Part shown: in pieces, positions 1 to 64,000 of the stretch | Position numbering within the stretch: the first letter of the stretch is position 1 | Layout: the number at the start of each line of letters is the position of its first letter | Assembly: GCA_025056255.1 (NCBI GenBank) | Contig: JANWVT010000003.1 | Location: 124,001 to 188,000 of the forward strand | Source of the DNA: Bernardetiaceae bacterium | Lineage (GTDB): Bacteria; Bacteroidota; Bacteroidia; Cytophagales; Thermoflexibacteraceae | DNA: 64,000 nt | Reading direction: 5' to 3' | Made by a program: the position numbers and the translations under genes | The notes under the pieces: generated by a model | The model's input: the letters and a program-made list of their open reading frames with translations, nothing else | Told to the model about the DNA's origin: nothing | The model's database searches: none

Positions 1-400
1 CAGATTAGTGGACTACAAAACAGGCACTTTTCACTCCAAAGACCTCCATGCTATTAGCATGGAAGAGCTACTCGTTAATCCAGAAAAGGAAAAAGTAGTA
101 CAATTGATAATTTACAAATATTTGCTACTTCGCCAACTGCAAAGTCATTCAGGCAAAAAACTTCCCCCACATGCAGTTGATTTGGTAAACAATTTCAACA
201 TTGTATCAGGTTTCTACTTCTTTCGTAAACTTAGTGAAGGATTTCAACCTTATTCATTAAAAGATGAGCCATCAACAGCAGAAGAGTTTATGGAATATGT
301 AGAAAAATTTATCCAAATCCTTGTCGGTGAAATGCTCAATCCAGACATTCCATTTGCCCAACGCAACACTGTTGTTAACCAAAGCGAAGAAGAGCTGTAA
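1..400 (+). CDS. PD-(D/E)XK nuclease family protein, C-terminal fragment
   Basis: The gene enters from the left edge and only its last ~132 codons are present; the frame is open back to base 2. The visible part starts with RLVDYKTG, the catalytic D-x-K core of RecB/AddB-like PD-(D/E)XK nucleases, followed about 30 residues later by QLIIYKYLL, which fits the QxxxY motif of the same family. Such domains usually sit at the C-terminus of large helicase-nuclease proteins used in double-strand break repair, and here too the domain is C-terminal. The stop codon lies 36 nt before the dnaE start, on the same strand. Whether the missing part carries a helicase-like AddB region cannot be seen. Confidence 0.75.
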   Translation, partial: RLVDYKTGTFHSKDLHAISMEELLVNPEKEKVVQLIIYKYLLLRQLQSHSGKKLPPHAVDLVNNFNIVSGFYFFRKLSEGFQPYSLKDEPSTAEEFMEYVEKFIQILVGEMLNPDIPFAQRNTVVNQSEEEL

Positions 401-406
401 ATGTGA

Positions 407-414
407 TAACTTTG
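407..414 (+). promoter_or_regulatory. Candidate -7 promoter element TAACTTTG before dnaE
   Basis: TAACTTTG matches the Bacteroidota -7 consensus TAnnTTTG exactly and lies 22 nt before the dnaE ATG, which would give a very short leader. No clear TTTG -33 box is seen at the expected distance. The same octamer occurs before glnS and before the A-type Fe-S protein gene. Confidence 0.4.
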
Positions 415-436
415 TTTATTGCTTTTCAATCAACTT

Positions 437-3400
437 ATGCAATCCTTTTCACATTTACACTGCCACACGCAATTTTCTTTGTTAGACGGTGCAGCAAGCA
501 TTTCTGGCATGATGAAAAAAGCCGCCGCCGACGGCATGAAAGCTGTTGCCCTAACCGACCACGGCAATATGTTTGGTGCGTTTAAATTTGTAGCCGAAGC
601 CGACAAGTACGGCATCAAACCCATTGTAGGCTGCGAATTTTATCTGGTAGCAGACCGCCACCGCAAAGAGTTTGGAAAAGGAAGCAAAGATATCCGCTAC
701 CATCAGCTGCTGCTCGCCAAAAATCCAGAAGGTTACAAAAACCTTTCTAAGCTATGCTCATTGGGCTTTATTGAGGGCTTGTACGGCAAATACCCACGCA
801 TAGACAAAGAACTGATTCAAAACTACCATAGCGGACTCATAGCCACTTCTTGCTGCATTGGTGCAGAAATTCCCCAAGCCATTATTCACCAAGGGGAAGA
901 AGCAGCTGAACAATTGCTGCGGTGGTGGATAGATATTTTTGGCGACGACTATTACATCGAGCTGCAAAGGCACCACATCAGCAACATCGACGGAACAGGC
1001 ATTAGCCAAGAACAAGTCAATCAAGTTCTCATTAAGTTCGCTAAAAAATACAGCTTGAAAATTATTGCTACCAACGACAGCCATTATATTGACCAAAAGG
1101 ACGCTGAGCCGCACGACATTTTGCTGTGCATCAATACGGGCGAGAAAAAATCAACCCCTATTGGCGAAGGAAAAGGCTTCCGCTTTGGCTTCCCTAATCA
1201 AGAGTTTTTCTTCAAGTCACAGGCAGAAATGAACCAATTGTTCAGCGACTTGCCTGAGGCATTAGACAATACCAACGAGATTGTAGAAAAGGTTGAAAAG
1301 CTCAAACTGAAACGCGACATCTTATTGCCCAACTTTCCACTACCAGAGGGTTTTCAAACACAAGATGAATACTTGCGACACCTCACTTTTCTGGGAGCCA
1401 AACAAAAATACGGTCAAATCACAGCTGAAATAGAACAACGCCTCAACTTTGAACTCGAAATCATCCAAAAAATGGGCTTCCCCGGCTATTTTCTCATTGT
1501 ACAAGATTTCATTGCGGCAGCCCGTAAATTAGGCGTAGCAGTTGGTCCTGGGCGTGGTTCGGCGGCAGGTTCAGCAGTAGCTTACTGTACAGGCATCACC
1601 AACATAGACCCCATCAAATACAATTTGCTTTTCGAGCGCTTTCTCAATCCGGAGCGCGTGTCTATGCCCGATATAGATGTAGATTTCGATGATGTAAACA
1701 GGCAACGCGTTATCGACTATGTGGTAGAAAAGTATGGTAGAAATCAGGTTGCTCAAATTATCACTTATGGCAGCATGGCAGCCAAAATGTCGGTAAAAGA
1801 TGTAGGGCGTGTGCTAGACTTCCCACTGGAAGAAACCAATCGCTTGGCAAAACTCATTCCTGAAAAGCCGGGCATGACACTGGCAAAAGCATACGAAGAA
1901 GTACCTGAATTAGCTGCCATCCGAAATGGCAACGACTTACGTGCCGAAATTCTCAAAAGTGCCGAAATTCTTGAAGGTTCGGTGCGCAATACCGGTATCC
2001 ATGCTGCCGGTATCATTATTGCCCCCTCCGATTTGACCGAGCATATTCCAGTATGTGTTGCCAAAGACTCCACCTTACTTGTTACCCAATTTGAAGGCAA
2101 AGTGATTGAGGAAGCTGGCATGCTGAAAATGGACTTTTTGGGTTTGAAAACCCTTACCATCATTCAGGATGCGCTGAGACTAATTAAAAAAAATCAGGGA
2201 ATCGAAATAGACATCGACCAAATTCCCTACGACGACCCCAAAACTTTTGAGCTATACCAACGCGGCGAAACCATCGGAACGTTTCAGTTTGAGTCGGAGG
2301 CAATGCGCATGTACCTCAAAGAACTCAAACCCACCAATATAGAAGACCTCATAGCGATGAACGCGCTCTATCGCCCCGGTCCGATGCAATTCATTCCTAA
2401 CTACATCGCTCGCAAACACGGGCGCGAGCCGGTAGAGTTTCCGCACCCACTCTTAGAGCCTATTTTGGGCTATACTTTCGGCATTATGGTGTATCAGGAA
2501 CAAATTATGCAAACTGCACAAATTCTTGCCGGCTACTCACTGGGCGGAGCAGACCTGCTGCGCCGTGCCATGGGCAAGAAGGACAAAGAAAAAATGGCAA
2601 AAGAACGCGACAAATTTGTTGCTGGTGCTAAAAAACTACACAACATTCCGCAAAGCAAAGCCGAAGAAATTTTTGGCATCATGGAAAAATTTGCCGAGTA
2701 TGGCTTCAACCGCTCCCACTCAGCCGCTTATTCCATAGTAGCATACCAAACTGGCTACTTGAAAGCCAACTATCCTGCCGAGTATATGGCTGCTGTATTG
2801 ACTAATTCTATGGGGGAGATTGATAAAATCAGCCTTTTTTTGGAAGAATGCAAGCGCATGGGAATCCACGTTTTAGGACCGGATATCAACGAATCTTCTG
2901 CCAGATTCGACGTAAACAAAAAAAAGCAGATTCGCTTCGGTTTGGCTGCTGTTAAAGGGGCAGGAGAAGCAGCCGTAGAAAGCATTATTCAGGAACGTCA
3001 AACAAGAGGTGCTTTTACCAGCATTTGGAATTTTGCCGAACGCGTCAATTTACGCACTGTCAACAAAAAAACCTTTGAAAGCCTTGCCTACAGCGGGGCT
3101 TTCGATTGCTTCTCAGACATTCATCGCGCACAATACTTTCATGCTCCCGATGGCGAGAGTTCTGGCATCGAAAAAATTATTCGCTACGGAAACGCAGCAC
3201 AAAGCGAAAAACTTTCTTTGCAGGCTTCGCTTTTTGGTACAACAACAGGCAGTAGTGCCATAGCTAAGCCCAAGCTGCCCTCTTGCGAGCCATGGAACGA
3301 CTTAATGAAACTTAAATTTGAAAAAGAAGTAGTAGGATTTTACCTCTCGGGGCATCCCTTAGACCAGTTTCGCGACGATATCCAACACTTTTGCACCTGC

Positions 3401-3934
3401 GCTACTACCGAAATTGAAAATTTTAAAAATCAGGAAATTAAAATTGCCGGCATTCTAACCTCTGTGAATCATCGCACCGGTAAAAATGGTAAACCATTCG
3501 CCCTTGTTTCCATTGAAGACTATCAAGGTTCGCTTGAATTTGCATTTTTTGGTGAAGATTATCTCAAAAATCGCCACTTGCTTTCCATAGGACAATTTTT
3601 GTTTTTCAAAGGAAAAGTACAAGAGCGCTATGGACAAGCAGGCGCATGGGAATTTCGCCCGCTGACTGTTCAGTTGTTGGCAGATATTCGCGAAAAAATG
3701 GTGCGCAAATTAGAACTACACATCAATGTGCGGCAGATTTCGGTTGAACTACTCAACATGCTGCAGAAAGCTATACAAGAACACAACGGAGCTTGTGAGC
3801 TACACGTTGCTCTGTTTGACCCTGTACAAGGCATAGGCACAGAAGGCATTTCGCGCAAGTATAGAGTTAGCCCAAGTAACGATTTTTTGAAAAAACTATC
3901 TGAACTTGGTTTAAAATATCGCATGACAGCATAG
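437..3934 (+). CDS. dnaE: DNA polymerase III alpha subunit (DnaE)
   Basis: Catalytic subunit of the replicative DNA polymerase. The protein is 1165 aa from the ATG at 437, which gives the usual family start with the PHP domain immediately after (HLHCHTQFSLLDG, residues ~6-18). An in-frame TTG at 419 would add only MLFNQL and is less likely. The palm domain shows GPGRGSAAGS near residue 371 and the catalytic aspartate motif PDIDVDFDD near residue 411. An OB-fold (IAGILTSVNHRTG, near residue 1001) lies toward the C-terminus. Length and domain order are those of the DnaE1 type; no proofreading exonuclease is inserted in the PHP domain, so it is not PolC. It follows the nuclease gene by 36 nt and has its own candidate promoter. 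Confidence 0.97.
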   Translation: MQSFSHLHCHTQFSLLDGAASISGMMKKAAADGMKAVALTDHGNMFGAFKFVAEADKYGIKPIVGCEFYLVADRHRKEFGKGSKDIRYHQLLLAKNPEGYKNLSKLCSLGFIEGLYGKYPRIDKELIQNYHSGLIATSCCIGAEIPQAIIHQGEEAAEQLLRWWIDIFGDDYYIELQRHHISNIDGTGISQEQVNQVLIKFAKKYSLKIIATNDSHYIDQKDAEPHDILLCINTGEKKSTPIGEGKGFRFGFPNQEFFFKSQAEMNQLFSDLPEALDNTNEIVEKVEKLKLKRDILLPNFPLPEGFQTQDEYLRHLTFLGAKQKYGQITAEIEQRLNFELEIIQKMGFPGYFLIVQDFIAAARKLGVAVGPGRGSAAGSAVAYCTGITNIDPIKYNLLFERFLNPERVSMPDIDVDFDDVNRQRVIDYVVEKYGRNQVAQIITYGSMAAKMSVKDVGRVLDFPLEETNRLAKLIPEKPGMTLAKAYEEVPELAAIRNGNDLRAEILKSAEILEGSVRNTGIHAAGIIIAPSDLTEHIPVCVAKDSTLLVTQFEGKVIEEAGMLKMDFLGLKTLTIIQDALRLIKKNQGIEIDIDQIPYDDPKTFELYQRGETIGTFQFESEAMRMYLKELKPTNIEDLIAMNALYRPGPMQFIPNYIARKHGREPVEFPHPLLEPILGYTFGIMVYQEQIMQTAQILAGYSLGGADLLRRAMGKKDKEKMAKERDKFVAGAKKLHNIPQSKAEEIFGIMEKFAEYGFNRSHSAAYSIVAYQTGYLKANYPAEYMAAVLTNSMGEIDKISLFLEECKRMGIHVLGPDINESSARFDVNKKKQIRFGLAAVKGAGEAAVESIIQERQTRGAFTSIWNFAERVNLRTVNKKTFESLAYSGAFDCFSDIHRAQYFHAPDGESSGIEKIIRYGNAAQSEKLSLQASLFGTTTGSSAIAKPKLPSCEPWNDLMKLKFEKEVVGFYLSGHPLDQFRDDIQHFCTCATTEIENFKNQEIKIAGILTSVNHRTGKNGKPFALVSIEDYQGSLEFAFFGEDYLKNRHLLSIGQFLFFKGKVQERYGQAGAWEFRPLTVQLLADIREKMVRKLELHINVRQISVELLNMLQKAIQEHNGACELHVALFDPVQGIGTEGISRKYRVSPSNDFLKKLSELGLKYRMTA

Positions 3935-3938
3935 CCAT

Positions 3939-3955
3939 AGGGGCATTGCCCCTTT
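3939..3955 (+). terminator. Short GC-rich hairpin after dnaE
   Basis: AGGGGC (3939-3944), loop ATT, then GCCCCT (3948-3953) and a short T run. The 6-bp stem begins 5 nt after the dnaE stop. The T tract is weak, so efficiency is uncertain. Confidence 0.45.
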
Positions 3956-3958
3956 GAA

Positions 3959-4160
3959 CATGTTTCGGTTTTACAGGGGCAAACATGATGGATAAAAACT
4001 ACTTGGGCAGGATGCCAAGAGAGTAGCTGAAAAACAACCTTGTTACGGAAGTTTGAATTGCGGAATGTTTCTCCTTCTACACTCCAAAATCTTCTCTTCG
4101 TTGCGCGTATGGACACGCACAACAAATATCGAACTAAGTTGCTTATGAGGCGGCGAACAA
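3959..4160 (+). repeat. Dispersed non-coding repeat, copy A (inverted partner at 17265-17482)
   Basis: About 200 bp that reappear on the opposite strand at 17265-17482. Shared blocks on this strand include acttgggcaggatgccaaga and gagtagctgaaaaacaacct, then a shared block around ctccttctacactccaaaat, ending in gcgaacaa. Copy A lacks about 14 nt that copy B carries after gtttgaatt. In the middle sits a hairpin with arms GTTGCGCGT (4100-4108) and ACGCACAAC (4115-4123), one mismatch, and loop ATGGAC. A reading frame on the minus strand crosses it (residues such as RATKRRFWSVEGE and WHPAQVVF), but it is interrupted differently in the two copies, so I do not call a gene. No transposase or clear target-site duplication is visible. 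Confidence 0.85.
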
Positions 4161-4486
4161 TAGCAACTTTGCCTTCATGAATACAATTTTTGACAAAATT
4201 GATTTGGCAAAAAACCTAAACAACTACTTACGTAAGCAGACATTTGAAAAAACACTCAATTTCCATGCTGCCTTTGTTTGTTTTTGTGTTTATATCCTAC
4301 TGCTGTTTTTCGCGTCTCCCCTGCTGTTTTTTGTGTTTTTACGAACAACCCTGCATTTGAGGAAATGCGCAAAATTGAGCTGTTGTTTTTCGGCTGATTC
4401 TTTTCGTATGATTTTTATTTGCTATAAGCAACTGATTGTCAAGCTAATATTATAAAATTTTTCGTTAAGAACACGGTAAAAAATCA
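4161..4486. other. Non-coding stretch between repeat copy A and the 4487-4915 gene
   Basis: AT-rich sequence with T-rich runs. It contains a small palindrome (CTTACGTAAG, 4227-4236) and a 6-bp hairpin (GCATTT-GAGG-AAATGC, 4353-4368). An open frame at 4177-4455 has phenylalanine- and cysteine-rich composition without recognisable motifs and is probably chance. I see no RNA gene. Confidence 0.6.
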
Positions 4487-4915
4487 TCAAAAGTAAATTT
4501 GACTCTCCTCCTCTACCACTTTTAGAGGTATGCCAATAAACATACCCATTAACTTACCGCCGTATTTAATAGCGTTGGACTTAGTAACAATCCAGATAGA
4601 TTCGATGCATTTGGAATGAATGTGTATGAAGTTTTGAAAAATCAGTCGTGCATGGGCTTCGTAGTCAGTCATGTATTGGCAACGACATATCAGGGGAAAT
4701 GTTTTGGCAGTAGCAAATGCTAATATTTCATGGTTCAAATAGGCAACTAATTTTTCGGCATCTATTTCTGTGAACACACCATTAAAAGTGATGACAAGAC
4801 ACTCTCTGCCGTTGATAGTCTCCCATGATGCATGCGCAACACGTGCCGGCTGTTGTGAACTTTTCTCTCCACTAATGAGCCATTTTCTTAATTTACCTAA
4901 CATAACCTTGTTCAT
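4487..4915 (-). CDS. Small conserved-looking protein, possibly STAS/SpoIIAA-like
   Basis: 142 aa, no signal peptide or membrane segment. After a basic N-terminus comes a pattern of strands and amphipathic helices (ECLVITFNGVF, DAEKLVAYLNHEIL, LICRCQYMTDYEAHARLIFQNF, IESIWIVTKSNAIKYGGKLMG). That spacing resembles SpoIIAA/STAS-like folds, which act as binding or switch modules, but the resemblance is by eye only. It is the last gene of a minus-strand run, 58 bp after the 3-hydroxyacyl-CoA dehydrogenase gene, with a hairpin in the gap that may set it apart as its own unit. Function unknown. Confidence 0.65.
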   Translation of the reverse strand: MNKVMLGKLRKWLISGEKSSQQPARVAHASWETINGRECLVITFNGVFTEIDAEKLVAYLNHEILAFATAKTFPLICRCQYMTDYEAHARLIFQNFIHIHSKCIESIWIVTKSNAIKYGGKLMGMFIGIPLKVVEEESQIYF

Positions 4916-4937
4916 GTAATTTTTTTTGAGAGTATAA

Positions 4938-4966
4938 CGAGAGCAACAGAAATAATGTTGCCCTCG
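4938..4966 (-). terminator. Hairpin between the hbd-like gene and the small downstream gene
   Basis: Arms CGAGAGCAAC (4938-4947) and GTTGCCCTCG (4957-4966) pair with one mismatch around a 9-nt loop. Read on the minus strand it follows the dehydrogenase stop by 7 nt. It lacks a good T tract directly after the stem, so it could be a terminator or an mRNA 3' end stabiliser. Confidence 0.4.
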
Positions 4967-4973
4967 CGCGATA

Positions 4974-5864
4974 TTATTTTACAAAACGAGTAGCTACTTT
5001 CATATCCTTACCCTGATACTCATAGAAGCCCCTGCCCGATTTTACTCCCAAATGCCCTGCCCGTACCATATTGACTAACAGTGGACAAGGCGCATATTTT
5101 GGATTTCCAAAACCCTCGTACATTACCTCTAAAATAGCCTTGCAAACATCCAAACCAATAAAATCAGCCAACTGCAGCGGACCCATAGGATGCGCCATTC
5201 CGAGTTTCATTACCGTGTCAATTTCTTCTACCCCTGCCACGCCCTCAAACAAGGTATAGATGGCTTCGTTAATCATTGGCATCAAAATGCGGTTGGAAAC
5301 AAAACCCGGATAGTCGTTTACTTCTACTGGCGTTTTTTGCAGCGAACGTGAAACTTCCATAATGGTAGCTGTAACCGCATCGGAAGTAGCATAGCCCCGA
5401 ATCACCTCCACCAATTTCATCACTGGAACAGGATTCATAAAGTGCATACCAATCACCTGCTCGGGGCGTTTAGTGGCTGCTGCAATGCGCGTAATAGAAA
5501 TAGAAGAGGTATTACTGGCTAAAATGGTATGAGGCGGGCAAAATTGGTCTAATTGAGTAAAAATCTTATGTTTAACCTCTACGTTTTCAGTTGCTACTTC
5601 TACTACCAAATCGGCATTAGTAGCAGCTTGTTCCAATACAGTAAAGGTTTTGATGCGAGTAAGAGCAGCAGATTTATCGGCTTGGGTAACAATGTTTTTA
5701 GCTATTTGGCGGTCGAAATTTTTTGAAATTGTCTCCAATGCTTTTTGAAGTGCATCTGCAGACAAGTCCATCAGAGCAACTTGATAGCCAAACTGGGCAA
5801 ATACATGCGCAATACCGTTGCCCATGGTTCCCGAACCAATAACGGTTACATTTTTGATATTCAT
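4974..5864 (-). CDS. hbd: 3-hydroxybutyryl-CoA dehydrogenase (3-hydroxyacyl-CoA dehydrogenase family)
   Basis: Cytosolic NAD(P)-dependent enzyme interconverting 3-hydroxyacyl-CoA and 3-oxoacyl-CoA, as in butyrate/crotonate-type metabolism or beta-oxidation. The 296-aa protein has the usual length of stand-alone enzymes of the family. It starts with a Rossmann nucleotide loop (VIGSGTMGNGIAHVF, residues ~8-22), has the NTSSISIT segment, and the catalytic histidine region GMHFMNPVPVMKLVE near residue 140. The C-terminal dimerisation domain carries the DYPGFVSNRILMPMINEAI and HPMGPLQLADFIGLD signatures. No hydratase domain is fused. It lies 55 bp downstream of purL on the same strand. The exact acyl-chain preference cannot be read from the sequence. 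Confidence 0.9.
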   Translation of the reverse strand: MNIKNVTVIGSGTMGNGIAHVFAQFGYQVALMDLSADALQKALETISKNFDRQIAKNIVTQADKSAALTRIKTFTVLEQAATNADLVVEVATENVEVKHKIFTQLDQFCPPHTILASNTSSISITRIAAATKRPEQVIGMHFMNPVPVMKLVEVIRGYATSDAVTATIMEVSRSLQKTPVEVNDYPGFVSNRILMPMINEAIYTLFEGVAGVEEIDTVMKLGMAHPMGPLQLADFIGLDVCKAILEVMYEGFGNPKYAPCPLLVNMVRAGHLGVKSGRGFYEYQGKDMKVATRFVK

Positions 5865-5919
5865 AACTGTAATGATATGATTTTTAGGTAGTTATTTTTA
5901 TCGGAAATCGGCATCAGCC

Positions 5920-8169
5920 TCAATTCAAATACTTAGGCAATGTACCTTCATACAGTTCTCGGGCTTCACCAACCGTAAGTACAGTTGCGCCGTTGATATT
6001 TAACTTGCCATCGGAGCGGACACTACCCAATAGCGTAAATGGCGTGCCACGCTCTTTTAGCAGCGCTTCGAAAGCAGCAGCCTTCTGGGGTTTCACACTC
6101 ACCACTACACGGCTCTGACTTTCGCCAAACAAATAGGCATCTAAGCGAATGTTTGCAGTAGTTGGTATGCGTATGTCGTAGCCTAAATTACCATGAATAG
6201 CAGACTCGGTGAGGGCTGTCCACAAGCCGCCATCGGAAACGTCGTGTGCAGACTCTACTAACTTGGCTTTGATAACTGCTGCTACTGCCTGTTGCAGTTG
6301 GTATTCGGTTTCTAAGTCAAAAGCAGGAGCGGGAGAGGCTTTTATGCCGCGATAGGAATACAGATACTCAGAGCTTGCAATGTCGTTTTTAGCCTCGCCC
6401 ATCATATAAATCAGGTCGCCGGCTTGTTTGAAGTGCAGTGTCATGCGGTTTTCCCAACCTTCCAAAATGCCCAACATGCCAATAGTGGGGGTTGGAAACA
6501 CAGCATAGTCCACGCCGCCATCGCCCGACTTAGGCGTGCTTTGATTATAAAAACTCACATTACCGCCCGTTACAGGGGTACCAAAGCGTTCGCAGGCTTT
6601 TTTCATGCCTTTGATGCTGCCAACAAACTGCCAGTAAACTTCTGGCACATAAGGATTACCAAAGTTGAGGTTATTGGTAATGGCTACGGGTTCGCCCCCG
6701 CTGCAAACTATGTTGCGGGCTGCTTCTGCCACAGCAATAGCACAGCCTATTTCAGGGTCGGCTTTTACATAGCGCCCGTTGCAGTCTACTGTGATAACGA
6801 TGTTTTTATCTGTACCTTTTATATTCACTACGGCTGCATCTGAGGGAGTAACCGAGTTGAGATTGGCAGTGCCCACCATGCTATCGTACTGCTCGTAAAT
6901 CCATCGGCGAGAGCAAATGTTAGGATGTGCAATCAGAAACCTGCCCACCTCCCCTATTTGCTCAGGCACAATGTCGGGGACGCTGTTGATGTCAAATTTC
7001 TTGTATTCTTGATAGTAAGCAGGCTGGCGATATTCGCGGTGATATTGCGGAGCACCACCGCCCAGCACAAGGCTTTCAGCGGGCACGTCGGCTACCAATT
7101 CGCCATGCATGTAGAAATACAGTCGGTCGCCTTCAATCACTTCGCCAATTTGTGCACAATGCAAATCCCACTTGTCGAAAATGCGCTGAATGATGTCTTC
7201 TTTGCCTTTTTCTACCACTATCAGCATGCGTTCTTGCGATTCGGAAAGCAAGATTTCAAAAGGCTTCATGTTAGGCTGACGAGTTGGTACGCGGTCTAAC
7301 CATATTTTCATGCCATGTTTGCCTTTGGCACTCATTTCAGAAGTAGAGCAAATGATGCCTGCAGCGCCCATGTCCTGAATGCCGATTACGCAGCCTGTTT
7401 CAATAATTTCCAGCGTAGCTTCCAGTAAGAGTTTTTCTTGGAACGGGTCGCCTACTTGTACGGCAGGCAGTTTTTCGGTAGATTTCTCGCTAATGTCTTC
7501 TGAGGCAAAAGTAGCACCGTGGATGCCGTCTTTGCCCGTGGCTGAGCCCACAATAAATACAGGATTGCCCGCGCCGTAGGAAATAGCCCGTGCAATTTTA
7601 TCGGCTTTCAAAATACCTGCCGAGAAGGCATTGACCAGCGGGTTGATTTCGTAGCAATCGTCAAAATAAACCTCGCCGCCTACGGTAGGCACGCCAAAAG
7701 CATTGCCGTAGTCGCCAATACCTTTCACTACGCCTTTTACCAACCATTTGGTGCGGTCGGTGTTCAGGTTGCCAAAGCGCAGCGAGTTAAGTTGGGCAAT
7801 GGGGCGCGCTCCCATTGTGAAAATGTCGCGGTTGATGCCACCTACGCCTGTTGCCGCACCCTGATACGGCTCTACTGCCGAGGGGTGGTTGTGGCTTTCA
7901 ATTTTGAAGGCGCATGCCAATCCATCGCCCAAGTCCACAATGCCCGCATTTTCTTCTCCTGCTTTTGCCAACATGCGGGGTGAATCTCTGGGCAATGTTT
8001 TGAGCCAAACAATAGAATTTTTATACGAACAGTGTTCCGACCACATGACCGAATAAATACTCAGCTCAGTAAAATTGGGGGTGCGCCCTAAAATTTTGCA
8101 GATGCGGTCAAATTCTTCAGGTAATAAGCCCAGCTTGCGGGCGGTTTCTACGGTTGGGAGTGCTTCCAT
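5920..8169 (-). CDS. purL: Phosphoribosylformylglycinamidine synthase subunit PurL
   Basis: Converts formylglycinamide ribonucleotide to formylglycinamidine ribonucleotide in purine synthesis, using ATP and ammonia delivered by a glutaminase partner. The protein is about 749 aa, the size of small PurL, which works with separate PurS and PurQ; neither is in the window. Signatures are WSEHCSYKNS, KIESHNHPSAVEPYQGAATGVGG, IQDMGAAGI and HDVSDGGLWTALTESA. The ATG at 8169 starts MEALPTVETARKLGL, which matches the family N-terminus. An in-frame TTG at 8211, 3 nt after the stop of the M23 gene, would add 14 residues and is the alternative. It lies downstream of dnaX and the M23 peptidase gene. Confidence 0.95.
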   Translation of the reverse strand: MEALPTVETARKLGLLPEEFDRICKILGRTPNFTELSIYSVMWSEHCSYKNSIVWLKTLPRDSPRMLAKAGEENAGIVDLGDGLACAFKIESHNHPSAVEPYQGAATGVGGINRDIFTMGARPIAQLNSLRFGNLNTDRTKWLVKGVVKGIGDYGNAFGVPTVGGEVYFDDCYEINPLVNAFSAGILKADKIARAISYGAGNPVFIVGSATGKDGIHGATFASEDISEKSTEKLPAVQVGDPFQEKLLLEATLEIIETGCVIGIQDMGAAGIICSTSEMSAKGKHGMKIWLDRVPTRQPNMKPFEILLSESQERMLIVVEKGKEDIIQRIFDKWDLHCAQIGEVIEGDRLYFYMHGELVADVPAESLVLGGGAPQYHREYRQPAYYQEYKKFDINSVPDIVPEQIGEVGRFLIAHPNICSRRWIYEQYDSMVGTANLNSVTPSDAAVVNIKGTDKNIVITVDCNGRYVKADPEIGCAIAVAEAARNIVCSGGEPVAITNNLNFGNPYVPEVYWQFVGSIKGMKKACERFGTPVTGGNVSFYNQSTPKSGDGGVDYAVFPTPTIGMLGILEGWENRMTLHFKQAGDLIYMMGEAKNDIASSEYLYSYRGIKASPAPAFDLETEYQLQQAVAAVIKAKLVESAHDVSDGGLWTALTESAIHGNLGYDIRIPTTANIRLDAYLFGESQSRVVVSVKPQKAAAFEALLKERGTPFTLLGSVRSDGKLNINGATVLTVGEARELYEGTLPKYLN

Positions 8170-8214
8170 ACTATCCGAAAATGGCACTAAGCCAGAGCAA
8201 AGGTATGGCAAAAC

Positions 8215-8934
8215 TTAGGATTTTGTCTCAAAAGTAATGGCTGAGGTTTGCCAACCTAACAAAACAGCTGGGTTGGGGCAAATGCTGAGGTAATAGTTGC
8301 GCTCGCTTTTGGCACACACCCCGGGGAAGTCACCTTTTCTGCTGCCCATGTCTGTAATGAGTTGAAAATGTAGGTGTGGAGGCCAGTTGCCATTTTCCTG
8401 AGCATTGCCAAACCATGCAAAAGTTTCGCCTTTGCCAATGCTTTTGCCTTCATACAAACCGACCAAAGATGGGGCGGAAAGATGTCCGTAAAGAGTAAAA
8501 AAACGATAGCCTGCCAAATGATGCTCTAATATGATAGTGTAGCCATAGTCTCCAAAATGGCAGTTATTAGCAAAACTATGTACAATACCATCTGTGGGAG
8601 CAGCAATTGGCGTGTTTACAGGCGCCCAAATGTCTATTCCTAAGTGAATAGTTCGGGGTTCTGAGCTGCCATTGAAGTGAGCACTTCGGTGGTATAGAAA
8701 CCGCTCTTCGTTGTAGCCGCCAATAGCTGCCAGTGCATTTCTATTTTGCATTTCGCCGAAAATGTAATCTGCCAGTGCTTGTGTATCGGCTAAGTTGATG
8801 CGATGCAGCACTGGATTAGCCGCTGTTAAATCAATATGCCAAATGCGGGGGCTATTTAAGCAAAAGGGTACAACAGGAGCAAACGTAGCACTGTGCTGTT
8901 GCAACGTGGCAATCAAATGGGAGGTAGTAGTCAT
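8215..8934 (-). CDS. M23-family metallopeptidase (LytM-type peptidoglycan endopeptidase fold)
   Basis: 239 aa. The C-terminal half is an M23 domain with the zinc ligand set HLGID (H97, D101) and PPHLHF (H187, H189), plus LYGHLS around H151. Peptidases of this family cut peptidoglycan cross-bridges or act as LytM-type factors. The N-terminal ~90 residues match no domain I recognise and there is no signal peptide or transmembrane helix, which is odd for an enzyme acting outside the cytoplasm. The ATG lies 3 nt after the tau stop of dnaX and the stop is 3 nt before an alternative purL start, so the three genes are probably co-transcribed. All metal-binding positions look intact, so activity is plausible. 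Confidence 0.85.
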   Translation of the reverse strand: MTTTSHLIATLQQHSATFAPVVPFCLNSPRIWHIDLTAANPVLHRINLADTQALADYIFGEMQNRNALAAIGGYNEERFLYHRSAHFNGSSEPRTIHLGIDIWAPVNTPIAAPTDGIVHSFANNCHFGDYGYTIILEHHLAGYRFFTLYGHLSAPSLVGLYEGKSIGKGETFAWFGNAQENGNWPPHLHFQLITDMGSRKGDFPGVCAKSERNYYLSICPNPAVLLGWQTSAITFETKS

Positions 8935-8937
8935 GGT

Positions 8938-10652
8938 TTACTCAATGTCTAATCCTAACATGTTGCGCAAGTTGTTAAGCAAGGGGAATTGCTCTGCTAA
9001 AAAGTTGAACCGGTCGGTATTGGTATACATTTTTTTTACAGCGTTTGCCTCTTCTACCGGTACTTCTATGGTTTCCAACACCAGCTGTGGGCAGTTGAGT
9101 TGTTGTCTTAAAAAACTGAGTAACTGATTTCGCACCTGTTTAAATGCCTCATCGTCAGTAGCGTTATTACGCAAGGCATGCGTAATGGTTGGATAAGTAA
9201 AAGTGATAGGTCTCCACGTTAGCATGCTGACTATCAGCGGCTTCTCTTGTTGTCTATATTGTTCAGCAAATTGCTCCCATGCAGCTTGCACTTGCTCAAT
9301 CGTAGGCAATAAATGCTCTGCTACTGGCTTTGCTTGAAGGTTTGCCTCTGTTGTTACGGGTAGGTGAGGCATTGCAGTAGCATCGGATTGAGATACTGCC
9401 GCTGGGGCAAGCGTTGGCATTTGAATTTTGGGAGCGCTTTTAACAGCACTGCCTAAGGAGGGCTTTATAGCAGGAGTTTGGTTTGGCTGCTGTATTTTTT
9501 GTGTTATCAGTTCAGTTTTTTTTTTAATTCCTCTGCCAGTTGAGCAAGGCTGATAGCTGATGTGAGATGTGCCATTTTCATTAGAGCAATTTCTACGTGC
9601 AAGGCTTGGTCTTTACTGGCTTTGTAGTGGATGTCGCACTCATGACCAATAGCGAGTGCAGAGAGCAAAAAACCGGTACTGGCTTGGTTGGCTTGTGCCA
9701 AGTAGCGCTGCTTTACCTCGTCAGACACTTCTAAGAGCTGAACAGTTGCGTTATCTTTACAAACCAGCAGGTCGCGCAAGTGTTTGTTTAGTCCTACAAT
9801 GAAATTGTGTGCATCGAATCCTTGTTGCAAGATTTGTCTAAAAATTAACAAGGCAGAAGCTAAGTTAGCCTGCAGCAGTGCATTGGTTATCTGAAAATAA
9901 TAGTCGTAGTCTAATATGTGCAGGTTGGCAATGGTTTGCTTGTAGCTGATGCTCCGGTCAGTAGAAAAAGTAACTATCAGGTCAAACATGGAAAGCGCAT
10001 CGCGCAAGGCGCCATCAGCTTTTTGTGCAATTAGGCGGAGCGCCTCATACTCAGCCTTGATGCCTTCTTTTTCAGCAATTTTTGCCAAGTGGTCTGCCAT
10101 GTCTTTCACCTGTATGCGGTTGAAGTCGAATATTTGGCAGCGCGAGAGGATGGTGGGTAGAATTTTGTGTTTTTCAGTAGTTGCTAAGATAAATACAGCA
10201 TAGGGCGGCGGCTCTTCAAGTGTTTTGAGAAAAGCATTAAAAGCCGCCGTAGAAAGCATGTGCACCTCATCGATAATATAAACTTTGCGTTTGCCAAATT
10301 GGGGCGGATAGCGCACTTGCTCAATTAAACCGCGAATATCGTCCACTGAGTTGTTCGAGGCAGCATCTAACTCACTGATATTCAGCGATGTGCCATTAGC
10401 AAATGCCCGACAGGAGTCGCACTGTCCACAGGCTTCCCCTTCGGCAGTGAGGTTTTGGCAGTTAATTGTTTTTGCCAAAATGCGTGCACAGGTGGTTTTG
10501 CCTACTCCGCGCGGTCCGCAGAAGAGGAACGCCTGCGCCAAATGATTGCTCTTAATAGCATTTTTGAGGGTAGTAGTAATATGCTGCTGCCCTACTACTG
10601 TTTCAAAATTGGCAGGGCGGTATTTGCGTGCAGAAACAACAAAGTTTTCCAA
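8938..10652 (-). CDS. dnaX: DNA polymerase III subunit gamma/tau (DnaX), two frames joined at an A10 run
   Basis: Clamp-loader ATPase of the replicase. The family start MENFVVSARKYRP is preserved if translation begins at the TTG at 10652; a GTG at 10691 would add 13 unusual residues. Visible are Walker A GPRGVGKT (46-53), zinc cysteines C65, C75, C78 and C81, a DEVHML Walker B and the LSRCQIFDF sensor region. In the first frame a TGA at 9507-9509 ends the protein at 381 aa, just after ten A on the coding strand (9516-9525). The -1 frame is open from that run to the stop at 8938 and encodes a tau-like C-terminus ending NLRNMLGLDIE. Adding one A joins both into exactly 571 codons. Hence short gamma and long tau products are predicted. 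A homopolymer sequencing error is the alternative. Confidence 0.88.
9516..9525 (-). promoter_or_regulatory. A10 slippage / -1 frameshift site in dnaX
   Basis: The coding strand reads TTA AAA AAA AAA CTG AAC TGA: ten consecutive A followed within 9 nt by a stop in the zero frame. A ribosomal -1 shift, or one extra A in the transcript, enters the long open tau frame. E. coli dnaX uses ribosomal frameshifting and Thermus thermophilus dnaX uses transcriptional slippage at comparable A runs. No strong downstream stem-loop is visible, which favours slippage by RNA polymerase. Confidence 0.7.
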
Positions 10653-10778
10653 ATGCCTGTCAGCGCTTAGTTTACAGGCGCAAGTTAGCACTTTTTCCGG
10701 ATAGGTCTGTTAAGGGCGAGATTTTGATATATGCAATAAGATAAACAAAAAAGAACAACTCTTTTAGAACTGACTTTG

Positions 10779-10786
10779 TAACTTTG
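10779..10786 (+). promoter_or_regulatory. Candidate -7 promoter element TAACTTTG before glnS
   Basis: Exact match to TAnnTTTG, 40 nt before the glnS ATG, in the divergent gap between dnaX and glnS. A -33 box is not obvious. Confidence 0.4.
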
Positions 10787-10825
10787 CGACTTTGAAAAAC
10801 AAGCGCCAAATTTTCTGCTCTTTCC

Positions 10826-12493
10826 ATGGAAGCTACTGAACACAAAAATTTCATTGAGCAAATCATAGACAGCCACAACGAGTCAGGGCGTTTTCAAAAG
10901 CGTGTGCACACGCGCTTCCCTCCCGAACCTAACGGCTACTTACACATTGGACATGCCAAATCTATTTGCCTCAACTTTGGGCTTGCTCAAAAGTATAACG
11001 GCAAGTGCAACCTGCGATTTGACGATACTAACCCAGAAACCGAAGATGTGGAATATGTAGAGTCCATTAGGAATGATGTGCGCTGGTTAGGATTTCAGTG
11101 GGATGGCGAGTTTTTCGCTTCCGATTACTTCGACCAACTCTACCAGTGGGCAGAACAACTGATTATGAAGGGAAAAGCCTACGTAGATGACCAGAGTGCA
11201 GAACAAATAGCTGCCACACGCGGTACCCCCACTGTTCCGGGCAAAGAAAGCCCATTTCGCAACCGCAGTGTAGAGGAAAACCTCGACTTGTTTCGGCGCA
11301 TGAAAGCCGGCGAGTTTGAAGAAGGCTCAAGGGTGCTACGAGCTAAAATAGACATGTCCTCGCCCAACATGCACATGCGCGACCCCGTACTGTACCGCAT
11401 CAAAAAAGCACGCCATCACCGAACCGGCGACCGCTGGTGTATCTACCCCATGTACGATTTTGCGCACGGACTTTGCGACTCCATAGAAGGTATCACCCAC
11501 TCTATTTGCACTTTAGAGTTTGAGGTGCACCGCCCCCTGTACGATTGGCTTATTGAGCAACTGGGCATCTATCACCCGCAGCAAATAGAATTTGCCCGAT
11601 TGAATCTGAGCTATACAGTTATGAGCAAGCGTAAATTGCTCGAACTGGTAGAGGGAAAATACGTCAATAGTTGGGATGACCCACGCCTTCCCACCATTTC
11701 AGGCTTGCGTCGGCGCGGCTACACACCCGCTGCCATCCGCCATTTTGCCGATAAAATTGGCGTTGCCAAACGCGACAACATCATCGATGTGGCATTATTA
11801 GAATTTTGTATTCGCGAAGATTTGAATAAGATTGCTCCGCGCACTATGGCAGTGCTACGTCCTTTAAAGGTAGTTATTACCAACTATCCTGAAGGACAAA
11901 CCGAAGAAGTATCGGCACTCATCAATCCTGAAATGCCCCAGTTGGGTAGCCGTTTAGTACCTTTTGGTAGAGAAATCTACATTGAACAAGACGATTTTAT
12001 GGAAAACCCGCCTAAAGGCTATTTCCGACTTACCCCCGGCGGCGAAGTGCGACTCAAATATGCTTACATCATCCGCTGTGAAGAAGTAATAAAAGATGCA
12101 GCAGGCAACATTACCGAGCTCCGATGCATCTACTTTCCCGAAAGCAAAAGCGGCTCAGATACTTCCGGAAAAAAGGTGAAAGGTACTATTCACTGGGTAG
12201 CTGCTCATGAAGCAGCATCAGCTGAAGTGCGCCTCTACGACCGCCTATTTACCATTCCCGACCTCTCCGATATTCCCGAAGGCAAAGACTGGAAAGACTT
12301 TATCAATCCCCATTCTTTGGAAGTTATCCCCGATGCCAAAATTGAGAAAAACATGCTACAAGCTTCTATAGGCAGTATTTGGCAGTTTGAACGATTGGGC
12401 TATTTTTGCACAGACCCCGATACTAACAAAAGCAACAAGCTGGTATTCAACCGCACCGTAACATTAAAAGACACATGGGCAAAAGCACACTAA
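10826..12493 (+). CDS. glnS: Glutamine--tRNA ligase (GlnRS)
   Basis: Charges tRNA-Gln with glutamine in the cytosol. 555 aa, normal for bacterial GlnRS. The class I signatures are present: [16 protein letters not shown] with HIGH near residue 41, and [11 protein letters not shown] as the KMSKS loop near residue 266. The substrate-binding stretch [18 protein letters not shown] and the long beta-barrel anticodon-binding C-terminus ([18 protein letters not shown] and following) identify GlnRS rather than GluRS. It is transcribed divergently from dnaX with 173 bp between their chosen starts. The histidine kinase gene begins 14 nt after its stop, so the two may share a transcript although no functional link is known. 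Confidence 0.96.
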
Positions 12494-12507
12494 ACTAACA
12501 CAATATA

Positions 12508-14616
12508 ATGCTGCGAGCTTTCAGGATACTACTATGTTCAACTACTATTTGGCTCTTGGCTTGCAGTTTGTGGGCGCAAACCGAACATTTTAAAGAAGCA
12601 TTAGAACGTTTTAAAAATGCTAAAAATTCGCGCGATAGCATCAGTTCTTACATTAAACTGGCTTATACCAGCCGCGCGTTTAGCCTACGCAAAGCCATTG
12701 CATTGGCAAAAGAAGGCATCCAAGTAGCTAAACGCGCAAAAGACACATTAGGCATTATTAAGTTGCTAAATATTCAGGCATCTGCCTATGTGTTGCGCTC
12801 AGACTACGACTCAGCTACCAGAAAGTTAGAAGAAGCTCTTTCCCTACAACGCTACATAAACGACAGCAGCGAACTTGCCACCTCATACAGCCATTTTGGT
12901 TTTATCAACCGGCGGCAGCACAACTATTCCAAAGCACTCGACTATCATTTGGATGCCCTTAAAATTCGCTTCCGTATTGGCGACTGGGGTGGCATCAGCG
13001 TTTCCTACAACAACATTGGAGATGTGTACGCTGACCAAGGAAAATATGAAAGAGCACTAAGCGCCTACCAAGAGGGCATTAAATATGCCTTGCAAGGCAA
13101 AGACGATATGCGCCATATATCTAATTTGGCAGATTTGGCATTGGTATATTACGAGTTAAAGAACTATCCAGAAGCTATTCATTACATCAACGAAGCTATC
13201 AAAGTTTCTAATCGCATAGGAGGCACCTACAAATTGCCTGAAATTTACACCACGCTCGCTCGCATTCACCAACGGCAGAAAAAATATGACCAAGCCCTTA
13301 ACTACCTAAACAAAGCCATTGAATACAGCAACCAAAGTGAGTTTGTAACCAACGATGTGAATGTATATGGTGAAATGTCCAAACTCTACTGGGAACTGGG
13401 CAAGCGGGATGTAGCCATCAGTTGCGCCCTAAAAGGGCTTGAAAATGCCATCCAACACGACAACGTAAATCTGCAGTTGCAACTCTCTTACACACTGTAC
13501 GAGTATTACAAAGCAATGAACAATATTAGCAAAGCCTTAGAATATTACATTGTTTATCGCGACCTGAAAGAATTAGCCAACGAACGCCAACAAAACTTGC
13601 AACTAGCCGAACTTGAAACCCAATATGAGCTAGACCGCCTGCAACGCGAACATCAAGCGCGGCTTGCCGAAAGTGAGCGATTTATGCAAAACCAGCGCAT
13701 CTTACTTTTTACGGTCTTCATTGCACTGGTAGCATCTATTGCGCTCATTTTGATTCTAATCCGAAACAATCGGGTGAAAAAACAGCACAACGAAACCCTT
13801 GTAAAGCTAAACAAAGAATTGAAACGCCAGCAAGAAAGCATATTGTCGCTGAAAGAAAACTTAGAGCGCACCGTAGAAAAACGCACCGAAGAACTCCGGC
13901 AAACCATAGACCAACTAACCGAACAAAACCAAGACTTACAACAATTTTCTTACATTATTTCGCACAATATTCGCTCGCCCATTGCCCGTATTGCAGGATT
14001 GGTTGATATTATCAAGATTGAAAACAATGGCTCTCACGCAATTAGCGACGAGGTAATTATGCACCTTGAAAAAGCTGTTAAGAGCTTAGATACCGTTATT
14101 CGCGACCTAAATCAAATTTTATCTATTCGCAAAGGCATCAACAAGTCAAAGGAAATAATTACCTTCCAAGAGGTGCTCGAATGGGTAACCCTAACGTTGG
14201 AAAATGAAATTGTACTGTCGGGCGCTACCATAAAAGCCGACTTTTCGCAATACCCGGGCATATATTCTATTAAAGCCTATGTACAAAGCATTATGTACAA
14301 CCTCATTTCCAATGCAATTAAATATCGCAAGCCAAACGTTGAACCAGAGATATGCGTTCGCTCTTTCCGAAAAGCTGACTACGTATGCCTCGAAGTGCAA
14401 GATAACGGCATCGGCATCGACCTGCAATTGATAGACCCCTACAAAATATTCGGGCTATACCAACGCATGCATACCCATGTAGAAGGGAAAGGTTTAGGTT
14501 TGTATTTAGTTAAGTCGCAAGTAGAAGCTCTTAACGGAAAAATTGAATTGGAAAGCGAGTTGAATAAAGGCGCCAAATTCACGATTTATTTTCCGGCTCA
14601 TACCCTGCTGATATGA
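12508..14616 (+). CDS. TPR-containing membrane sensor histidine kinase
   Basis: 702 aa. A cleavable signal peptide ends near residue 24 (LLACSLWAQ). About ten tetratricopeptide-like units follow to residue ~380, for example SYNNIGDVYADQGKYERALSA and YLNKAIEYSNQS, placed in the periplasm. One transmembrane helix (ILLFTVFIALVASIALILIL, ~399-420) leads into a long coiled coil. The dimerisation/phosphoacceptor motif is FSYIISHNIRSPIARI (His near residue 487). The ATPase domain shows YNLISNAIKY (N box), DNGIGID (G1) and GKGLGLYLVKS (G2). No receiver domain is fused and no response regulator gene is adjacent, so the partner is unknown. The 3' end overlaps the convergent gene at 14579-15817 by 38 bp. 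Confidence 0.9.
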   Translation: MLRAFRILLCSTTIWLLACSLWAQTEHFKEALERFKNAKNSRDSISSYIKLAYTSRAFSLRKAIALAKEGIQVAKRAKDTLGIIKLLNIQASAYVLRSDYDSATRKLEEALSLQRYINDSSELATSYSHFGFINRRQHNYSKALDYHLDALKIRFRIGDWGGISVSYNNIGDVYADQGKYERALSAYQEGIKYALQGKDDMRHISNLADLALVYYELKNYPEAIHYINEAIKVSNRIGGTYKLPEIYTTLARIHQRQKKYDQALNYLNKAIEYSNQSEFVTNDVNVYGEMSKLYWELGKRDVAISCALKGLENAIQHDNVNLQLQLSYTLYEYYKAMNNISKALEYYIVYRDLKELANERQQNLQLAELETQYELDRLQREHQARLAESERFMQNQRILLFTVFIALVASIALILILIRNNRVKKQHNETLVKLNKELKRQQESILSLKENLERTVEKRTEELRQTIDQLTEQNQDLQQFSYIISHNIRSPIARIAGLVDIIKIENNGSHAISDEVIMHLEKAVKSLDTVIRDLNQILSIRKGINKSKEIITFQEVLEWVTLTLENEIVLSGATIKADFSQYPGIYSIKAYVQSIMYNLISNAIKYRKPNVEPEICVRSFRKADYVCLEVQDNGIGIDLQLIDPYKIFGLYQRMHTHVEGKGLGLYLVKSQVEALNGKIELESELNKGAKFTIYFPAHTLLI

Positions 14617-15817
14617 TATACTCGTGCAGCGACACAAAAACTGCTCGGAGCAAATCTTTTTCTTGCCTACTGAGGGGAGGCTTGTTTTTAAATGCACGGA
14701 GGCGGTCAATCGTTTTTTGAAGGTCTTCTAAGCGATATAAACTCAGGGTCTGTGGCGTTCCCCAAGCAAATGGCGGAATAAACTTAGCAGGCAAACCAGT
14801 ATTGAACAGATTCAGCCCCGGTCCGGCTACGGTAGCCGTGTTAAATGTGGTATGAATACCTGTCATACAAAAGTCGCCGAGAAACAACCCACAAAACTGC
14901 CTTTCTAAGGTTTCAAACTCGTTGCGAGCATAGTTCCAAAGTGTAATGTTGCCGGCAGTGTTTTTCATGTTGGAAATGGTCGTGCCTGCTCCTAAGTTGC
15001 AATACTCGCCAATTACGCTGTTGCCTATAAAGCCCTCGTGTGCTTTGTTGGAATAGCCTAAAAAAACACTATTGCTAATTTCTCCGCCTACTTTACAATA
15101 TTCGCCCACGGTTGTATCGCCGCGAATAATAGTTCCCATGTTGAGTTGTGCCCCTTCACCAAGCGCAAAAGCACCTCTGATGAGGCTACCTTCGCCTACG
15201 ATAGCATTTTTCCCAATGTAAATTACCCCTGTTTCTGCATTTAACACAGCAGCTTTGATGGTTGCACCCGGTTCTATGAAAATATTCTCTGCACCATAGA
15301 CAGCAGTGTGTTTGTCGGTAATTTTTTGACTGGGGCGCAAGCTACTGATAAGTTGCCAGTCAGCTTCTATTTCCTGCCGATTCAGCCTGAATATGTCGGT
15401 CAGATGCCTTACGATGGCTGTATGAGTGAAGGGAATAGCATGCTGGGCTGCCTGGTCTACTAACGGTTGCCAGTGCTCATACACTTTTCCAGTGCGATAA
15501 GCCAGTAAATAGTCGGCAGCCCAGAGGCTGTGTTCGGCAGGCAACTGACAGATAGCCGTAAGTAGCCTCTCATTAGGTAGTACCCCACCCCCAATATAGA
15601 GGTTTTCCTGTTGCGAGCGCTTACTATCGTTAGCAACTGGTTGAAAAGGCAGTGCACTAATATAGCCACCCAAAACAGCCTCAGGAAAACGAGTAAGCCA
15701 TTTTTCACGAATGCGCATAATGCCCACGCGCAGCTCGGCAATAGGACGCGTAGCAGTAAGCGGCAATAGCTGCCGGTGTTGGGCAGGCAAGTCAACAAAT
15801 ATAATTTGTGAAAACAT
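14579..15817 (-). CDS. GlmU-like sugar nucleotidyltransferase-family protein
   Basis: 412 aa. The C-terminal half is a left-handed parallel beta-helix of hexapeptide repeats (AENIFIEPGATIKAAVLNAETGVIYIGKNAIVGEGSLIRG and on), with GDTTVGEYCKVGGEISNSVF and NLGAGTTISNMKN, features seen in GlmU-type acetyltransferases. The N-terminal half resembles the degenerate nucleotidyltransferase region of Bacteroidota GlmU-family proteins: it begins IIFVDLPAQHRQLLPLTATRPIAELRVG but lacks a clear GxGTRM nucleotide loop. It probably acts on a sugar-phosphate or nucleotide sugar for envelope glycans, but the reaction is not certain, and it is probably not the sole essential GlmU. It runs divergently from the flavin reductase-like gene, 30 bp away. 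Confidence 0.8.
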   Translation of the reverse strand: MFSQIIFVDLPAQHRQLLPLTATRPIAELRVGIMRIREKWLTRFPEAVLGGYISALPFQPVANDSKRSQQENLYIGGGVLPNERLLTAICQLPAEHSLWAADYLLAYRTGKVYEHWQPLVDQAAQHAIPFTHTAIVRHLTDIFRLNRQEIEADWQLISSLRPSQKITDKHTAVYGAENIFIEPGATIKAAVLNAETGVIYIGKNAIVGEGSLIRGAFALGEGAQLNMGTIIRGDTTVGEYCKVGGEISNSVFLGYSNKAHEGFIGNSVIGEYCNLGAGTTISNMKNTAGNITLWNYARNEFETLERQFCGLFLGDFCMTGIHTTFNTATVAGPGLNLFNTGLPAKFIPPFAWGTPQTLSLYRLEDLQKTIDRLRAFKNKPPLSRQEKDLLRAVFVSLHEYIISAGYEPENKS

Positions 15818-15840
15818 TTGTAACCCAAATCAGATTATAA

Positions 15841-15848
15841 CAAAGATA
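15841..15848 (-). promoter_or_regulatory. Candidate -7 element TATCTTTG for the GlmU-like gene
   Basis: On the minus strand the bases read TATCTTTG, an exact TAnnTTTG match, 23 nt before the ATG of the GlmU-like gene. It overlaps the first base of the divergent flavin reductase-like gene. Confidence 0.35.
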
Positions 15849-16495
15849 TGGAAACGCTCAACTTTGCTACTTTTCGAGCTGCTGATTTTGAACAAATGGA
15901 AAAGCAGTTTCGCACTAACCTGATTAATTCGCTAAGCGGCTTTAAAAGTGTGTGCTTAGTAGGAACGCAAAATCGGGCAGGAGTGACCAATTTAGCTGTG
16001 TTTAGTCAGGTATTTCATGTGGGGGCAAATCCTGCCCTAATGGGAATATTAGTGCGTCCCGATTCCGTTCGCCGCGATACACTCACTAACTTACAAGAAA
16101 CGGGCTTTTTTACGCTGAACCACATCCGTGCCGACTTTTATAAACAAGCACACCAAACAGCTGCACGCTACGAGGTATCTGAGTTTGAGGCAGTGGGGCT
16201 TACACCGATATATAGCCACGCAATTCAAGCGCCATATGTGGCAGAGTCGCATGTGCGTATTGGGCTGTCTTTTGCTGAGCGGCATAACCTTGCTATTAAT
16301 GGCACAGTACTCATTATTGGCAGAGTAGAAGAAATTTTTGCACCAGCAAACTGCATTGCAGCAGACGGATATGTGGATATTGAAAAAGCCGGCACCATTA
16401 CTTGTTCATCCTTAGATAGCTATCATACTACACAGCGACTGGCACGCCTCAGCTACGCCAAACCCGACAAACCGCTAACTGAAATTAATTGGTGA
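15848..16495 (+). CDS. Flavin reductase-like domain protein (FMN-binding split barrel)
   Basis: 215 aa, no signal peptide. The order of strands and the segments SLSGFKSVCLVGTQNRAGVTNLA, ANPALMGILVRPDSVRRDTLTNL and TGFFTLNHI are characteristic of flavin reductase-like FMN-binding proteins, where the phosphate of FMN is held by the segment after the first strands. The likely role is NAD(P)H-dependent flavin reduction or an FMN-bound oxidoreductase in the cytosol; the physiological partner is unknown. The lipoprotein gene at 16505 follows after 9 nt on the same strand. The ATG chosen gives a full N-terminal domain. Confidence 0.82.
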   Translation: METLNFATFRAADFEQMEKQFRTNLINSLSGFKSVCLVGTQNRAGVTNLAVFSQVFHVGANPALMGILVRPDSVRRDTLTNLQETGFFTLNHIRADFYKQAHQTAARYEVSEFEAVGLTPIYSHAIQAPYVAESHVRIGLSFAERHNLAINGTVLIIGRVEEIFAPANCIAADGYVDIEKAGTITCSSLDSYHTTQRLARLSYAKPDKPLTEINW

Positions 16496-16504
16496 ACCAA
16501 TAAT

Positions 16505-17056
16505 ATGAAAAAATGGATTGTAGCAGTATGTGGACTTTGCCTGTTGGGTTGCAATCCTGACAAAAAAACCAAGGTAAGCACCGAAGAAGTGCATTTCACT
16601 ACCTCAGCAAGCTCAGTATTGTTTTTTAAAAACGTGAGGCAGATTTACTACGAACGGCAGGAAAACAATGCTGCTAAGGCAATTATCTATCGGATGCGCA
16701 GTAGGGTGCACAACAACAGCATCCCTTTGCTCTATCCGGCAATTGTGTACCTGTGGGCACAAGATGAGGCAGCAGTAATTTTAGAACGGAACGAATTTTT
16801 GGCAGATACCGACACACTTCGTTTTATATGGCAAGACACCGTTCAACAAACAAGTGGCGAGTATGTTTTTCCCAATGGAGACCGCCGTACTCACTACCGG
16901 CTTGCTGCACAACTCTACCACAGTATTCAGGAAGAGCATCGGCTATGGTTGCAAACCGACTCTGGGCGCATTCCGTTTTTCGTTAGCGAAAAAGAGCGTG
17001 AACCCTTTCGCAAAACAATGGTTGACTATTTCAGGCTGGTCAATGTGCTAAGATAA
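16505..17056 (+). CDS. Lipoprotein of unknown function
   Basis: 183 aa with a lipoprotein signal peptide: MKKWIVAVCGLCLLGC, lipobox LLGC with the lipidated Cys at residue 16. The mature part has no domain I recognise; it is mixed alpha/beta in appearance, with aromatic-rich stretches (VRQIYYERQE, LYPAIVYLW, YRLAAQLYHSIQEEH). Asn-Pro-Asp-Lys follows the Cys; how that affects sorting in this species is unknown. It follows the flavin reductase-like gene by 9 nt and is probably co-transcribed with it. Confidence 0.78.
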   Translation: MKKWIVAVCGLCLLGCNPDKKTKVSTEEVHFTTSASSVLFFKNVRQIYYERQENNAAKAIIYRMRSRVHNNSIPLLYPAIVYLWAQDEAAVILERNEFLADTDTLRFIWQDTVQQTSGEYVFPNGDRRTHYRLAAQLYHSIQEEHRLWLQTDSGRIPFFVSEKEREPFRKTMVDYFRLVNVLR

Positions 17057-17264
17057 GCATTTGTTCAAAATGCACCATGTTTTACTTGAAGGCAATTTGC
17101 CCTACATGTTTTGCAACAGTAGCTCGGAAAGAGTAGTTTTCCAAATTTGACGTTGCTCAATTGTGCACAACTACAACGGCAAACAGTACACAGCTTTCAG
17201 TAGTTATTTGGCTTTGTGTAAGGTCAATGTTGCCGCATTCATTTTATAAACACCAACTTAACTG
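17057..17264. other. Non-coding stretch between the lipoprotein gene and repeat copy B
   Basis: A weak hairpin, GCATTT-GTTCA-AAATGC (17057-17073), starts right after the lipoprotein stop and could end that transcript, but it has no T tract. The rest shows no convincing gene, RNA or repeat. Confidence 0.5.
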
Positions 17265-17482
17265 TTGTTCGCCTCCTCACAAGCAACCTAATCCGATATT
17301 TGTTGCGCGTATGGACACGCGCAACGAAGAGAAGATTTTGGAGTGTAGAAGGAGAAGCATTCCGAAATTCGAAATCCTCAATTCAAACTTCCGTAGCAAG
17401 GTTGTTTTTCAGCTACTCATCTTGGCATCCTGCCCAAGTAGTTTTCATGCATCATGTTTGCCCCCTGGGAAACCTAAACATG
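17265..17482 (-). repeat. Dispersed non-coding repeat, copy B (inverted partner at 3959-4160)
   Basis: Reverse-complement copy of 3959-4160, about 218 bp, with long identical blocks and one extra segment of about 14 nt. Its central hairpin is perfect: GTTGCGCGT (17302-17310), loop ATGGAC, ACGCGCAAC (17317-17325). On the plus strand the loop reads ATGGAC in both copies although the copies are inverted, so the hairpin centre is flipped relative to its flanks. No coding function is supported. Confidence 0.85.
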
Positions 17483-17540
17483 CTCTTATGTGAAGTATCC
17501 CATTTTCTTTGTTTAGTAGACTAGTTGCTTGGAAAAATGC

Positions 17541-17573
17541 AAAACCTGACAAGTTTACAACCTGTCAGGTTTT
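17541..17573. terminator. Perfect 11-bp hairpin with A/T flanks (bidirectional terminator-like)
   Basis: AAAACCTGACA (17541-17551) pairs perfectly with TGTCAGGTTTT (17563-17573) around an 11-nt loop. A-rich and T-rich stem ends suit termination in both directions. It lies 23 nt beyond the stop of the minus-strand SusCD-associated lipoprotein gene. Confidence 0.65.
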
Positions 17574-17596
17574 ATGTGCCCAAGTGAAAAAATTCC

Positions 17597-18061
17597 TTAC
17601 AGATTCAAACGGAATCCAAGGCGACGATAGTTTTCACTGGGTTTGAGGTTTTCATTACCCTGTATGTTAAAAACAAACACTACGTTTGTACTAGGAGCGG
17701 GCGGTGGATTCAACACATCTACTTCTAAGAAACCAAAACTGCTGTTGGCAGGAATGGTAACACGACCGCCATTGCGCATGTTAAAATGTACCCCTTCCCG
17801 ACCAGTACTTGCTGGGTCAACCGCCACAGTTATTACTTCATCATTAGGACGATGCGCTCCTACTAAATTAATCCGCGCACGGATGGTAGCTCCGCGTGTG
17901 GTAGTAATAATAGGATAGTTAACCCCCAGTGCAGGCGTAGTAGTAACAGCTTGGTCAAACTCCAGTACGGCGCCCTGCCAAGTAACGCGGTTATCTTTAA
18001 AGCATGAGGTTGCAAGCAGTGCAATTCCAAGAAATACAAACAGTTGAAATATTTTTTTCAT
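17597..18061 (-). CDS. SusCD-associated small surface lipoprotein (DUF4843/DUF1735-like)
   Basis: About 154 aa from the ATG at 18061, giving MKKIFQLFVFLGIALLATSC, a lipoprotein signal with Cys at residue 20; an ATG at 18073 would add 4 residues. The mature domain has the pattern of the small Ig/Calx-beta-like lipoproteins of SusC/SusD loci: TPALGVNYPIITTTRGATIRARINLVGAHRP, REGVHFNMRNGGRVTIPANSSFGFLEVDVL, then SENYRRLGFRLNL. These are thought to sit on the surface and help bind ligand. A paralogue is encoded at 27472-27945. It follows SusD (18145-19587) with a hairpin in between that could lower its expression. Confidence 0.75.
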   Translation of the reverse strand: MKKIFQLFVFLGIALLATSCFKDNRVTWQGAVLEFDQAVTTTPALGVNYPIITTTRGATIRARINLVGAHRPNDEVITVAVDPASTGREGVHFNMRNGGRVTIPANSSFGFLEVDVLNPPPAPSTNVVFVFNIQGNENLKPSENYRRLGFRLNL

Positions 18062-18107
18062 AGTTGTAAACATTTTTAGGAAGAAAAATTTTCAATATTG
18101 GAAAAAC

Positions 18108-18134
18108 GACAGGCAGCAAAAAGGGCTGCCTGTC
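18108..18134 (-). terminator. Hairpin with T tract between SusD and the small lipoprotein gene
   Basis: GACAGGCAGC (18108-18117) pairs perfectly with GCTGCCTGTC (18125-18134), 7-nt loop. On the minus strand the stem is followed by GTTTTTCC. It lies 10 nt past the SusD stop and 46 nt before the lipoprotein ATG, so it may be a terminator or a partial one that sets stoichiometry. Confidence 0.6.
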
Positions 18135-18144
18135 CTTATACTTT

Positions 18145-19587
18145 TTAGTATCCCGGGTTTTGCTGCAAATTAGGATTTGCCTGAATCTCCCGCACAGGGA
18201 TAGGTGCTAATATGCGGAAGTCGATAAATGGCAAAGTTTGAGCTGGTGCAGCTTTTACAATATCGCGACCTAAGCGCTTCAAAGTGAACCAACGGTCGCC
18301 TTCAAAAGCCAACTCAATGCGGCGTTGTTTCAGGATTTCTTCTAACAACTCCGGACCAGACAAATTCACCGAAGGCAAGCCAGCGCGGTTGCGAATGCGG
18401 TTAACATCTGCTAACGCTAGTGCAGTGTTTCCTTGCATAGCGTAAGCTTCTGCCCGATTGAGAATAACTTCTGAAACGCGAATAACTGGAATATTGTCCA
18501 AATTGGGCTGCCCACCTTTTCCAAAGAACTTGGTACATTCAATTTCTGCTGGTCCGCGTCCGGCTGTACCTAATTCGTACAATTGGCGACGAACATCGTT
18601 GCCTTCTGCTTCCATCAATCGCAACAAATCGGCAGTAGGTACTAAGTCGCCAAATCCTCCAGTACGCGAACGGTTACCCAATTCGAGCAGCGTGGTGTAA
18701 GTGGTTTGCAAGGCTTCGTTTACCCCTAAGTTTTCGGCAGCTACATATTGCAGCTCAAATATAGACTCAGGGTGAACAGCTGAGCGCCAACCTGACACAT
18801 ATTGTGCTGTATTAAGGAAAGTACCTACGCCTCTGCTCAGGGCAGCATCGGCAAAGCGAATTACGTTGGCGTAGTCGCGGCGGTGCAGAGCTACGCGGCT
18901 GTATAAGGCTTCGGCTGCTGCACGGGTTGCATAGAAAGGCGCACGGCTGTTAGGAACGCCTGCCAACTTTACAATTGCATCATCCAAATCTTTGTAGATT
19001 TGAGCGTATACAGCGTCAATAGTTGCACGAGCAGGCTTATCTATCTGGTCAGAGCTCAAAATTGGCGTTAGAATAAGCGGCACTCCTCCACGATTGTTTT
19101 GCGCTATCACTGCGCCGGGGTCGTAGGCGTAAACGCGCACCAAGTTATGATAAAGCAGTGCACGCAGGAAAAGCGCTTGCCCTTCTATGTTGTTGCGGGC
19201 TGCATCTGACATAGGTACGCGCGGTGCTGCATCTAAAATCAGGTTAATCTGATTAATGGCAAAATAAGAAAGTTGCCAAGTGGCAGCAGTAAAGTGTGCA
19301 TTGGGCTGATTGAGGTACTCTGGGAACAAGCGTCCAGACTTTTGAGTAGCTCGCCCGTTGTCGGAAAGCGCTTCGGGCAGAGCAACAAAGTCGCGACCAT
19401 ACATGCGCAAGCTTTGCAAGCGGTCGTATACGCCTGATACTGCTGCCTCTAAGGCTTCCTGAGTGGTTAGCGCAGTAGCAGAATCAATAGACTGACGCGG
19501 TTCTACATTAAGCAGATTGCTGCACGATGCTAAAAACACCACAGAAGCAGCTGCTATTGTTTTTATAGACAATGAAATATTCTTCAT
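18145..19587 (-). CDS. SusD/RagB family nutrient-binding outer membrane lipoprotein
   Basis: 480 aa. Lipoprotein signal MKNISLSIKTIAAASVVFLASC with Cys at residue 22. The N-terminal SusD-like segment starts LLNVEPRQSIDSATALTTQEALEAAVSGVYDRLQ; TPR-like helices follow (EGQALFLRALLYHNLVRVYA), and the C-terminal domain ends with the hallmark EILKQRRIELAFEGDRWFTLKRLGRDI. SusD proteins form a lid over the partner SusC barrel and bind the ligand on the cell surface. It begins 22 nt after the SusC stop (19610-22666). The ligand cannot be read, and no glycoside hydrolase, peptidase or sigma/anti-sigma pair is adjacent. Confidence 0.93.
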   Translation of the reverse strand: MKNISLSIKTIAAASVVFLASCSNLLNVEPRQSIDSATALTTQEALEAAVSGVYDRLQSLRMYGRDFVALPEALSDNGRATQKSGRLFPEYLNQPNAHFTAATWQLSYFAINQINLILDAAPRVPMSDAARNNIEGQALFLRALLYHNLVRVYAYDPGAVIAQNNRGGVPLILTPILSSDQIDKPARATIDAVYAQIYKDLDDAIVKLAGVPNSRAPFYATRAAAEALYSRVALHRRDYANVIRFADAALSRGVGTFLNTAQYVSGWRSAVHPESIFELQYVAAENLGVNEALQTTYTTLLELGNRSRTGGFGDLVPTADLLRLMEAEGNDVRRQLYELGTAGRGPAEIECTKFFGKGGQPNLDNIPVIRVSEVILNRAEAYAMQGNTALALADVNRIRNRAGLPSVNLSGPELLEEILKQRRIELAFEGDRWFTLKRLGRDIVKAAPAQTLPFIDFRILAPIPVREIQANPNLQQNPGY

Positions 19588-19609
19588 GGTTGTACGTCAT
19601 TTTTAAGGA

Positions 19610-22600
19610 TTAAAAACCAATCTCAACACCGAAGGTATAATTGCGTGCTTGTGGCACCACGCCATTGTTACCAGCACCCAAGTTCAAAAATTCTGGGTCA
19701 TAACCTGTCCACTTAGTCCATGTGAGCAAGTTGATTGCCTGTGCATATACGCGAGCGCGGTTCACTTTTACTTTCTGCGTTAAATTTTGTGGCAAGTTGT
19801 AAGCCAAAGTAAGTTGTTTGAGGCGAATGTATGAAGCATCTTCCAGCGTACGAGAACCAGAAAGATGACTAGCGCCCCGTACTTCAGCATTGCCATTAAT
19901 AGGTCTTGGAACGTCTGTAATTTGTCCTGGGGTAGTCCAACGGCGCTCAAATACATCCAACAGAGAGTTAAACAAGCGTCCACCGTTTTCCATTAAGAAG
20001 CTGTTTTGGTTGTTGAATGCTTTACGACCGTATTCATATTGGAAGAATATGGTTAATTCCAAGCCTTTGTAAGAGAGAGTGTTAGTAAACCCGCCAAACA
20101 ACGTAGCCAATCCAGCGCCTAATACGCGGAAGTCAGCTGGGTTTTGCGGCAAGTAAGTGATATTGCCGTTGCGGTCATACCACATCGGGCGACCGGTAGC
20201 GGGGTTCACACCTGCATATTCGGCGGTGAAAATGGCACCAAGCGGATGTCCAATCCGAACAGAAGGGTTACCGGGCAATACTGTGTCGCCATCAGCTAAG
20301 CGGGTAACTTTGTTTTCTAATTTGGTAATATTGAAACTGGTAGTCCATTTGAACCCACGCGTATCAACATTAACAGTGTTGAGTTCGAACTCAATACCAC
20401 GGTTGTAGAGACGACCTACGTTGTTAGTAATGCTGCCGTAGCCACTCGTCCAAGGAACAGGCTGGTCTAAGAGCAAGTCGCGGCTTTCTTTGTTGAAATA
20501 ACCAATAGTAGAGGTGATACGGCGGTTGAAGAATGCCAAATCTAAACCTGCTTCAGAATTAATTTGGCGCTCCCAGCGCAAACTAGGATTGTTTAGGTTA
20601 GTAGGAGCAATACCGGCATCATTGCCATAGTTAAATCCTCCACCAAACAAACCACGAGAGTCGAAGTTGCCAATTTGGGAGTTACCAGTAGAGCCATAGC
20701 TGGCGCGCAATTTAATTTCGTCTATCCACGATACTTTGTCTTTCAGGAAGGCTTCTTCGGTAATCAACCAAGCTGCTGATACTGAGCCAAATGTACCGAA
20801 GATGTTATCTCTTCCGAAACGAGAAGAACCGTCCCGACGCAGCACTGAGTTAATAAAGTAGCGGTTTTTGAAGCCATATTGCATAATAGCTGCTACCCCT
20901 GCACGCCGATAGCTTGTCCAAAAACCACCAATGGAAACCGGAGTAGCACCCGTATTGGCAGTCCGGAATTGTGAAGTAGGGAAGGTAGTAACTTGCTGAT
21001 TAATACCCTCGAAAACTTCTTGTACGTATTCGGTTGCTAAGGTGGTGTTCAGTTTGTGGTCTGCCCCGATATTCTTAGCAAAATTAATCACCACAGGGTT
21101 GGCTGTGAAAGTAGCATTATATTCACTTTCGTTGGTCAAACGCCCTCTTACGCCAAAGCCATCGGCAGTGCGGGGGTCAGCATAGTATTCGCCTTTGATT
21201 TCCCGATAGTCTAAGCCATAGAAAGAGCTCACAGTAACTTCTTTAAACGGATTCCATACTGCTTTGGCATTGCCTACTACTTGGCGGGTGATATTGAGAA
21301 TAGTGTTGTACTCGGCGTTCATGATAACGTTTTGGTTCAAAATACCTGCTAAACCACCAGTAGCTGGCGTGCCAAAGTAAGAACCGTCTTCGTTGTAAAT
21401 GGGGTTAGTAGGAATAATCAGTGGTGAGGAGAAAGAAGGCGAACCCAAGAAAGAACCACCCGCTGGGCTACCAAAAGGACCGCGCTGTTTGATGTTGCTG
21501 AGGTTAACAGATGTTTCGAAGCGCAGCTTGTTGTTTACTTGGTGCTGAATCGCCATTCTACCCGTAGCACGCTTGAAATCTACGGCAATTACGTTGGCAT
21601 CTTGTTGGTTGTAGGAACCAGAGAGGGCAAAGGTAGTTTTATCGTTACCACCCCGAGCAGAGAGTTCAATATTATTAATCATTCCTTGCCGATAAGCAGC
21701 GCGTTGCCAGTCGTAAGTTGGCAAGGCAGCAATTTGCTCATCAGTCAAGTTGCCGGGTAGGCGAATACCTGTTAGGGCAGAACTGCGCGCTTGTGCCTCG
21801 GTAAGAGCTGGGTTTTGGTTGCGAAGAGCCTCAGTACGTACTTGAATCCACTGCTGGCTATTGAGTACATTCATGTAGCGAATAGGCTCAACGCTGCCAT
21901 AGTAATAGTTCAAGTTGAATTCTGTTTTGCCGGCACGTCCCTTTTTGGTAGTTACTAACACTACCCCATTACCTGCCTGCGCACCGTAAACAGAAGCCGC
22001 TGCTGCATCTTTCAATACTTCAATAGACTCGATATCGTTAGGGTTCAAAAACGCCAAAGGGTTAGAACTGGCAAATGCAGTAGTACTGGCATTGTTCATT
22101 ACCACACCATCCACGATGTAGAGGGGTTCGTTACCGGCTGTAATAGAACCAATACCACGGATGCGCACCGATACTGCACCACCGGGAACTCCATTGGCTG
22201 CCTGCACCAACACGCCTGCTGCTCGTCCTTGCAAGGCACGGTCAAAGCTTTGCATAGGCAGGTTCTGGATTACATCTCCTTTTACAGAAGCAATAGAGCC
22301 CGTGATTTCGCGTTTTTCCAATGCGCCGTAGCCGGTTACCACTACCTCAGACAATACCTTCTCGTCTGTTTCCATGCGCACGTCAATTGAAGAGCGACCT
22401 CCTATGGCAATTTCTTGGGTCTTTAAGCCCACAAAGCGGAATACCAACGTACCATTTTCCGGTGCCGACAAACTAAACTTACCGTCTGCATCGGTCTGCG
22501 TACCGGTGTTGGTACCTTTTATTTGCACGGTAACGCCGGGTAAGGGCGAACCGTCTTCGGAAGAAGTAACTCTTCCGGATACTGTTCTTGTCTGTGCCCA

Positions 22601-22666
22601 AGAGGCACTTGCAAAGAGCGTTGCAATTAGCCATGCAAAGCTCAGGTGTAACAATCGCTTCATCAT
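19610..22666 (-). CDS. SusC/RagA family TonB-linked outer membrane transporter
   Basis: 1018 aa. Signal peptide to about residue 25 (LFASASWAQ), then a carboxypeptidase-D regulatory-like domain (RTVSGRVTSSEDGSPLPGVTVQIKGTNTGTQTDADGKFSL), then the TonB plug with SEVVVTGYGA, RALQGRAAGVLV, VRIRGIGSI and YIVDGV, and DIESIEVLKDAAAASVYG. The rest is the 22-strand barrel, ending in an aromatic residue (TFGVEIGF) as outer membrane proteins do. Two start ATGs are adjacent (22666 and 22663). It is the first gene of the triplet SusC-SusD-lipoprotein and probably has its own promoter after the terminator at 22836-22867. Close paralogue of 24376-27438. Confidence 0.95.
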   Translation of the reverse strand: MMKRLLHLSFAWLIATLFASASWAQTRTVSGRVTSSEDGSPLPGVTVQIKGTNTGTQTDADGKFSLSAPENGTLVFRFVGLKTQEIAIGGRSSIDVRMETDEKVLSEVVVTGYGALEKREITGSIASVKGDVIQNLPMQSFDRALQGRAAGVLVQAANGVPGGAVSVRIRGIGSITAGNEPLYIVDGVVMNNASTTAFASSNPLAFLNPNDIESIEVLKDAAAASVYGAQAGNGVVLVTTKKGRAGKTEFNLNYYYGSVEPIRYMNVLNSQQWIQVRTEALRNQNPALTEAQARSSALTGIRLPGNLTDEQIAALPTYDWQRAAYRQGMINNIELSARGGNDKTTFALSGSYNQQDANVIAVDFKRATGRMAIQHQVNNKLRFETSVNLSNIKQRGPFGSPAGGSFLGSPSFSSPLIIPTNPIYNEDGSYFGTPATGGLAGILNQNVIMNAEYNTILNITRQVVGNAKAVWNPFKEVTVSSFYGLDYREIKGEYYADPRTADGFGVRGRLTNESEYNATFTANPVVINFAKNIGADHKLNTTLATEYVQEVFEGINQQVTTFPTSQFRTANTGATPVSIGGFWTSYRRAGVAAIMQYGFKNRYFINSVLRRDGSSRFGRDNIFGTFGSVSAAWLITEEAFLKDKVSWIDEIKLRASYGSTGNSQIGNFDSRGLFGGGFNYGNDAGIAPTNLNNPSLRWERQINSEAGLDLAFFNRRITSTIGYFNKESRDLLLDQPVPWTSGYGSITNNVGRLYNRGIEFELNTVNVDTRGFKWTTSFNITKLENKVTRLADGDTVLPGNPSVRIGHPLGAIFTAEYAGVNPATGRPMWYDRNGNITYLPQNPADFRVLGAGLATLFGGFTNTLSYKGLELTIFFQYEYGRKAFNNQNSFLMENGGRLFNSLLDVFERRWTTPGQITDVPRPINGNAEVRGASHLSGSRTLEDASYIRLKQLTLAYNLPQNLTQKVKVNRARVYAQAINLLTWTKWTGYDPEFLNLGAGNNGVVPQARNYTFGVEIGF

Positions 22667-22835
22667 TACTTGGTTTTGTTTTACAAGAATGTGTTAATCG
22701 CAAATGAATTATTTTTTTCGAAAAAGAAAAACAATAATCGCACAATTCCTGCGTTTTTACAATTTAAAGCCGGGCAGTAAGCATGTTACAACATGCAATT
22801 TTTCGTATAAAAAATTGATTATCAGTATAGTAGTA

Positions 22836-22867
22836 AAAGGCTCTGCTCGGAAATAAGCAGAGCCTTT
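22836..22867 (-). terminator. Strong terminator hairpin between the two SusCD modules
   Basis: AAAGGCTCTGCT (22836-22847) pairs perfectly over 12 bp with AGCAGAGCCTTT (22856-22867), 8-nt loop; on the minus strand the stem ends in CCTTTTAC. It lies 54 nt past the stop of the upstream SusD gene. The remaining gap to the next SusC (22667-22835) is AT-rich and shows no gene. Confidence 0.75.
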
Positions 22868-22921
22868 CTCAGAAAAATTTAATTAGGCGCCTTTATACGG
22901 ATTAACTGCAAAAAGGTTGCA

Positions 22922-24337
22922 TTAGTAGCCGTTGTTTTGTACTAAGTTAGGATTGGCTTGTAATTCGCGCAATGGAATAGGTGCCAAATAGCGCGGGTCG
23001 CCAAATTGCAAATTGCCTGTTGCTTTAATTACGTCGCGTCCTAGTCGCTTCAAATCAAACCAGCGGTCGCCTTCAAAAGCAAGCTCTAAACGCCGTTGCA
23101 AAATAATTTCATCTATTAGCGCCTCTCTCGTCAGTCCAGCTACTGGGGGCAGCCCACAACGAGTGCGAATGGTATTTACATCGGCAAGCGCTTGGTTTAG
23201 ATTGCCCAGCCGCGCTTGTGCTTCTGCCCGAATAAGAATCATTTCAGAAACACGCAAAACAGGCACGTTGTCCATGTAAATAGTACCTGTCTTACCCAAA
23301 AATTTGGTACATTCTTCTACTACAATATTAGAGCGATTGACTCCTGTCTGGTATAGCTGACGGCGTATATCTCCGGATTGATGCAATGCAAGAAACTCAG
23401 GAGTGGGCACTACCGCTCCCCAACCACCCAGTGAGTTGGAAGTTAAGGAAACCCGAGTGGTAAAAGCCGATTGGTTAGATTCATTAACGCCATGCGACTC
23501 TGCCTCTTGTTGAAAGAGTACTTCCAGAATAGACTCCGGATGTACGCGCTCGCGCCAAGCCGCAATGTAGTTCGCATTAGTAGCTAAGCGCCCTACGTTA
23601 GCGTTAATGGCATCGGTAGCATAGCGCGCTGCGTTTGTCCAGTCTGCATTGTAAAGCGCTACTTTGGCAAAAATAGCCGCTGCCGCTCCGCGCGTAATTC
23701 TGTGAGGTCCGCCGGTGGTAGGTGCTTTCTGAACAGCTTCTTGCAAGTCGCGGTAAATTTGTTGGTAAACGTCGCGAATAGGAGCACGTGGCGGCTGTGT
23801 AATTTGCGATAAGTTTTTAATACCTGTGAGCATAAGCGGCACGCCCCCCTTATCAAACTGCTGCACAATGGCAGAGGGGTCCCAAGCGTATATGCGCATC
23901 ATGTTGAAGTAAAATAATGCACGCAAAGCGAGTAGCTCACCCTCTATTTCACTGCGACGCGCATCGGATAAACTCACACTGGGAAGTGCCTCCAAAACCA
24001 AATTGATTTCGTTGATAACCGAATAGTAAGTAGCCCAGCCACCTACATGCGAGCCTAAGACGTTGTTGCCTTGATTCACATAGCGTCCCCCTGCTCGGTT
24101 GATAATCCGACTATTATCGCTCAGGGCTTCTGTGGTAGCTACCAAGTCGCGCCCGTAAATAACCTGAGACTTTAAATAACTGTAGATATTAATAATAGCT
24201 GCATTAACGGCTTCGGGAGTATTCAAAGCACGCGACGCATCAATGGATTGGCGCGGTTCTAAATTAAGCACATTCTGGCAACCCACTATTGCCATACTGA
24301 ATAAAACAGCAAAAAAACACTTTTGTATGTTCTTCAT
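22922..24337 (-). CDS. SusD/RagB family nutrient-binding outer membrane lipoprotein (second copy)
   Basis: 471 aa from the ATG at 24337, which gives the signal MKNIQKCFFAVLFSMAIVGC with the lipidated Cys at residue 20; the frame is open further upstream into the SusC gene but those residues are out of family. LNLEPRQSIDASRALNTPEAVNAAIINIYS parallels the other SusD, and the C-terminal hallmark EIILQRRLELAFEGDRWFDLKRLGRDVIKA is intact. It starts 38 nt after SusC 24376-27438. The pairwise resemblance to 18145-19587 is clear but far from identical, so the duplication is not recent. Confidence 0.93.
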   Translation of the reverse strand: MKNIQKCFFAVLFSMAIVGCQNVLNLEPRQSIDASRALNTPEAVNAAIINIYSYLKSQVIYGRDLVATTEALSDNSRIINRAGGRYVNQGNNVLGSHVGGWATYYSVINEINLVLEALPSVSLSDARRSEIEGELLALRALFYFNMMRIYAWDPSAIVQQFDKGGVPLMLTGIKNLSQITQPPRAPIRDVYQQIYRDLQEAVQKAPTTGGPHRITRGAAAAIFAKVALYNADWTNAARYATDAINANVGRLATNANYIAAWRERVHPESILEVLFQQEAESHGVNESNQSAFTTRVSLTSNSLGGWGAVVPTPEFLALHQSGDIRRQLYQTGVNRSNIVVEECTKFLGKTGTIYMDNVPVLRVSEMILIRAEAQARLGNLNQALADVNTIRTRCGLPPVAGLTREALIDEIILQRRLELAFEGDRWFDLKRLGRDVIKATGNLQFGDPRYLAPIPLRELQANPNLVQNNGY

Positions 24338-24375
24338 AACTTTTTTCAGATTAGTAGAACTGATAACTGCACTGA

Positions 24376-27300
24376 TTAAAAACGCGCCTGCACACCAATA
24401 GTATAATTCCGCGATTGTGGAATGATACCTTGGTTGCCTGTGCCCAAATCTACAAACTCGGGGTCGAAACCTGTCCATTTTGTCCATGTAAGTAAATTGA
24501 CTGCTTGTGCATATACACGGAATCCGTTGAGTTTCACCTTAGCCACCCATGCAGAGGGCAAGTTGTAAGACAAGGTCAGTTGCTTTAAGCGAATGTATGA
24601 AGCATCTTGATAGAACCGGCTGATAGATTGGTAGGAAGAAATGCGTCCTGTGATTTCAGTTCGGTTGTTAGCTGGCTTAGGCACATCGGTGATTTGTCCA
24701 GGGGTTGTCCAGCGATTTTCGTAGTAATAGCGCAAGCCATTGCGCAATACGCCCCCCAAATCTGCCAAGCGAAACTCCTGCTCGTTAGGCGCTATGCGTC
24801 CATAGTCATATTGGAAAAATACTGCCAGTTCCAATCCCTTGTAGCTAAATGTATTGGTAAAGCCGCCAAACATAGTAGAAAGATTGGAGTGTCCTAAGGG
24901 GCGCTGGTCGGCAGCCAATACCAAATAGGTGATGTTGTTATTAATGTCGTACCACATTGGGCGCCCATTAGCAGGGTTTACTCCTGCAAAAGGTACGCCT
25001 ACGTTAGTAAACAGCGGATATCCTACGCGAATACTCAAATTGCCCGGCAATACTTCCAAACCATCATAGAGTTTGGTTACTTTGTTTTCCAAGAAGGAAA
25101 TATTGAAGTTGGTTTCCCATTTAAAGCCTCTTTCAGTGTTGAAGTTTACTGTATTCAGTTCAATTTCAATGCCTTGGTTTTGCACTTCGCCTACGTTTTG
25201 CGTAATGCTACTAAATCCAGAGGTTTGAGGTACGGGCTGGCTGAGTAATAAATCTTTACTCAAACGGCGATAGGCCTCTACAGAGCCGCGGATGCGCCCT
25301 TCAAACAGGGCATAATCTACGCCTAAATTAGTTGTAACGTTGCGTTCCCAACGCAGTTCGGGGTTGCCCAAGCCACTTGGACCAATGCCCTGATTACCTT
25401 GGTAAGTACCTCCTAATCCATACAGGCTTCGAGAGGCAAAGTTGCCAATTTGGTCGTTGCCGGTGGTTCCCCAGCTTGCTCGGAGGCGCAACTCGCTAAG
25501 TACGGAATTGCCCTTTAAGAACGACTCCTCGCTAATGTTCCATGCAGCAGAAACAGAAGGGAAGAATCCAAAACGCCTAGCTGCACCAAAGCGAGAGGAG
25601 CCATCGTAGCGCGCCGTAAAGTTTAGAATATACTTTTTGTTGAAGTCGTAGCGAATGTTAGTAAAGGCGCCCGAACGGCGGAAACCTGTCCAAAATCCGC
25701 TGATGCTAACTGGACGCGCGGCAGCGTTGGTAGTACTAAAATCGGGTGTAGGAAAACCCTGACCGTTAGAGCCATTGGCTTCCTGAAAGTCTTCCCGATA
25801 TTCCGTACCTATTAAAGCATTGACGCTGTGCTTGTTGGCAAATGTTTTGGTATAGTTGAGCGTGGCATTAGTTGTCAGGTTTTTGTTGTAGTTGTTGTTA
25901 ACCGTTAGCGTGCCTTGAATGTTGAAGTAGTCCGACAAGCGTGGGTCGCCATAGAATTCGGTGTATAACATCCGATAGTCCATACCTCCAAATGCTTTAA
26001 AGGTTAAGCCTTTGGCGATGTTGTAGGTAGCCGAAATGTTGGCAACCATTTGGTTGGTCAAGCCCTTGGACTTGATAAAGTGAGAGTTGGCAATTACATT
26101 TTGGCTGAGGTCTCCTATCATCACTTTGCCAGTACCGGGCAACCCGAAAAAGCCTGTAGGCGCTTCAGGGTCATAAATGGGGTTAAATGGCAAAATAATC
26201 GGAGCAGAGTACTGAGGTGCTCCAAATGCTGTAGTACCACTGGAACTTCCATAAGGACCTCGCTGAGTGAAAGTACTTAAATTAACCCCTGTTTCAAACG
26301 AGAGTTTGCTGTTTACTTTCTGAGTCAAACTCAAACGACCTGCTATGCGTGAAAAGTCAATATTTATCAAACTTGCGTCTTGCTGATTAGCTGAAAGAGA
26401 AGCATAAAAAGTTGTTTTGTCTGTACCCCCACTGGCTGCTAATTCGTAGTTGTTGATGATACCTGTTTTGTAGGCTTCCTTCTGCCAGTTGTAAGTAGGT
26501 AGTGCTGCAATTTCTTCATCTGTCATAGTAGCAGGAAAACCCAGTTGAGTCAGGGCAGTGCTGCGAACAGAAGCCGGTGAAGCAGTGGGGCTGGCATTTT
26601 GAATAGCTTCGATGCGCACGTTGATAAATTCCTGTGTATTCATCACATCTAATATGCGCACTGGTTCTACAATGCCACGATAGTAATTAAACTCAAAATT
26701 GGTTTTGCTACCTTGTTTTCCTTTTTTGGTAGTAACTAATATAACACCATTAGCAGCTTGTGCGCCATAAATAGAAGCCGATGCCGCATCTTTCAACACC
26801 TCAATAGACTCAATATCGTTGGGATTAAGAAATGCCAGTGGGTTGTTGCTCACCCTACCGCCGCCGTCGTCGCGAATGTTCATTTGTACGCCATCGACAA
26901 TGTAAAGCGGTTGGTTGCCGGCAGAAATAGAGCCTACTCCACGAATGCGAACCGACACTGCACCGCCCGGCGCACCATTAGCAGACTGAACTAATACGCC
27001 CGCAGCCCTACCTTGCAAGGCGCGGTCAAAGCTTTGCATAGGTAAATTTTGGATAACATCGCCTTTTACAGAAGTAACAGCACCAGTTAGTTCGCGCTTT
27101 TCTACTACTGAATAGCCCGTTACTACTACCTCGCTGAGCATTTTTTCATCGGGCACCATAGAAACATCTATCACACTGCGGTTATTGATATCTACTTCTA
27201 GTGTGCGCAGCCCTACGAAGCGGAACACCAAAGTTTTGGCATTCTCATCCACATTAAGGCGAAACTTACCTTCAAAATCGGTTTGGGTACCAGTGTTTGT

Positions 27301-27438
27301 ACCTTTTACCTGCACCGTTACCCCCGGTAGCGGTTCTTTATCCTCATTAGAGATAACCCGCCCTGTAATGGTTCTTTGCGCCACTGCCCCAAAAGGCAAT
27401 AGCAGCAAAAGCAGAAAGGGTAGAAATTTCTGTTTCAT
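24376..27438 (-). CDS. SusC/RagA family TonB-linked outer membrane transporter (second copy)
   Basis: 1020 aa. Signal peptide MKQKFLPFLLLLLLPFGAVAQ, carboxypeptidase-D regulatory-like domain (TITGRVISNEDKEPLPGVTVQVKGTNTGTQTDFEGKF), then plug motifs SEVVVTGYSV, RALQGRAAGVLV, VRIRGVGSI, YIVDGV and DIESIEVLKDAASASIYG. The barrel ends IGVQARF. It is the middle gene of lipoprotein-SusC-SusD, starting 33 nt after the small lipoprotein gene. The first ~250 residues are nearly the same as in the other SusC, while the barrel has diverged, the pattern expected when ligand range has changed. Confidence 0.95.
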   Translation of the reverse strand: MKQKFLPFLLLLLLPFGAVAQRTITGRVISNEDKEPLPGVTVQVKGTNTGTQTDFEGKFRLNVDENAKTLVFRFVGLRTLEVDINNRSVIDVSMVPDEKMLSEVVVTGYSVVEKRELTGAVTSVKGDVIQNLPMQSFDRALQGRAAGVLVQSANGAPGGAVSVRIRGVGSISAGNQPLYIVDGVQMNIRDDGGGRVSNNPLAFLNPNDIESIEVLKDAASASIYGAQAANGVILVTTKKGKQGSKTNFEFNYYRGIVEPVRILDVMNTQEFINVRIEAIQNASPTASPASVRSTALTQLGFPATMTDEEIAALPTYNWQKEAYKTGIINNYELAASGGTDKTTFYASLSANQQDASLINIDFSRIAGRLSLTQKVNSKLSFETGVNLSTFTQRGPYGSSSGTTAFGAPQYSAPIILPFNPIYDPEAPTGFFGLPGTGKVMIGDLSQNVIANSHFIKSKGLTNQMVANISATYNIAKGLTFKAFGGMDYRMLYTEFYGDPRLSDYFNIQGTLTVNNNYNKNLTTNATLNYTKTFANKHSVNALIGTEYREDFQEANGSNGQGFPTPDFSTTNAAARPVSISGFWTGFRRSGAFTNIRYDFNKKYILNFTARYDGSSRFGAARRFGFFPSVSAAWNISEESFLKGNSVLSELRLRASWGTTGNDQIGNFASRSLYGLGGTYQGNQGIGPSGLGNPELRWERNVTTNLGVDYALFEGRIRGSVEAYRRLSKDLLLSQPVPQTSGFSSITQNVGEVQNQGIEIELNTVNFNTERGFKWETNFNISFLENKVTKLYDGLEVLPGNLSIRVGYPLFTNVGVPFAGVNPANGRPMWYDINNNITYLVLAADQRPLGHSNLSTMFGGFTNTFSYKGLELAVFFQYDYGRIAPNEQEFRLADLGGVLRNGLRYYYENRWTTPGQITDVPKPANNRTEITGRISSYQSISRFYQDASYIRLKQLTLSYNLPSAWVAKVKLNGFRVYAQAVNLLTWTKWTGFDPEFVDLGTGNQGIIPQSRNYTIGVQARF

Positions 27439-27471
27439 GTGTAATAAATTTAGTGTAGAACCAAAAGAAAC

Positions 27472-27945
27472 CTAAGGATTGATGCGAAAGCCGATGCGTG
27501 CATAGTTATTACTCGGCTTAATTTGCTGATTGCCTTCTAAAACAAAAACAAGGGTAATGTTTTGCCCAGCAGCAATACTTGCAGGCAATACTTCAAATTG
27601 AAAGTTGCCAAAACTGTTGTTTGCTGGAATGGTAACTACACCACCATTGATTAGGCGGTAGTGCACCCCTTCGCGAGCAGTAGTAGCTTGTCCCTCTACA
27701 CTTACGCGAATAGCTTGTGCCTCAGGTCGTTGGGCTCCCACCAGATTAACCTGCGTACTCACTGTACCTTGACCGCTACGCAAAGCAATAATGGGATAAT
27801 TAGCACCTAAAGCAGGGGTGCGAGTAACTGTTTCGTTGAACTCTACGAATGAATCGCTAAAAAATACGCGCTTATCTTGAAAACATGCCGACAAGCCGAC
27901 TATTGTACATATTAAAAGTACTCGCTCAAGAAAGACTGTGTACAT
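27472..27945 (-). CDS. SusCD-associated small surface lipoprotein (paralogue)
   Basis: 157 aa with a lipoprotein signal, VLLICTIVGLSAC (Cys at residue 21). The mature domain parallels the product of 17597-18061 almost motif for motif: TRTPALGANYPIIALRSG, VNLVGAQRPEAQAIRVSV, AREGVHYRLINGGVVTIPANNSFGNFQFEVL and SNNYARIGFRINP. Here the gene comes first in its module, upstream of SusC, whereas in the other module it comes last. It is likely a surface-exposed accessory ligand binder. No sigma-factor or anti-sigma gene lies upstream; the 160 bp before it show no exact TAnnTTTG element. Confidence 0.75.
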   Translation of the reverse strand: MYTVFLERVLLICTIVGLSACFQDKRVFFSDSFVEFNETVTRTPALGANYPIIALRSGQGTVSTQVNLVGAQRPEAQAIRVSVEGQATTAREGVHYRLINGGVVTIPANNSFGNFQFEVLPASIAAGQNITLVFVLEGNQQIKPSNNYARIGFRINP

Positions 27946-28105
27946 AGATGAAACGGATACAATAAGTTTGTTTGGTTAATGGGGTTGCCTTACAAAAAAG
28001 CACGAAGTACAGTCGGTTTAGGTTGATAAATTAATTTCTCAGCCGGCGAGCTAATTGCAATTTCATTAGAGGAAGTGAAAAAAACAACAAGAATGCAAAA
28101 AAATG

Positions 28106-30262
28106 TTAAAGTTGGATTCTTACTCCCGGTCCTACTAGAAAAAACCATCGCGTTTCGCGAACTAAATAGCCAAAACCAGCAAACAGTGGAAAACTAAGTT
28201 TCAAATCGCGCCGGCTAGGATAAACTGAACCTAACACTACAATGCCTAAGTCGCGGTTGTCGTTAGTAGTGTTGAAATTGAATGCATTGAGCGCCAGTGC
28301 CCCTACTCCTATTCTGTAGGGGCGCAAAGCAGCTACTTTGTTGGGCTGAAAAAAGCGAAATTGTGCTATGATGGCTAAACTGATACCTCCCAACGAGGTA
28401 AACCCCTCCTCTCCTACTTTTTTGGTAATCAGACCGGCAGGGAAAGACACATCTATGTCGAACGAGTAATGCCGTTGTAGTACTATTTCTATCTTATGGC
28501 TGTATCCGTCGCCGCCATGCCGGTCGGAGCGGTGCCGGAACAGTATTTCTATTTTGCTCCAATCGTCCAAATCGCGGGTTTTGCGGCTCAACATACTGTT
28601 GAGCAAGACAACACCCTTAGTACAGTCTTTGCGGTCGTAGGCAGCTCCGCGCACCGAGTTCTCTGCTGGGCAGGCACACAAATTTTCTATTCGGCGAAAC
28701 TCCAGCAATTGATTGGTCTGCGAACTAATACGCACCTCTGCTTCTAAGTATTGTTTTCCGAAAAAGCGGTCAGGTAAATCTATGTTATCGGTATCAAAGG
28801 CAATGCTCACTTCCTGCACTACCTTGTCATACAAAACAATTGAGGTAATGTCGGTAATAGCTTGATAGCCTTTTCCGTAGTCTATCTTGATAAAATCTAA
28901 GGGTTTAGCGCGCTGAAACTCCCGCACAGTAAGGCTAAAACCGGAGTTTTGTCCGTTCATTACCAAAGTGATGCGTTTGCGGGTAATGTCGGGTGGAATT
29001 TTCAGACGAAACTGTATCAAATTTTCATTGCGCAACAAGCTATCTTGGCGAATAGAGCTCAAACCATCAAAAGAAAAAATAGCTTTATCTAAGGATTTAC
29101 CCTCAATTCGCAAGTCTAAACTTTCTCCGGGCTGTACACTGAGGTTATCTGTCCACTCTGCTCCATCGCGCGAAAGCGTTACGCGAGCAACTGTGGTGCG
29201 AGGGATGATATTGGTATTAGTCAGATAAACAGCTTTGTCTCCGTCTTTAATGTACAAGTAGCCATCTTGCTGCCTGTGCAAACCATACAGTCGCAGGTCG
29301 CACAACACGCGATTGGTACTCAGCTTGCTTTTTGTAAATATTTCGCCAATGAGCCTACCGCCCGGTTCTTCTTGATTTTCAATGCGGTAGGTTTTTCGCA
29401 TGATTAAGTTTTTGTGATAGTCCATTTCTACTTCTTGTTCTGCTCCGTTTTGTTCATTGTACATAATGTCGTTTTTATGGAGGCGCAGAAACATCAAGCG
29501 GCTTTGCCGAGCTTGTACAGTTAGCTGAATAGGTGGCAACTGATAGGTGGGCTGCCCATTGGCACCAATAAACGGTCGCCGCGTTACTAACTGAACAGGC
29601 AAAACATGTGTACCGGGCTCATTTGCCAACAGGTGCAGACGCACACGACCTTGAAACTCGGATAACTTATAGTCAATCGGCTGATTTTCAGTCCATTTAT
29701 TTTCAATGAGTAGTATTTTCGGATCGCTAACCTCTATATCCATCAGTTCCTCTTCGCCTATATAGAGTTCGTCTTTGACCAACCGCAAACGCACTTGTGG
29801 TATTTTGTAGGGCATGAGGCGAATATTGAAAAATTGTTCGCGTAGCCCGCCCTCGTTGTACGCCAACCAGAAGTTCAGCGAAAGGAACTGAGCTTCGCTT
29901 AGGTCATAAAATCGAAGCCGTGCAGTTAAATAGTCTTGCGAAGGTGCAGGCATCAGCGAATCTAATACCTGAAAGTCGGCAGAAGGTAGCAAACGCCATT
30001 GCTGAATAGCTTCGGGATGAGTAAAATAGATTCGCAACTCAGCAATAGCCTCGCTATTTTGATACGGGAAAGCCAATTGTCGGACGCCTTGAAAATAGAT
30101 GCCATGTGTGCTTAGGGCATAATGAGCCGTGTCTATCCACAGGGCTACGTCGCGCAATATTGGCGTTCTGCCCATACGGGGTTGTGCCTGTGCAGAAGGA
30201 CTCATTACGATGAGGGCTATTACAAAACAGGTAAAAAAAATCAGCAAGTTTTTCTTAGTCAT
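28106..30262 (-). CDS. Exported protein of unknown function with outer-membrane-like C-terminus
   Basis: 718 aa. N-terminal signal peptide (LLIFFTCFVIALIVMSPSAQA). Residues ~30-430 look like beta-sandwich repeats (LRDVALWIDTAHYALSTHGIYFQG, LQVQPGESLDLRIEGKSLDKAIF style strands). A central part holds ENLCACPAENSVRGAAYDRKDC, a small cysteine cluster. The last ~120 residues alternate as in a membrane beta-barrel (GGISLAIIAQFRFF, YRIGVGALALNAFNF, LFAGFGYLVRETRWFFLVGPGVRIQL) and end in Leu. I do not recognise the family. Its start codon overlaps the stop of the MORN gene (ATGA), so translation is probably coupled and the two products likely act together at the envelope. Confidence 0.75.
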   Translation of the reverse strand: MTKKNLLIFFTCFVIALIVMSPSAQAQPRMGRTPILRDVALWIDTAHYALSTHGIYFQGVRQLAFPYQNSEAIAELRIYFTHPEAIQQWRLLPSADFQVLDSLMPAPSQDYLTARLRFYDLSEAQFLSLNFWLAYNEGGLREQFFNIRLMPYKIPQVRLRLVKDELYIGEEELMDIEVSDPKILLIENKWTENQPIDYKLSEFQGRVRLHLLANEPGTHVLPVQLVTRRPFIGANGQPTYQLPPIQLTVQARQSRLMFLRLHKNDIMYNEQNGAEQEVEMDYHKNLIMRKTYRIENQEEPGGRLIGEIFTKSKLSTNRVLCDLRLYGLHRQQDGYLYIKDGDKAVYLTNTNIIPRTTVARVTLSRDGAEWTDNLSVQPGESLDLRIEGKSLDKAIFSFDGLSSIRQDSLLRNENLIQFRLKIPPDITRKRITLVMNGQNSGFSLTVREFQRAKPLDFIKIDYGKGYQAITDITSIVLYDKVVQEVSIAFDTDNIDLPDRFFGKQYLEAEVRISSQTNQLLEFRRIENLCACPAENSVRGAAYDRKDCTKGVVLLNSMLSRKTRDLDDWSKIEILFRHRSDRHGGDGYSHKIEIVLQRHYSFDIDVSFPAGLITKKVGEEGFTSLGGISLAIIAQFRFFQPNKVAALRPYRIGVGALALNAFNFNTTNDNRDLGIVVLGSVYPSRRDLKLSFPLFAGFGYLVRETRWFFLVGPGVRIQL

Positions 30263-31959
30263 TCGGATATTGGTTTGCCTTGTACAAAAATAAGTTCTTT
30301 TTGCAGTCTGCCTTTGCGGTCATAGTAGCGCCAGCGTCCTTCTGGCAGTCCGTCTTTGTAGTTGCCCGACACTTGTAGCTGCCATTTTCCTAAAAAGCGG
30401 CGCTTTTCATGATAAATCAAGCGGGTGCCATTCCCCTTTTTGAAAGTTCCTTTGGGGAGTATTTTGCCATTAGGGGCAATAAAATCACTTATTTCTAACA
30501 ATCTGCCTGCTTGCCAATACTCTGTTTGTCGGGGTTTGCTATTGCTATGAAAATACTGCCACTCGCCATGCTCGCAATTGTAGGCAAATTTGCCTTGTGC
30601 GCAAATTTGTCCGTTAGGGAAGTAATCCGTCCAAGTGCCGTGTTTCCAGCCGTCTAGAAAAGTTCCCTTTGCTATCAGTTGTCCGTTTTGGTAAAATAGC
30701 CACTCGCCATTGGTGCAACCATTTTGCAATACTCCGGCAGCAGTTAGTTGCCCTTGAGGGTCGTAGTAAAACCATTTGCCATGAGGAAGTCCATTGTAGT
30801 ACTCGCCTATTGCTTGCAGGTTGCCATTAGGATAAAAAAATTGCCATGTGCCCATTTCTACACCTTTATGCAGCATTCCTTGCATGCGTAGTGTGCCGTT
30901 TGGGTAAAGTAAGGTGCACAGAGAATCTAAATGACCCGCCTGATAGGCACCTTTCATTAAGCAATGCCCTGATGAGCTGTACAGTGCAAAAGCTCCTTCT
31001 GGTTTTCCCTGCCGATAGGTTTGTAGTAGGGCTACTCCTGAGGCATCCCAGTAGTGTACCTTTCCTTCTAACAAGCCATTGGTGTAGCTGCCTACTGCTC
31101 TGTTTTTACCTTGTATGTCTTTGCGGACACGCACTCCGCTGCCAGAGTCCAGCAACACCTGATTTTGTACTTCTACACGAACCAAGCGTCCTTTTTTATA
31201 CAAACTTTCCTCTGCTAAAATACCACCGTGGGAGTAATGTTGTTGCCTGCCTTCCAAATTGCCCTCGTTGAACTGCAAACGATGCAATAGATTACCTTGC
31301 TGGTAAACTTCCCAAATGCCATGCAATTGCCCATCTTTAAAGTTGCCTACTATTTTCCATATTTGGTCAGGAGCGTAAAACTCCCACCTTCCTTCTGCCA
31401 GTCCTGTTAAAAAATGACCCTTAGCAAATAAGTTTCCATTTGAATAATACCACCGTGAAGCACCATGGTAGGCACCCCATCCTAACCAATGCCACTCAGC
31501 AGCCATGTTACCGTTAGGGAAGTAAACCTGCCACCATCCACGCGGACGGACGCCGTTAGTCATGCCGCGCAAAGCGTAGTGTCCCATCGGGTTGTAGTAA
31601 GCAAAAGCACTGTCGGCAATACCGTTGCGAAACCATTGCTCTCTAACCAGTCTTCCTTCGGCATACCACCTACCCCACCCATTGGCAAGCCCTTGGTGGT
31701 AGATTTGCTCGAAAAATACGCGATTAGCCACGTACCAAAACCATTTTCCTTCGGGTTTTCCCTTGTGGTAGCTCCCCTCTATAAGCAATTGCCTTGAAAC
31801 AGGGGCATAAAACTTCCAAACACCCTCCCGACTCCCCTCCACTATTTTTCCTTCCCGATGCAGTGAATCAGGAATAAAGATTTGTGCAACACTGCTACTA
31901 TGTTGCCAAACCATCCACACGCCCAAAATAACAACCCAGTTCAAATAAAGCTTCGCCAT
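30259..31959 (-). CDS. Exported MORN-repeat protein
   Basis: 566 aa from the ATG at 31959 (MAKLYLNWVVILGVWMVW...), which gives a signal peptide or anchor; the frame is open 20 codons further upstream but without signal character. Nearly all of the mature protein consists of about 18 MORN_2-type repeats of ~23 residues with a G-x-W-x-x-Y/F core (EGVWKFYAP, PEGKWFWYV, AEGRWEFYA, PHGKWFYYD, TNGEWLFYQ, PEGRWRYYD). Such repeats fold into beta-hairpin spirals. Proteins of this kind are sometimes labelled YwqK-type antitoxins by automated pipelines; nothing here supports a toxin-antitoxin role. Its stop overlaps the start of the 718-aa gene by 4 nt. It runs divergently from yajQ. Confidence 0.8.
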   Translation of the reverse strand: MAKLYLNWVVILGVWMVWQHSSSVAQIFIPDSLHREGKIVEGSREGVWKFYAPVSRQLLIEGSYHKGKPEGKWFWYVANRVFFEQIYHQGLANGWGRWYAEGRLVREQWFRNGIADSAFAYYNPMGHYALRGMTNGVRPRGWWQVYFPNGNMAAEWHWLGWGAYHGASRWYYSNGNLFAKGHFLTGLAEGRWEFYAPDQIWKIVGNFKDGQLHGIWEVYQQGNLLHRLQFNEGNLEGRQQHYSHGGILAEESLYKKGRLVRVEVQNQVLLDSGSGVRVRKDIQGKNRAVGSYTNGLLEGKVHYWDASGVALLQTYRQGKPEGAFALYSSSGHCLMKGAYQAGHLDSLCTLLYPNGTLRMQGMLHKGVEMGTWQFFYPNGNLQAIGEYYNGLPHGKWFYYDPQGQLTAAGVLQNGCTNGEWLFYQNGQLIAKGTFLDGWKHGTWTDYFPNGQICAQGKFAYNCEHGEWQYFHSNSKPRQTEYWQAGRLLEISDFIAPNGKILPKGTFKKGNGTRLIYHEKRRFLGKWQLQVSGNYKDGLPEGRWRYYDRKGRLQKELIFVQGKPISE

Positions 31960-32051
31960 GGTTGCACCTGCTTGCTGCAAATGTTGTGCTTCGTTGTAAA
32001 AAAGCAGATTTGTATTCAAATTTGGTCTTAGAAGCTAATATTTACACGCCT

Positions 32052-32546
32052 ATGCCATCTTTTGATATTGTTAATAAGATTGACCATCAACTATTAGACA
32101 ATGCTATTAATACTGCCCGCAAAGAAGTTGCCACTCGCTACGATTTGAAAGATAGCAAAACAGAAATTACGTTGGACAAAAAAAATTTGCACATTACCAT
32201 CATAACCGATAATGAGATGAGTCTCAAATCGGTAATTAAGGTAATCATCGAGCGCATGGTCAAGCAGAACTTAGATGCCAAATGCTTAGATTTTGGCAAA
32301 GCAGAATATGCCTCGGGCAATATGATTCGCAAAGACATTAGCGTGAAGGAGGGCATTGATAAGGAAATAGCAAAAAAAATTGTCAAAGACATCAAAGAAT
32401 CGGGGCTGAAAGTGCAAGCCAGTATTATGGATGAAACTGTGCGCGTAACTGGTAAAAAAATAGATGACTTGCAAGCTATTATTGCACTGTTGCGCCAAAA
32501 AGATTATAACATCCCGTTACAATTCGTTAATATGAAGCGAGACTAA
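32052..32546 (+). CDS. yajQ: YajQ family nucleotide/cyclic di-GMP-binding protein
   Basis: 164 aa from the ATG at 32052, the usual family length and start (MPSFDIVNKIDHQLLDNAINTARKE). Upstream in-frame codons give no family match. Typical segments are ATRYDLKDSKTEITL, GNMIRKDISVKEGIDKEIAKKIVKDIK and VQASIMDETVRVTGKKIDDLQAII. Family members bind nucleotides; the Xanthomonas homologue binds cyclic di-GMP and works with a transcription factor. It is a single cytosolic gene here, with tRNA-Pro following after 45 nt on the same strand but with its own promoter. Confidence 0.93.
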   Translation: MPSFDIVNKIDHQLLDNAINTARKEVATRYDLKDSKTEITLDKKNLHITIITDNEMSLKSVIKVIIERMVKQNLDAKCLDFGKAEYASGNMIRKDISVKEGIDKEIAKKIVKDIKESGLKVQASIMDETVRVTGKKIDDLQAIIALLRQKDYNIPLQFVNMKRD

Positions 32547-32548
32547 CA

Positions 32549-32580
32549 TTGCCAAATTCAAGCATTAATACATAATTTTG
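32549..32580 (+). promoter_or_regulatory. Promoter for tRNA-Pro
   Basis: TTG (32549-32551), 21 nt spacer, then TAATTTTG (32573-32580), which fits the Bacteroidota -33/-7 pattern TTTG...TAnnTTTG. The tRNA begins 11 nt later. Confidence 0.55.
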
Positions 32581-32591
32581 TAGCAATAATT

Positions 32592-32666
32592 CGGAGTGTA
32601 GCGCAGCCCGGTTAGCGCGCCACGTTCGGGACGTGGAGGCCGGAGGTTCGAATCCTCTCACTCCGA
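32592..32666 (+). tRNA. tRNA-Pro (anticodon CGG)
   Basis: 75 nt cloverleaf. Acceptor stem CGGAGTG/CACTCCG (32592-32598 with 32659-32665), D stem GCGC/GCGC, anticodon stem CCACG/CGTGG with loop TTCGGGA (anticodon CGG at 32627-32629), 5-nt variable loop, T stem GGAGG/CCTCT with loop TTCGAAT, discriminator A. It decodes CCG. CCA is not encoded. Confidence 0.97.
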
Positions 32667-32820
32667 CTGAATCGTGCTTTATATAATCAGGCAGGGATTT
32701 TTTGTAGCATGTGTTGTAATGCAAGCAATTTTACAATAAGCTGATAGTCAGCCCCTTGCTAAAAAGAAAATGTGCTATTTCTCATAACGCTGGGGCAACA
32801 GCAAGCAACATAGATATCCT

Positions 32821-34023
32821 TTAAAAATCCCATGGTAGCTCACTAACATTGTGCAACTGTTTGCGGATGTGAGAAGCATTAAGCATCATTTGCATCCAAT
32901 CTGCTCGGGTTAAACCCAAAGCTGACATGCCAGCTTCGCCTTTCCGAATAGGAATGATAGTGTAGCCAATTTTAGGTGGTTGCTGTTTATGTACCCAAGT
33001 CAAATGATAGCCTACTTGCTGGATGTGCGTTCGATTGCCTTTTTTAACCAATGTTAGCTCAGCAATGATGCCACTGTCGCGGTAGAGTGTGCGCTGATTG
33101 GAAATGAAATTACCAACCGAAAAAAATACAGGCACTTTTTTGAGCGTATCCGATTGCGGAGTGAGATAGTCAAACGGCTGCACTACATGTGGATGAGCAC
33201 CTAAAATGGCATCCGCACCCAAATTGATACAAAACTGCGCTAAACTACGTTGCTCTTTGTTCTCGTATTGCTCGTACTGGTTGCCCCAGTGGAATATAAC
33301 CAAAATAAAATCGGCTTGCAGGTGCCGCGCTTTTGCCAAGTCAATGCGTATTTGAGCAGTATCAATCAAGTTCACTACATTGGGCGGATGCACCCTGATA
33401 CCGTTGGTGTCGTAAGTGTAGTTGAGAATGGCAAGTCGAAAATGCTGATGCTGCCACAGGAAAGGATATAGCCGCTCCCGTTCGGCAGTATCGCGAAAAG
33501 TACCGGTGTGCATCATTCCGATGCTGTCGAGTACAGACAGCGTGCGTTCCATTCCTTTTTTGCCTCTGTCATAAGCATGATTGTTGGCTGTAAGCAGCAA
33601 GTTATATCCGGAGCGATGCAAGTCAAATGCTAATTGGTCGGGACTGGAAAACTGAGGATAGCCACTGTATGGTGCTCCGCCCAAAGTAAGCTCTAAGTTG
33701 CCGATTACTAAATTGCACGTGCGAAAGTAAGGTGCTACATGGCGGAAAATAGGCGTGTAGTCATAGTTTTTACTGACCTTGTCAAAAGCAGATTGGATGA
33801 TGGGGTCATGCCCCATGATGTCGCCAGTAAAAGCAACTTTCACTACAAGCGAATCGTTAGCCGATTGCACAACAGAATCGGCAAGCAGCATAGTTGAATC
33901 GGATTTACCAACCGTATTTTTACTGCTCCAATAAGCTATCCATGCCATTATTATAATGCAAGCGGATATTATTGGTATGCGTTGCGTTTTTTTTAAAACA
34001 AAAGCGAACACAGCCTTGTGCAT
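32821..34023 (-). CDS. CapA family metallophosphatase-like protein (poly-gamma-glutamate/capsule type)
   Basis: 400 aa from the ATG at 34023, which gives a positively charged N-terminus and one membrane-spanning segment (IPIISACIIIMAWIAYW); the frame stays open upstream into the terminator region but without family match. The domain shows CapA-family blocks: VAFTGDIMGHDPI, VIGNLELTLGG, LLLTANNHAYDRGKKGMERTL, FHWGNQYEQYENKEQRSLAQFCINLGADAILGAHPHVVQPF and FFSVGNFISNQ. CapA-like proteins belong to the calcineurin-like metallophosphoesterase fold and occur in poly-gamma-glutamate and polysaccharide systems, but most stand-alone homologues have no proven role. No capBC genes are nearby. Confidence 0.87.
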   Translation of the reverse strand: MHKAVFAFVLKKTQRIPIISACIIIMAWIAYWSSKNTVGKSDSTMLLADSVVQSANDSLVVKVAFTGDIMGHDPIIQSAFDKVSKNYDYTPIFRHVAPYFRTCNLVIGNLELTLGGAPYSGYPQFSSPDQLAFDLHRSGYNLLLTANNHAYDRGKKGMERTLSVLDSIGMMHTGTFRDTAERERLYPFLWQHQHFRLAILNYTYDTNGIRVHPPNVVNLIDTAQIRIDLAKARHLQADFILVIFHWGNQYEQYENKEQRSLAQFCINLGADAILGAHPHVVQPFDYLTPQSDTLKKVPVFFSVGNFISNQRTLYRDSGIIAELTLVKKGNRTHIQQVGYHLTWVHKQQPPKIGYTIIPIRKGEAGMSALGLTRADWMQMMLNASHIRKQLHNVSELPWDF

Positions 34024-34111
34024 GAATTGATTAACCAGCAAAGTAAAGCATTTTATTTGGCATGATAACTCGGCAAGCCAAATACGCTGCTTCCAATAAA
34101 AGTACATTAAA

Positions 34112-34150
34112 ATACCCCCGAACAGCTTTGAGAAAGCCTGTTGGGGGTAT
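34112..34150 (-). terminator. Long hairpin terminator after the giant T9SS gene
   Basis: Outer stem ATACCCCC (34112-34119) with GGGGGTAT (34143-34150), then AACA/TGTT and an inner stem GCTTT-GAG-AAAGC. On the minus strand the stem is followed by TTTTAATG. It lies 57 nt past the stop of the 3747-aa gene and before capA. Confidence 0.75.
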
Positions 34151-34206
34151 CGTTGTGTTGAGTGAGAAAGCTCAGAATATTGCAACTAACGCAGCAACAC
34201 CGCTGC

Positions 34207-37200
34207 TTATTCTTTTATCCATTTCATCCATATTTCACCTTGATTTGTTTGGCAGCACAACAAATAGATGCCCGAGGTCATGCCGCTAATATTGAATAGC
34301 CACTCGTTAGGTTGTTGTCGTTCTATCAAAACTGGAACAGTCTGCCCCAGTAGGTTAATCATGCGACAAGATTCTACTTTGAGTAAATTGCCTTTTAGGG
34401 TAAGTCGGTCTCCTGCAGGATTAGGGAACAGTTGCAAAGGAATAACCGCAGGCCAGTCTTCAATACCTACGATGGTACCGTTGTCCAAAGAAACAGCAGC
34501 TGAATTAAAGCGACAACCACTCGTAGTAATGAGGCTAACTGTGTAGCTACCTGGTTGTTCTGCTACGAACTCGTTAGCAGTGGTAGCGGCAACAAATTGC
34601 CCATTGCGGAACCACTCGTAGCGCTGTGGTACAAAATTTCCTGTTGCTTGGGCAAACAAGCGTCCGCCTTGTGCTACAGTCAATACCACATTAACGTTGT
34701 TGATTTGCCGAATTTCTATTTCATTGCTGCTGACATGGAAACAGTTAACGCCTTGGGTTCGCACCATAGCTCTGTATCTGCCAGCTGTGGAGGGTGTAAA
34801 GTTGCGTCCTTGTACGCCTGATAGAATGCTGCCGTTGCGCATCCAACGAAACTCAACTGCATCTTCCATTCCCATTACCTGCAAAACGGTGTTGAAAGCC
34901 TCATTGCCGCAAATTTCGGTGTTGCCTTGCGCACGAATAGCAAAGGCAACGGCAGCGCTGCAAATTACTCGCACCTGTGTAACAAAGCTGGTGAGCGTCA
35001 AATCGGGTGCATGCGAGTTGGTAACCTCTACCCAATACCTGCCTGTATCGTCTGCTTGTGAACGGCTAACGGTATATTCAGGCGTAGATGAGTTGCTCCG
35101 TACAACAGCGTCGTCTTTCAACCAACGATAGCGATTGTTAGTACCACCTGTTTGAATGGTTAGTGTGAAAGGTTGTCCATGTTCCACAGTTAGTTCGGCA
35201 GCCGTACCAATGAGTGCCTGCGGAGCATAAATGACCTGTGCAGTACTTCTGCGGTTGCGGAAGCGAATCATGAGTGGTTCGATGGTGCCGAAGTCCATCA
35301 AATTGCCATAAATGGTGAGCAACTGCAGACGCGGTCGGTCGGCAATGCTAAGAGGTACATCCGGTAGGCGGTTGTTGTGCAACAGGAGTTGCTCTATGCC
35401 ATCAGGCAAGTTATTAAAAGCGGGCGGTAGCGATTCTATGCTATTGTCTGCCAAATTGAGCACCCTGAGGCTGCCAAACGTTCCCACAATGGACTGTGGC
35501 ACCGTACGCAAACGATTGCCTCCTATGCGCAATACCTGCAAATTTCGCAACTGCCCAATCTGCTCTGGTATTTCTTCTATCTGATTGTTGTCTAACAGAA
35601 GGTTAACAAGTTTGCTCAGGTTCCCGATTTCATGCGGCAGGCGTGTAAAGCGATTGCCTGAGAGCCAAAGAGTTCGCAGTTCGCCAAATTCGCCTATATG
35701 AGTTGGAATTTCTCCTTCCAACAGGTTATAGCTTAGGTCTAAGTAAGTAAGTTTTGGGTGGCTACTAAGCGACTTTGGAATGCGTCCCGAAATTTTGTTA
35801 TGTGAAAAATTGAGGTATTCCAAAGAGTCTAAAATACCTGCACCGCGCATTTCAATGAAAATATCGGGTATTTCGCCTTTCAGGTTGTTATTAGAAAGGT
35901 TGATGCGCGTTACACGTCCATTAGCAGTTTGTATGCCGTACCATGTTGCTACGGGATTGGGGAAGTCGAAACGGTTTGTCCAATTGTCTCCATCGAGTCG
36001 GCGATATAGTTCTACCAATATCAGGGAGTCGGTTTGAGAACGCATATATTGCAAAACGTTCAGCCGAATGCGTCGGCGGAGGATAACTAAGCCGGGTGCA
36101 TCAGGATGGCGCACTTCGCAATAATAAAATCCACTGTCTTGAACAGTTAGGCGCCTGAGAGTAAGCGCTGCACCAGTAGCACCTGCAATCAGACGATTGT
36201 CTTTGAACCATTGGTAAGTGTTTTGTCTGCCTTTAGCGGTGGTTTGCAGGGTAATAGTTTTGGTTTCGAACTCGGTAATAGTTTGCTCTTCGTTGATAGG
36301 GGCTTGTGGCGCAAAAGCAACACTAACCCCTCTGCCTCTCAGCACTGGTAAAACACCTTCAAATGCATCAAATTCTAACTGGTTCTCAGATACATCAAGC
36401 ACTCTGAGCCTTGCTAGTTGCAGTACGGGGTTTATTAGTCCTGCTAGCCCTTTTCCTTTCAAATTCAGCGCGGTAACACGCCCCTTGCGTACGCTTACAC
36501 CGTGCCATGTGCGCACAGGCTTATACAAGTCCCAGCCGGGCTGCCAATTTCTGCCGTTGGCACTGTTGTAGAGTGCCACCAGTATCAACGAATCGCTTAC
36601 TTCATAGTAAACCTGAACGCTAATTCTTTGCTCCAATTCTATTTCACAGCCCGAATGGATGTGCTTAGCCAAGATGCGGAAAGTAGTGTTTCGCTGTAAA
36701 GGATTAGTATTGAAAACAAGGGTTGAGCCAACACTCCCACTTTTTGCCGGACCGATCTGGGTGGTATCAACCATAAGCCGATAACTTACATCGGCTTGTA
36801 TATTGCTAACGCTAATGGTCAAGATTTCATCAGGGTCAGCTTCTGTATCTCCTGTGACAGTTAGGTTGGCTGCCGGACGGCTAACCTGAGGCATGGTTTG
36901 ATTCAGTAACAGTACTGTTGAAGCACAGTTGCTCAACGCATAAGTAACTTTGATGGCTGATAGCGGGGTATCCTCTGCAATACCTGTAAGAACCAGCGTA
37001 GTATCGGTTTGCAAAGGCAAGTTTACAAACTCGTTAATGTCATCGTTGTTCAAATCTACGTGATAAAACCCGTTAATGACCCCATTGGTGATGCGGAGCG
37101 ACAGCTTGCCATCTGGCTTAACACATGAAGTAGGGGCAGTAATGGTTGCCGATGCAACAATAGGCTTGCCTCCACTAATGAGCTTGATGAACGGAAAAGG

Positions 37201-40200
37201 CAACGATGTACAAGCCGTATTTGCTACTCGTACTCTTGGATTGATGATAGATGTTCCTGCGGGGATATTATCTACCAGTAAAACATTCGTATTAAAAGGC
37301 AATATATTGAGCCTGTCCCATATGTTATCACCGTTCCAGTCTACGTCGTAAGTAGCGCTTGGAGTCATGGAGGCAGCCAGCAAGTGAATAGTTATTCTGC
37401 CTGCTGTTGGTGAACAAAGAAATGCGCTTTCATCTTGCACATTGGTGATAACAGGGATGAGGCAAGAGGAATATACCGTAAATTTCAGCGGCGTAGTAGT
37501 AAATGTAACGGGAGCAGCTGTAGTATAGGGGGGTTTTATTGGAAGTGTAGGCACTAATACCCAAGGGCTGCTAGAACTGTGAATACTAGAAGTCGCATTA
37601 GCCGTGCCCCCTACATTGCTAAAAGTCAAATGAGTAGTAGTATAAGGTGAGTTGATAGTCCACATGCCAGCAGCAATATTAGAAGCTGTGATGGCGGGCG
37701 TAATGGTGTTGCTAAAAGAGACCTCTGTATTGCCGGCTGTATTGGCAAGCGTAACAAGGCGCACTGCTGTTGCATCGCCTACGGGGAATACAACGCTAGT
37801 GCCTGCCCCCTGACGGATGAATTTACCGCTGCCGTTAGTATATACCCAACTGGTGGCAAAAGTGCCTGTTAACTGGTTGGCTACAATAGGGTTGCTTAAT
37901 ACAAGGTCATAGTTGCCCAGTTGGAGGATGCCGTTGAACAGGCGCAACTGATCGTTGACAGCAGTACTGGCTTGTAAAGACTTAATACCCCCTCCCATAA
38001 TTTCTAAAATAGCATAACTGCTAAGCGAGCCAAACACTTGTTGGTTAGCGCCACTATACCGCACAATAGCATCGCCCGTAGCACTGTAGCCCCCCACTTG
38101 ATTAATAGCTCCTTTTAGTTCCAGTACTTGTTGTTTTCCTAGACTTGGAGTACTGGTAATTCCAGAGGTAAGTGCAGCACCTAATAAATTGCCATGTACT
38201 AATACTGTGGCATTTCCTACCCCTAAATTTAAAGTTGCACCATATAAATTGTTAAGAACTAAGTTGCCATTGACAACCACACTCGAACCATCGTCAAGTG
38301 TCCATTCAGTGCTAGCAGTAAAATTATCCAGTTGAATAGTGTTGGCAGAAATAAATCCTGCAACTGCTGAGCGATTGCCTCGAATGGTGAGCACGTCGTA
38401 GTTAGCGGCAGCCACATCCGCTGCTCCATTGGTATAAATGAAGTTGTTGGGTATGATGCCCAACTGCAGGTTGGCAATGGTGGGAGTGCTCACACCTTCA
38501 TAAAAAACTGTTCCGTAATTAATTAACGTCCCTACACCTTGCAAATGACCATCGGAACCAATGGTAAACAGCGAGCCATAGTTTTCCAGTATTGCTGTAA
38601 CATCCAAGAAGGATTGGAATATGCAATTGAAATTGCCTATTACCTGCGTGTTGCCCAGTATACTGACATTACTATTAAATTTAATGGTTCCAGATGTCCC
38701 CTGTATCAAGTGGGGGATTAAGCCAGTGTTGGGAAGGACAATAGCTACATCGGCAGATAGGTTGATACCAACACCATTATTGCTAATATGACCTGTTATA
38801 GTTATAGGAGCACCTGGGGGCAAGATGCGATTGCCTGTTCCACTTACCTGCAAAGTGGGATAGTTGCGAACAGGCAAATTGTAAGTAGTTGAGCCATCAA
38901 AAATAACCGTATTACTTGCCACCGTAAAAAAATCCCCCGTAAGCGGACCAATAAGCGCTGCTGTTGTTCCATTGTTAGCTATGAGCTTGCCTGTACCTCC
39001 GTGGTTGAACACATTGGTTAGAGAATGCGTACTTGTACCCAGATTGAATGTACCACCTAAGAAAATAGTAGGAACGGTTACATTAAAACTCAACATGTTC
39101 AACTCTCCGTTGGCAGCAATAGTTAACGTATCAATTAAAATAGTAGCATCTGCATTAATGACGTGATTGCTCTGAATAACAATGTTGGCTCCCGGGTGAG
39201 GTACTGTGCCACCTACCCATGTAGCAGGAGTGCTCCAGTTTCCTGATTGTGCTGAGGTAAACAGAGTAGGCAAAGAAGCTGAAAAAGGTGATGTATTTCC
39301 GACAAGACTGGTTGCTTTGGCAGTATATCGTGTACTTCCTGAAAAAGTACCTGTTAATATCCAAGTTGTGCCTGAAACATATGCTGTGCCAACAAACTGG
39401 CGCCCTTGATTAGTAGAGCCAGTTTGAGGACTGTCCATAAACACCTCTACAATATCGCCCGGTTCGCAAGTACCTGAAATTACGGTAGGAGTCAGACTAG
39501 TAATAGAAGGTGCTGCTTTGTTGCCATTAGAGCCAGATTGCAAGAAAATACCGCCGGCAATATTTCCATAGATGCGGTTGATTCGGATGCTATTATTCTG
39601 ACTGCCACCCAAAATTTCTACTCCCCAAGAGGCATTATTAGCAATAATGTTTCTGCCTGCAAAGGAAGCATTTCCTATTTGGTTCCCAATGGAAGCATCG
39701 TTGATTAATATGCCGCTGCCACCATTAGGTAAAGGCGTAATACTATCAGCAGCAACACCTATGTAGTTCCCAATTATTTGGTTGTTATTAGAAGGTATAA
39801 AACCATCTATACGTATGCCGTGATTTTCTGCGCCGCCAATCACGTTGCGGTCTGCAGGATTCATGCCACCGATAGTATTGTTAGAACTGGATTGTATCAC
39901 CAAACATCCGCTTGTAGAAGCAGGAAAAGGTGCTGTTCCTGCTGCATTCACACCAATATGATTACCTTGTATAAAGTGCCCCGAGCCAAATAACCATAAA
40001 GCAGCCAAACCATTTGATACACTTTGGGCAATAGACAACCCCCTAACCGTTACAGGTTGTGTGCCTGTTAACTGCAAAGTGCTACCCATTGCTGGCTCTC
40101 GTATTTGTATGGCAATAGTGGCAGGCGTAATTAATGTAGCAGGAGCAGAGCCAAACGCTGAGTAACCGTCTATAATGCTGCCATCTGTTACGTTGGGCGG

Positions 40201-43200
40201 CATATTCGGGTGGGATTGTATTGTCCACACGCCAGCGCTATAATTGGGGTCGGAAGTAGGAATGCTAAAATCAATATAATTTCTTCCTGCAAGTGAGTTA
40301 GCATCTGCAACTACTTGCCAAAAACTTTCTGAACCAGTAGCATTCGTATTTTGCACTCGCAAAGCCCATAGTGGATTAGCTGGTACAGTAGCTAATGTTG
40401 CTGTATTACTGTTAGGACTTGAATCGGAAGCAGTGGAGCCTGTTCCTTCTTCAAAGCGCCAAAATGCCTGTGCACCGTTGTCCGTTATGGTGCCCATATC
40501 TACTAGAATTTGGGCGGCAGTTCTGGCAGTGTTAAAAATGCGCACCTCATCTATTTGTCCTTTGAATCGCCAACCCCAGGAGAAGGTTGAGCCAATACTC
40601 ACGTAGCGTGTGCCGGGTGTGCGAGAGGTAGTAGCACTGTTTACCAAAACGCCATTGATAAACAAACGGAGCGTGGTACCGTCGTAAGTACCGGCAACAT
40701 GCGTCCACTGATTGATAGGAGCAATATTGCCAAGACCGGAGAATACCTGGTCGCGGTTGCCATCTTCACCGAAGCTAAATACCACTTGTCCGTCTGGAGC
40801 AAGCTCGAGGGCATAGCCATTGATACCACTTAAATAGTCTCCTAAGGTGGAAACAATGCCGCCCCCCCATGCAGCAGGTTTTATCCATGCCGACATAGTA
40901 GCATTTGGCAAACTGATAGGGGCACTAGTAGCATGGTCATCTATCCCATCAAAGTACATACCTCTGTTGCCAAGTGGCTGTGAAACTGACAAGGGAGAAA
41001 AACCTGTTACAGCCAATTCTTGGTCGGTTCCCGAAAAAGGGATGAGGGCTTGGTAAGTGTTGGTAAAAGGATAAGTAGTAGGCTGCACATTCCAAGAGCC
41101 ATTGTAAAGTGCCATCTCCGATACACCCCACAGCGGCGTGCCACCTTGCGGGTCTTCAATCAACACATGGGTATTGGTTGTAAAATTATTGATAAACCAT
41201 GCCCCTACGCTGCCCGTTGGCAGTCCCGGAGAGGGGGTGCCGAAGCGCGCACTCGAGCCTGCTAATGCCGCTGCCAACCTAACGGGTTGATAATTTGTAT
41301 TGTTCCCTACTGGAAAGAGCAAATTACTACCTGCTGTTCCTTGAATGAATCTCCCCGAACCATTTGTATTTACCCAGCCGCTACTACTTGCCGTCAGATT
41401 AGTCGGTGTGCCGTTATAGGTCAAGTCAAAATTACCTAATTCCAATGTACCATTAAGTAGATTTAGTTTATGCTCTACTTCACTGTTGCCCAGTAGCATT
41501 TTGGCACCGCCATTGTCAATAGTCAGTTCTACGTAATCGGAAGAAGCAAACACCTGTTGTGCTCCTACCCGATTATAAATAACATGGCTGGTGTTGCCTG
41601 AACCTAACACAATGAAGTTATCTACCTCATTCACAGCACCTTGTAACTCTAAGGTATGGTTATAACCCGCCATATTATGCGTAATGGTACTTGTACCATT
41701 AGGGTTGGTTAGGTCACCTGTGATGCGTACATGTACATCGCTTCCGGGTAAAAAGTTAAAGTTGGCATTGTTGATAATACTTAGGCTTGCTGCCTCTATA
41801 TCTCCATCAATATTCTTAGAAACAGGAGTTGGGTGATTTTCGCCATCTAGCACCAGATTAGCATAACTGCCCCCAGAAGGCACAAAAATACGTTGTGGAT
41901 TTGCTGAGCGATAGTAAATTGTACTGGTTGGGTTAAGATTGACCGCTCCATTAAAAGTGTTGGAAAACAGCGTGTTGTGTTGCTCTAAGTAAAGATGACT
42001 ATTGCTACCCATTTGCAAATTAGCACTGCCTTCAATATTGCTGAACAGAGCTGTCTGCAAATTATTGAGGATAAACGTGCCATCCGTCAGCCTTAGAAAG
42101 GAAGCGGGGGTTCCAGAAGCAGGAGAAAAAATAAGCAACCCAGAGGCGTATACTGCTGCTCCGCCAGATTTGTTTACTTCCAGCACCCATCGCGCATTGC
42201 CATTCAATGTAAAACTTGCGCCATAATTCAACGAACTATTCATGTAACCACTGAACAAGAGTCTACTGGTACCAACACCGCTCAGCACTCCCGTTCCGCC
42301 GTTTACCATGGTGCAGTTGCCAGTAATTTCAAGCGTACCGATTTCAGCAGGGTTACTGCCCCCATAAGGAGTAAAAAGCGCATCATTAGGAGCTACACTC
42401 ATTTCAAAATGGTTGGTTTTGAGCGTGTAGTTGCCCAAACTCGCCACAGATAGCCCCATAGGGAAAGATAGATTGCGCGTTCTAACAACAGAAAAAGTAT
42501 TCAGTACTTCAAAATTGGCATTAAACGCCATGTAGGTGTTCTGATTGCTACAGTTCCAAATCAGATTGCCAAACTGTTGTCCAGCCCATCCACCGGGCAT
42601 GAAAAAGCTGGCACCTGTCACAATACAATTGGAGAGCATTCCCCATGTTGCAGTAGGGATATTTCCTCCATCTATCTGATGTTCATAGGTTGCAGAGGCA
42701 ACATTGCTGAACTCTAAACCTGTTAGCGAGCCGTTCACGGTGCCACCGCTGTTGCGCAATGTATTGTTAACAATCAACTTGGCTTCGGAGTCATTGGCAT
42801 TCAAGGTTGCTCCGCCGCTAACGGTGCTAATCAAACCGTTGATAGTCAGCGTATTGCCCGGCGTAGTGGCATCCAATGTTAGTGATGTGTTACTACCTGC
42901 CACAGACAAGTTGCCGTTAATTACATAACTTCCAACTCCTACTGGAAACTGCATGAGCTTATTGCCACTGCTCACTATTACCGAAGGATAGGGTTGGGGA
43001 ATGGGTTCTGTTCCTAATCGCACTGGGATAGTGCCATTGCCACCTTCAAATACTACTGCCACCAATGGGTTGCTGCTATCCAAGTTGTTTACAGCCACCA
43101 CACTGTTGCTAACCGGTACATATCCAAATCGTAGGGTAGCAGTAACAGTAATAATACCGCCCGTCTTAATTTCAGCAATCTGATTGGCAGGCTGAACTTG

Positions 43201-45450
43201 CAAGAATAAATCGCCATTATTTTGTAGCTCAATAATGTTATTCAGTCCAATGTCACTTGCAGCAGTAACATCGGCACGATGACGAAGGATAACTACAATG
43301 TTATTCTGCCCAGCAGGATTGCAACCACAATCGGTAATGCCGCCGTCTAACGACCAGTTGCCATTTGCATTCCACACCGCATTGCCTATGGTAGTATAAG
43401 GAGCCGATAGTGCCCATGTAAGCGAAAAAGGAGAAGAGTTATTAGAAGCATCCCTTGCTGTGGCTGTAATGCGGCTGCCCGGTGGGAAGGTGCCGGTATA
43501 AGTCCAGTTGCCCATTAAATCTGCTATTACAGTGGCTACGTAAATGCTCCCCTGATGCGCAAATCCACATATAGGTGGATTACTTCTGAAAATTTCGATA
43601 ACGTCGTAAGGAGCGGCAGTACCAGCCACCGATGTTAAACTTGCCGATACAATCACAGGCGCTGCTTTGTTCATATTGGCATTGACGCCTCCCAGAACAA
43701 TGCCGCCGCTTGTATTGCAATAGATGGAGTTGCCCGAAATTAAGTTACCACTGTTAATTCCCAAGTTAGATATATCAATACCTACACCATTGTATGCTAT
43801 CACATTGCTCTGTCCTGCTGCGGTACCGCCAATAACATTATTGATGGAACCTGCTTTAATTTCTATGCCCGTAGTATTTCCCAAATTAAGTGTGCCAGAA
43901 ATATCAGTGCCTATGTAGTTACCTCTAACAATTTGGTTGTCGCCTGCCAACAGTTGGATGCCAACAGAACTATGTCCGCCAATTATGTTACCTTGTCCGG
44001 GCGCACTACCTCCTACAACGATATTGACTGCACCACCTCCTAAAACAATCCCGATAGTTTGAGAAAAACTTGCCGATGTACCTGCTGCATCCGTACCAAT
44101 TAAATTACCGCGAATTACAGAGCCATTACTCATGAAAATGCGGATGTTTTGTGTATTAGCAGAAACAATATTGTTTACAATCTGTACATTATTAGCAAAA
44201 CTTACTTCAATACCTGTATTGTTGCTTTGTGCAATATTGCCAGTTTTGTCTAACCCTATAATGTTGTGGGAAATGATGCTACCAGTGGCGCCTGAGAGCA
44301 CGTAAATGCCAACAGCATTATCACTGATTACATTGCCTTTGCCTTGTGTACCTATTTTTAAATTAGCTGCGTTGGCAATAATACCAGCAGGCATAGAACC
44401 AGATGAAAAGCCATAGATTTCCATGCCGTAAATTTCACTTCCTGCTCCACCTGGGTCTATGGCTAAGCCCACTGCATCGGGCGGCGGATTAAGGGCTGCT
44501 CCATTCAACTCGATAAGAGAAGTAGCAGACCAACCCAACTGAGAAGTACCCTCTAAAATTATTCGTGTGTTAACAGTAGGTAAGGCGGTTGTAGTCAAGT
44601 GAATAGTCCAAGAAGGAGGCGAAGGAATACTGAAATCCAAAAAGTTAACATCAGCATTTAGATTAGCATCAGTAATAGCTTGTCGTAAACTTCCTACACC
44701 AGAGTCGTTAATGTTGACAGTGCGAATAGCTCTAATAGCATCGCTTGTTTCTGTGGTATTGTTTGTACCCAAATCTCCATTGTTGCCAATGCTGCCGCCA
44801 TCAATGATGGTTTGTCCAAAAGCCTCGTCAAAATTATACAATGCCATTGTATTGCCATCTGCTGTGGGAGTAGGTGCAGGCGTAAAACTGGCAGTATATC
44901 GCACCACATTGGACAAGTGTACGCCATCTATCTGCCCTTTGAAAAAATTACTACCTGTACCTATGTTATCTGCCCCAATGCGCAACGGTTCGAGCGATAC
45001 AGACACTAATCCAATGCCTGTGAACTGCTCTACCAACGTACCATTGACAAAAAATTTAACACCATTAATAGCATTTGTAAACGAAACCGCCACATGATAC
45101 CAACGGTTCACGTCAGTAATATAATCGCCAGCAGTAGTGTAAGTGGTCAAGCCGAATATCACCAAAAGTAACTTACCTCCATCTGTAACACCAAACTGAT
45201 ACCCACTTGGCAAAGTGGAGCGCTTGCTAATAATAGTTTGAATGGCTGAGCCCGTAGGAATTTCGCTGAGTTTCACCCATGCTTCAAAAGTAAAGTCTAA
45301 GGTAAAGTTAAGACTTGCATGGTAGGGAACTTGAATAAATTGATTCCCATTGAAATATATGCCTCTTGTGCCACCGGGTTGCTGCGCCCCGACCTCGGCA
45401 ATGAGCAACAACAAAAAAATGATAAACAGCAAGCGTAGATACGGTTTCAT
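34207..45450 (-). CDS. Giant T9SS-secreted mosaic protein (LamG, beta-helix, LRR, Ig-like; 3747 aa)
   Basis: Starts at the ATG at 45450 with signal peptide LLFIIFLLLLIAEVGAQ. Approximate order: LamG domain (~20-215, RGIYFNGNQFIQVPYHASLN); a SLRQAITDAN linker and right-handed beta-helix with many N-N-I-I/G-N-x-I-G turns (~250-590); a long beta-rich region with Nx(W/F)S-type strands and a FPVGN cap (to ~1480); a second LamG (~1494-1690, GMYFDGIDDHATSAPISL); a second beta-helix and G8-like segment (GNWSTPATWVGGTVPHPGAN); two LRR blocks (~2950-3040 and ~3140-3390) with Ig-like domains between and after; and a C-terminal T9SS sorting domain (LQLFPNPAGDRLTLKG ... SGIYLLCCQ). Predicted surface or secreted adhesin or glycan binder. 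It is a single frame without stops over 11.2 kb. Confidence 0.88.
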   Translation of the reverse strand: MKPYLRLLFIIFLLLLIAEVGAQQPGGTRGIYFNGNQFIQVPYHASLNFTLDFTFEAWVKLSEIPTGSAIQTIISKRSTLPSGYQFGVTDGGKLLLVIFGLTTYTTAGDYITDVNRWYHVAVSFTNAINGVKFFVNGTLVEQFTGIGLVSVSLEPLRIGADNIGTGSNFFKGQIDGVHLSNVVRYTASFTPAPTPTADGNTMALYNFDEAFGQTIIDGGSIGNNGDLGTNNTTETSDAIRAIRTVNINDSGVGSLRQAITDANLNADVNFLDFSIPSPPSWTIHLTTTALPTVNTRIILEGTSQLGWSATSLIELNGAALNPPPDAVGLAIDPGGAGSEIYGMEIYGFSSGSMPAGIIANAANLKIGTQGKGNVISDNAVGIYVLSGATGSIISHNIIGLDKTGNIAQSNNTGIEVSFANNVQIVNNIVSANTQNIRIFMSNGSVIRGNLIGTDAAGTSASFSQTIGIVLGGGAVNIVVGGSAPGQGNIIGGHSSVGIQLLAGDNQIVRGNYIGTDISGTLNLGNTTGIEIKAGSINNVIGGTAAGQSNVIAYNGVGIDISNLGINSGNLISGNSIYCNTSGGIVLGGVNANMNKAAPVIVSASLTSVAGTAAPYDVIEIFRSNPPICGFAHQGSIYVATVIADLMGNWTYTGTFPPGSRITATARDASNNSSPFSLTWALSAPYTTIGNAVWNANGNWSLDGGITDCGCNPAGQNNIVVILRHRADVTAASDIGLNNIIELQNNGDLFLQVQPANQIAEIKTGGIITVTATLRFGYVPVSNSVVAVNNLDSSNPLVAVVFEGGNGTIPVRLGTEPIPQPYPSVIVSSGNKLMQFPVGVGSYVINGNLSVAGSNTSLTLDATTPGNTLTINGLISTVSGGATLNANDSEAKLIVNNTLRNSGGTVNGSLTGLEFSNVASATYEHQIDGGNIPTATWGMLSNCIVTGASFFMPGGWAGQQFGNLIWNCSNQNTYMAFNANFEVLNTFSVVRTRNLSFPMGLSVASLGNYTLKTNHFEMSVAPNDALFTPYGGSNPAEIGTLEITGNCTMVNGGTGVLSGVGTSRLLFSGYMNSSLNYGASFTLNGNARWVLEVNKSGGAAVYASGLLIFSPASGTPASFLRLTDGTFILNNLQTALFSNIEGSANLQMGSNSHLYLEQHNTLFSNTFNGAVNLNPTSTIYYRSANPQRIFVPSGGSYANLVLDGENHPTPVSKNIDGDIEAASLSIINNANFNFLPGSDVHVRITGDLTNPNGTSTITHNMAGYNHTLELQGAVNEVDNFIVLGSGNTSHVIYNRVGAQQVFASSDYVELTIDNGGAKMLLGNSEVEHKLNLLNGTLELGNFDLTYNGTPTNLTASSSGWVNTNGSGRFIQGTAGSNLLFPVGNNTNYQPVRLAAALAGSSARFGTPSPGLPTGSVGAWFINNFTTNTHVLIEDPQGGTPLWGVSEMALYNGSWNVQPTTYPFTNTYQALIPFSGTDQELAVTGFSPLSVSQPLGNRGMYFDGIDDHATSAPISLPNATMSAWIKPAAWGGGIVSTLGDYLSGINGYALELAPDGQVVFSFGEDGNRDQVFSGLGNIAPINQWTHVAGTYDGTTLRLFINGVLVNSATTSRTPGTRYVSIGSTFSWGWRFKGQIDEVRIFNTARTAAQILVDMGTITDNGAQAFWRFEEGTGSTASDSSPNSNTATLATVPANPLWALRVQNTNATGSESFWQVVADANSLAGRNYIDFSIPTSDPNYSAGVWTIQSHPNMPPNVTDGSIIDGYSAFGSAPATLITPATIAIQIREPAMGSTLQLTGTQPVTVRGLSIAQSVSNGLAALWLFGSGHFIQGNHIGVNAAGTAPFPASTSGCLVIQSSSNNTIGGMNPADRNVIGGAENHGIRIDGFIPSNNNQIIGNYIGVAADSITPLPNGGSGILINDASIGNQIGNASFAGRNIIANNASWGVEILGGSQNNSIRINRIYGNIAGGIFLQSGSNGNKAAPSITSLTPTVISGTCEPGDIVEVFMDSPQTGSTNQGRQFVGTAYVSGTTWILTGTFSGSTRYTAKATSLVGNTSPFSASLPTLFTSAQSGNWSTPATWVGGTVPHPGANIVIQSNHVINADATILIDTLTIAANGELNMLSFNVTVPTIFLGGTFNLGTSTHSLTNVFNHGGTGKLIANNGTTAALIGPLTGDFFTVASNTVIFDGSTTYNLPVRNYPTLQVSGTGNRILPPGAPITITGHISNNGVGINLSADVAIVLPNTGLIPHLIQGTSGTIKFNSNVSILGNTQVIGNFNCIFQSFLDVTAILENYGSLFTIGSDGHLQGVGTLINYGTVFYEGVSTPTIANLQLGIIPNNFIYTNGAADVAAANYDVLTIRGNRSAVAGFISANTIQLDNFTASTEWTLDDGSSVVVNGNLVLNNLYGATLNLGVGNATVLVHGNLLGAALTSGITSTPSLGKQQVLELKGAINQVGGYSATGDAIVRYSGANQQVFGSLSSYAILEIMGGGIKSLQASTAVNDQLRLFNGILQLGNYDLVLSNPIVANQLTGTFATSWVYTNGSGKFIRQGAGTSVVFPVGDATAVRLVTLANTAGNTEVSFSNTITPAITASNIAAGMWTINSPYTTTHLTFSNVGGTANATSSIHSSSSPWVLVPTLPIKPPYTTAAPVTFTTTPLKFTVYSSCLIPVITNVQDESAFLCSPTAGRITIHLLAASMTPSATYDVDWNGDNIWDRLNILPFNTNVLLVDNIPAGTSIINPRVRVANTACTSLPFPFIKLISGGKPIVASATITAPTSCVKPDGKLSLRITNGVINGFYHVDLNNDDINEFVNLPLQTDTTLVLTGIAEDTPLSAIKVTYALSNCASTVLLLNQTMPQVSRPAANLTVTGDTEADPDEILTISVSNIQADVSYRLMVDTTQIGPAKSGSVGSTLVFNTNPLQRNTTFRILAKHIHSGCEIELEQRISVQVYYEVSDSLILVALYNSANGRNWQPGWDLYKPVRTWHGVSVRKGRVTALNLKGKGLAGLINPVLQLARLRVLDVSENQLEFDAFEGVLPVLRGRGVSVAFAPQAPINEEQTITEFETKTITLQTTAKGRQNTYQWFKDNRLIAGATGAALTLRRLTVQDSGFYYCEVRHPDAPGLVILRRRIRLNVLQYMRSQTDSLILVELYRRLDGDNWTNRFDFPNPVATWYGIQTANGRVTRINLSNNNLKGEIPDIFIEMRGAGILDSLEYLNFSHNKISGRIPKSLSSHPKLTYLDLSYNLLEGEIPTHIGEFGELRTLWLSGNRFTRLPHEIGNLSKLVNLLLDNNQIEEIPEQIGQLRNLQVLRIGGNRLRTVPQSIVGTFGSLRVLNLADNSIESLPPAFNNLPDGIEQLLLHNNRLPDVPLSIADRPRLQLLTIYGNLMDFGTIEPLMIRFRNRRSTAQVIYAPQALIGTAAELTVEHGQPFTLTIQTGGTNNRYRWLKDDAVVRSNSSTPEYTVSRSQADDTGRYWVEVTNSHAPDLTLTSFVTQVRVICSAAVAFAIRAQGNTEICGNEAFNTVLQVMGMEDAVEFRWMRNGSILSGVQGRNFTPSTAGRYRAMVRTQGVNCFHVSSNEIEIRQINNVNVVLTVAQGGRLFAQATGNFVPQRYEWFRNGQFVAATTANEFVAEQPGSYTVSLITTSGCRFNSAAVSLDNGTIVGIEDWPAVIPLQLFPNPAGDRLTLKGNLLKVESCRMINLLGQTVPVLIERQQPNEWLFNISGMTSGIYLLCCQTNQGEIWMKWIKE

Positions 45451-45520
45451 ATACCAAAGGTTTCCGACTATACGAGGCAGCAAAGTTGATGCTATAATAT
45501 GTAAATATACAAAATATCTG

Positions 45521-48500
45521 TTATCTTACAATTAAAAATCTAAGTACATATTGCTGCCCTTTGTAAAAAGTTTGCAATGTGTAATAGCCTGATGCCAAAC
45601 CTTTTAAATCGAACGGCTCTACGCCTGCATCAGTAGCTAACGACCACTGAGCGATTGTTCTGCCAGTAACATCTGTCAGTTGCAAAACAGCACCTTGCAT
45701 GCGCTCCCACTGGATAAATACGTAGTCGTGTGCTGGATTAGGAAATAGTTTCAGCCTTGTTGACAAATAGTTAGTATCGGGGGCAGCAGCAACAATTTCA
45801 ACTGGTCGGCTAAGCCATTCGGTGAAAGGTCCTGCATTGTTATGGAAACCCCACGCCCTTACGCGCAAGCGAATAGCTGCTGTTGCTAATTCTTGTGGCA
45901 GCACAAACCATTCCGATGTTACAAAAGTATGAACAACAATATTTTCGCTACCTATTAGTTGAATTTGCACCTCGTAACGGTTGATATTACCTTGCTCAGG
46001 GCGCTGCCAGCTAACATTAGTACCTATTATTTGCAAGTTACGAGGAGCGCTAATTGGCTGTAGGTGCACTTGCAAACTAACCGCTGCTGTAGCAACAGCT
46101 ACCACGTTCCCTGTTCCGGCAGTAAACAGCAATCCATCTGTACCAACAAATTCCGCAAAAGGCTGATATACCATTTGTGCCATTTCTCGTAGTGCATAGC
46201 GCTTTCCCGCCACTACCTTTTCATTGCCAATATGCAATGTACCATGAGATGGCAGCGAAACAATTTGAACAAAATCGGGTAACTGGTTGCCATAGTCGTA
46301 ATGGCGGATGAAGTCGTCAGCGCTAAATGCAAGGCTTTGGTTTTCGAATGTTTCTTTGCTAAATGAATGTACTTGTGGCAATATAAGAGGGGAAACTGTA
46401 AGCCGTACGGTTGCTGGTAAAGAATAATCTACGCCATCGGAAGCAGCCCACCTAAAACTGTCAGCCTGTGGCTGAGCGGGATTATGCGGCTTATAACTCA
46501 ATTCGTTGAGCTGTGCTACCGTTAAATAGGTAGGTTCTTCCAACGGTATTTGCCGGAAGAATAATTGTCCAAATTGTGGCAAGGAAAGAATGCGCACTTG
46601 TTCTATGGAGTCATTGTCGGCATCATAATAACTTGCTATAAAATGACGAGAGTCAAATACTATGTTGCCTGTTCCTGCTCGAGAAAAATCTTGCACAGTA
46701 GGTGGCGTATTCCATACATCAACGGTAAAGGCAGCCCACTCCTCTGCCCATTCGGTACCATCGTAGGCATTCCAAGAATAGCGTTTGGTACCTGTTTCTC
46801 GCGTGGGCTGGAAACGAATCACAGTGGTACTATCTAAGGGGAGGAGCATTCCTGAGTTGATAGGGCGACTGTTGCGCACCCATTGATTAGGTTGTACGTC
46901 GCCTATCAGCCGAATAGCAACTGGTAAATCGCCATCGGCATCTGAAAAAACAGCCAGCCAATCCGAATAAGTCAAATGTAAGGTTTGCCGCCAATGCATG
47001 CGCTTGCTCCATGCTTTTACCTGAGGAGGAGTGTTCCAAACTTGTATGCGAACTGTTGCAGGTGCGCTCCAATCTGCCCCGTCGGAAGCTTGCCATACAA
47101 AGCTGTCTTTGCCCGTAAAACCTTCAGCAGGTTGGTAAGCCAAGTTGGCAATGGCTTGCCGGTATAATGCTACAGGCACGTCTGTTAGTGGACGCTCATT
47201 CAGCATCAGCCGTCCGTTTGCTGGCAATTGCACAATGCGCAGCATTGAAAGCGAGTCATTTTCTATGTCGCTGTAAAGCGCGTCGAAAAAGGCAATGCTA
47301 AATACAAAACGACTCCCCGATTTAACGCGAATGTGAGCATCCACAACAGACGGAGCATCGTTCACTGGTAGTATCTTAATGTTAAACTTCTGCACAGCCC
47401 CCCTTCTGCCATTGCTAACTATGATGGTAACACTTGTTTTGCCAAAACGATTAGGGGCGGGGCTAATCATAAGACGGCGATTAGCATTGCTGCCTATCCA
47501 GCGAAATGCATGAGGAGGTAAGAGCGCATAGTCATCGGCAAAAACATGAATAGAAAGCAATTCGTCAGATAGCTCGCCGTAGTGAATCCGCACTGGAACC
47601 AATACAGGCGTATCTTCAAGCGTTTCTACATCGGCAATAGGGTCAATTGTAGGAATAGGCAAGATAGGCTCTGGACGCTTCACTACCCGCAAGTTCACCA
47701 TGGCAGGAGTAGCGGCAAAATCGGTTCCATCTGAGGCTGACCACTGAAAACTGTCTGTACCTAAAAAATCCAAGTTAGGTTGATATGCCAACAAGTGAAT
47801 TTGAGCAGCAGGAATGACCATATGGAGCGTTACAGGTGCACCATTGAACCACAACTGCCCATTAGCAGGCAAGCTCATGATTTTGATACTTGCCAGAGGT
47901 GAATTTTCTACATCGGCATAGTGGCTGCTAAATTGCAAAGCAGTAAAGTATCGCAAAGTATTCTCCCAAACATCTACTGAAAAGTGGCTAACAGTTGGTA
48001 AGTCATTTACAGGCGTAACCGTAACTTGGAAAATGCGAGTAGCGGTTATAGTGCCATCAGTAGCTGTAATAGTAATTTGTGCTGTACCATGCTGATTGGG
48101 CAGCGGCGTAATGTGCAATTGGCGAGCAGCACCTGTGCCCATCCAAACCAAATTGCTATTGGGAATAAGGGCAGCATTGTTGCTGCTCACAGTAATGGTT
48201 AGCAAGGTTTCAGGCAGTACCCCGTAGGTAATATGCACTGGCACGCTAACAGCCACGTCCTCAGGAGTAGTTACGTCTGCAATAGGGGCAATAGCAGGAG
48301 GGTTGTTGCAAATTTCTATATCTTGTTCTATTGTGCAGCCATTGCGCTGATAGCGAAAGCGATAAGTTCCGGGCGTAGTAAACAACCGCGTTGTGGTAGT
48401 GCTGCTGTTGTCTAACCATTCAAATCCGTTGTAAATAGGAGTAAACGCCCAAGCCTGCGCTACTATGTCGCTGCTAAGGCTTTGGTTGTTCATTCCCGGC

Positions 48501-51500
48501 AAGGCAATTCCCTGCGTTCCTTCTCTATTCTCAATGCCTGCAATAATTTTTACTAGCGGAGAGGCATCTATGCGCGCAATGTGCAATTCTATGCGGTTGA
48601 AAGTTTCGTACAGGATAATCTGCCCGCTTACGCGCTTGCTGATGTCGGCGTTTGATGCCATGTCTAAAAACTCTACTATAAAGCGGCGTTGTGGAGCTGT
48701 TCCAACAGTTTGATAGCGGATTTTACTGCCTGTTACAAAGCGCATGTCGTTCCATGCCAAAGCAATAAAATCGTTGATAGTGAGCGTATTCGGAATGGCA
48801 CGCTGTAAAAAGTTAACATAGTCGAGTTCTATATTGCGGAAGGTGATGAACCCCTCTGCACCGACAAAAACATTTTCAAACAAACACCCATAAAATTCAA
48901 ACGGGAAACCAATGGGAATAGCTCCTGAGTAGCCGTCGTCGGTTAGGGTAAGTTCTGTAGCACTGCTCATGTTCTCAGGCTGAAAAGCAATGCTGCTGAG
49001 CGCGTAGCCGTCGTTGGGAAGACCACTTACCTGAATCAGTTTGGGAACAGTGCAAACAGAAAGTGCAGGCGAAGCATTGATAGTTGGCACAGGTACAGAA
49101 GGAACTTCTACGGTTGCAGCCTGAGTGTTATTAGTGAATATCAAGTCGGCAGCCCATTGCACTTGTGCTTCTATCTGGTATTGAGCAGAGGATGGTGGCA
49201 AAAAAATATGACTAAACACATAATTAGTAGTCTGCAAACTACCTAAGTCTGCTGATAGTGTCAGATTTTCGTGTATCCAAGCACCACCGTTGATGCGGTA
49301 AGCAACCGGAATAACTGTGCCAGCCGGAATAGTATTCAATCCTTTGTTTTGCAGCGTGAGGCGTATTTGCAAGGGCTGCAAAGGTGCAAAGCATCCTCCT
49401 GCTGGAATTTGGTGCATAACTTGGGTGAGTGCTATGTCTTGTGCCGCACCAGTGCCAGTAGGTGTGCCAAATCCTGCATAAGCAAAAATACCGGAGGCAT
49501 TCAGGGTATTGTTTCGCGTCCTCACCGAAAGCCAATGCCTAATACCATTTTCAAGCCCTGTAACTGTGTAAGTAGTAGTGGTATGCGGAACGGTAGCAAT
49601 ATGTTCCCATGCTCCTCTTTGCAGATTTAGCCACAAAATTTCATAGGCATCGGCTCCGGCTGCCGCTGTCCAAGAGAATGTCAGGCTATTGTTGCCGGGC
49701 ACATAGGGCGTGATGTTAGGATTAGGAGTAATATTAGGAATCCCCAAAAACAACAGAGGTGGCGATGTGTGAGAGTGTACCGCACCACTTGCACCTGTTG
49801 CCGAAATGCGGATGCGGGCATTGTTGGTAACAATTGCCGGCGGGGTCCATGCAAATTTGCCTTGTGAAGCAGGAACTGAGCCCAGCGTTTGCCAAGTGGC
49901 ACCATCGAAAAATTCAATTGTTACATTGCCGGGAATGTCGCGGCAGTCCCAGTGCACAGGCGACATATCTCGCTCATGGGTAGTAGGATTGCGCAAGACA
50001 AGAAACTCGCCTTCTTGTTGCCATGTAAGGGCAAAGGCTTGAGTATTGCCTATGGCAATGGAAGCTCCTGTTACGCTAATTTCCCATGTTCCCTCTTCTG
50101 GCAAATTAATGACTATCTGTTCGTTGTTATTCAGGTTGTCTGTTCCCTCAGTAGCTACACTGGCAGGTGAGGCAGGGTTTAGCACCAGTGGCAGCCTAAT
50201 AGTTCCCGAAGGCGATTTTGCTTGTAAGTTCAGATTATTCACCAAAGCAGGCAAAGCATTGGGCAAGGCAGCAGGGTCGTTCCACGACAACATAATTTTC
50301 AACTGTTTGCTGCCTGTTGGCACATAAACATAATGCTTGAAAGTTTGCCCTTGTGCCACTTCATTCAGCACAAACCGATTCTCTGTAATAGCAGCAGCGG
50401 CGTTAAGTGCATGTACCTTTCCAAATCCGAAGATGTAATCCGGTCCGGGATTGCCCAAATCGGTGGCGCCATTTAGCAAAACAGCGCGAATAAGGGCAGC
50501 AGGAGGTGTTTGCCCGCTGTTTAACTCTCTGTAGTGCTGATAAAGCAAAGCTGCCACACCCGAAACGTGAGGGGCAGCCATAGAAGTGCCGCTCCAGCCG
50601 CTGCTGGCATAGAAATGGTCGGGTGTGGTAGAAAAAATATTAACCCCTGGGGCAGCTATGTGCGGTTGCAAACGTCCGTCGCGTGCCGGTCCGGCAGCAC
50701 TTTGCATATGACCCAACCACATCCGCTGATTGTTGGCATCTAAACTTGCCACACTGATGATGTTCTTAGCCCCATGAACAGTATTGCGATATCCTCCACA
50801 ACTTCCCCCACTGTTGCCTGTTGCAAACACATGCAGCAACTCGGGAAATGCATTGGCTACCAAATCTTGCGAGCGATTTGTAGAGGAATAATTGATTCCT
50901 CCTGCAGAGCAAGTATGTGACGGACCATAAGAATTTTGTGTAATGACAATTTGCCGCTGCTCAACGGCTTTGAGCATTTTGTAAGGAATATAGCTTTCTG
51001 CTGAACTAGTAGAAACAATGTTATAATTGAACAGTTGTGCTTCCGGAGCAATGCCACGTCCGTAGATAAAGCGCAGCCCCGCACCTGCCAAAGTGCCCGA
51101 AACATGGGTAGCATGCTCACGCCAGCTAAACGATTCGCCCATCAGTGGCTCTTCCTGAGACGTGCGATTGACAAAATCTACGTGCGGACCAATCAATCCG
51201 CTGCCATCCCATACGCCAATGCGCACTCCCTTGCCGGTCAGTTGTGGCAATTGAAACTGCAGTGCACCTGTCCGTGTTTCAGTAACTCCAAACTGATTGT
51301 GTAACTGTTCCTTTACCACATAATCGGCACTCACAATCCATGGCTCCTCCATCAAACGCCGAAGATGTTTTTGATGAAGGCTAACTCGGGCTACATCAAA
51401 TGCAGGATAAAAAGCCAATAGCTTCACACCTGTCGGTAACAGCCTCTTCACCTCTACCTCATTCATTTGGGGAAGAGTGATTAAATCAACCTGTAGCTCT

Positions 51501-51913
51501 CCATTGTTTTGTTGTACTTCGGCAGGAATTTCTTCGTCCCAGTCAAAAGTAGCTTTCGCGCGCTCATCCCAATCGGAAAGAGCCTCTACAAATGGCAAGG
51601 CTTGCACTCGGCTAACCGCCGATACAGGTAGCTGCAACAAATAGCGCCCATTGCCCAAATAGGCTATTATTTTGCATTCATAGCTGTCTAAAATGCTTTT
51701 CTGCTTGGCAGAAAGAACCTGCTGAAAGTGTGCTGCCAGTACAAGATTGTTCCGATACTGCCTTCTTTTAATGTAGGCGCTGCCTTCCTTGCTTTGCCAA
51801 AACTGCAACGATGCGGGTAACTGCCTGTGTATTTCCGAAGAATGTGTTTGAGCCAAAACAGAAAACGCCCACACGCATATCACCCAAAGAACGATAGTAG
51901 CTTTTCTATTCAT
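45521..51913 (-). CDS. Giant T9SS-secreted subtilisin-like serine protease (S8), 2130 aa
   Basis: Signal peptide MNRKATIVLWVICVWAFSVLA. A propeptide-like region leads to an S8 domain with an intact triad: Asp in RIGVWDGSG (~234), His in HATHVSGTLAG (~268), Ser in SGTSMAAPHVSG (~440), and oxyanion Asn in FATGNSGG. Downstream are a pre-peptidase/jelly-roll-like segment, a fibronectin III domain (NSLTFSWTAAAGADAYEILWL), a CARDB-like part, then alternating cadherin-like (IAPIADVTTPEDVAVSVPV; IADVETLEDTPVLVPV) and tandem Ig-like repeats containing ILSLPQFGQLFFRQI and ASDGTDF/ASDGADW. It ends with a T9SS sorting domain (LKLFPNPAHDYVFIQW ... SGYYTLQTFY). Same strand as the 3747-aa gene, 70 bp upstream of it. 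Likely an extracellular protease; substrate unknown. Confidence 0.92.
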   Translation of the reverse strand: MNRKATIVLWVICVWAFSVLAQTHSSEIHRQLPASLQFWQSKEGSAYIKRRQYRNNLVLAAHFQQVLSAKQKSILDSYECKIIAYLGNGRYLLQLPVSAVSRVQALPFVEALSDWDERAKATFDWDEEIPAEVQQNNGELQVDLITLPQMNEVEVKRLLPTGVKLLAFYPAFDVARVSLHQKHLRRLMEEPWIVSADYVVKEQLHNQFGVTETRTGALQFQLPQLTGKGVRIGVWDGSGLIGPHVDFVNRTSQEEPLMGESFSWREHATHVSGTLAGAGLRFIYGRGIAPEAQLFNYNIVSTSSAESYIPYKMLKAVEQRQIVITQNSYGPSHTCSAGGINYSSTNRSQDLVANAFPELLHVFATGNSGGSCGGYRNTVHGAKNIISVASLDANNQRMWLGHMQSAAGPARDGRLQPHIAAPGVNIFSTTPDHFYASSGWSGTSMAAPHVSGVAALLYQHYRELNSGQTPPAALIRAVLLNGATDLGNPGPDYIFGFGKVHALNAAAAITENRFVLNEVAQGQTFKHYVYVPTGSKQLKIMLSWNDPAALPNALPALVNNLNLQAKSPSGTIRLPLVLNPASPASVATEGTDNLNNNEQIVINLPEEGTWEISVTGASIAIGNTQAFALTWQQEGEFLVLRNPTTHERDMSPVHWDCRDIPGNVTIEFFDGATWQTLGSVPASQGKFAWTPPAIVTNNARIRISATGASGAVHSHTSPPLLFLGIPNITPNPNITPYVPGNNSLTFSWTAAAGADAYEILWLNLQRGAWEHIATVPHTTTTYTVTGLENGIRHWLSVRTRNNTLNASGIFAYAGFGTPTGTGAAQDIALTQVMHQIPAGGCFAPLQPLQIRLTLQNKGLNTIPAGTVIPVAYRINGGAWIHENLTLSADLGSLQTTNYVFSHIFLPPSSAQYQIEAQVQWAADLIFTNNTQAATVEVPSVPVPTINASPALSVCTVPKLIQVSGLPNDGYALSSIAFQPENMSSATELTLTDDGYSGAIPIGFPFEFYGCLFENVFVGAEGFITFRNIELDYVNFLQRAIPNTLTINDFIALAWNDMRFVTGSKIRYQTVGTAPQRRFIVEFLDMASNADISKRVSGQIILYETFNRIELHIARIDASPLVKIIAGIENREGTQGIALPGMNNQSLSSDIVAQAWAFTPIYNGFEWLDNSSTTTTRLFTTPGTYRFRYQRNGCTIEQDIEICNNPPAIAPIADVTTPEDVAVSVPVHITYGVLPETLLTITVSSNNAALIPNSNLVWMGTGAARQLHITPLPNQHGTAQITITATDGTITATRIFQVTVTPVNDLPTVSHFSVDVWENTLRYFTALQFSSHYADVENSPLASIKIMSLPANGQLWFNGAPVTLHMVIPAAQIHLLAYQPNLDFLGTDSFQWSASDGTDFAATPAMVNLRVVKRPEPILPIPTIDPIADVETLEDTPVLVPVRIHYGELSDELLSIHVFADDYALLPPHAFRWIGSNANRRLMISPAPNRFGKTSVTIIVSNGRRGAVQKFNIKILPVNDAPSVVDAHIRVKSGSRFVFSIAFFDALYSDIENDSLSMLRIVQLPANGRLMLNERPLTDVPVALYRQAIANLAYQPAEGFTGKDSFVWQASDGADWSAPATVRIQVWNTPPQVKAWSKRMHWRQTLHLTYSDWLAVFSDADGDLPVAIRLIGDVQPNQWVRNSRPINSGMLLPLDSTTVIRFQPTRETGTKRYSWNAYDGTEWAEEWAAFTVDVWNTPPTVQDFSRAGTGNIVFDSRHFIASYYDADNDSIEQVRILSLPQFGQLFFRQIPLEEPTYLTVAQLNELSYKPHNPAQPQADSFRWAASDGVDYSLPATVRLTVSPLILPQVHSFSKETFENQSLAFSADDFIRHYDYGNQLPDFVQIVSLPSHGTLHIGNEKVVAGKRYALREMAQMVYQPFAEFVGTDGLLFTAGTGNVVAVATAAVSLQVHLQPISAPRNLQIIGTNVSWQRPEQGNINRYEVQIQLIGSENIVVHTFVTSEWFVLPQELATAAIRLRVRAWGFHNNAGPFTEWLSRPVEIVAAAPDTNYLSTRLKLFPNPAHDYVFIQWERMQGAVLQLTDVTGRTIAQWSLATDAGVEPFDLKGLASGYYTLQTFYKGQQYVLRFLIVR

Positions 51914-51979
51914 AAAAACTCATTTGCCACAGAAAACTTAATGCTACTTGTAAAAGACAATACCCGACTTTCAGCAGAC

Positions 51980-52987
51980 TTAAAACAGGTGTTTCATCCA
52001 TATTTTCCACCGCTGAGTAGGCGACAGCAGTTGCTTAGATAGCCTAGCATGACTGTAAGCCCGTGCTATGCCCGCTGCTATTCCTTCTTGTGTCAAAATG
52101 GACAGCCAAAACCTGCTAAGCAATTGGTTCATAGACTGTTGTAAGTCGGGACGGTTGATATGATGACGAGTAAACGCTTGCCAAAGTTTCAAAAGCCAGT
52201 CATGAGCAGCAACAATAAATGCACTGTCGGGACTAATTATTTGGTCGCCTATGGCAAGGTGCAAGTCAAGTTCCGATTCAGATGGATGAAGCCCCAAGGT
52301 TTGCAACTGATTGCTCACGATTTGTCGGGTGTAGCGTTTAGCCTGCGAGTTTTTAGAAGAGGTTATACTTTGCTGATGTACGCGGTAATAAACCAGTATT
52401 TCGGGAATCAGTGCGGCTTGGGTTACTTTAATTAGGCGCATCCAAAACTCATAGTCTTCTTGGATGGGGTATTGAGCAGCATCGTATTTTAGCAATGCAT
52501 AGCGGCGCCGCATCATAATGCCCGTGTGCACAAAACAGTTGTGAAAATACATGCGGGCGTAAATCTGTGGCGAGCCGAGTCGCATAACCCATTGTTCACC
52601 GGTAAGCTCGCCCTGAGAGTCTATAATAGCCACCCAACAGCTACAAAACCCTATCTCCGGATGCTTTTCTAAAAAATTGACTTGGGTTGCCAACCTATGA
52701 GGCAAGGAAATATCATCCGCATCCATGCGAGCAATGTACTCACCTTGGCAAAGGTCAATAGCTTTGTTTAACGTAGCTGTTAGCCCTAAATTCTCAGAAT
52801 TATGAATAAGCCTAATGCGCGCGTCGCGGGCGGCATAGCTTTCCAAAATAGCAGCGCTGCTATCTGTAGAAGCGTCATTTATCAGTAGCAGTTCAAAGTT
52901 GGTGAAGGTTTGGTTTAAAATGCTTTCAATAGCAGCTGCTACATATTTTTCGGCATTATAAACAGGAAGAATAACACTGATTTCCAA
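51980..52987 (-). CDS. Glycosyltransferase family 2
   Basis: 335 aa. GT-A fold signature at the N-terminus (ISVILPVYNAEKYVAAAIESILNQTFTNFELLLINDASTDSS) and the metal/nucleotide-binding motif RMDADD near residue 95. The acceptor-side EDYEFWMRL motif (QEDYEF) and the C-terminal helices are those of GT2 enzymes that add sugars to polysaccharide or lipopolysaccharide. No membrane segment. It is the last gene of a minus-strand run (GT4-deacetylase, methyltransferase, GT2), with 6 nt between it and the methyltransferase gene, so one operon is likely. The sugar and acceptor are unknown. Confidence 0.93.
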   Translation of the reverse strand: MEISVILPVYNAEKYVAAAIESILNQTFTNFELLLINDASTDSSAAILESYAARDARIRLIHNSENLGLTATLNKAIDLCQGEYIARMDADDISLPHRLATQVNFLEKHPEIGFCSCWVAIIDSQGELTGEQWVMRLGSPQIYARMYFHNCFVHTGIMMRRRYALLKYDAAQYPIQEDYEFWMRLIKVTQAALIPEILVYYRVHQQSITSSKNSQAKRYTRQIVSNQLQTLGLHPSESELDLHLAIGDQIISPDSAFIVAAHDWLLKLWQAFTRHHINRPDLQQSMNQLLSRFWLSILTQEGIAAGIARAYSHARLSKQLLSPTQRWKIWMKHLF

Positions 52988-52993
52988 TAGGCT

Positions 52994-53863
52994 CTATCGT
53001 TTACTGACAATAGCTGCAATGTGTTTAGATTGTGTTTTGCCCATGTTGCGGGCTATTTTTTTCAAAAATAGTGCAAATGGTTTGTTGGCAAGCACCTTTT
53101 TTGCCCAAGTAGTATGTCGAAACGCTTTCAAAAGGCTTTCAAAACGATACCAAAGACGGTCGTAAAGCAATTCGATGCGTTCAATTTGCCAAGGTGCTTG
53201 GCGCAAAGTTGGCTCTATTTTGGGGTGCAAGCGAGGATGCAGATAGTCTGTAAATACAGCATAGGCATGCGGCTTCATTACTCGGTAAATTTCTTTTACT
53301 GCTTTCCGCTGTAAATGGTCGGACAGGTGCCATCCATGTAAGCCATCGGAGGCAACCACAATATCAAAACAGTGGTCTTTAAAAGGCAGGTCGGTTGCGC
53401 TACCTACAACAAACAAATAAGGATTATGCTGGTCTGGTAAGGATTGTAAGCAACGCTGCCGAGCTTTTTTAATAGCAGTAAGCGAAATATCCATGCCTAC
53501 TAACAACTCTGCATAAGGATGTAAACGAGCAGTGATATGTCCTAAACTACAACCTATGTCTAAAATAATGGCTTTACGTCCTAAAAGGCTACTCATTCGA
53601 GCAACTTGATCTACTACATAATCGTGGCGAAGCAGTTCAGCAGCACGTTCGCTGTAGTCCCAAGGTTCTGCGGTGTTTTGGTAAAAATTTTCAAAAAAAA
53701 TAGTAGCCTCTTGCTGATTTAGCAACTCCTGAGGCAGCATTACCGGTACGTTGTCAACAAGTGGATAGCTACAATGGGTAGTAACTACTTCTTTGTCGGT
53801 AAGTTGAAAAACTTTTTCACCCGTTTGGGGGCAAATGAGCAATTGGGTAAACGAATGAGTCAT
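52994..53863 (-). CDS. Class I SAM-dependent methyltransferase with Trm112-like N-terminus
   Basis: 289 aa. The N-terminus (LLICPQTGEKVFQL ... HCSYPLVDNVPVML) resembles the Trm112/zinc-ribbon-like leader often fused to methyltransferases in glycan clusters, though with a reduced cysteine set. The Rossmann domain shows the SAM loop ILDIGCSLGHITARL, then LLVGMDISLTAIKKAR, a DLPFKDHCFDIVVASDGLHGW stretch and EIYRVMKPHAYAVFTDYL. The methyl acceptor may be a sugar or lipid-linked glycan given its neighbours, but that is inference. Gaps of 6 nt to the GT2 gene and 15 nt to the GT4-deacetylase gene support co-transcription. Confidence 0.85.
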   Translation of the reverse strand: MTHSFTQLLICPQTGEKVFQLTDKEVVTTHCSYPLVDNVPVMLPQELLNQQEATIFFENFYQNTAEPWDYSERAAELLRHDYVVDQVARMSSLLGRKAIILDIGCSLGHITARLHPYAELLVGMDISLTAIKKARQRCLQSLPDQHNPYLFVVGSATDLPFKDHCFDIVVASDGLHGWHLSDHLQRKAVKEIYRVMKPHAYAVFTDYLHPRLHPKIEPTLRQAPWQIERIELLYDRLWYRFESLLKAFRHTTWAKKVLANKPFALFLKKIARNMGKTQSKHIAAIVSKR

Positions 53864-53878
53864 ATATGCTTAGAAAAT

Positions 53879-55726
53879 TTATATTTTACGTTTCCATCGA
53901 TAATATTTCCGATACCACGACGAAGTTTTCTTCAACATTTGCAACCAGCTATCGTGTGGGAAAATACTCGTACGGAAAATTTCAAAGCGGTCTTGTTCAA
54001 TGTGCAGCCCTCCTCTGTCGGTGGCTACTGCCATGGCAAATCCTGCTTTTTGGGCAAGTGTTTTCACTTGTTGGTTATAAAACCCAAACGGATAAGCAAA
54101 CACCTCTACGGTATTGCCTGTTTCGTGTTCAAGCGCATTTTTGCTATTAAAAATTTCTTGCCAAGCCTCTTGCTCGCAAAGTTGCGTCAGGTCGGGGTGG
54201 GTCATGGTATGGGCACCCACTTCCCAACCGGCTTGTACAAAAGCTGCCCTTTGTTGCTCGTTCATGAGTTCATCGCGGTGGTCGCCCTTGTCTGCATCCC
54301 AATAGTTGTACCTGATGCGTGTATCGCCTAACATAAAAATCACCCCTTTGTAACCATACTGATTCATTAGAGGCAATAAGTTGTAATAATTATCCTGATA
54401 ACCATCGTCAAAGGTAAGAATAATAGGGCGCTTAGGAGCTGTTTGATTAGATTTCTCGCCACGTGTGTAAGCAAGGTATTCTTTGAAAGTGATAGGCTGT
54501 AAGCCACGCCACTTGATAATTTGTAAATGTTTGCGAAAGGTTTCTTTGGTAACAAAAATTTTATGCAAACTTTCAATAGGCTTGTCCGGAATTTTATGAT
54601 ACATCAAAATAGGAATAGGCTTACGCCAAATTCGGCAAGCAATGGCTTTTTCATATACACCATGAATAGCCCGATAAACTTTTTCTACATTGTAAAAGTC
54701 TTGTACGTAGTGCTGCATCTGAGCAGAGGGACAGTAGTAGGCATTCTCAAGAAAGCAATCTAAATCGCGATAAAACTGTTGCCAATCAAAGCCGGGAAAG
54801 TTTTTTGTGGGCAGTATATCGCCATAGTTAGATGCAATAGCTGCTTGCAAATTGGCTTCTGTAATCAAGCCATGATAGCAGGCTTCACCAATGGCAAATA
54901 GTGGTTTGCGCAATGCCAGTGCCCCCAGCCCTACCCTGCCTGCTCCAATAATAGCATAAGCGCCAAGCATGCGTTTGGGCACATCATTTACAAAACCAGT
55001 AACTACAATGCGTTGATTGTACTGCTGATTAAGGTTGTTAATAGCTTGCCGATAATGCTGTGGAAGTTCGTTGTAGCCCCCACCAATCAGAAACAGCCGA
55101 ATGTCAGCATATTTTTTCAGCAATTCTGGAAAAACGCGCGTGGCAATTTGTGCAGCAATCTCACCCTTTCTGCCATTAAGTCTGCCAATCAGTAAAATAT
55201 CTCGAGAAACAGGTGCATGATTTTCTTGCTCAGCTATCAGTTCGGAAATCAAACTAAACTCTGCACCATTGGGAATATTGTGAATCTTTTGAGAGCTCAT
55301 TCCCACTTCTTCAATCAGATGCTTGGTCAGATTAGGACATATAGAAATAACTTGGTCGCCGTAGATATCAAAAATTTTAACGGAGGTGTGCAACTGTTGC
55401 CTGCCGTGAATCGTAGAGACAAGCGGCGTTTTCAGACCCAAAGTAGCAAAGTAACACACCCAACTGGAAGCACGCGAGTGCGCATGTACTACGTGTATGT
55501 CGTTGGCTAAAATAAATTGTCGAATGAACCGAATGTTGTTAAACCTTTGGCGATATGTTCTGTCAGAAATGGGAAGAGGCGTAATTTTGGCTTCTGTTTC
55601 TAAGGTACCGTCATCGGTAATAATGAAAACGCGGTGCCCTTCTCGGATTTGCTTTTTGCTTAGGCTAAGAACGTAATTGGTAGAACCTGACAGAAAGTTC
55701 GTACACATTACATGTAAAATGTTCAT
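53879..55726 (-). CDS. Glycosyltransferase (GT4-like) fused to NodB-type polysaccharide deacetylase
   Basis: 615 aa. The N-terminal ~370 residues form a GT-B glycosyltransferase (LHVMCTNFLSGSTNYVLSLSKKQ; HVVHAHSRASSWVCYFATLG; STIHGRQQLH; NIPNGAEF; ILLIGRLNGRKGEIA). In the nucleotide-sugar motif, AGRVGLGALALRKPLFAIGE, the usual second glutamate of the E-x7-E pattern is not in place (GA at the LEAM position), so activity is uncertain. The C-terminal ~240 residues are a NodB domain with RPIILTFDDGYQDN, the HTMTHPDL metal histidines and FAYPFGFYN, all intact. Both activities in one chain suggest transfer and deacetylation of N-acetylated sugars. The cytosolic or membrane location is unclear: no signal peptide. 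Confidence 0.88.
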   Translation of the reverse strand: MNILHVMCTNFLSGSTNYVLSLSKKQIREGHRVFIITDDGTLETEAKITPLPISDRTYRQRFNNIRFIRQFILANDIHVVHAHSRASSWVCYFATLGLKTPLVSTIHGRQQLHTSVKIFDIYGDQVISICPNLTKHLIEEVGMSSQKIHNIPNGAEFSLISELIAEQENHAPVSRDILLIGRLNGRKGEIAAQIATRVFPELLKKYADIRLFLIGGGYNELPQHYRQAINNLNQQYNQRIVVTGFVNDVPKRMLGAYAIIGAGRVGLGALALRKPLFAIGEACYHGLITEANLQAAIASNYGDILPTKNFPGFDWQQFYRDLDCFLENAYYCPSAQMQHYVQDFYNVEKVYRAIHGVYEKAIACRIWRKPIPILMYHKIPDKPIESLHKIFVTKETFRKHLQIIKWRGLQPITFKEYLAYTRGEKSNQTAPKRPIILTFDDGYQDNYYNLLPLMNQYGYKGVIFMLGDTRIRYNYWDADKGDHRDELMNEQQRAAFVQAGWEVGAHTMTHPDLTQLCEQEAWQEIFNSKNALEHETGNTVEVFAYPFGFYNQQVKTLAQKAGFAMAVATDRGGLHIEQDRFEIFRTSIFPHDSWLQMLKKTSSWYRKYYRWKRKI

Positions 55727-55748
55727 GTGTGTAATGAGTTACAGTTGG

Positions 55749-55756
55749 CAAAATTA
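55749..55756 (-). promoter_or_regulatory. Candidate -7 element TAATTTTG for the glycan operon
   Basis: On the minus strand the bases read TAATTTTG, an exact TAnnTTTG match, 22 nt before the GT4-deacetylase ATG in the divergent 82-bp gap. A -33 box is not clear. Confidence 0.35.
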
Positions 55757-55808
55757 GTTTGTCCCAGTGTAATGGTTTTATTTTGTAACAGCTTCATTGT
55801 TTGGTAAA

Positions 55809-56699
55809 ATGAATCATTTGTCTTCGCGTCCAAAAATCAGCGGTTTTACAATTGTTCGCAATGCTATTAAATACGATTACCCAGTAGTGGAGTCTATCCA
55901 ATCCATATTGCCTGTTTGCGATGAAGTAGTAGTAGCCGTGGGCAAATCCGAAGACGATACGTTAGAACTCATTCGCAACATTCCATCTGATAAGATAAAA
56001 ATCTTAGAGACGGTGTGGGACGAGTCGCTACGCACCGGTGGAAAAGTCTTAGCAGCTGAAACCAACAAAGCCTTCGATGCAGTATCGCCTGATGCCGACT
56101 GGGCATTTTATATTCAGGCAGACGAAGTACTGCATGAAAAATATCATCCCGTCATATTAGAAGCCACTACCCGCTACTTGCACAACGAAGAAGTAGAAGG
56201 GCTATTGTTTCACTACACTCATTTTTACGGCACATATCGCTTTGTAGCAGATTCGCGCAACTGGTACCGTCACGAAATCCGCATTATTCGCAACCAGAAA
56301 GATATACGCTCTTACCGAGATGCACAAGGGTTTCGCCGCCATAACCGCAAATTACGAGTAAAACTCATAGACGCACATATTTATCACTATGGCTGGGTCA
56401 AAAATCCTTATCAACAGCAACAAAAAATGCAAGATTTGCACGTTTATTGGAGCGATGTAGCCATACCGCGCCATGTGCTGGAAGCTAAGGACCTCTACGA
56501 CTACGGCAAAATTGATTCGGTAACTCTTTTTCAAGGAACGCATCCTTTAGTGATGCAAAAACGTATAAACAGTGCCGATTGGGAGGTGAACTTAGACCCT
56601 ACTGTTAAGAACCTGAGCCTAAAAAATCGGATTTTGGCTACAGTAGAACAGCTCACCGGCAAGCGGTTATTTGAATACAAAAATTACGAGTTAATCTGA
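55809..56699 (+). CDS. Glycosyltransferase family 2-like protein
   Basis: 296 aa from the ATG at 55809 (MNHLSSRPKISGFTIVRNAIKYDYPVVESIQSI). A TTG 12 nt upstream is an unlikely start. The GT-A pattern is of the short GT2 class: VVVAVGKSEDDT, WAFYIQADEVLHEKYH as the DxD-like site, and RHEIRIIRNQKDIRSYRDAQGFRR. The last third has YHYGWVKNPYQQQQKM. It may transfer a sugar to a glycan made by the divergent operon, but acceptor and sugar are unknown. The stop and the next start share one base (TGATG), so the following exported protein is translationally coupled. Confidence 0.85.
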   Translation: MNHLSSRPKISGFTIVRNAIKYDYPVVESIQSILPVCDEVVVAVGKSEDDTLELIRNIPSDKIKILETVWDESLRTGGKVLAAETNKAFDAVSPDADWAFYIQADEVLHEKYHPVILEATTRYLHNEEVEGLLFHYTHFYGTYRFVADSRNWYRHEIRIIRNQKDIRSYRDAQGFRRHNRKLRVKLIDAHIYHYGWVKNPYQQQQKMQDLHVYWSDVAIPRHVLEAKDLYDYGKIDSVTLFQGTHPLVMQKRINSADWEVNLDPTVKNLSLKNRILATVEQLTGKRLFEYKNYELI

Positions 56700-57076
56700 T
56701 GAGCAGGTTAAGACTATTCCTAACAGGAACGCTTTTAATAATTGCATCGGCAGCAGTAGCACAACAACCAAAACAACAGCCCCCTGCAGGAGCCGAAGCA
56801 AACGCTGGTAAAGAAAAAACCGTCATTTTTACGCTTCGGGAAGATGGCGACCAACAAATGACTTGTTTCCTCAGCCAAGACGTAGTTTATACTTTTGAGC
56901 TTTCTTTACCAGAGGAAAGCAAAGCACAGCGCATTATTTTAAAGCTGTACGATGCCGACTTAAATGAAATGGCATCTTCTACTACCATTTTAAAAAATGG
57001 CGCTAAGCCATCGCTCAAATATGCTTCTAAAAAATCGGGGCTTTACTTACTAAAAGCCTTTCCTTTTGCCAAATAG
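56699..57076 (+). CDS. Small exported protein of unknown function
   Basis: 125 aa with a signal peptide, LFLTGTLLIIASAAVAQ, and a short proline/alanine linker (QPKQQPPAGAEANAG). The remaining ~85 residues look like a small beta domain (KTVIFTLREDGDQQMTCFLSQDVVYTFELSL ... RIILKLYDADLNEMASST ... SGLYLLKAFPFAK), reminiscent of periplasmic Ig-like or C2-like domains without a clear match. Its ATG overlaps the glycosyltransferase stop by one base, so it is probably made in step with it. Function unknown. Confidence 0.75.
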   Translation: MSRLRLFLTGTLLIIASAAVAQQPKQQPPAGAEANAGKEKTVIFTLREDGDQQMTCFLSQDVVYTFELSLPEESKAQRIILKLYDADLNEMASSTTILKNGAKPSLKYASKKSGLYLLKAFPFAK

Positions 57077-57576
57077 CAACCCCTAACCAACTCCCCCAGC
57101 TTTAAGGCGGAGCGTCGGATTTTGCTACACTACTACTTCGAAAACTTTTTAGATTGAAAGCAAATCGGCTCAACTGAGCAGATGTAGCCATTATTTGTTA
57201 TAGATACTCACCTAGCAAAGCAAGTTGAATATTGTGCCCATGTGATACATGGGCTTAATTTTCAATTGCTATGCTCTGAGAAACAAGCACTGAATTACAA
57301 TATAATATCTTGTGCTGCTTAAAAGTGAGAAAGACAGATTAGAGGCTTCTTTGCTCTTTCCAAAGAATATATGCACATGCTGAGGGGTGTTCATGAAGAT
57401 ACACACAAGGGAGACGTGGCATTTGAACTATTTCAATGTTTAGCTGTGCTTGCTAATACACAAGCTTATCGGTCATACCCTCCACCCCTCAACAAAAGGC
57501 TTTGTAATAAAAGTTACACAACAAGTGCGCTTAATTTTTCTACTTTAGCAAACAGCCATTTAAATCTGTTTGTAAT
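57077..57576. other. 500-bp non-coding stretch
   Basis: No convincing gene. It holds one good hairpin (57236-57254) and sequence with no strong coding bias. A 69-codon open frame at 57371 lacks a family match and ends inside the next gene's first codons, so I do not call it. A segment near 57100-57115 (agctttaaggcggagcg) looks repeat-like but has no partner in the window. Confidence 0.55.
57236..57254 (+). terminator. Perfect 8-bp hairpin followed by TTAATTTT
   Basis: GCCCATGT (57236-57243), loop GAT, ACATGGGC (57247-57254), then TTAATTTT. It lies 160 nt beyond the stop of the 125-aa protein gene and could end that transcript. Confidence 0.4.
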
Positions 57577-57783
57577 ATGAAGAAAAACATGGGAACAACA
57601 GACCGCCTCATTAGGGTGTTGGTAGCAGCAGTGATAGCCGCTTTATACTTTGCCAATATTATCTCTGGAACAGTAGCTACCATTCTGTTGGTAGTGGCAG
57701 GTATTTTTGTGTTAACCAGTTTGGTGAGTTTCTGCCCTTTGTATGCTCCTTTGGGCATCAGCACTTGTAAACGTAGCAAGTAA
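57577..57783 (+). CDS. DUF2892 / YgaP-like small inner membrane protein
   Basis: 68 aa. The start MKKNMGTTDRLIRVLVAAVIAALYF and the two membrane segments (RVLVAAVIAALYFANIIS and VATILLVVAGIFVLTSLV) plus the SFCPLYAPLGIST motif are the DUF2892 family pattern, seen in YgaP-type membrane proteins. Two helices with a short loop; both ends likely cytosolic. No rhodanese domain is fused here, unlike YgaP. The gene stands alone: the next gene runs convergently with a hairpin terminator in between. Its role is unknown; family members are sometimes linked to sulfur or stress metabolism. Confidence 0.88.
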   Translation: MKKNMGTTDRLIRVLVAAVIAALYFANIISGTVATILLVVAGIFVLTSLVSFCPLYAPLGISTCKRSK

Positions 57784-57819
57784 ATTTTGTAGGTAACGTT
57801 TGCGAACCGCATTAAAAAA

Positions 57820-57841
57820 GACGACATGGCAAAATGTCGTC
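57820..57841 (-). terminator. Intrinsic terminator of the A-type Fe-S gene
   Basis: GACGACAT (57820-57827) pairs perfectly with ATGTCGTC (57834-57841), 6-nt loop. On the minus strand the stem is followed by six T. It sits 26 nt past the Fe-S gene stop and also 36 nt after the convergent DUF2892 gene. Confidence 0.8.
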
Positions 57842-57867
57842 CTTAATTTTATGTCTGTACAGAAGAG

Positions 57868-58194
57868 CTACACAGCAAAGCTCTCACCGCATCCACAAGT
57901 GCGTGAAGCATTAGGATTAATGAACTGAAAACCTTTTCCGTTCAATCCATCAGAAAAATCTAATACAGTGCCTACCAAATACAGCAGACTTTTCTTGTCT
58001 ACCATAATTTTAATACCTTTATCTTCAAAGATATGGTCGTTGGGGTGGGAGGTATCATCAAAAGCAAGGTCGTACATCAGCCCTGAGCACCCTCCACCTT
58101 TTACTGCCACTCGGATATGATGGTTGTCGGACTTGCCTTCTTGTAAACGCAGCTCGGTTATTTTATTTTTGGCTTTTTCTGTAATACTAATCAT
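57868..58194 (-). CDS. A-type iron-sulfur cluster carrier (IscA/ErpA/SufA family)
   Basis: 108 aa. The protein has the three conserved cysteines of the HesB family: C36 in VKGGGCSGL, and C100 and C102 in ASRTCGCGESF. MISITEKAKNKITEL and the conserved YLVGTVLDFSDGLNGKGFQFINPNA loop also fit. Such proteins carry Fe-S clusters from the scaffold to apo-proteins. No isc or suf genes adjoin it, so it is a lone copy in this window; the exact subtype is not resolved. A TAnnTTTG match lies 46 nt upstream, on the minus strand. Confidence 0.93.
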   Translation of the reverse strand: MISITEKAKNKITELRLQEGKSDNHHIRVAVKGGGCSGLMYDLAFDDTSHPNDHIFEDKGIKIMVDKKSLLYLVGTVLDFSDGLNGKGFQFINPNASRTCGCGESFAV

Positions 58195-58240
58195 ATTAGC
58201 TGATTATTTTGGCTGTTAAACTTAACCCTTATTAAAACAG

Positions 58241-58248
58241 CAAAGTTA
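58241..58248 (-). promoter_or_regulatory. Candidate -7 element TAACTTTG for the Fe-S carrier gene
   Basis: On the minus strand the bases read TAACTTTG, an exact TAnnTTTG match, in the 72-bp divergent gap, 46 nt before the ATG at 58194. No clear -33 box. Confidence 0.4.
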
Positions 58249-58266
58249 CGCAAATAGTTCGTTAAT

Positions 58267-59517
58267 ATGGTTCGAATCGGCAACTACCGCTGGCGTATTT
58301 TGGCGCTATTATTTTTTGCTACCACTATCAACTACATCGACCGTCAGGTAATCGGTATTTTGGCACCTACCCTTCAGAATGAAATTGGTTGGAACGAAAT
58401 AGATTACAGCCAGATTGTAATGGCATTTCAGGTTGCCTATGCCATTGGCATGGCATTTACTGGATACTTTTTAGACAAGTTTGGCACCCGTATCGGCTTT
58501 GCAGTAGCTATTTCGCTATGGAGCTTAGCAGGTATGGGGCATGCATTAGCCCGTAGTGTAGCAGGGTTTGCAGTAGCGCGTTTTATGCTTGGTATAGGCG
58601 AAGCAGCCAATTTTCCTGCTTGTTTAAAAACAGTTTCCGAGTGGTTTCCCATACAAGAGCGTGGGCTGGCAACAGGTATTTTCAACTCTGGCTCTAATAT
58701 AGGCGCAATCCTTGCCCCGCTAACAGTGCCGTTTATTGCTACCCATTATGGATGGCAATGGGCATTTATCATTACCGGAGCACTCGGATTTATTTGGTTG
58801 ATTTTTTGGTGGCAGGTTTATGCTAAGCCAGAAGCACATCCAGCTTTAACAAGTAGTGAGTTAGCTTACATTCGTTCAGGAGAGCAAACAACAGGTTATG
58901 CCGTTGCATGGAAACAGTTGCTAATCTTCCGCCAAACATGGGTGTTATGCTTAATGCGTTTTACTACTGACCCTGTTTGGTGGCTAATTCTATTTTGGAC
59001 GCCTAAGTTTTTATATACTCAACACGGACTGCAACTACAAGCGCTAAGCTTACCGCTTATTGTAATTTTTTTAGTAGCCGATGCAGGCAGTATTGTAGGA
59101 GGCTGGCTATCTTCTTTTTGGTTGAAAAAAGGTCGTTCGCTGGATTTTGCCCGTCGAAATACCCTACTGGTATGTGCTGGAGTAGCCACCTCCATTGCTT
59201 TGGCAACGCATATGCCAACAGCTGCTGGTGCAGTATTGTTGATTGCTCTAACAGCAGCAGCTTATCAAGGTTGGTCTGCCAACATTTTCACCATCATTAC
59301 CGACCTGTACCCAAAAAATGCAGTTGCCTCTATGTCGGGTTTGGCAGGTATGAGTGGGGCTATTGGCGGAACAGTCTTCTCGTTGTTGATTGGTTACATA
59401 TTAGAAGAAACCAACAATTATACCCTGATTTTCAGCGGGTCAGGACTAATTTTCCTATTGGCTTGGCTGCTACTGTACCTGTTACTACCTCAACTACAAA
59501 CCGTTGCAAATGAGTAG
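58267..59517 (+). CDS. MFS transporter, anion:cation symporter (ExuT-like) family
   Basis: 416 aa with about 12 membrane segments. The first helices read ILALLFFATTINYIDRQVIGILAPTLQNEIGW, close to hexuronate/sialate-type symporters, with the MFS loop GYFLDKFGTRIGF and RFMLGIGEAANFPACLKTVSEWFP. The probable substrate is an organic acid such as a hexuronate, carried with protons or Na+; which one is not shown. There are no uronate catabolism genes nearby. Divergent from the Fe-S carrier gene; followed by a 162-bp gap before the phosphatase gene. Confidence 0.9.
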   Translation: MVRIGNYRWRILALLFFATTINYIDRQVIGILAPTLQNEIGWNEIDYSQIVMAFQVAYAIGMAFTGYFLDKFGTRIGFAVAISLWSLAGMGHALARSVAGFAVARFMLGIGEAANFPACLKTVSEWFPIQERGLATGIFNSGSNIGAILAPLTVPFIATHYGWQWAFIITGALGFIWLIFWWQVYAKPEAHPALTSSELAYIRSGEQTTGYAVAWKQLLIFRQTWVLCLMRFTTDPVWWLILFWTPKFLYTQHGLQLQALSLPLIVIFLVADAGSIVGGWLSSFWLKKGRSLDFARRNTLLVCAGVATSIALATHMPTAAGAVLLIALTAAAYQGWSANIFTIITDLYPKNAVASMSGLAGMSGAIGGTVFSLLIGYILEETNNYTLIFSGSGLIFLLAWLLLYLLLPQLQTVANE

Positions 59518-59585
59518 TTTTACTCATTTTTTCATTTTTCTTTCTCCAATCCAATCATTCTGGGTTTTAGACTGTTACTAAAGTT

Positions 59586-59604
59586 GCAATAGCTATTGCT
59601 TTTT
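59586..59604 (+). terminator. Weak palindrome with T5 after the MFS gene
   Basis: GCAATAGCTATTGC (59586-59599), a perfect 14-bp palindrome that folds with a 5-bp stem, followed by TTTTT. It lies 69 nt past the transporter stop. The stem is short, so termination is uncertain. Confidence 0.3.
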
Positions 59605-59679
59605 AAAAGCAAATCTTTACTTTTACAAGTACAAAGACTCAACAGAAATGTAATAGAGAAGTTTTACTACTAAGGTCTA

Positions 59680-61746
59680 ATGAGGAGCATTTCGTTTAAG
59701 ATGGTGGTGCTTTGTGTGGCGATGGTATTGCTCGGCAGTACACCAGCATTCTATTTTGCATACACCGAGGCACGCCACTCCATAGAGCAAGACATCAAAG
59801 AATCACTCCTCAAAGAAACCTCCCTCACCATTGCCGGAGTAGACCGTTTTTTATATGAAAGGAAAAAAGACTTATTCTCTATTGCTAATGACCCGGCTTT
59901 TGTTGCTCCACTAAGCAGTAATTCTCTCAGGCAGCGCGAGCGCATAGCTTTAATCCAGCGCAGGCTAAATGAGCTCATTGTTGCCTTTCCGCTATACGAG
60001 AGCATGACTTATTTCGATACCACCCGCGTATACATTGCAGACACTCGGATTGAAAATATTGGTAAAAAACACAGCTACTCCAAATACTGGCCAGAGTTAG
60101 AGTACAAAGACTTTGCAATGGAAGTATCTAAGTCGGAACTATTGCGCATTCCGGTTATCCATTTTGCAAAGAAAATTCGCGATGCCAAAGGCAACTACGT
60201 AGGCGTGCTGGTTGCCCGTGTTTCTATGAATAGGTTACACGACCTGTTTAATCAGATTGTCAGCGGCGGAGCTACTGGCAGGCAAGAAGAAGTTCGCAAA
60301 ACCCTCGAAATTGTACTGATAGATAACGACGGCTATATTTTGTATTCTAACAAGAATAAATTTGCTGCTCTCACCAAGCGCTACCCTGACATTAAGTATG
60401 TTAAAAAAGCAATAGAGTCTCCTAAATTTGGCAGCAACAATCGGTTTATCAGTACAGAAAAAGAAATTTACGTTTTAGATACACAAAAAGGTTATTTAGA
60501 CTATGCAGGCAGCGGCTGGATTATTATTGCCAAAGCATCTAAAGACGTAATCTTTAAGCCTGTTTTGTCGCTGAGTGACCGATATGCACGCATCGCCCTC
60601 ATTGTCTGCGGAATTGGAACCATCATAGCCATTGGCGTAGGAAGATATTTTGCTCAACCTATCATTTCACTCAATCAAGCAGCAGAAGAGATGGCAGATG
60701 GTGAGTGGAATGAAATCATCTCAGACGACAGTATGTTCAAGCGGCATGACGAAATTGGAGAACTTGCCCGTAGCTTTCGCAACATGTCGCAACAGCTCGA
60801 CAGAAAAATTAAAGAGCAGAAAGAACTCAATGCCCAGTTAGTTTACAAATACGAGGAGGTGCAACAAAAAACCGAAGAAATTCAGAGCCAAAACGAAAAA
60901 ATTGCCCAACAAAAAACTGAACTAGAAAAAGCACTAGCCGAAATTGAGCTTAAAAACAAAAACATTACAGCCAGTATCAACTATGCCCAACGCATTCAGT
61001 CGGCTTTGCTGCCAGAGAAAGAAATTATTACGCGCTGTTTCGCCCAGTGTTTTATTTTGTACCAGCCCAGAGACATCGTTAGCGGCGATTTCTACTGGTT
61101 CCGTCAAATGATTAATGAGCGCGGCGAACCTGTGGCTGTTATGGCTGTAGTAGATTGCACCGGACACGGTGTGCCGGGGGCGCTCATGTCGGTTATTGGT
61201 AGCAATTTGCTCTATCAAATAGTGGTAATGGAACAGTTGCTAGACCCTGCAAAAATTATACATCGGCTCGACGTTGGCGTTATCAAAACTCTTAAACAAG
61301 AGGAAGCGTCTTCTAATCGCCAAGATGGCATGGATATTTCCTTGTTTACTTACAACCAACACACCAGAGAGCTTGTTATTGCCGGTGCGCATCAATCTGC
61401 TTATATCATCCGCAACGATACTATGCACGAAATCAAAGGCGATAAGTTCTCTGTTGGCGGTATTGTAAATGCTAAGATATCCCGCACGGTACACAATCAC
61501 ACTTGGCAATGCCTGCGCGGCGATATGCTCTATCTCTGCACCGATGGCTACACTGACCAATTCGGCAATGCCGATGGCGGACAGCCTCCTGTCAAATTCG
61601 GAAAGAAGTTTTTCCGCCAATTACTGAAAGATATCTACCGCGCTGATGCTTGCCGCCAAGAAAGTATCCTTTTAGAAACCCACCAGATGTGGCGAGGTAG
61701 CGAAAGCCAAACCGATGATATTACAGTGGTAGGCATTCGGTTTTAA
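59680..61746 (+). CDS. Membrane sensor with Cache, HAMP and SpoIIE/PP2C-type phosphatase domains
   Basis: 688 aa. An N-terminal membrane segment (ISFKMVVLCVAMVLLGSTPAFYFAY) and a second (RIALIVCGIGTIIAIGVGRYFAQPI, ~300-325) flank a periplasmic Cache-type sensor domain (~30-295). A HAMP segment (LNQAAEEMADGEWNEII) and a ~75-residue coiled coil lead to the SpoIIE/RsbU-like phosphatase (~440-688): PRDIVSGDFYWF, VVDCTGHGVPGALMSVIGSNLL, DGMDISLF, LYLCTDGYTDQF and SQTDDITVVGIRF, with the metal-binding aspartates present. Such proteins usually dephosphorylate an anti-sigma antagonist, or act in partner switching; no antagonist or anti-sigma gene is in the window. Its stop overlaps the convergent gene by 4 nt. 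Confidence 0.93.
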   Translation: MRSISFKMVVLCVAMVLLGSTPAFYFAYTEARHSIEQDIKESLLKETSLTIAGVDRFLYERKKDLFSIANDPAFVAPLSSNSLRQRERIALIQRRLNELIVAFPLYESMTYFDTTRVYIADTRIENIGKKHSYSKYWPELEYKDFAMEVSKSELLRIPVIHFAKKIRDAKGNYVGVLVARVSMNRLHDLFNQIVSGGATGRQEEVRKTLEIVLIDNDGYILYSNKNKFAALTKRYPDIKYVKKAIESPKFGSNNRFISTEKEIYVLDTQKGYLDYAGSGWIIIAKASKDVIFKPVLSLSDRYARIALIVCGIGTIIAIGVGRYFAQPIISLNQAAEEMADGEWNEIISDDSMFKRHDEIGELARSFRNMSQQLDRKIKEQKELNAQLVYKYEEVQQKTEEIQSQNEKIAQQKTELEKALAEIELKNKNITASINYAQRIQSALLPEKEIITRCFAQCFILYQPRDIVSGDFYWFRQMINERGEPVAVMAVVDCTGHGVPGALMSVIGSNLLYQIVVMEQLLDPAKIIHRLDVGVIKTLKQEEASSNRQDGMDISLFTYNQHTRELVIAGAHQSAYIIRNDTMHEIKGDKFSVGGIVNAKISRTVHNHTWQCLRGDMLYLCTDGYTDQFGNADGGQPPVKFGKKFFRQLLKDIYRADACRQESILLETHQMWRGSESQTDDITVVGIRF

Positions 61747-62645
61747 AAGAAAATTTCTTGGGCAAGCCGGTAGGTGTTGCTGTGTGCTTCTATAATATCG
61801 GCAATGCGCGGAGAGTAGCCACCCCCCATACTTACTGCAACAGGAATTTGATTGTCTTTACAGGTTTGCAACACAAACCGGTCTCGCTCTTTACAACCTT
61901 GGCGGCTCACCGAAAGCTTACCGAGCTTGTCTGTATCCAAAATATCAACACCTGCAATGTAAAAAATAAATTCGGGTTGTACTTTTTCTATCAATCGCGG
62001 CAGGGTGGTGCGTAGTATAGGCAGATACTGAGTGTCATCGGTGCCATCGGGCAACCCAATATCTAAATCCGATTTCTCTTTCTGCAATGGATAATTTTTT
62101 TCACCATGCATACTGAAAGTAAATACGCGCGGCTCATTGGCAAAAATTTGGGCAGTACCGTTGCCTTGGTGTACATCTAAATCAACAATTAAAATACGTG
62201 CTGCTAAACAATGGTTAAGCAAATAGTGCGCTGCTATTGCCACGTCATTAAGTAAGCAGAATCCTTCGCCCCTATCAGTAAAAGCATGATGCGTACCTCC
62301 TGCCACATTCATAGCAATCCCATATTGCAAAGCAAATAAAGCTGCCTGAATGGTACCCTGTACAATTACAGTTTCGCGATGCACCAACTCTTTAGAAAGG
62401 GGGAAGCCTGTTTTGCGAATTTCGCTTGTTGAAAGTTGGCATGTTTTTAATTTCTCCCACCACGCTACACTGTGGCTTGCCAAAATATCTGCCTCTGCAA
62501 CGGGCTGTGGAGCAAAAAAATTGTCTTCTGTGGCAGTTCCTTCATATAAAAGTTGTTCAGGTAGCAATGAGTATTTCTCCATCGGGAAACGATGCCCCTC
62601 TGGCAATGGGTGATGATAGACAGGCGACCAAGCTATTTTCAACAT
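61743..62645 (-). CDS. Histone deacetylase-family (AcuC-like) amidohydrolase
   Basis: 300 aa, cytosolic. The class II-like deacetylase fold is visible by its catalytic stretches: GGTHHAFTDRGEGFCLLNDVAIAA (tandem histidines), ILIVDLDVHQGNGTAQIF (metal-binding Asp and His) and IAGVDILDTDKLGKL (third ligand). The C-terminal SMGGGYSP glycine-rich motif completes the site. Bacterial members remove acetyl groups from small amines such as acetylpolyamines, or from acetylated proteins such as acetyl-CoA synthetase. The target is not evident here. It overlaps the phosphatase gene's stop by 4 nt (61743-61746), convergently. Confidence 0.92.
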   Translation of the reverse strand: MLKIAWSPVYHHPLPEGHRFPMEKYSLLPEQLLYEGTATEDNFFAPQPVAEADILASHSVAWWEKLKTCQLSTSEIRKTGFPLSKELVHRETVIVQGTIQAALFALQYGIAMNVAGGTHHAFTDRGEGFCLLNDVAIAAHYLLNHCLAARILIVDLDVHQGNGTAQIFANEPRVFTFSMHGEKNYPLQKEKSDLDIGLPDGTDDTQYLPILRTTLPRLIEKVQPEFIFYIAGVDILDTDKLGKLSVSRQGCKERDRFVLQTCKDNQIPVAVSMGGGYSPRIADIIEAHSNTYRLAQEIFF

Positions 62646-62736
62646 ACCCCCTTATCGGTTTGTGGTAGCAGAATGTTTGCAATGGCTGTTAAACTTGTTT
62701 GAACTTTGTACTTTCGCATAATTAATCAAAGCTGCT

Positions 62737-63531
62737 ATGATAGCCAAACTTTGGGGTGGATGCTGGTTGTTTGCCGTCATTATCTTGCAAGCCAATATTA
62801 CCGATATTCCCGCTATCAATCGTTTGAAAAGGGAGGCAGAAGCAGCCTTCCAAAACAAATACTGGAACGTGGCTGCCAGTAAATATGGCGAATTGGTAGA
62901 AAAATATCAGGTAAAAGAGCCAGAGGTGCTGCTCAACTTAGCCCATGCCTATTTTGAAGCACAAGATTTTGCAAAAGCACTAACCCATTATGAACAAGCA
63001 GCCAAAAGCAACGAAAAAGTCATACAATCTGTTGCCTACCAACAAGCAGCTATTATCAAAGCGCAAAACGGTCAGTTAGAAGAAGCTTTGAAATACTTGC
63101 GCAACAGTTTGCGCGCTTTGCCAGACAATCAAGCTGCCCGCTATAATTACGAGGTTGTGTATGCTTTGTTAAGCAAACAAAAGCAACAAAGCCAAAACCA
63201 ATCAGAAGATACTGCCGACCGCTCACAACAAGATCAGAATAAGCAGCAGCAACAACAAAATGCGGACCGCCAACAGCAACAGGGCAACCAAGGCAAAAAT
63301 GATGCCCAGAGCCAAAGCGGAGAGCAGGACAATCAGGGCGCTGAACAAGGAAAAATGGAAGAAAAAAGCAACAAAAGCGAACTACGCAGCAAAAGGCTGG
63401 AACAAATTAAAATGACTGAAGAGCAAGCTAGGGGCATACTAGATGCCATTCGCAACAATGAAGTGCAATATTTACAGCAGCTTCAGCGTCAGCCTACGCG
63501 TCGCGCAGACCGCAGCAAACCCGACTGGTAA
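62737..63531 (+). CDS. TPR protein similar to BatC/BatE of the Bat operon
   Basis: 264 aa. A short N-terminal hydrophobic segment (LWGGCWLFAVIILQANI) probably is a signal or anchor. Three to four TPR-like units follow (residues ~25-145: EAAFQNKYWNVAASKYGELV, VLLNLAHAYFEAQDFAKALTHYEQA, QVA-type helices, GQLEEALKYLRNSLRALPDNQAARYNYE). Residues ~150-215 are low-complexity, glutamine-rich and probably disordered. The tail (MTEEQARGILDAIRNNEVQYLQQLQR) is the signature seen in BatC-type proteins, which take part in a von Willebrand-factor-type stress operon. Here no batA/B/D neighbours are visible; the regulator gene downstream is convergent, so it is not followed by the usual operon. Confidence 0.75.
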   Translation: MIAKLWGGCWLFAVIILQANITDIPAINRLKREAEAAFQNKYWNVAASKYGELVEKYQVKEPEVLLNLAHAYFEAQDFAKALTHYEQAAKSNEKVIQSVAYQQAAIIKAQNGQLEEALKYLRNSLRALPDNQAARYNYEVVYALLSKQKQQSQNQSEDTADRSQQDQNKQQQQQNADRQQQQGNQGKNDAQSQSGEQDNQGAEQGKMEEKSNKSELRSKRLEQIKMTEEQARGILDAIRNNEVQYLQQLQRQPTRRADRSKPDW

Positions 63532-63534
63532 GCC

Positions 63535-64000
63535 TCAATCGTACACGTTGCTGATATGGGTAAGCATTTGCGGGTTTAAAATGCGTATTTTGCGCTTTTC
63601 TATGCTGATAATATTGGCATCCCGCAATTCAGAAATAACGCGGATGGCTGTTTCTTTTACGGTTCCTACAAAACTGGCTAAGTCCTCCCGCGTAAGGGAA
63701 ATAGTATGTTCCTCATCTGTGGAAGAATTAGCAAGCAACAGCAGCGCCTCTGCAATGCGACTTTTAACGGGTTTGTGTGCTAAGTCGCTTAATTTAGCCT
63801 CTGCTTCGTCAGCCTCTTTGCATATTAGCTCCATTAGGGCTTGGTAAAAATCGTTGTTATTTCGCAATAGCGAAAAAAAATCAGCCTTAGGAATCACACA
63901 AATCCGACACTCTTCTAAGGCAACGGCAGAGTACGTGTAGCGGCTTTTCAGTATCAGCGAGCGATACCCTAAAAAGTTACCTTCATGGGCAATGCGCACA
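63535..64000 (-). CDS. Crp/Fnr family transcriptional regulator, C-terminal part (cut by window edge)
   Basis: The gene enters from the right edge; about 155 C-terminal codons are present. The end of the cyclic-nucleotide-binding fold (EGNFLGYRSLILKSRYTYSAVALEECRICVIPKADFFSLL) and the long dimer helix precede a winged-helix domain with LTREDLASFVGTVKETAIRVISELRDANIISIEKRKIRILNP, the recognition helix being the TVKETAIRVISELR part. No Fnr-type cysteines are visible, but the N-terminus is missing. It is convergent with the BatC-like gene, with 3 nt between stops. Confidence 0.9.
   Translation of the reverse strand, partial: VRIAHEGNFLGYRSLILKSRYTYSAVALEECRICVIPKADFFSLLRNNNDFYQALMELICKEADEAEAKLSDLAHKPVKSRIAEALLLLANSSTDEEHTISLTREDLASFVGTVKETAIRVISELRDANIISIEKRKIRILNPQMLTHISNVYD

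Follow-up and report, generated by a model that had tools for sequence, protein, structure and literature searches.

The fusion gene and its neighbors

The window, meaning the whole stretch of DNA that was analyzed, comprises 64,000 nucleotides of a contig from a Bernardetiaceae bacterium (accession # JANWVT010000003.1). One of its genes encodes a protein in which a GT-B glycosyltransferase (GT) half of the GT4 type is followed by a polysaccharide deacetylase of the CE4/NodB type. The original prediction, made from the sequence letters, had placed both activities on one chain and gave no strand; matches to the Pfam families PF13439 and PF01522 fall on the same 615-aa frame on the minus strand. 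This protein has a single match in its own genome. The features are collected in Table 1.

Table 1. Features of the fusion gene and of adjacent genes, in window coordinates.
Feature	Position	Strand	Basis or remark
GT4-like/CE4 fusion protein (P0001), 615 aa	53879..55726	minus	open reading frame with exactly the predicted bounds
GT-B (GT4-like) half, residues 1-361 (boundary approximate)	54644..55726	minus	PF13439 and sub-threshold PF13692; length of GT-only homologues
CE4/NodB polysaccharide deacetylase domain, residues 428-565	54032..54445	minus	PF01522 (Polysacc_deac_1), 99.9 bits versus 23.1, 1.3e-28
AGRVGLGALALRKP, residues 262-275	54902..54943	minus	starts at residue 262
G268 codon, at the place of the second Glu of EX7E	54923..54925	minus	alignment
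Residues 7-20 around invariant G14	55667..55708	minus	densest group of genus-only substitutions
R182...K187, putative phosphate-binding pair	55166..55183	minus	invariant in 46/46 rows having these columns
D440-D441 of TFDDG	54404..54409	minus	D in 44/45 rows having the columns
H506...H510 (HX3H), metal-ligand motif	54197..54211	minus	H in 43/44 rows having the columns
C-terminal tail KTSSWYRKYYRWKRKI, basic and aromatic	53882..53929	minus	KKT/KKC tail, then Trp/Tyr/Arg, in 10/11 rows shown (absent from L055)
SAM methyltransferase, 289 aa, 15 bases downstream of the fusion	52994..53863	minus	PF08241; same place in 4/4 genus genomes (window included)
GT2 glycosyltransferase, 335 aa, after the methyltransferase	51980..52987	minus	PF00535; same place in 4/4 genus genomes (window included)
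300-aa protein, divergent to the fusion	55797..56699	plus	neighbor in 4/4 genus genomes (window included)

The N-terminal GT4 domain, PF13439 (Glyco_transf_4), matches residues 13-155 with 76.2 bits against a cut-off of 28.5, and the C-terminal donor domain, PF13692, matches residues 175-253 at 24.8 bits, below its cut-off of 27. The GT half is about as long as two GT-only homologues, L013 and L080, which occupy frames of 370 and 374 aa. Neither carries a deacetylase half, so the GT half can occur without its fusion partner; L080 adjoins GT2 and GT17 genes.

The CE4 domain can be aligned with polysaccharide deacetylases of solved structure, 6dq3 among them, and PgaB chains are also solved relatives. 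D440, D441, H506, and H510, presumably the catalytic and metal-binding residues as in other CE4 enzymes, are all present in the window protein when it is aligned with 6dq3, in agreement with the original prediction that the deacetylase residues are intact. The NCBIfam matches of this half include the poly-GlcNAc deacetylases PgaB and IcaB (TIGR03938, 2.5e-20, and TIGR03933, 1.1e-9), at scores far under the equivalog cut-offs (72.3 versus 321.9 bits and 38.2 versus 248.35 bits, respectively).

The N-terminus of the fusion opens directly on the first Rossmann strand, and no leader is apparent by eye; both halves should therefore act in the cytosol. PgaB and IcaB act outside the cytoplasm, unlike what the absence of a leader suggests for the fusion. 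The basic, aromatic C-terminal tail may contact the membrane. AlphaFold2, given the window protein together with the orthologue from L031 in one prediction, returned a pLDDT of 35.5 and a pTM of 0.26, too low for a usable model. On the plus strand, a 185-aa frame (53774-54331) lies antisense to the deacetylase end, and the matches to it in relatives are antisense to the orthologue as well; this frame probably only shadows the coding strand.

The gene order of the block, from the GT2 gene to the divergent 300-aa gene, is the same in all four genomes of the genus, including the window. The 300-aa protein had no Pfam or NCBIfam match at 0.001; by eye, it resembles a divergent GT2. It is 79-87% identical in the three other genomes of the genus, above the value for the fusion (71-77%). 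A blastp search at 1e-8 found no match to the methyltransferase, the GT2, or the 300-aa gene of the window in eight neighborhoods of 9-15 kb from other genera (L080, L082, L083, L084, L086, L087, L088, and L089). The few other matches there were to distant window genes (12499-14613, 19613-22693, and 24379-27471) and to the antisense frame. A different GT2 is the neighbor in two members from another genus of the family. Further downstream in the window (45521-51913, minus strand) lies a gene for a 2130-aa protein, by eye a subtilisin-like protease that contains repeats and ends in a T9SS-like sorting domain at the C-terminus.

Across the order, a match at 1e-40 was obtained in 40 of 390 genomes. 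These include G028 and G129, where the match covers the GT half only (frames of 370 aa and 374 aa, respectively), and G170, where it is split over two contigs. Among 395 genomes of the phylum, 28 matched at 1e-30; the match spans both halves in 12 of them and is confined to the deacetylase half in the other 16. Two phage records matched at 1e-10, both over the deacetylase half only, and a scan of viral contigs for more relatives gave 52 pattern matches and no relative. Six records of the plasmid collection matched at 1e-20, one of them, from Fusobacterium, over both halves. This record (L106, accession # NZ_CP084075.1) is a 2.1-Mb Fusobacterium vincentii sequence deposited as a plasmid; its size suggests a chromosome. 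An orthologue with 77% identity is present in an uncultured Cytophagales MAG. Among the literature matches listed, no title or abstract opening described this GT4-CE4 fusion.

The glutamates of the EX7E motif

We aligned 47 loci, 46 of which cover position 268. They were drawn from 98 relatives, 390 genomes of the order, and 395 genomes of the phylum, sets that overlap; the full-length fusions of G207, G220, G296, and G326 from the order search lie outside this alignment. Residue 268 is Gly in all four members of the window's genus. Outside the genus, it is Glu in 41 of 42 rows and Asp in the remaining one, the GT-only L013. The second glutamate that the original prediction reported as missing is thus indeed gone, and all orthologous fusions sampled from the genus share the substitution. 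A profile built from 14 orthologues of other genera supports the identification of the site: GRVAIEAL falls on GRVIVEAM of 4xso, which contains the second Glu of EX7E.

Two other accounts of G268 are rejected. A sequencing or assembly error, or chance, does not explain a Gly found in four genomes with differing codons (GGG in two and GGA in two), whose GT subdomains are 67-93% identical. Nor is this a subfamily that never uses glutamate here, the outcome that the original prediction had named as counting against it: besides the 41 rows, the full-length fusion of F. vincentii (32% identity) carries Glu in GAGRVAFEAL. The other GT4-CE4 fusions from outside the genus, in the phylum and in this one Fusobacterium record, have the same architecture at about 30-50% identity and Glu at 268.

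The motif is more degenerate than had been noticed. Its first Glu is absent as well, which the original prediction missed: residue 260 is Ile or Val in 46/46 rows. Relative to Alr3699 (4xso), presumably the enzyme called HepE, the loop bearing the first Glu is 7 residues shorter, as read from the alignment, and the profile alignment to solved chains shows that the other-genus orthologues are likewise without the 7 residues that carry it. Alr3699 and the glycosyltransferase 7mi0 are solved relatives of the GT half for which the profile alignment covers the motif; both have the two glutamates on a longer loop, whereas the window protein has neither.

The genus forms one clade, with a support of 1.0, in the tree of the GT half and in that of the CE4 half. 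By parsimony, the second Glu was lost once, before the sampled members of the genus split. Because the position of the first Glu is occupied by Ile or Val in all 46 rows, the subfamily had already left the EX7E consensus when this loss took place.

As a base rate, we aligned 39 GT4-like loci, a non-random set of best-scoring matches in which some loci overlap. The second position is Glu in 33, Asp in one, and clearly non-acidic in two (Ile in L111 and Thr in L114); rows L123, L129, and L136 are misread or gapped and uninformative. L111 (946-2073; G000:C13:65188-66315) is encoded in the same genome as the fusion and belongs to a GT4-like family with TQSGVxQIAYHF at the EX7E site. No acid occupies the position of the second Glu in any of 24 sequences of this family, including the query; they come from the 24 genomes, of 59 searched, that had a match. 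The family is another case in which the second Glu is missing, and an older one.

Conservation and selection in the GT half

The original prediction offered two readings of the altered motif, a binding or scaffold module and a changed chemistry. The first corresponds to a pseudo-glycosyltransferase: in this genus, the GT half would have ceased to transfer sugar and would bind the glycan or the nucleotide, handing the substrate over to the deacetylase. The loss of both glutamates and the sub-threshold score of PF13692 are what such a protein might show, as is the number of columns kept: of the columns that are at least 90% conserved outside the genus, the four members keep 49 of the 59 that lie in the GT half, compared with 51 of 55 for CE4. 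The GT value (83%) is low, yet it lies inside the range of 11 other clades or single rows, which keep 68-98% of the same columns in the GT half and 64-98% in the CE4 half. Most of the changes are also mild. Eight of the 10 GT columns not kept in all four members have conservative replacements (I/V, L/M, S/C, A/V or A/S, S/T, F/Y); only 266 and 268 do not. A domain that is visibly altered, the CE4 half of L060, retains far less by comparison, 35 of 55 well-conserved columns. L060 (G479:C39:145784-147550), an orthologous fusion, is the reverse case: the GT half has its Glu, and the CE4 motifs read FES-YDDN and SASHSSPK instead of FDDGYxDN and xHTxxHP.

Residues under the strongest constraint speak against a pseudo-glycosyltransferase. 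Of the 25 GT columns that never vary outside the genus, 24 are unchanged in its four members, the exception being residue 3 (I/V). G14, H83, R85, H107, R182, K187, R264, E281, N300, and D303 are invariant in 46/46 rows; we take R182 and K187 to be the putative phosphate-binding, basic pair that precedes the donor site, as in other GT4 enzymes. Members of the genus differ from one another about as much in the GT half as in the CE4 half: L001 and L004 are 74.7% identical in the N-terminal GT subdomain, 71.1% in the C-terminal one, and 69.3% in CE4. The dN/dS values for the pair L002/L003 are 0.125, 0.087, and 0.075 in the same order; this is the least saturated pair of the genus, and the others, with saturated or nearly saturated dS, were left out. 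In this pair, the GT half is under purifying selection.

The branch leading to the genus is long in the GT half (0.753, compared with 0.391 in the CE4 half), a ratio of 1.93 versus 1.29 for the whole trees. Comparison branches have ratios of 1.39 (g6 stem), 1.29 (L008), and 2.16 (L039). Such a disproportionate stem is what a burst of change would leave, whether adaptive or under relaxed selection, with constraint setting in afterwards; it counts toward a pseudo-glycosyltransferase. With the remaining sugar-transfer site intact (R182, K187, H83, H107, and E281 included) and purifying selection in the one pair, we do not favor the pseudo-enzyme and consider it unlikely. To judge from these conserved residues, the GT half is probably still an enzyme.

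The second reading, a changed chemistry, asks for more than is needed when compared with published accounts of WsaF, PaWaaG, and GnaT. In the structure of the GT4 rhamnosyltransferase WsaF, the second Glu, E333, contacts the deoxyribose at O3, and the E333A mutant is weakened without losing all activity; the enzyme is active without the first Glu of EX7E (PMC3898925). WsaF thus resembles the window protein in the first position and differs in having E333; the parts of PMC3898925 drawn on here mention no deacetylase domain. PaWaaG uses Glu289 to position the ribose and Glu281 to position the sugar (PMC10579960). For GnaT, E283A causes a near-total loss and E291A a partial one, both described by the authors as substantially reduced, and the authors' model places E291 at a phosphate and not at the ribose (PMC12856342). 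Alanine mutants of this glutamate in WsaF and GnaT are weakened but keep activity, and the glutamate holds the ribose or deoxyribose in WsaF and PaWaaG; the change is therefore better described as a changed ribose contact, and the part of the prediction that may stand is an altered nucleotide pocket. These single-mutant precedents do not cover the genus enzyme, in which both glutamates are missing, and none of them is a proven enzyme lacking both. The L111 family, in which the second position has no acid, counts on the side of an active GT half.

Alternatively, the genus may have switched its nucleotide donor or pocket. E268G and the changes at residues 7-20 would then re-tune the base and ribose site, for instance, for a dTDP donor, whose deoxyribose has fewer hydroxyls to bind. 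The genus-only changes do group at residues 7-20, beside the invariant G14: 8 of the 43 genus-fixed rare residues fall there, and 116 of 20000 random placements were as dense, in a test that ignores phylogeny and whose width was picked after seeing the list. PaWaaG has Gly15 in contact with the phosphate and Arg18 in contact with the ribose (PMC10579960); these residues may sit in the loop equivalent to 7-20. However, WsaF uses a dTDP donor and still has the second Glu (PMC3898925), and no convincing acidic stand-in for the lost Glu was found among the genus-fixed acids that are rare outside the genus (39, 43, 55, 162, and 323, none of them in the motif). Such a switch of donor or pocket strikes us as quite unlikely.

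Proposed function and comparison with known systems

We lean modestly toward a cytosolic bifunctional glycan enzyme that transfers an N-acetylhexosamine (HexNAc) to a surface glycan and removes its acetyl group, with a remodelled nucleotide pocket in this genus. The adjacent GT2 and methyltransferase genes fit surface-glycan synthesis and, together with the retained metal and catalytic residues of the CE4 half, its likeness to PgaB and IcaB, and the precedent of WabH and WabN, they lead us to read the fusion as a HexNAc transferase/de-N-acetylase. The activity of the GT half, the HexNAc donor, the order of the steps, and the identity of the glycan are what we infer. The GT-B half would move an N-acetylhexosamine from a nucleotide sugar to a surface-glycan intermediate (LPS core or exopolysaccharide), and the CE4 half would then strip the acetyl group to expose a free amino sugar. 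Within the genus, the change from E268 to Gly would have removed one ribose contact, and the residues around the glycine-rich loop (7-20) would have been altered along the same branch. R182, K187, G14, and further retained residues would still allow the GT half to bind its donor.

The precedent comes from the LPS core of Klebsiella pneumoniae, where the GlcNAc transferase WabH and the LPS-GlcNAc deacetylase WabN are both needed for GlcN (PMC8552709). The two steps match those proposed for the fusion and are carried out by two proteins there and by one chain here; the likeness is drawn as an analogy of function. A deacetylase/transferase pair is likewise needed for GlcN in the LOS of Acinetobacter baumannii (PMC10936431).

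The order of the steps could also be the reverse, with the CE4 half deacetylating the nucleotide sugar and the GT half then transferring the free amino sugar. For the GlcN of A. baumannii, a first step in which UDP-GlcNAc is deacetylated has been proposed for the 2901/2900 pair (PMC10936431). However, the same authors favor transfer before deacetylation for the GalN of that core, the CE4 half matches deacetylases of polymers and oligosaccharides (PgaB, IcaB), and WabN of K. pneumoniae is described as an LPS-GlcNAc deacetylase (PMC8552709). We hold the reverse order to be very unlikely.

Beyond transfer followed by deacetylation, a more specific proposal is that the genus keeps an active GT4 enzyme with neither Glu of EX7E, its pocket rebuilt around the loop at 7-20 on the branch on which the second Glu was lost, possibly for a new donor nucleotide, and with the fused deacetylase processing the product. 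We offer this proposal tentatively, as possible if rather doubtful.

If the GT half is active, this would be a GT4-type enzyme able to work with neither glutamate of a motif that is often used to recognize the family. The natural Gly and Glu orthologues would then make the role of the second Glu directly testable. The fusion ties HexNAc transfer and de-N-acetylation to one polypeptide, which would help to predict which amino sugars these bacteria carry in their surface glycans.
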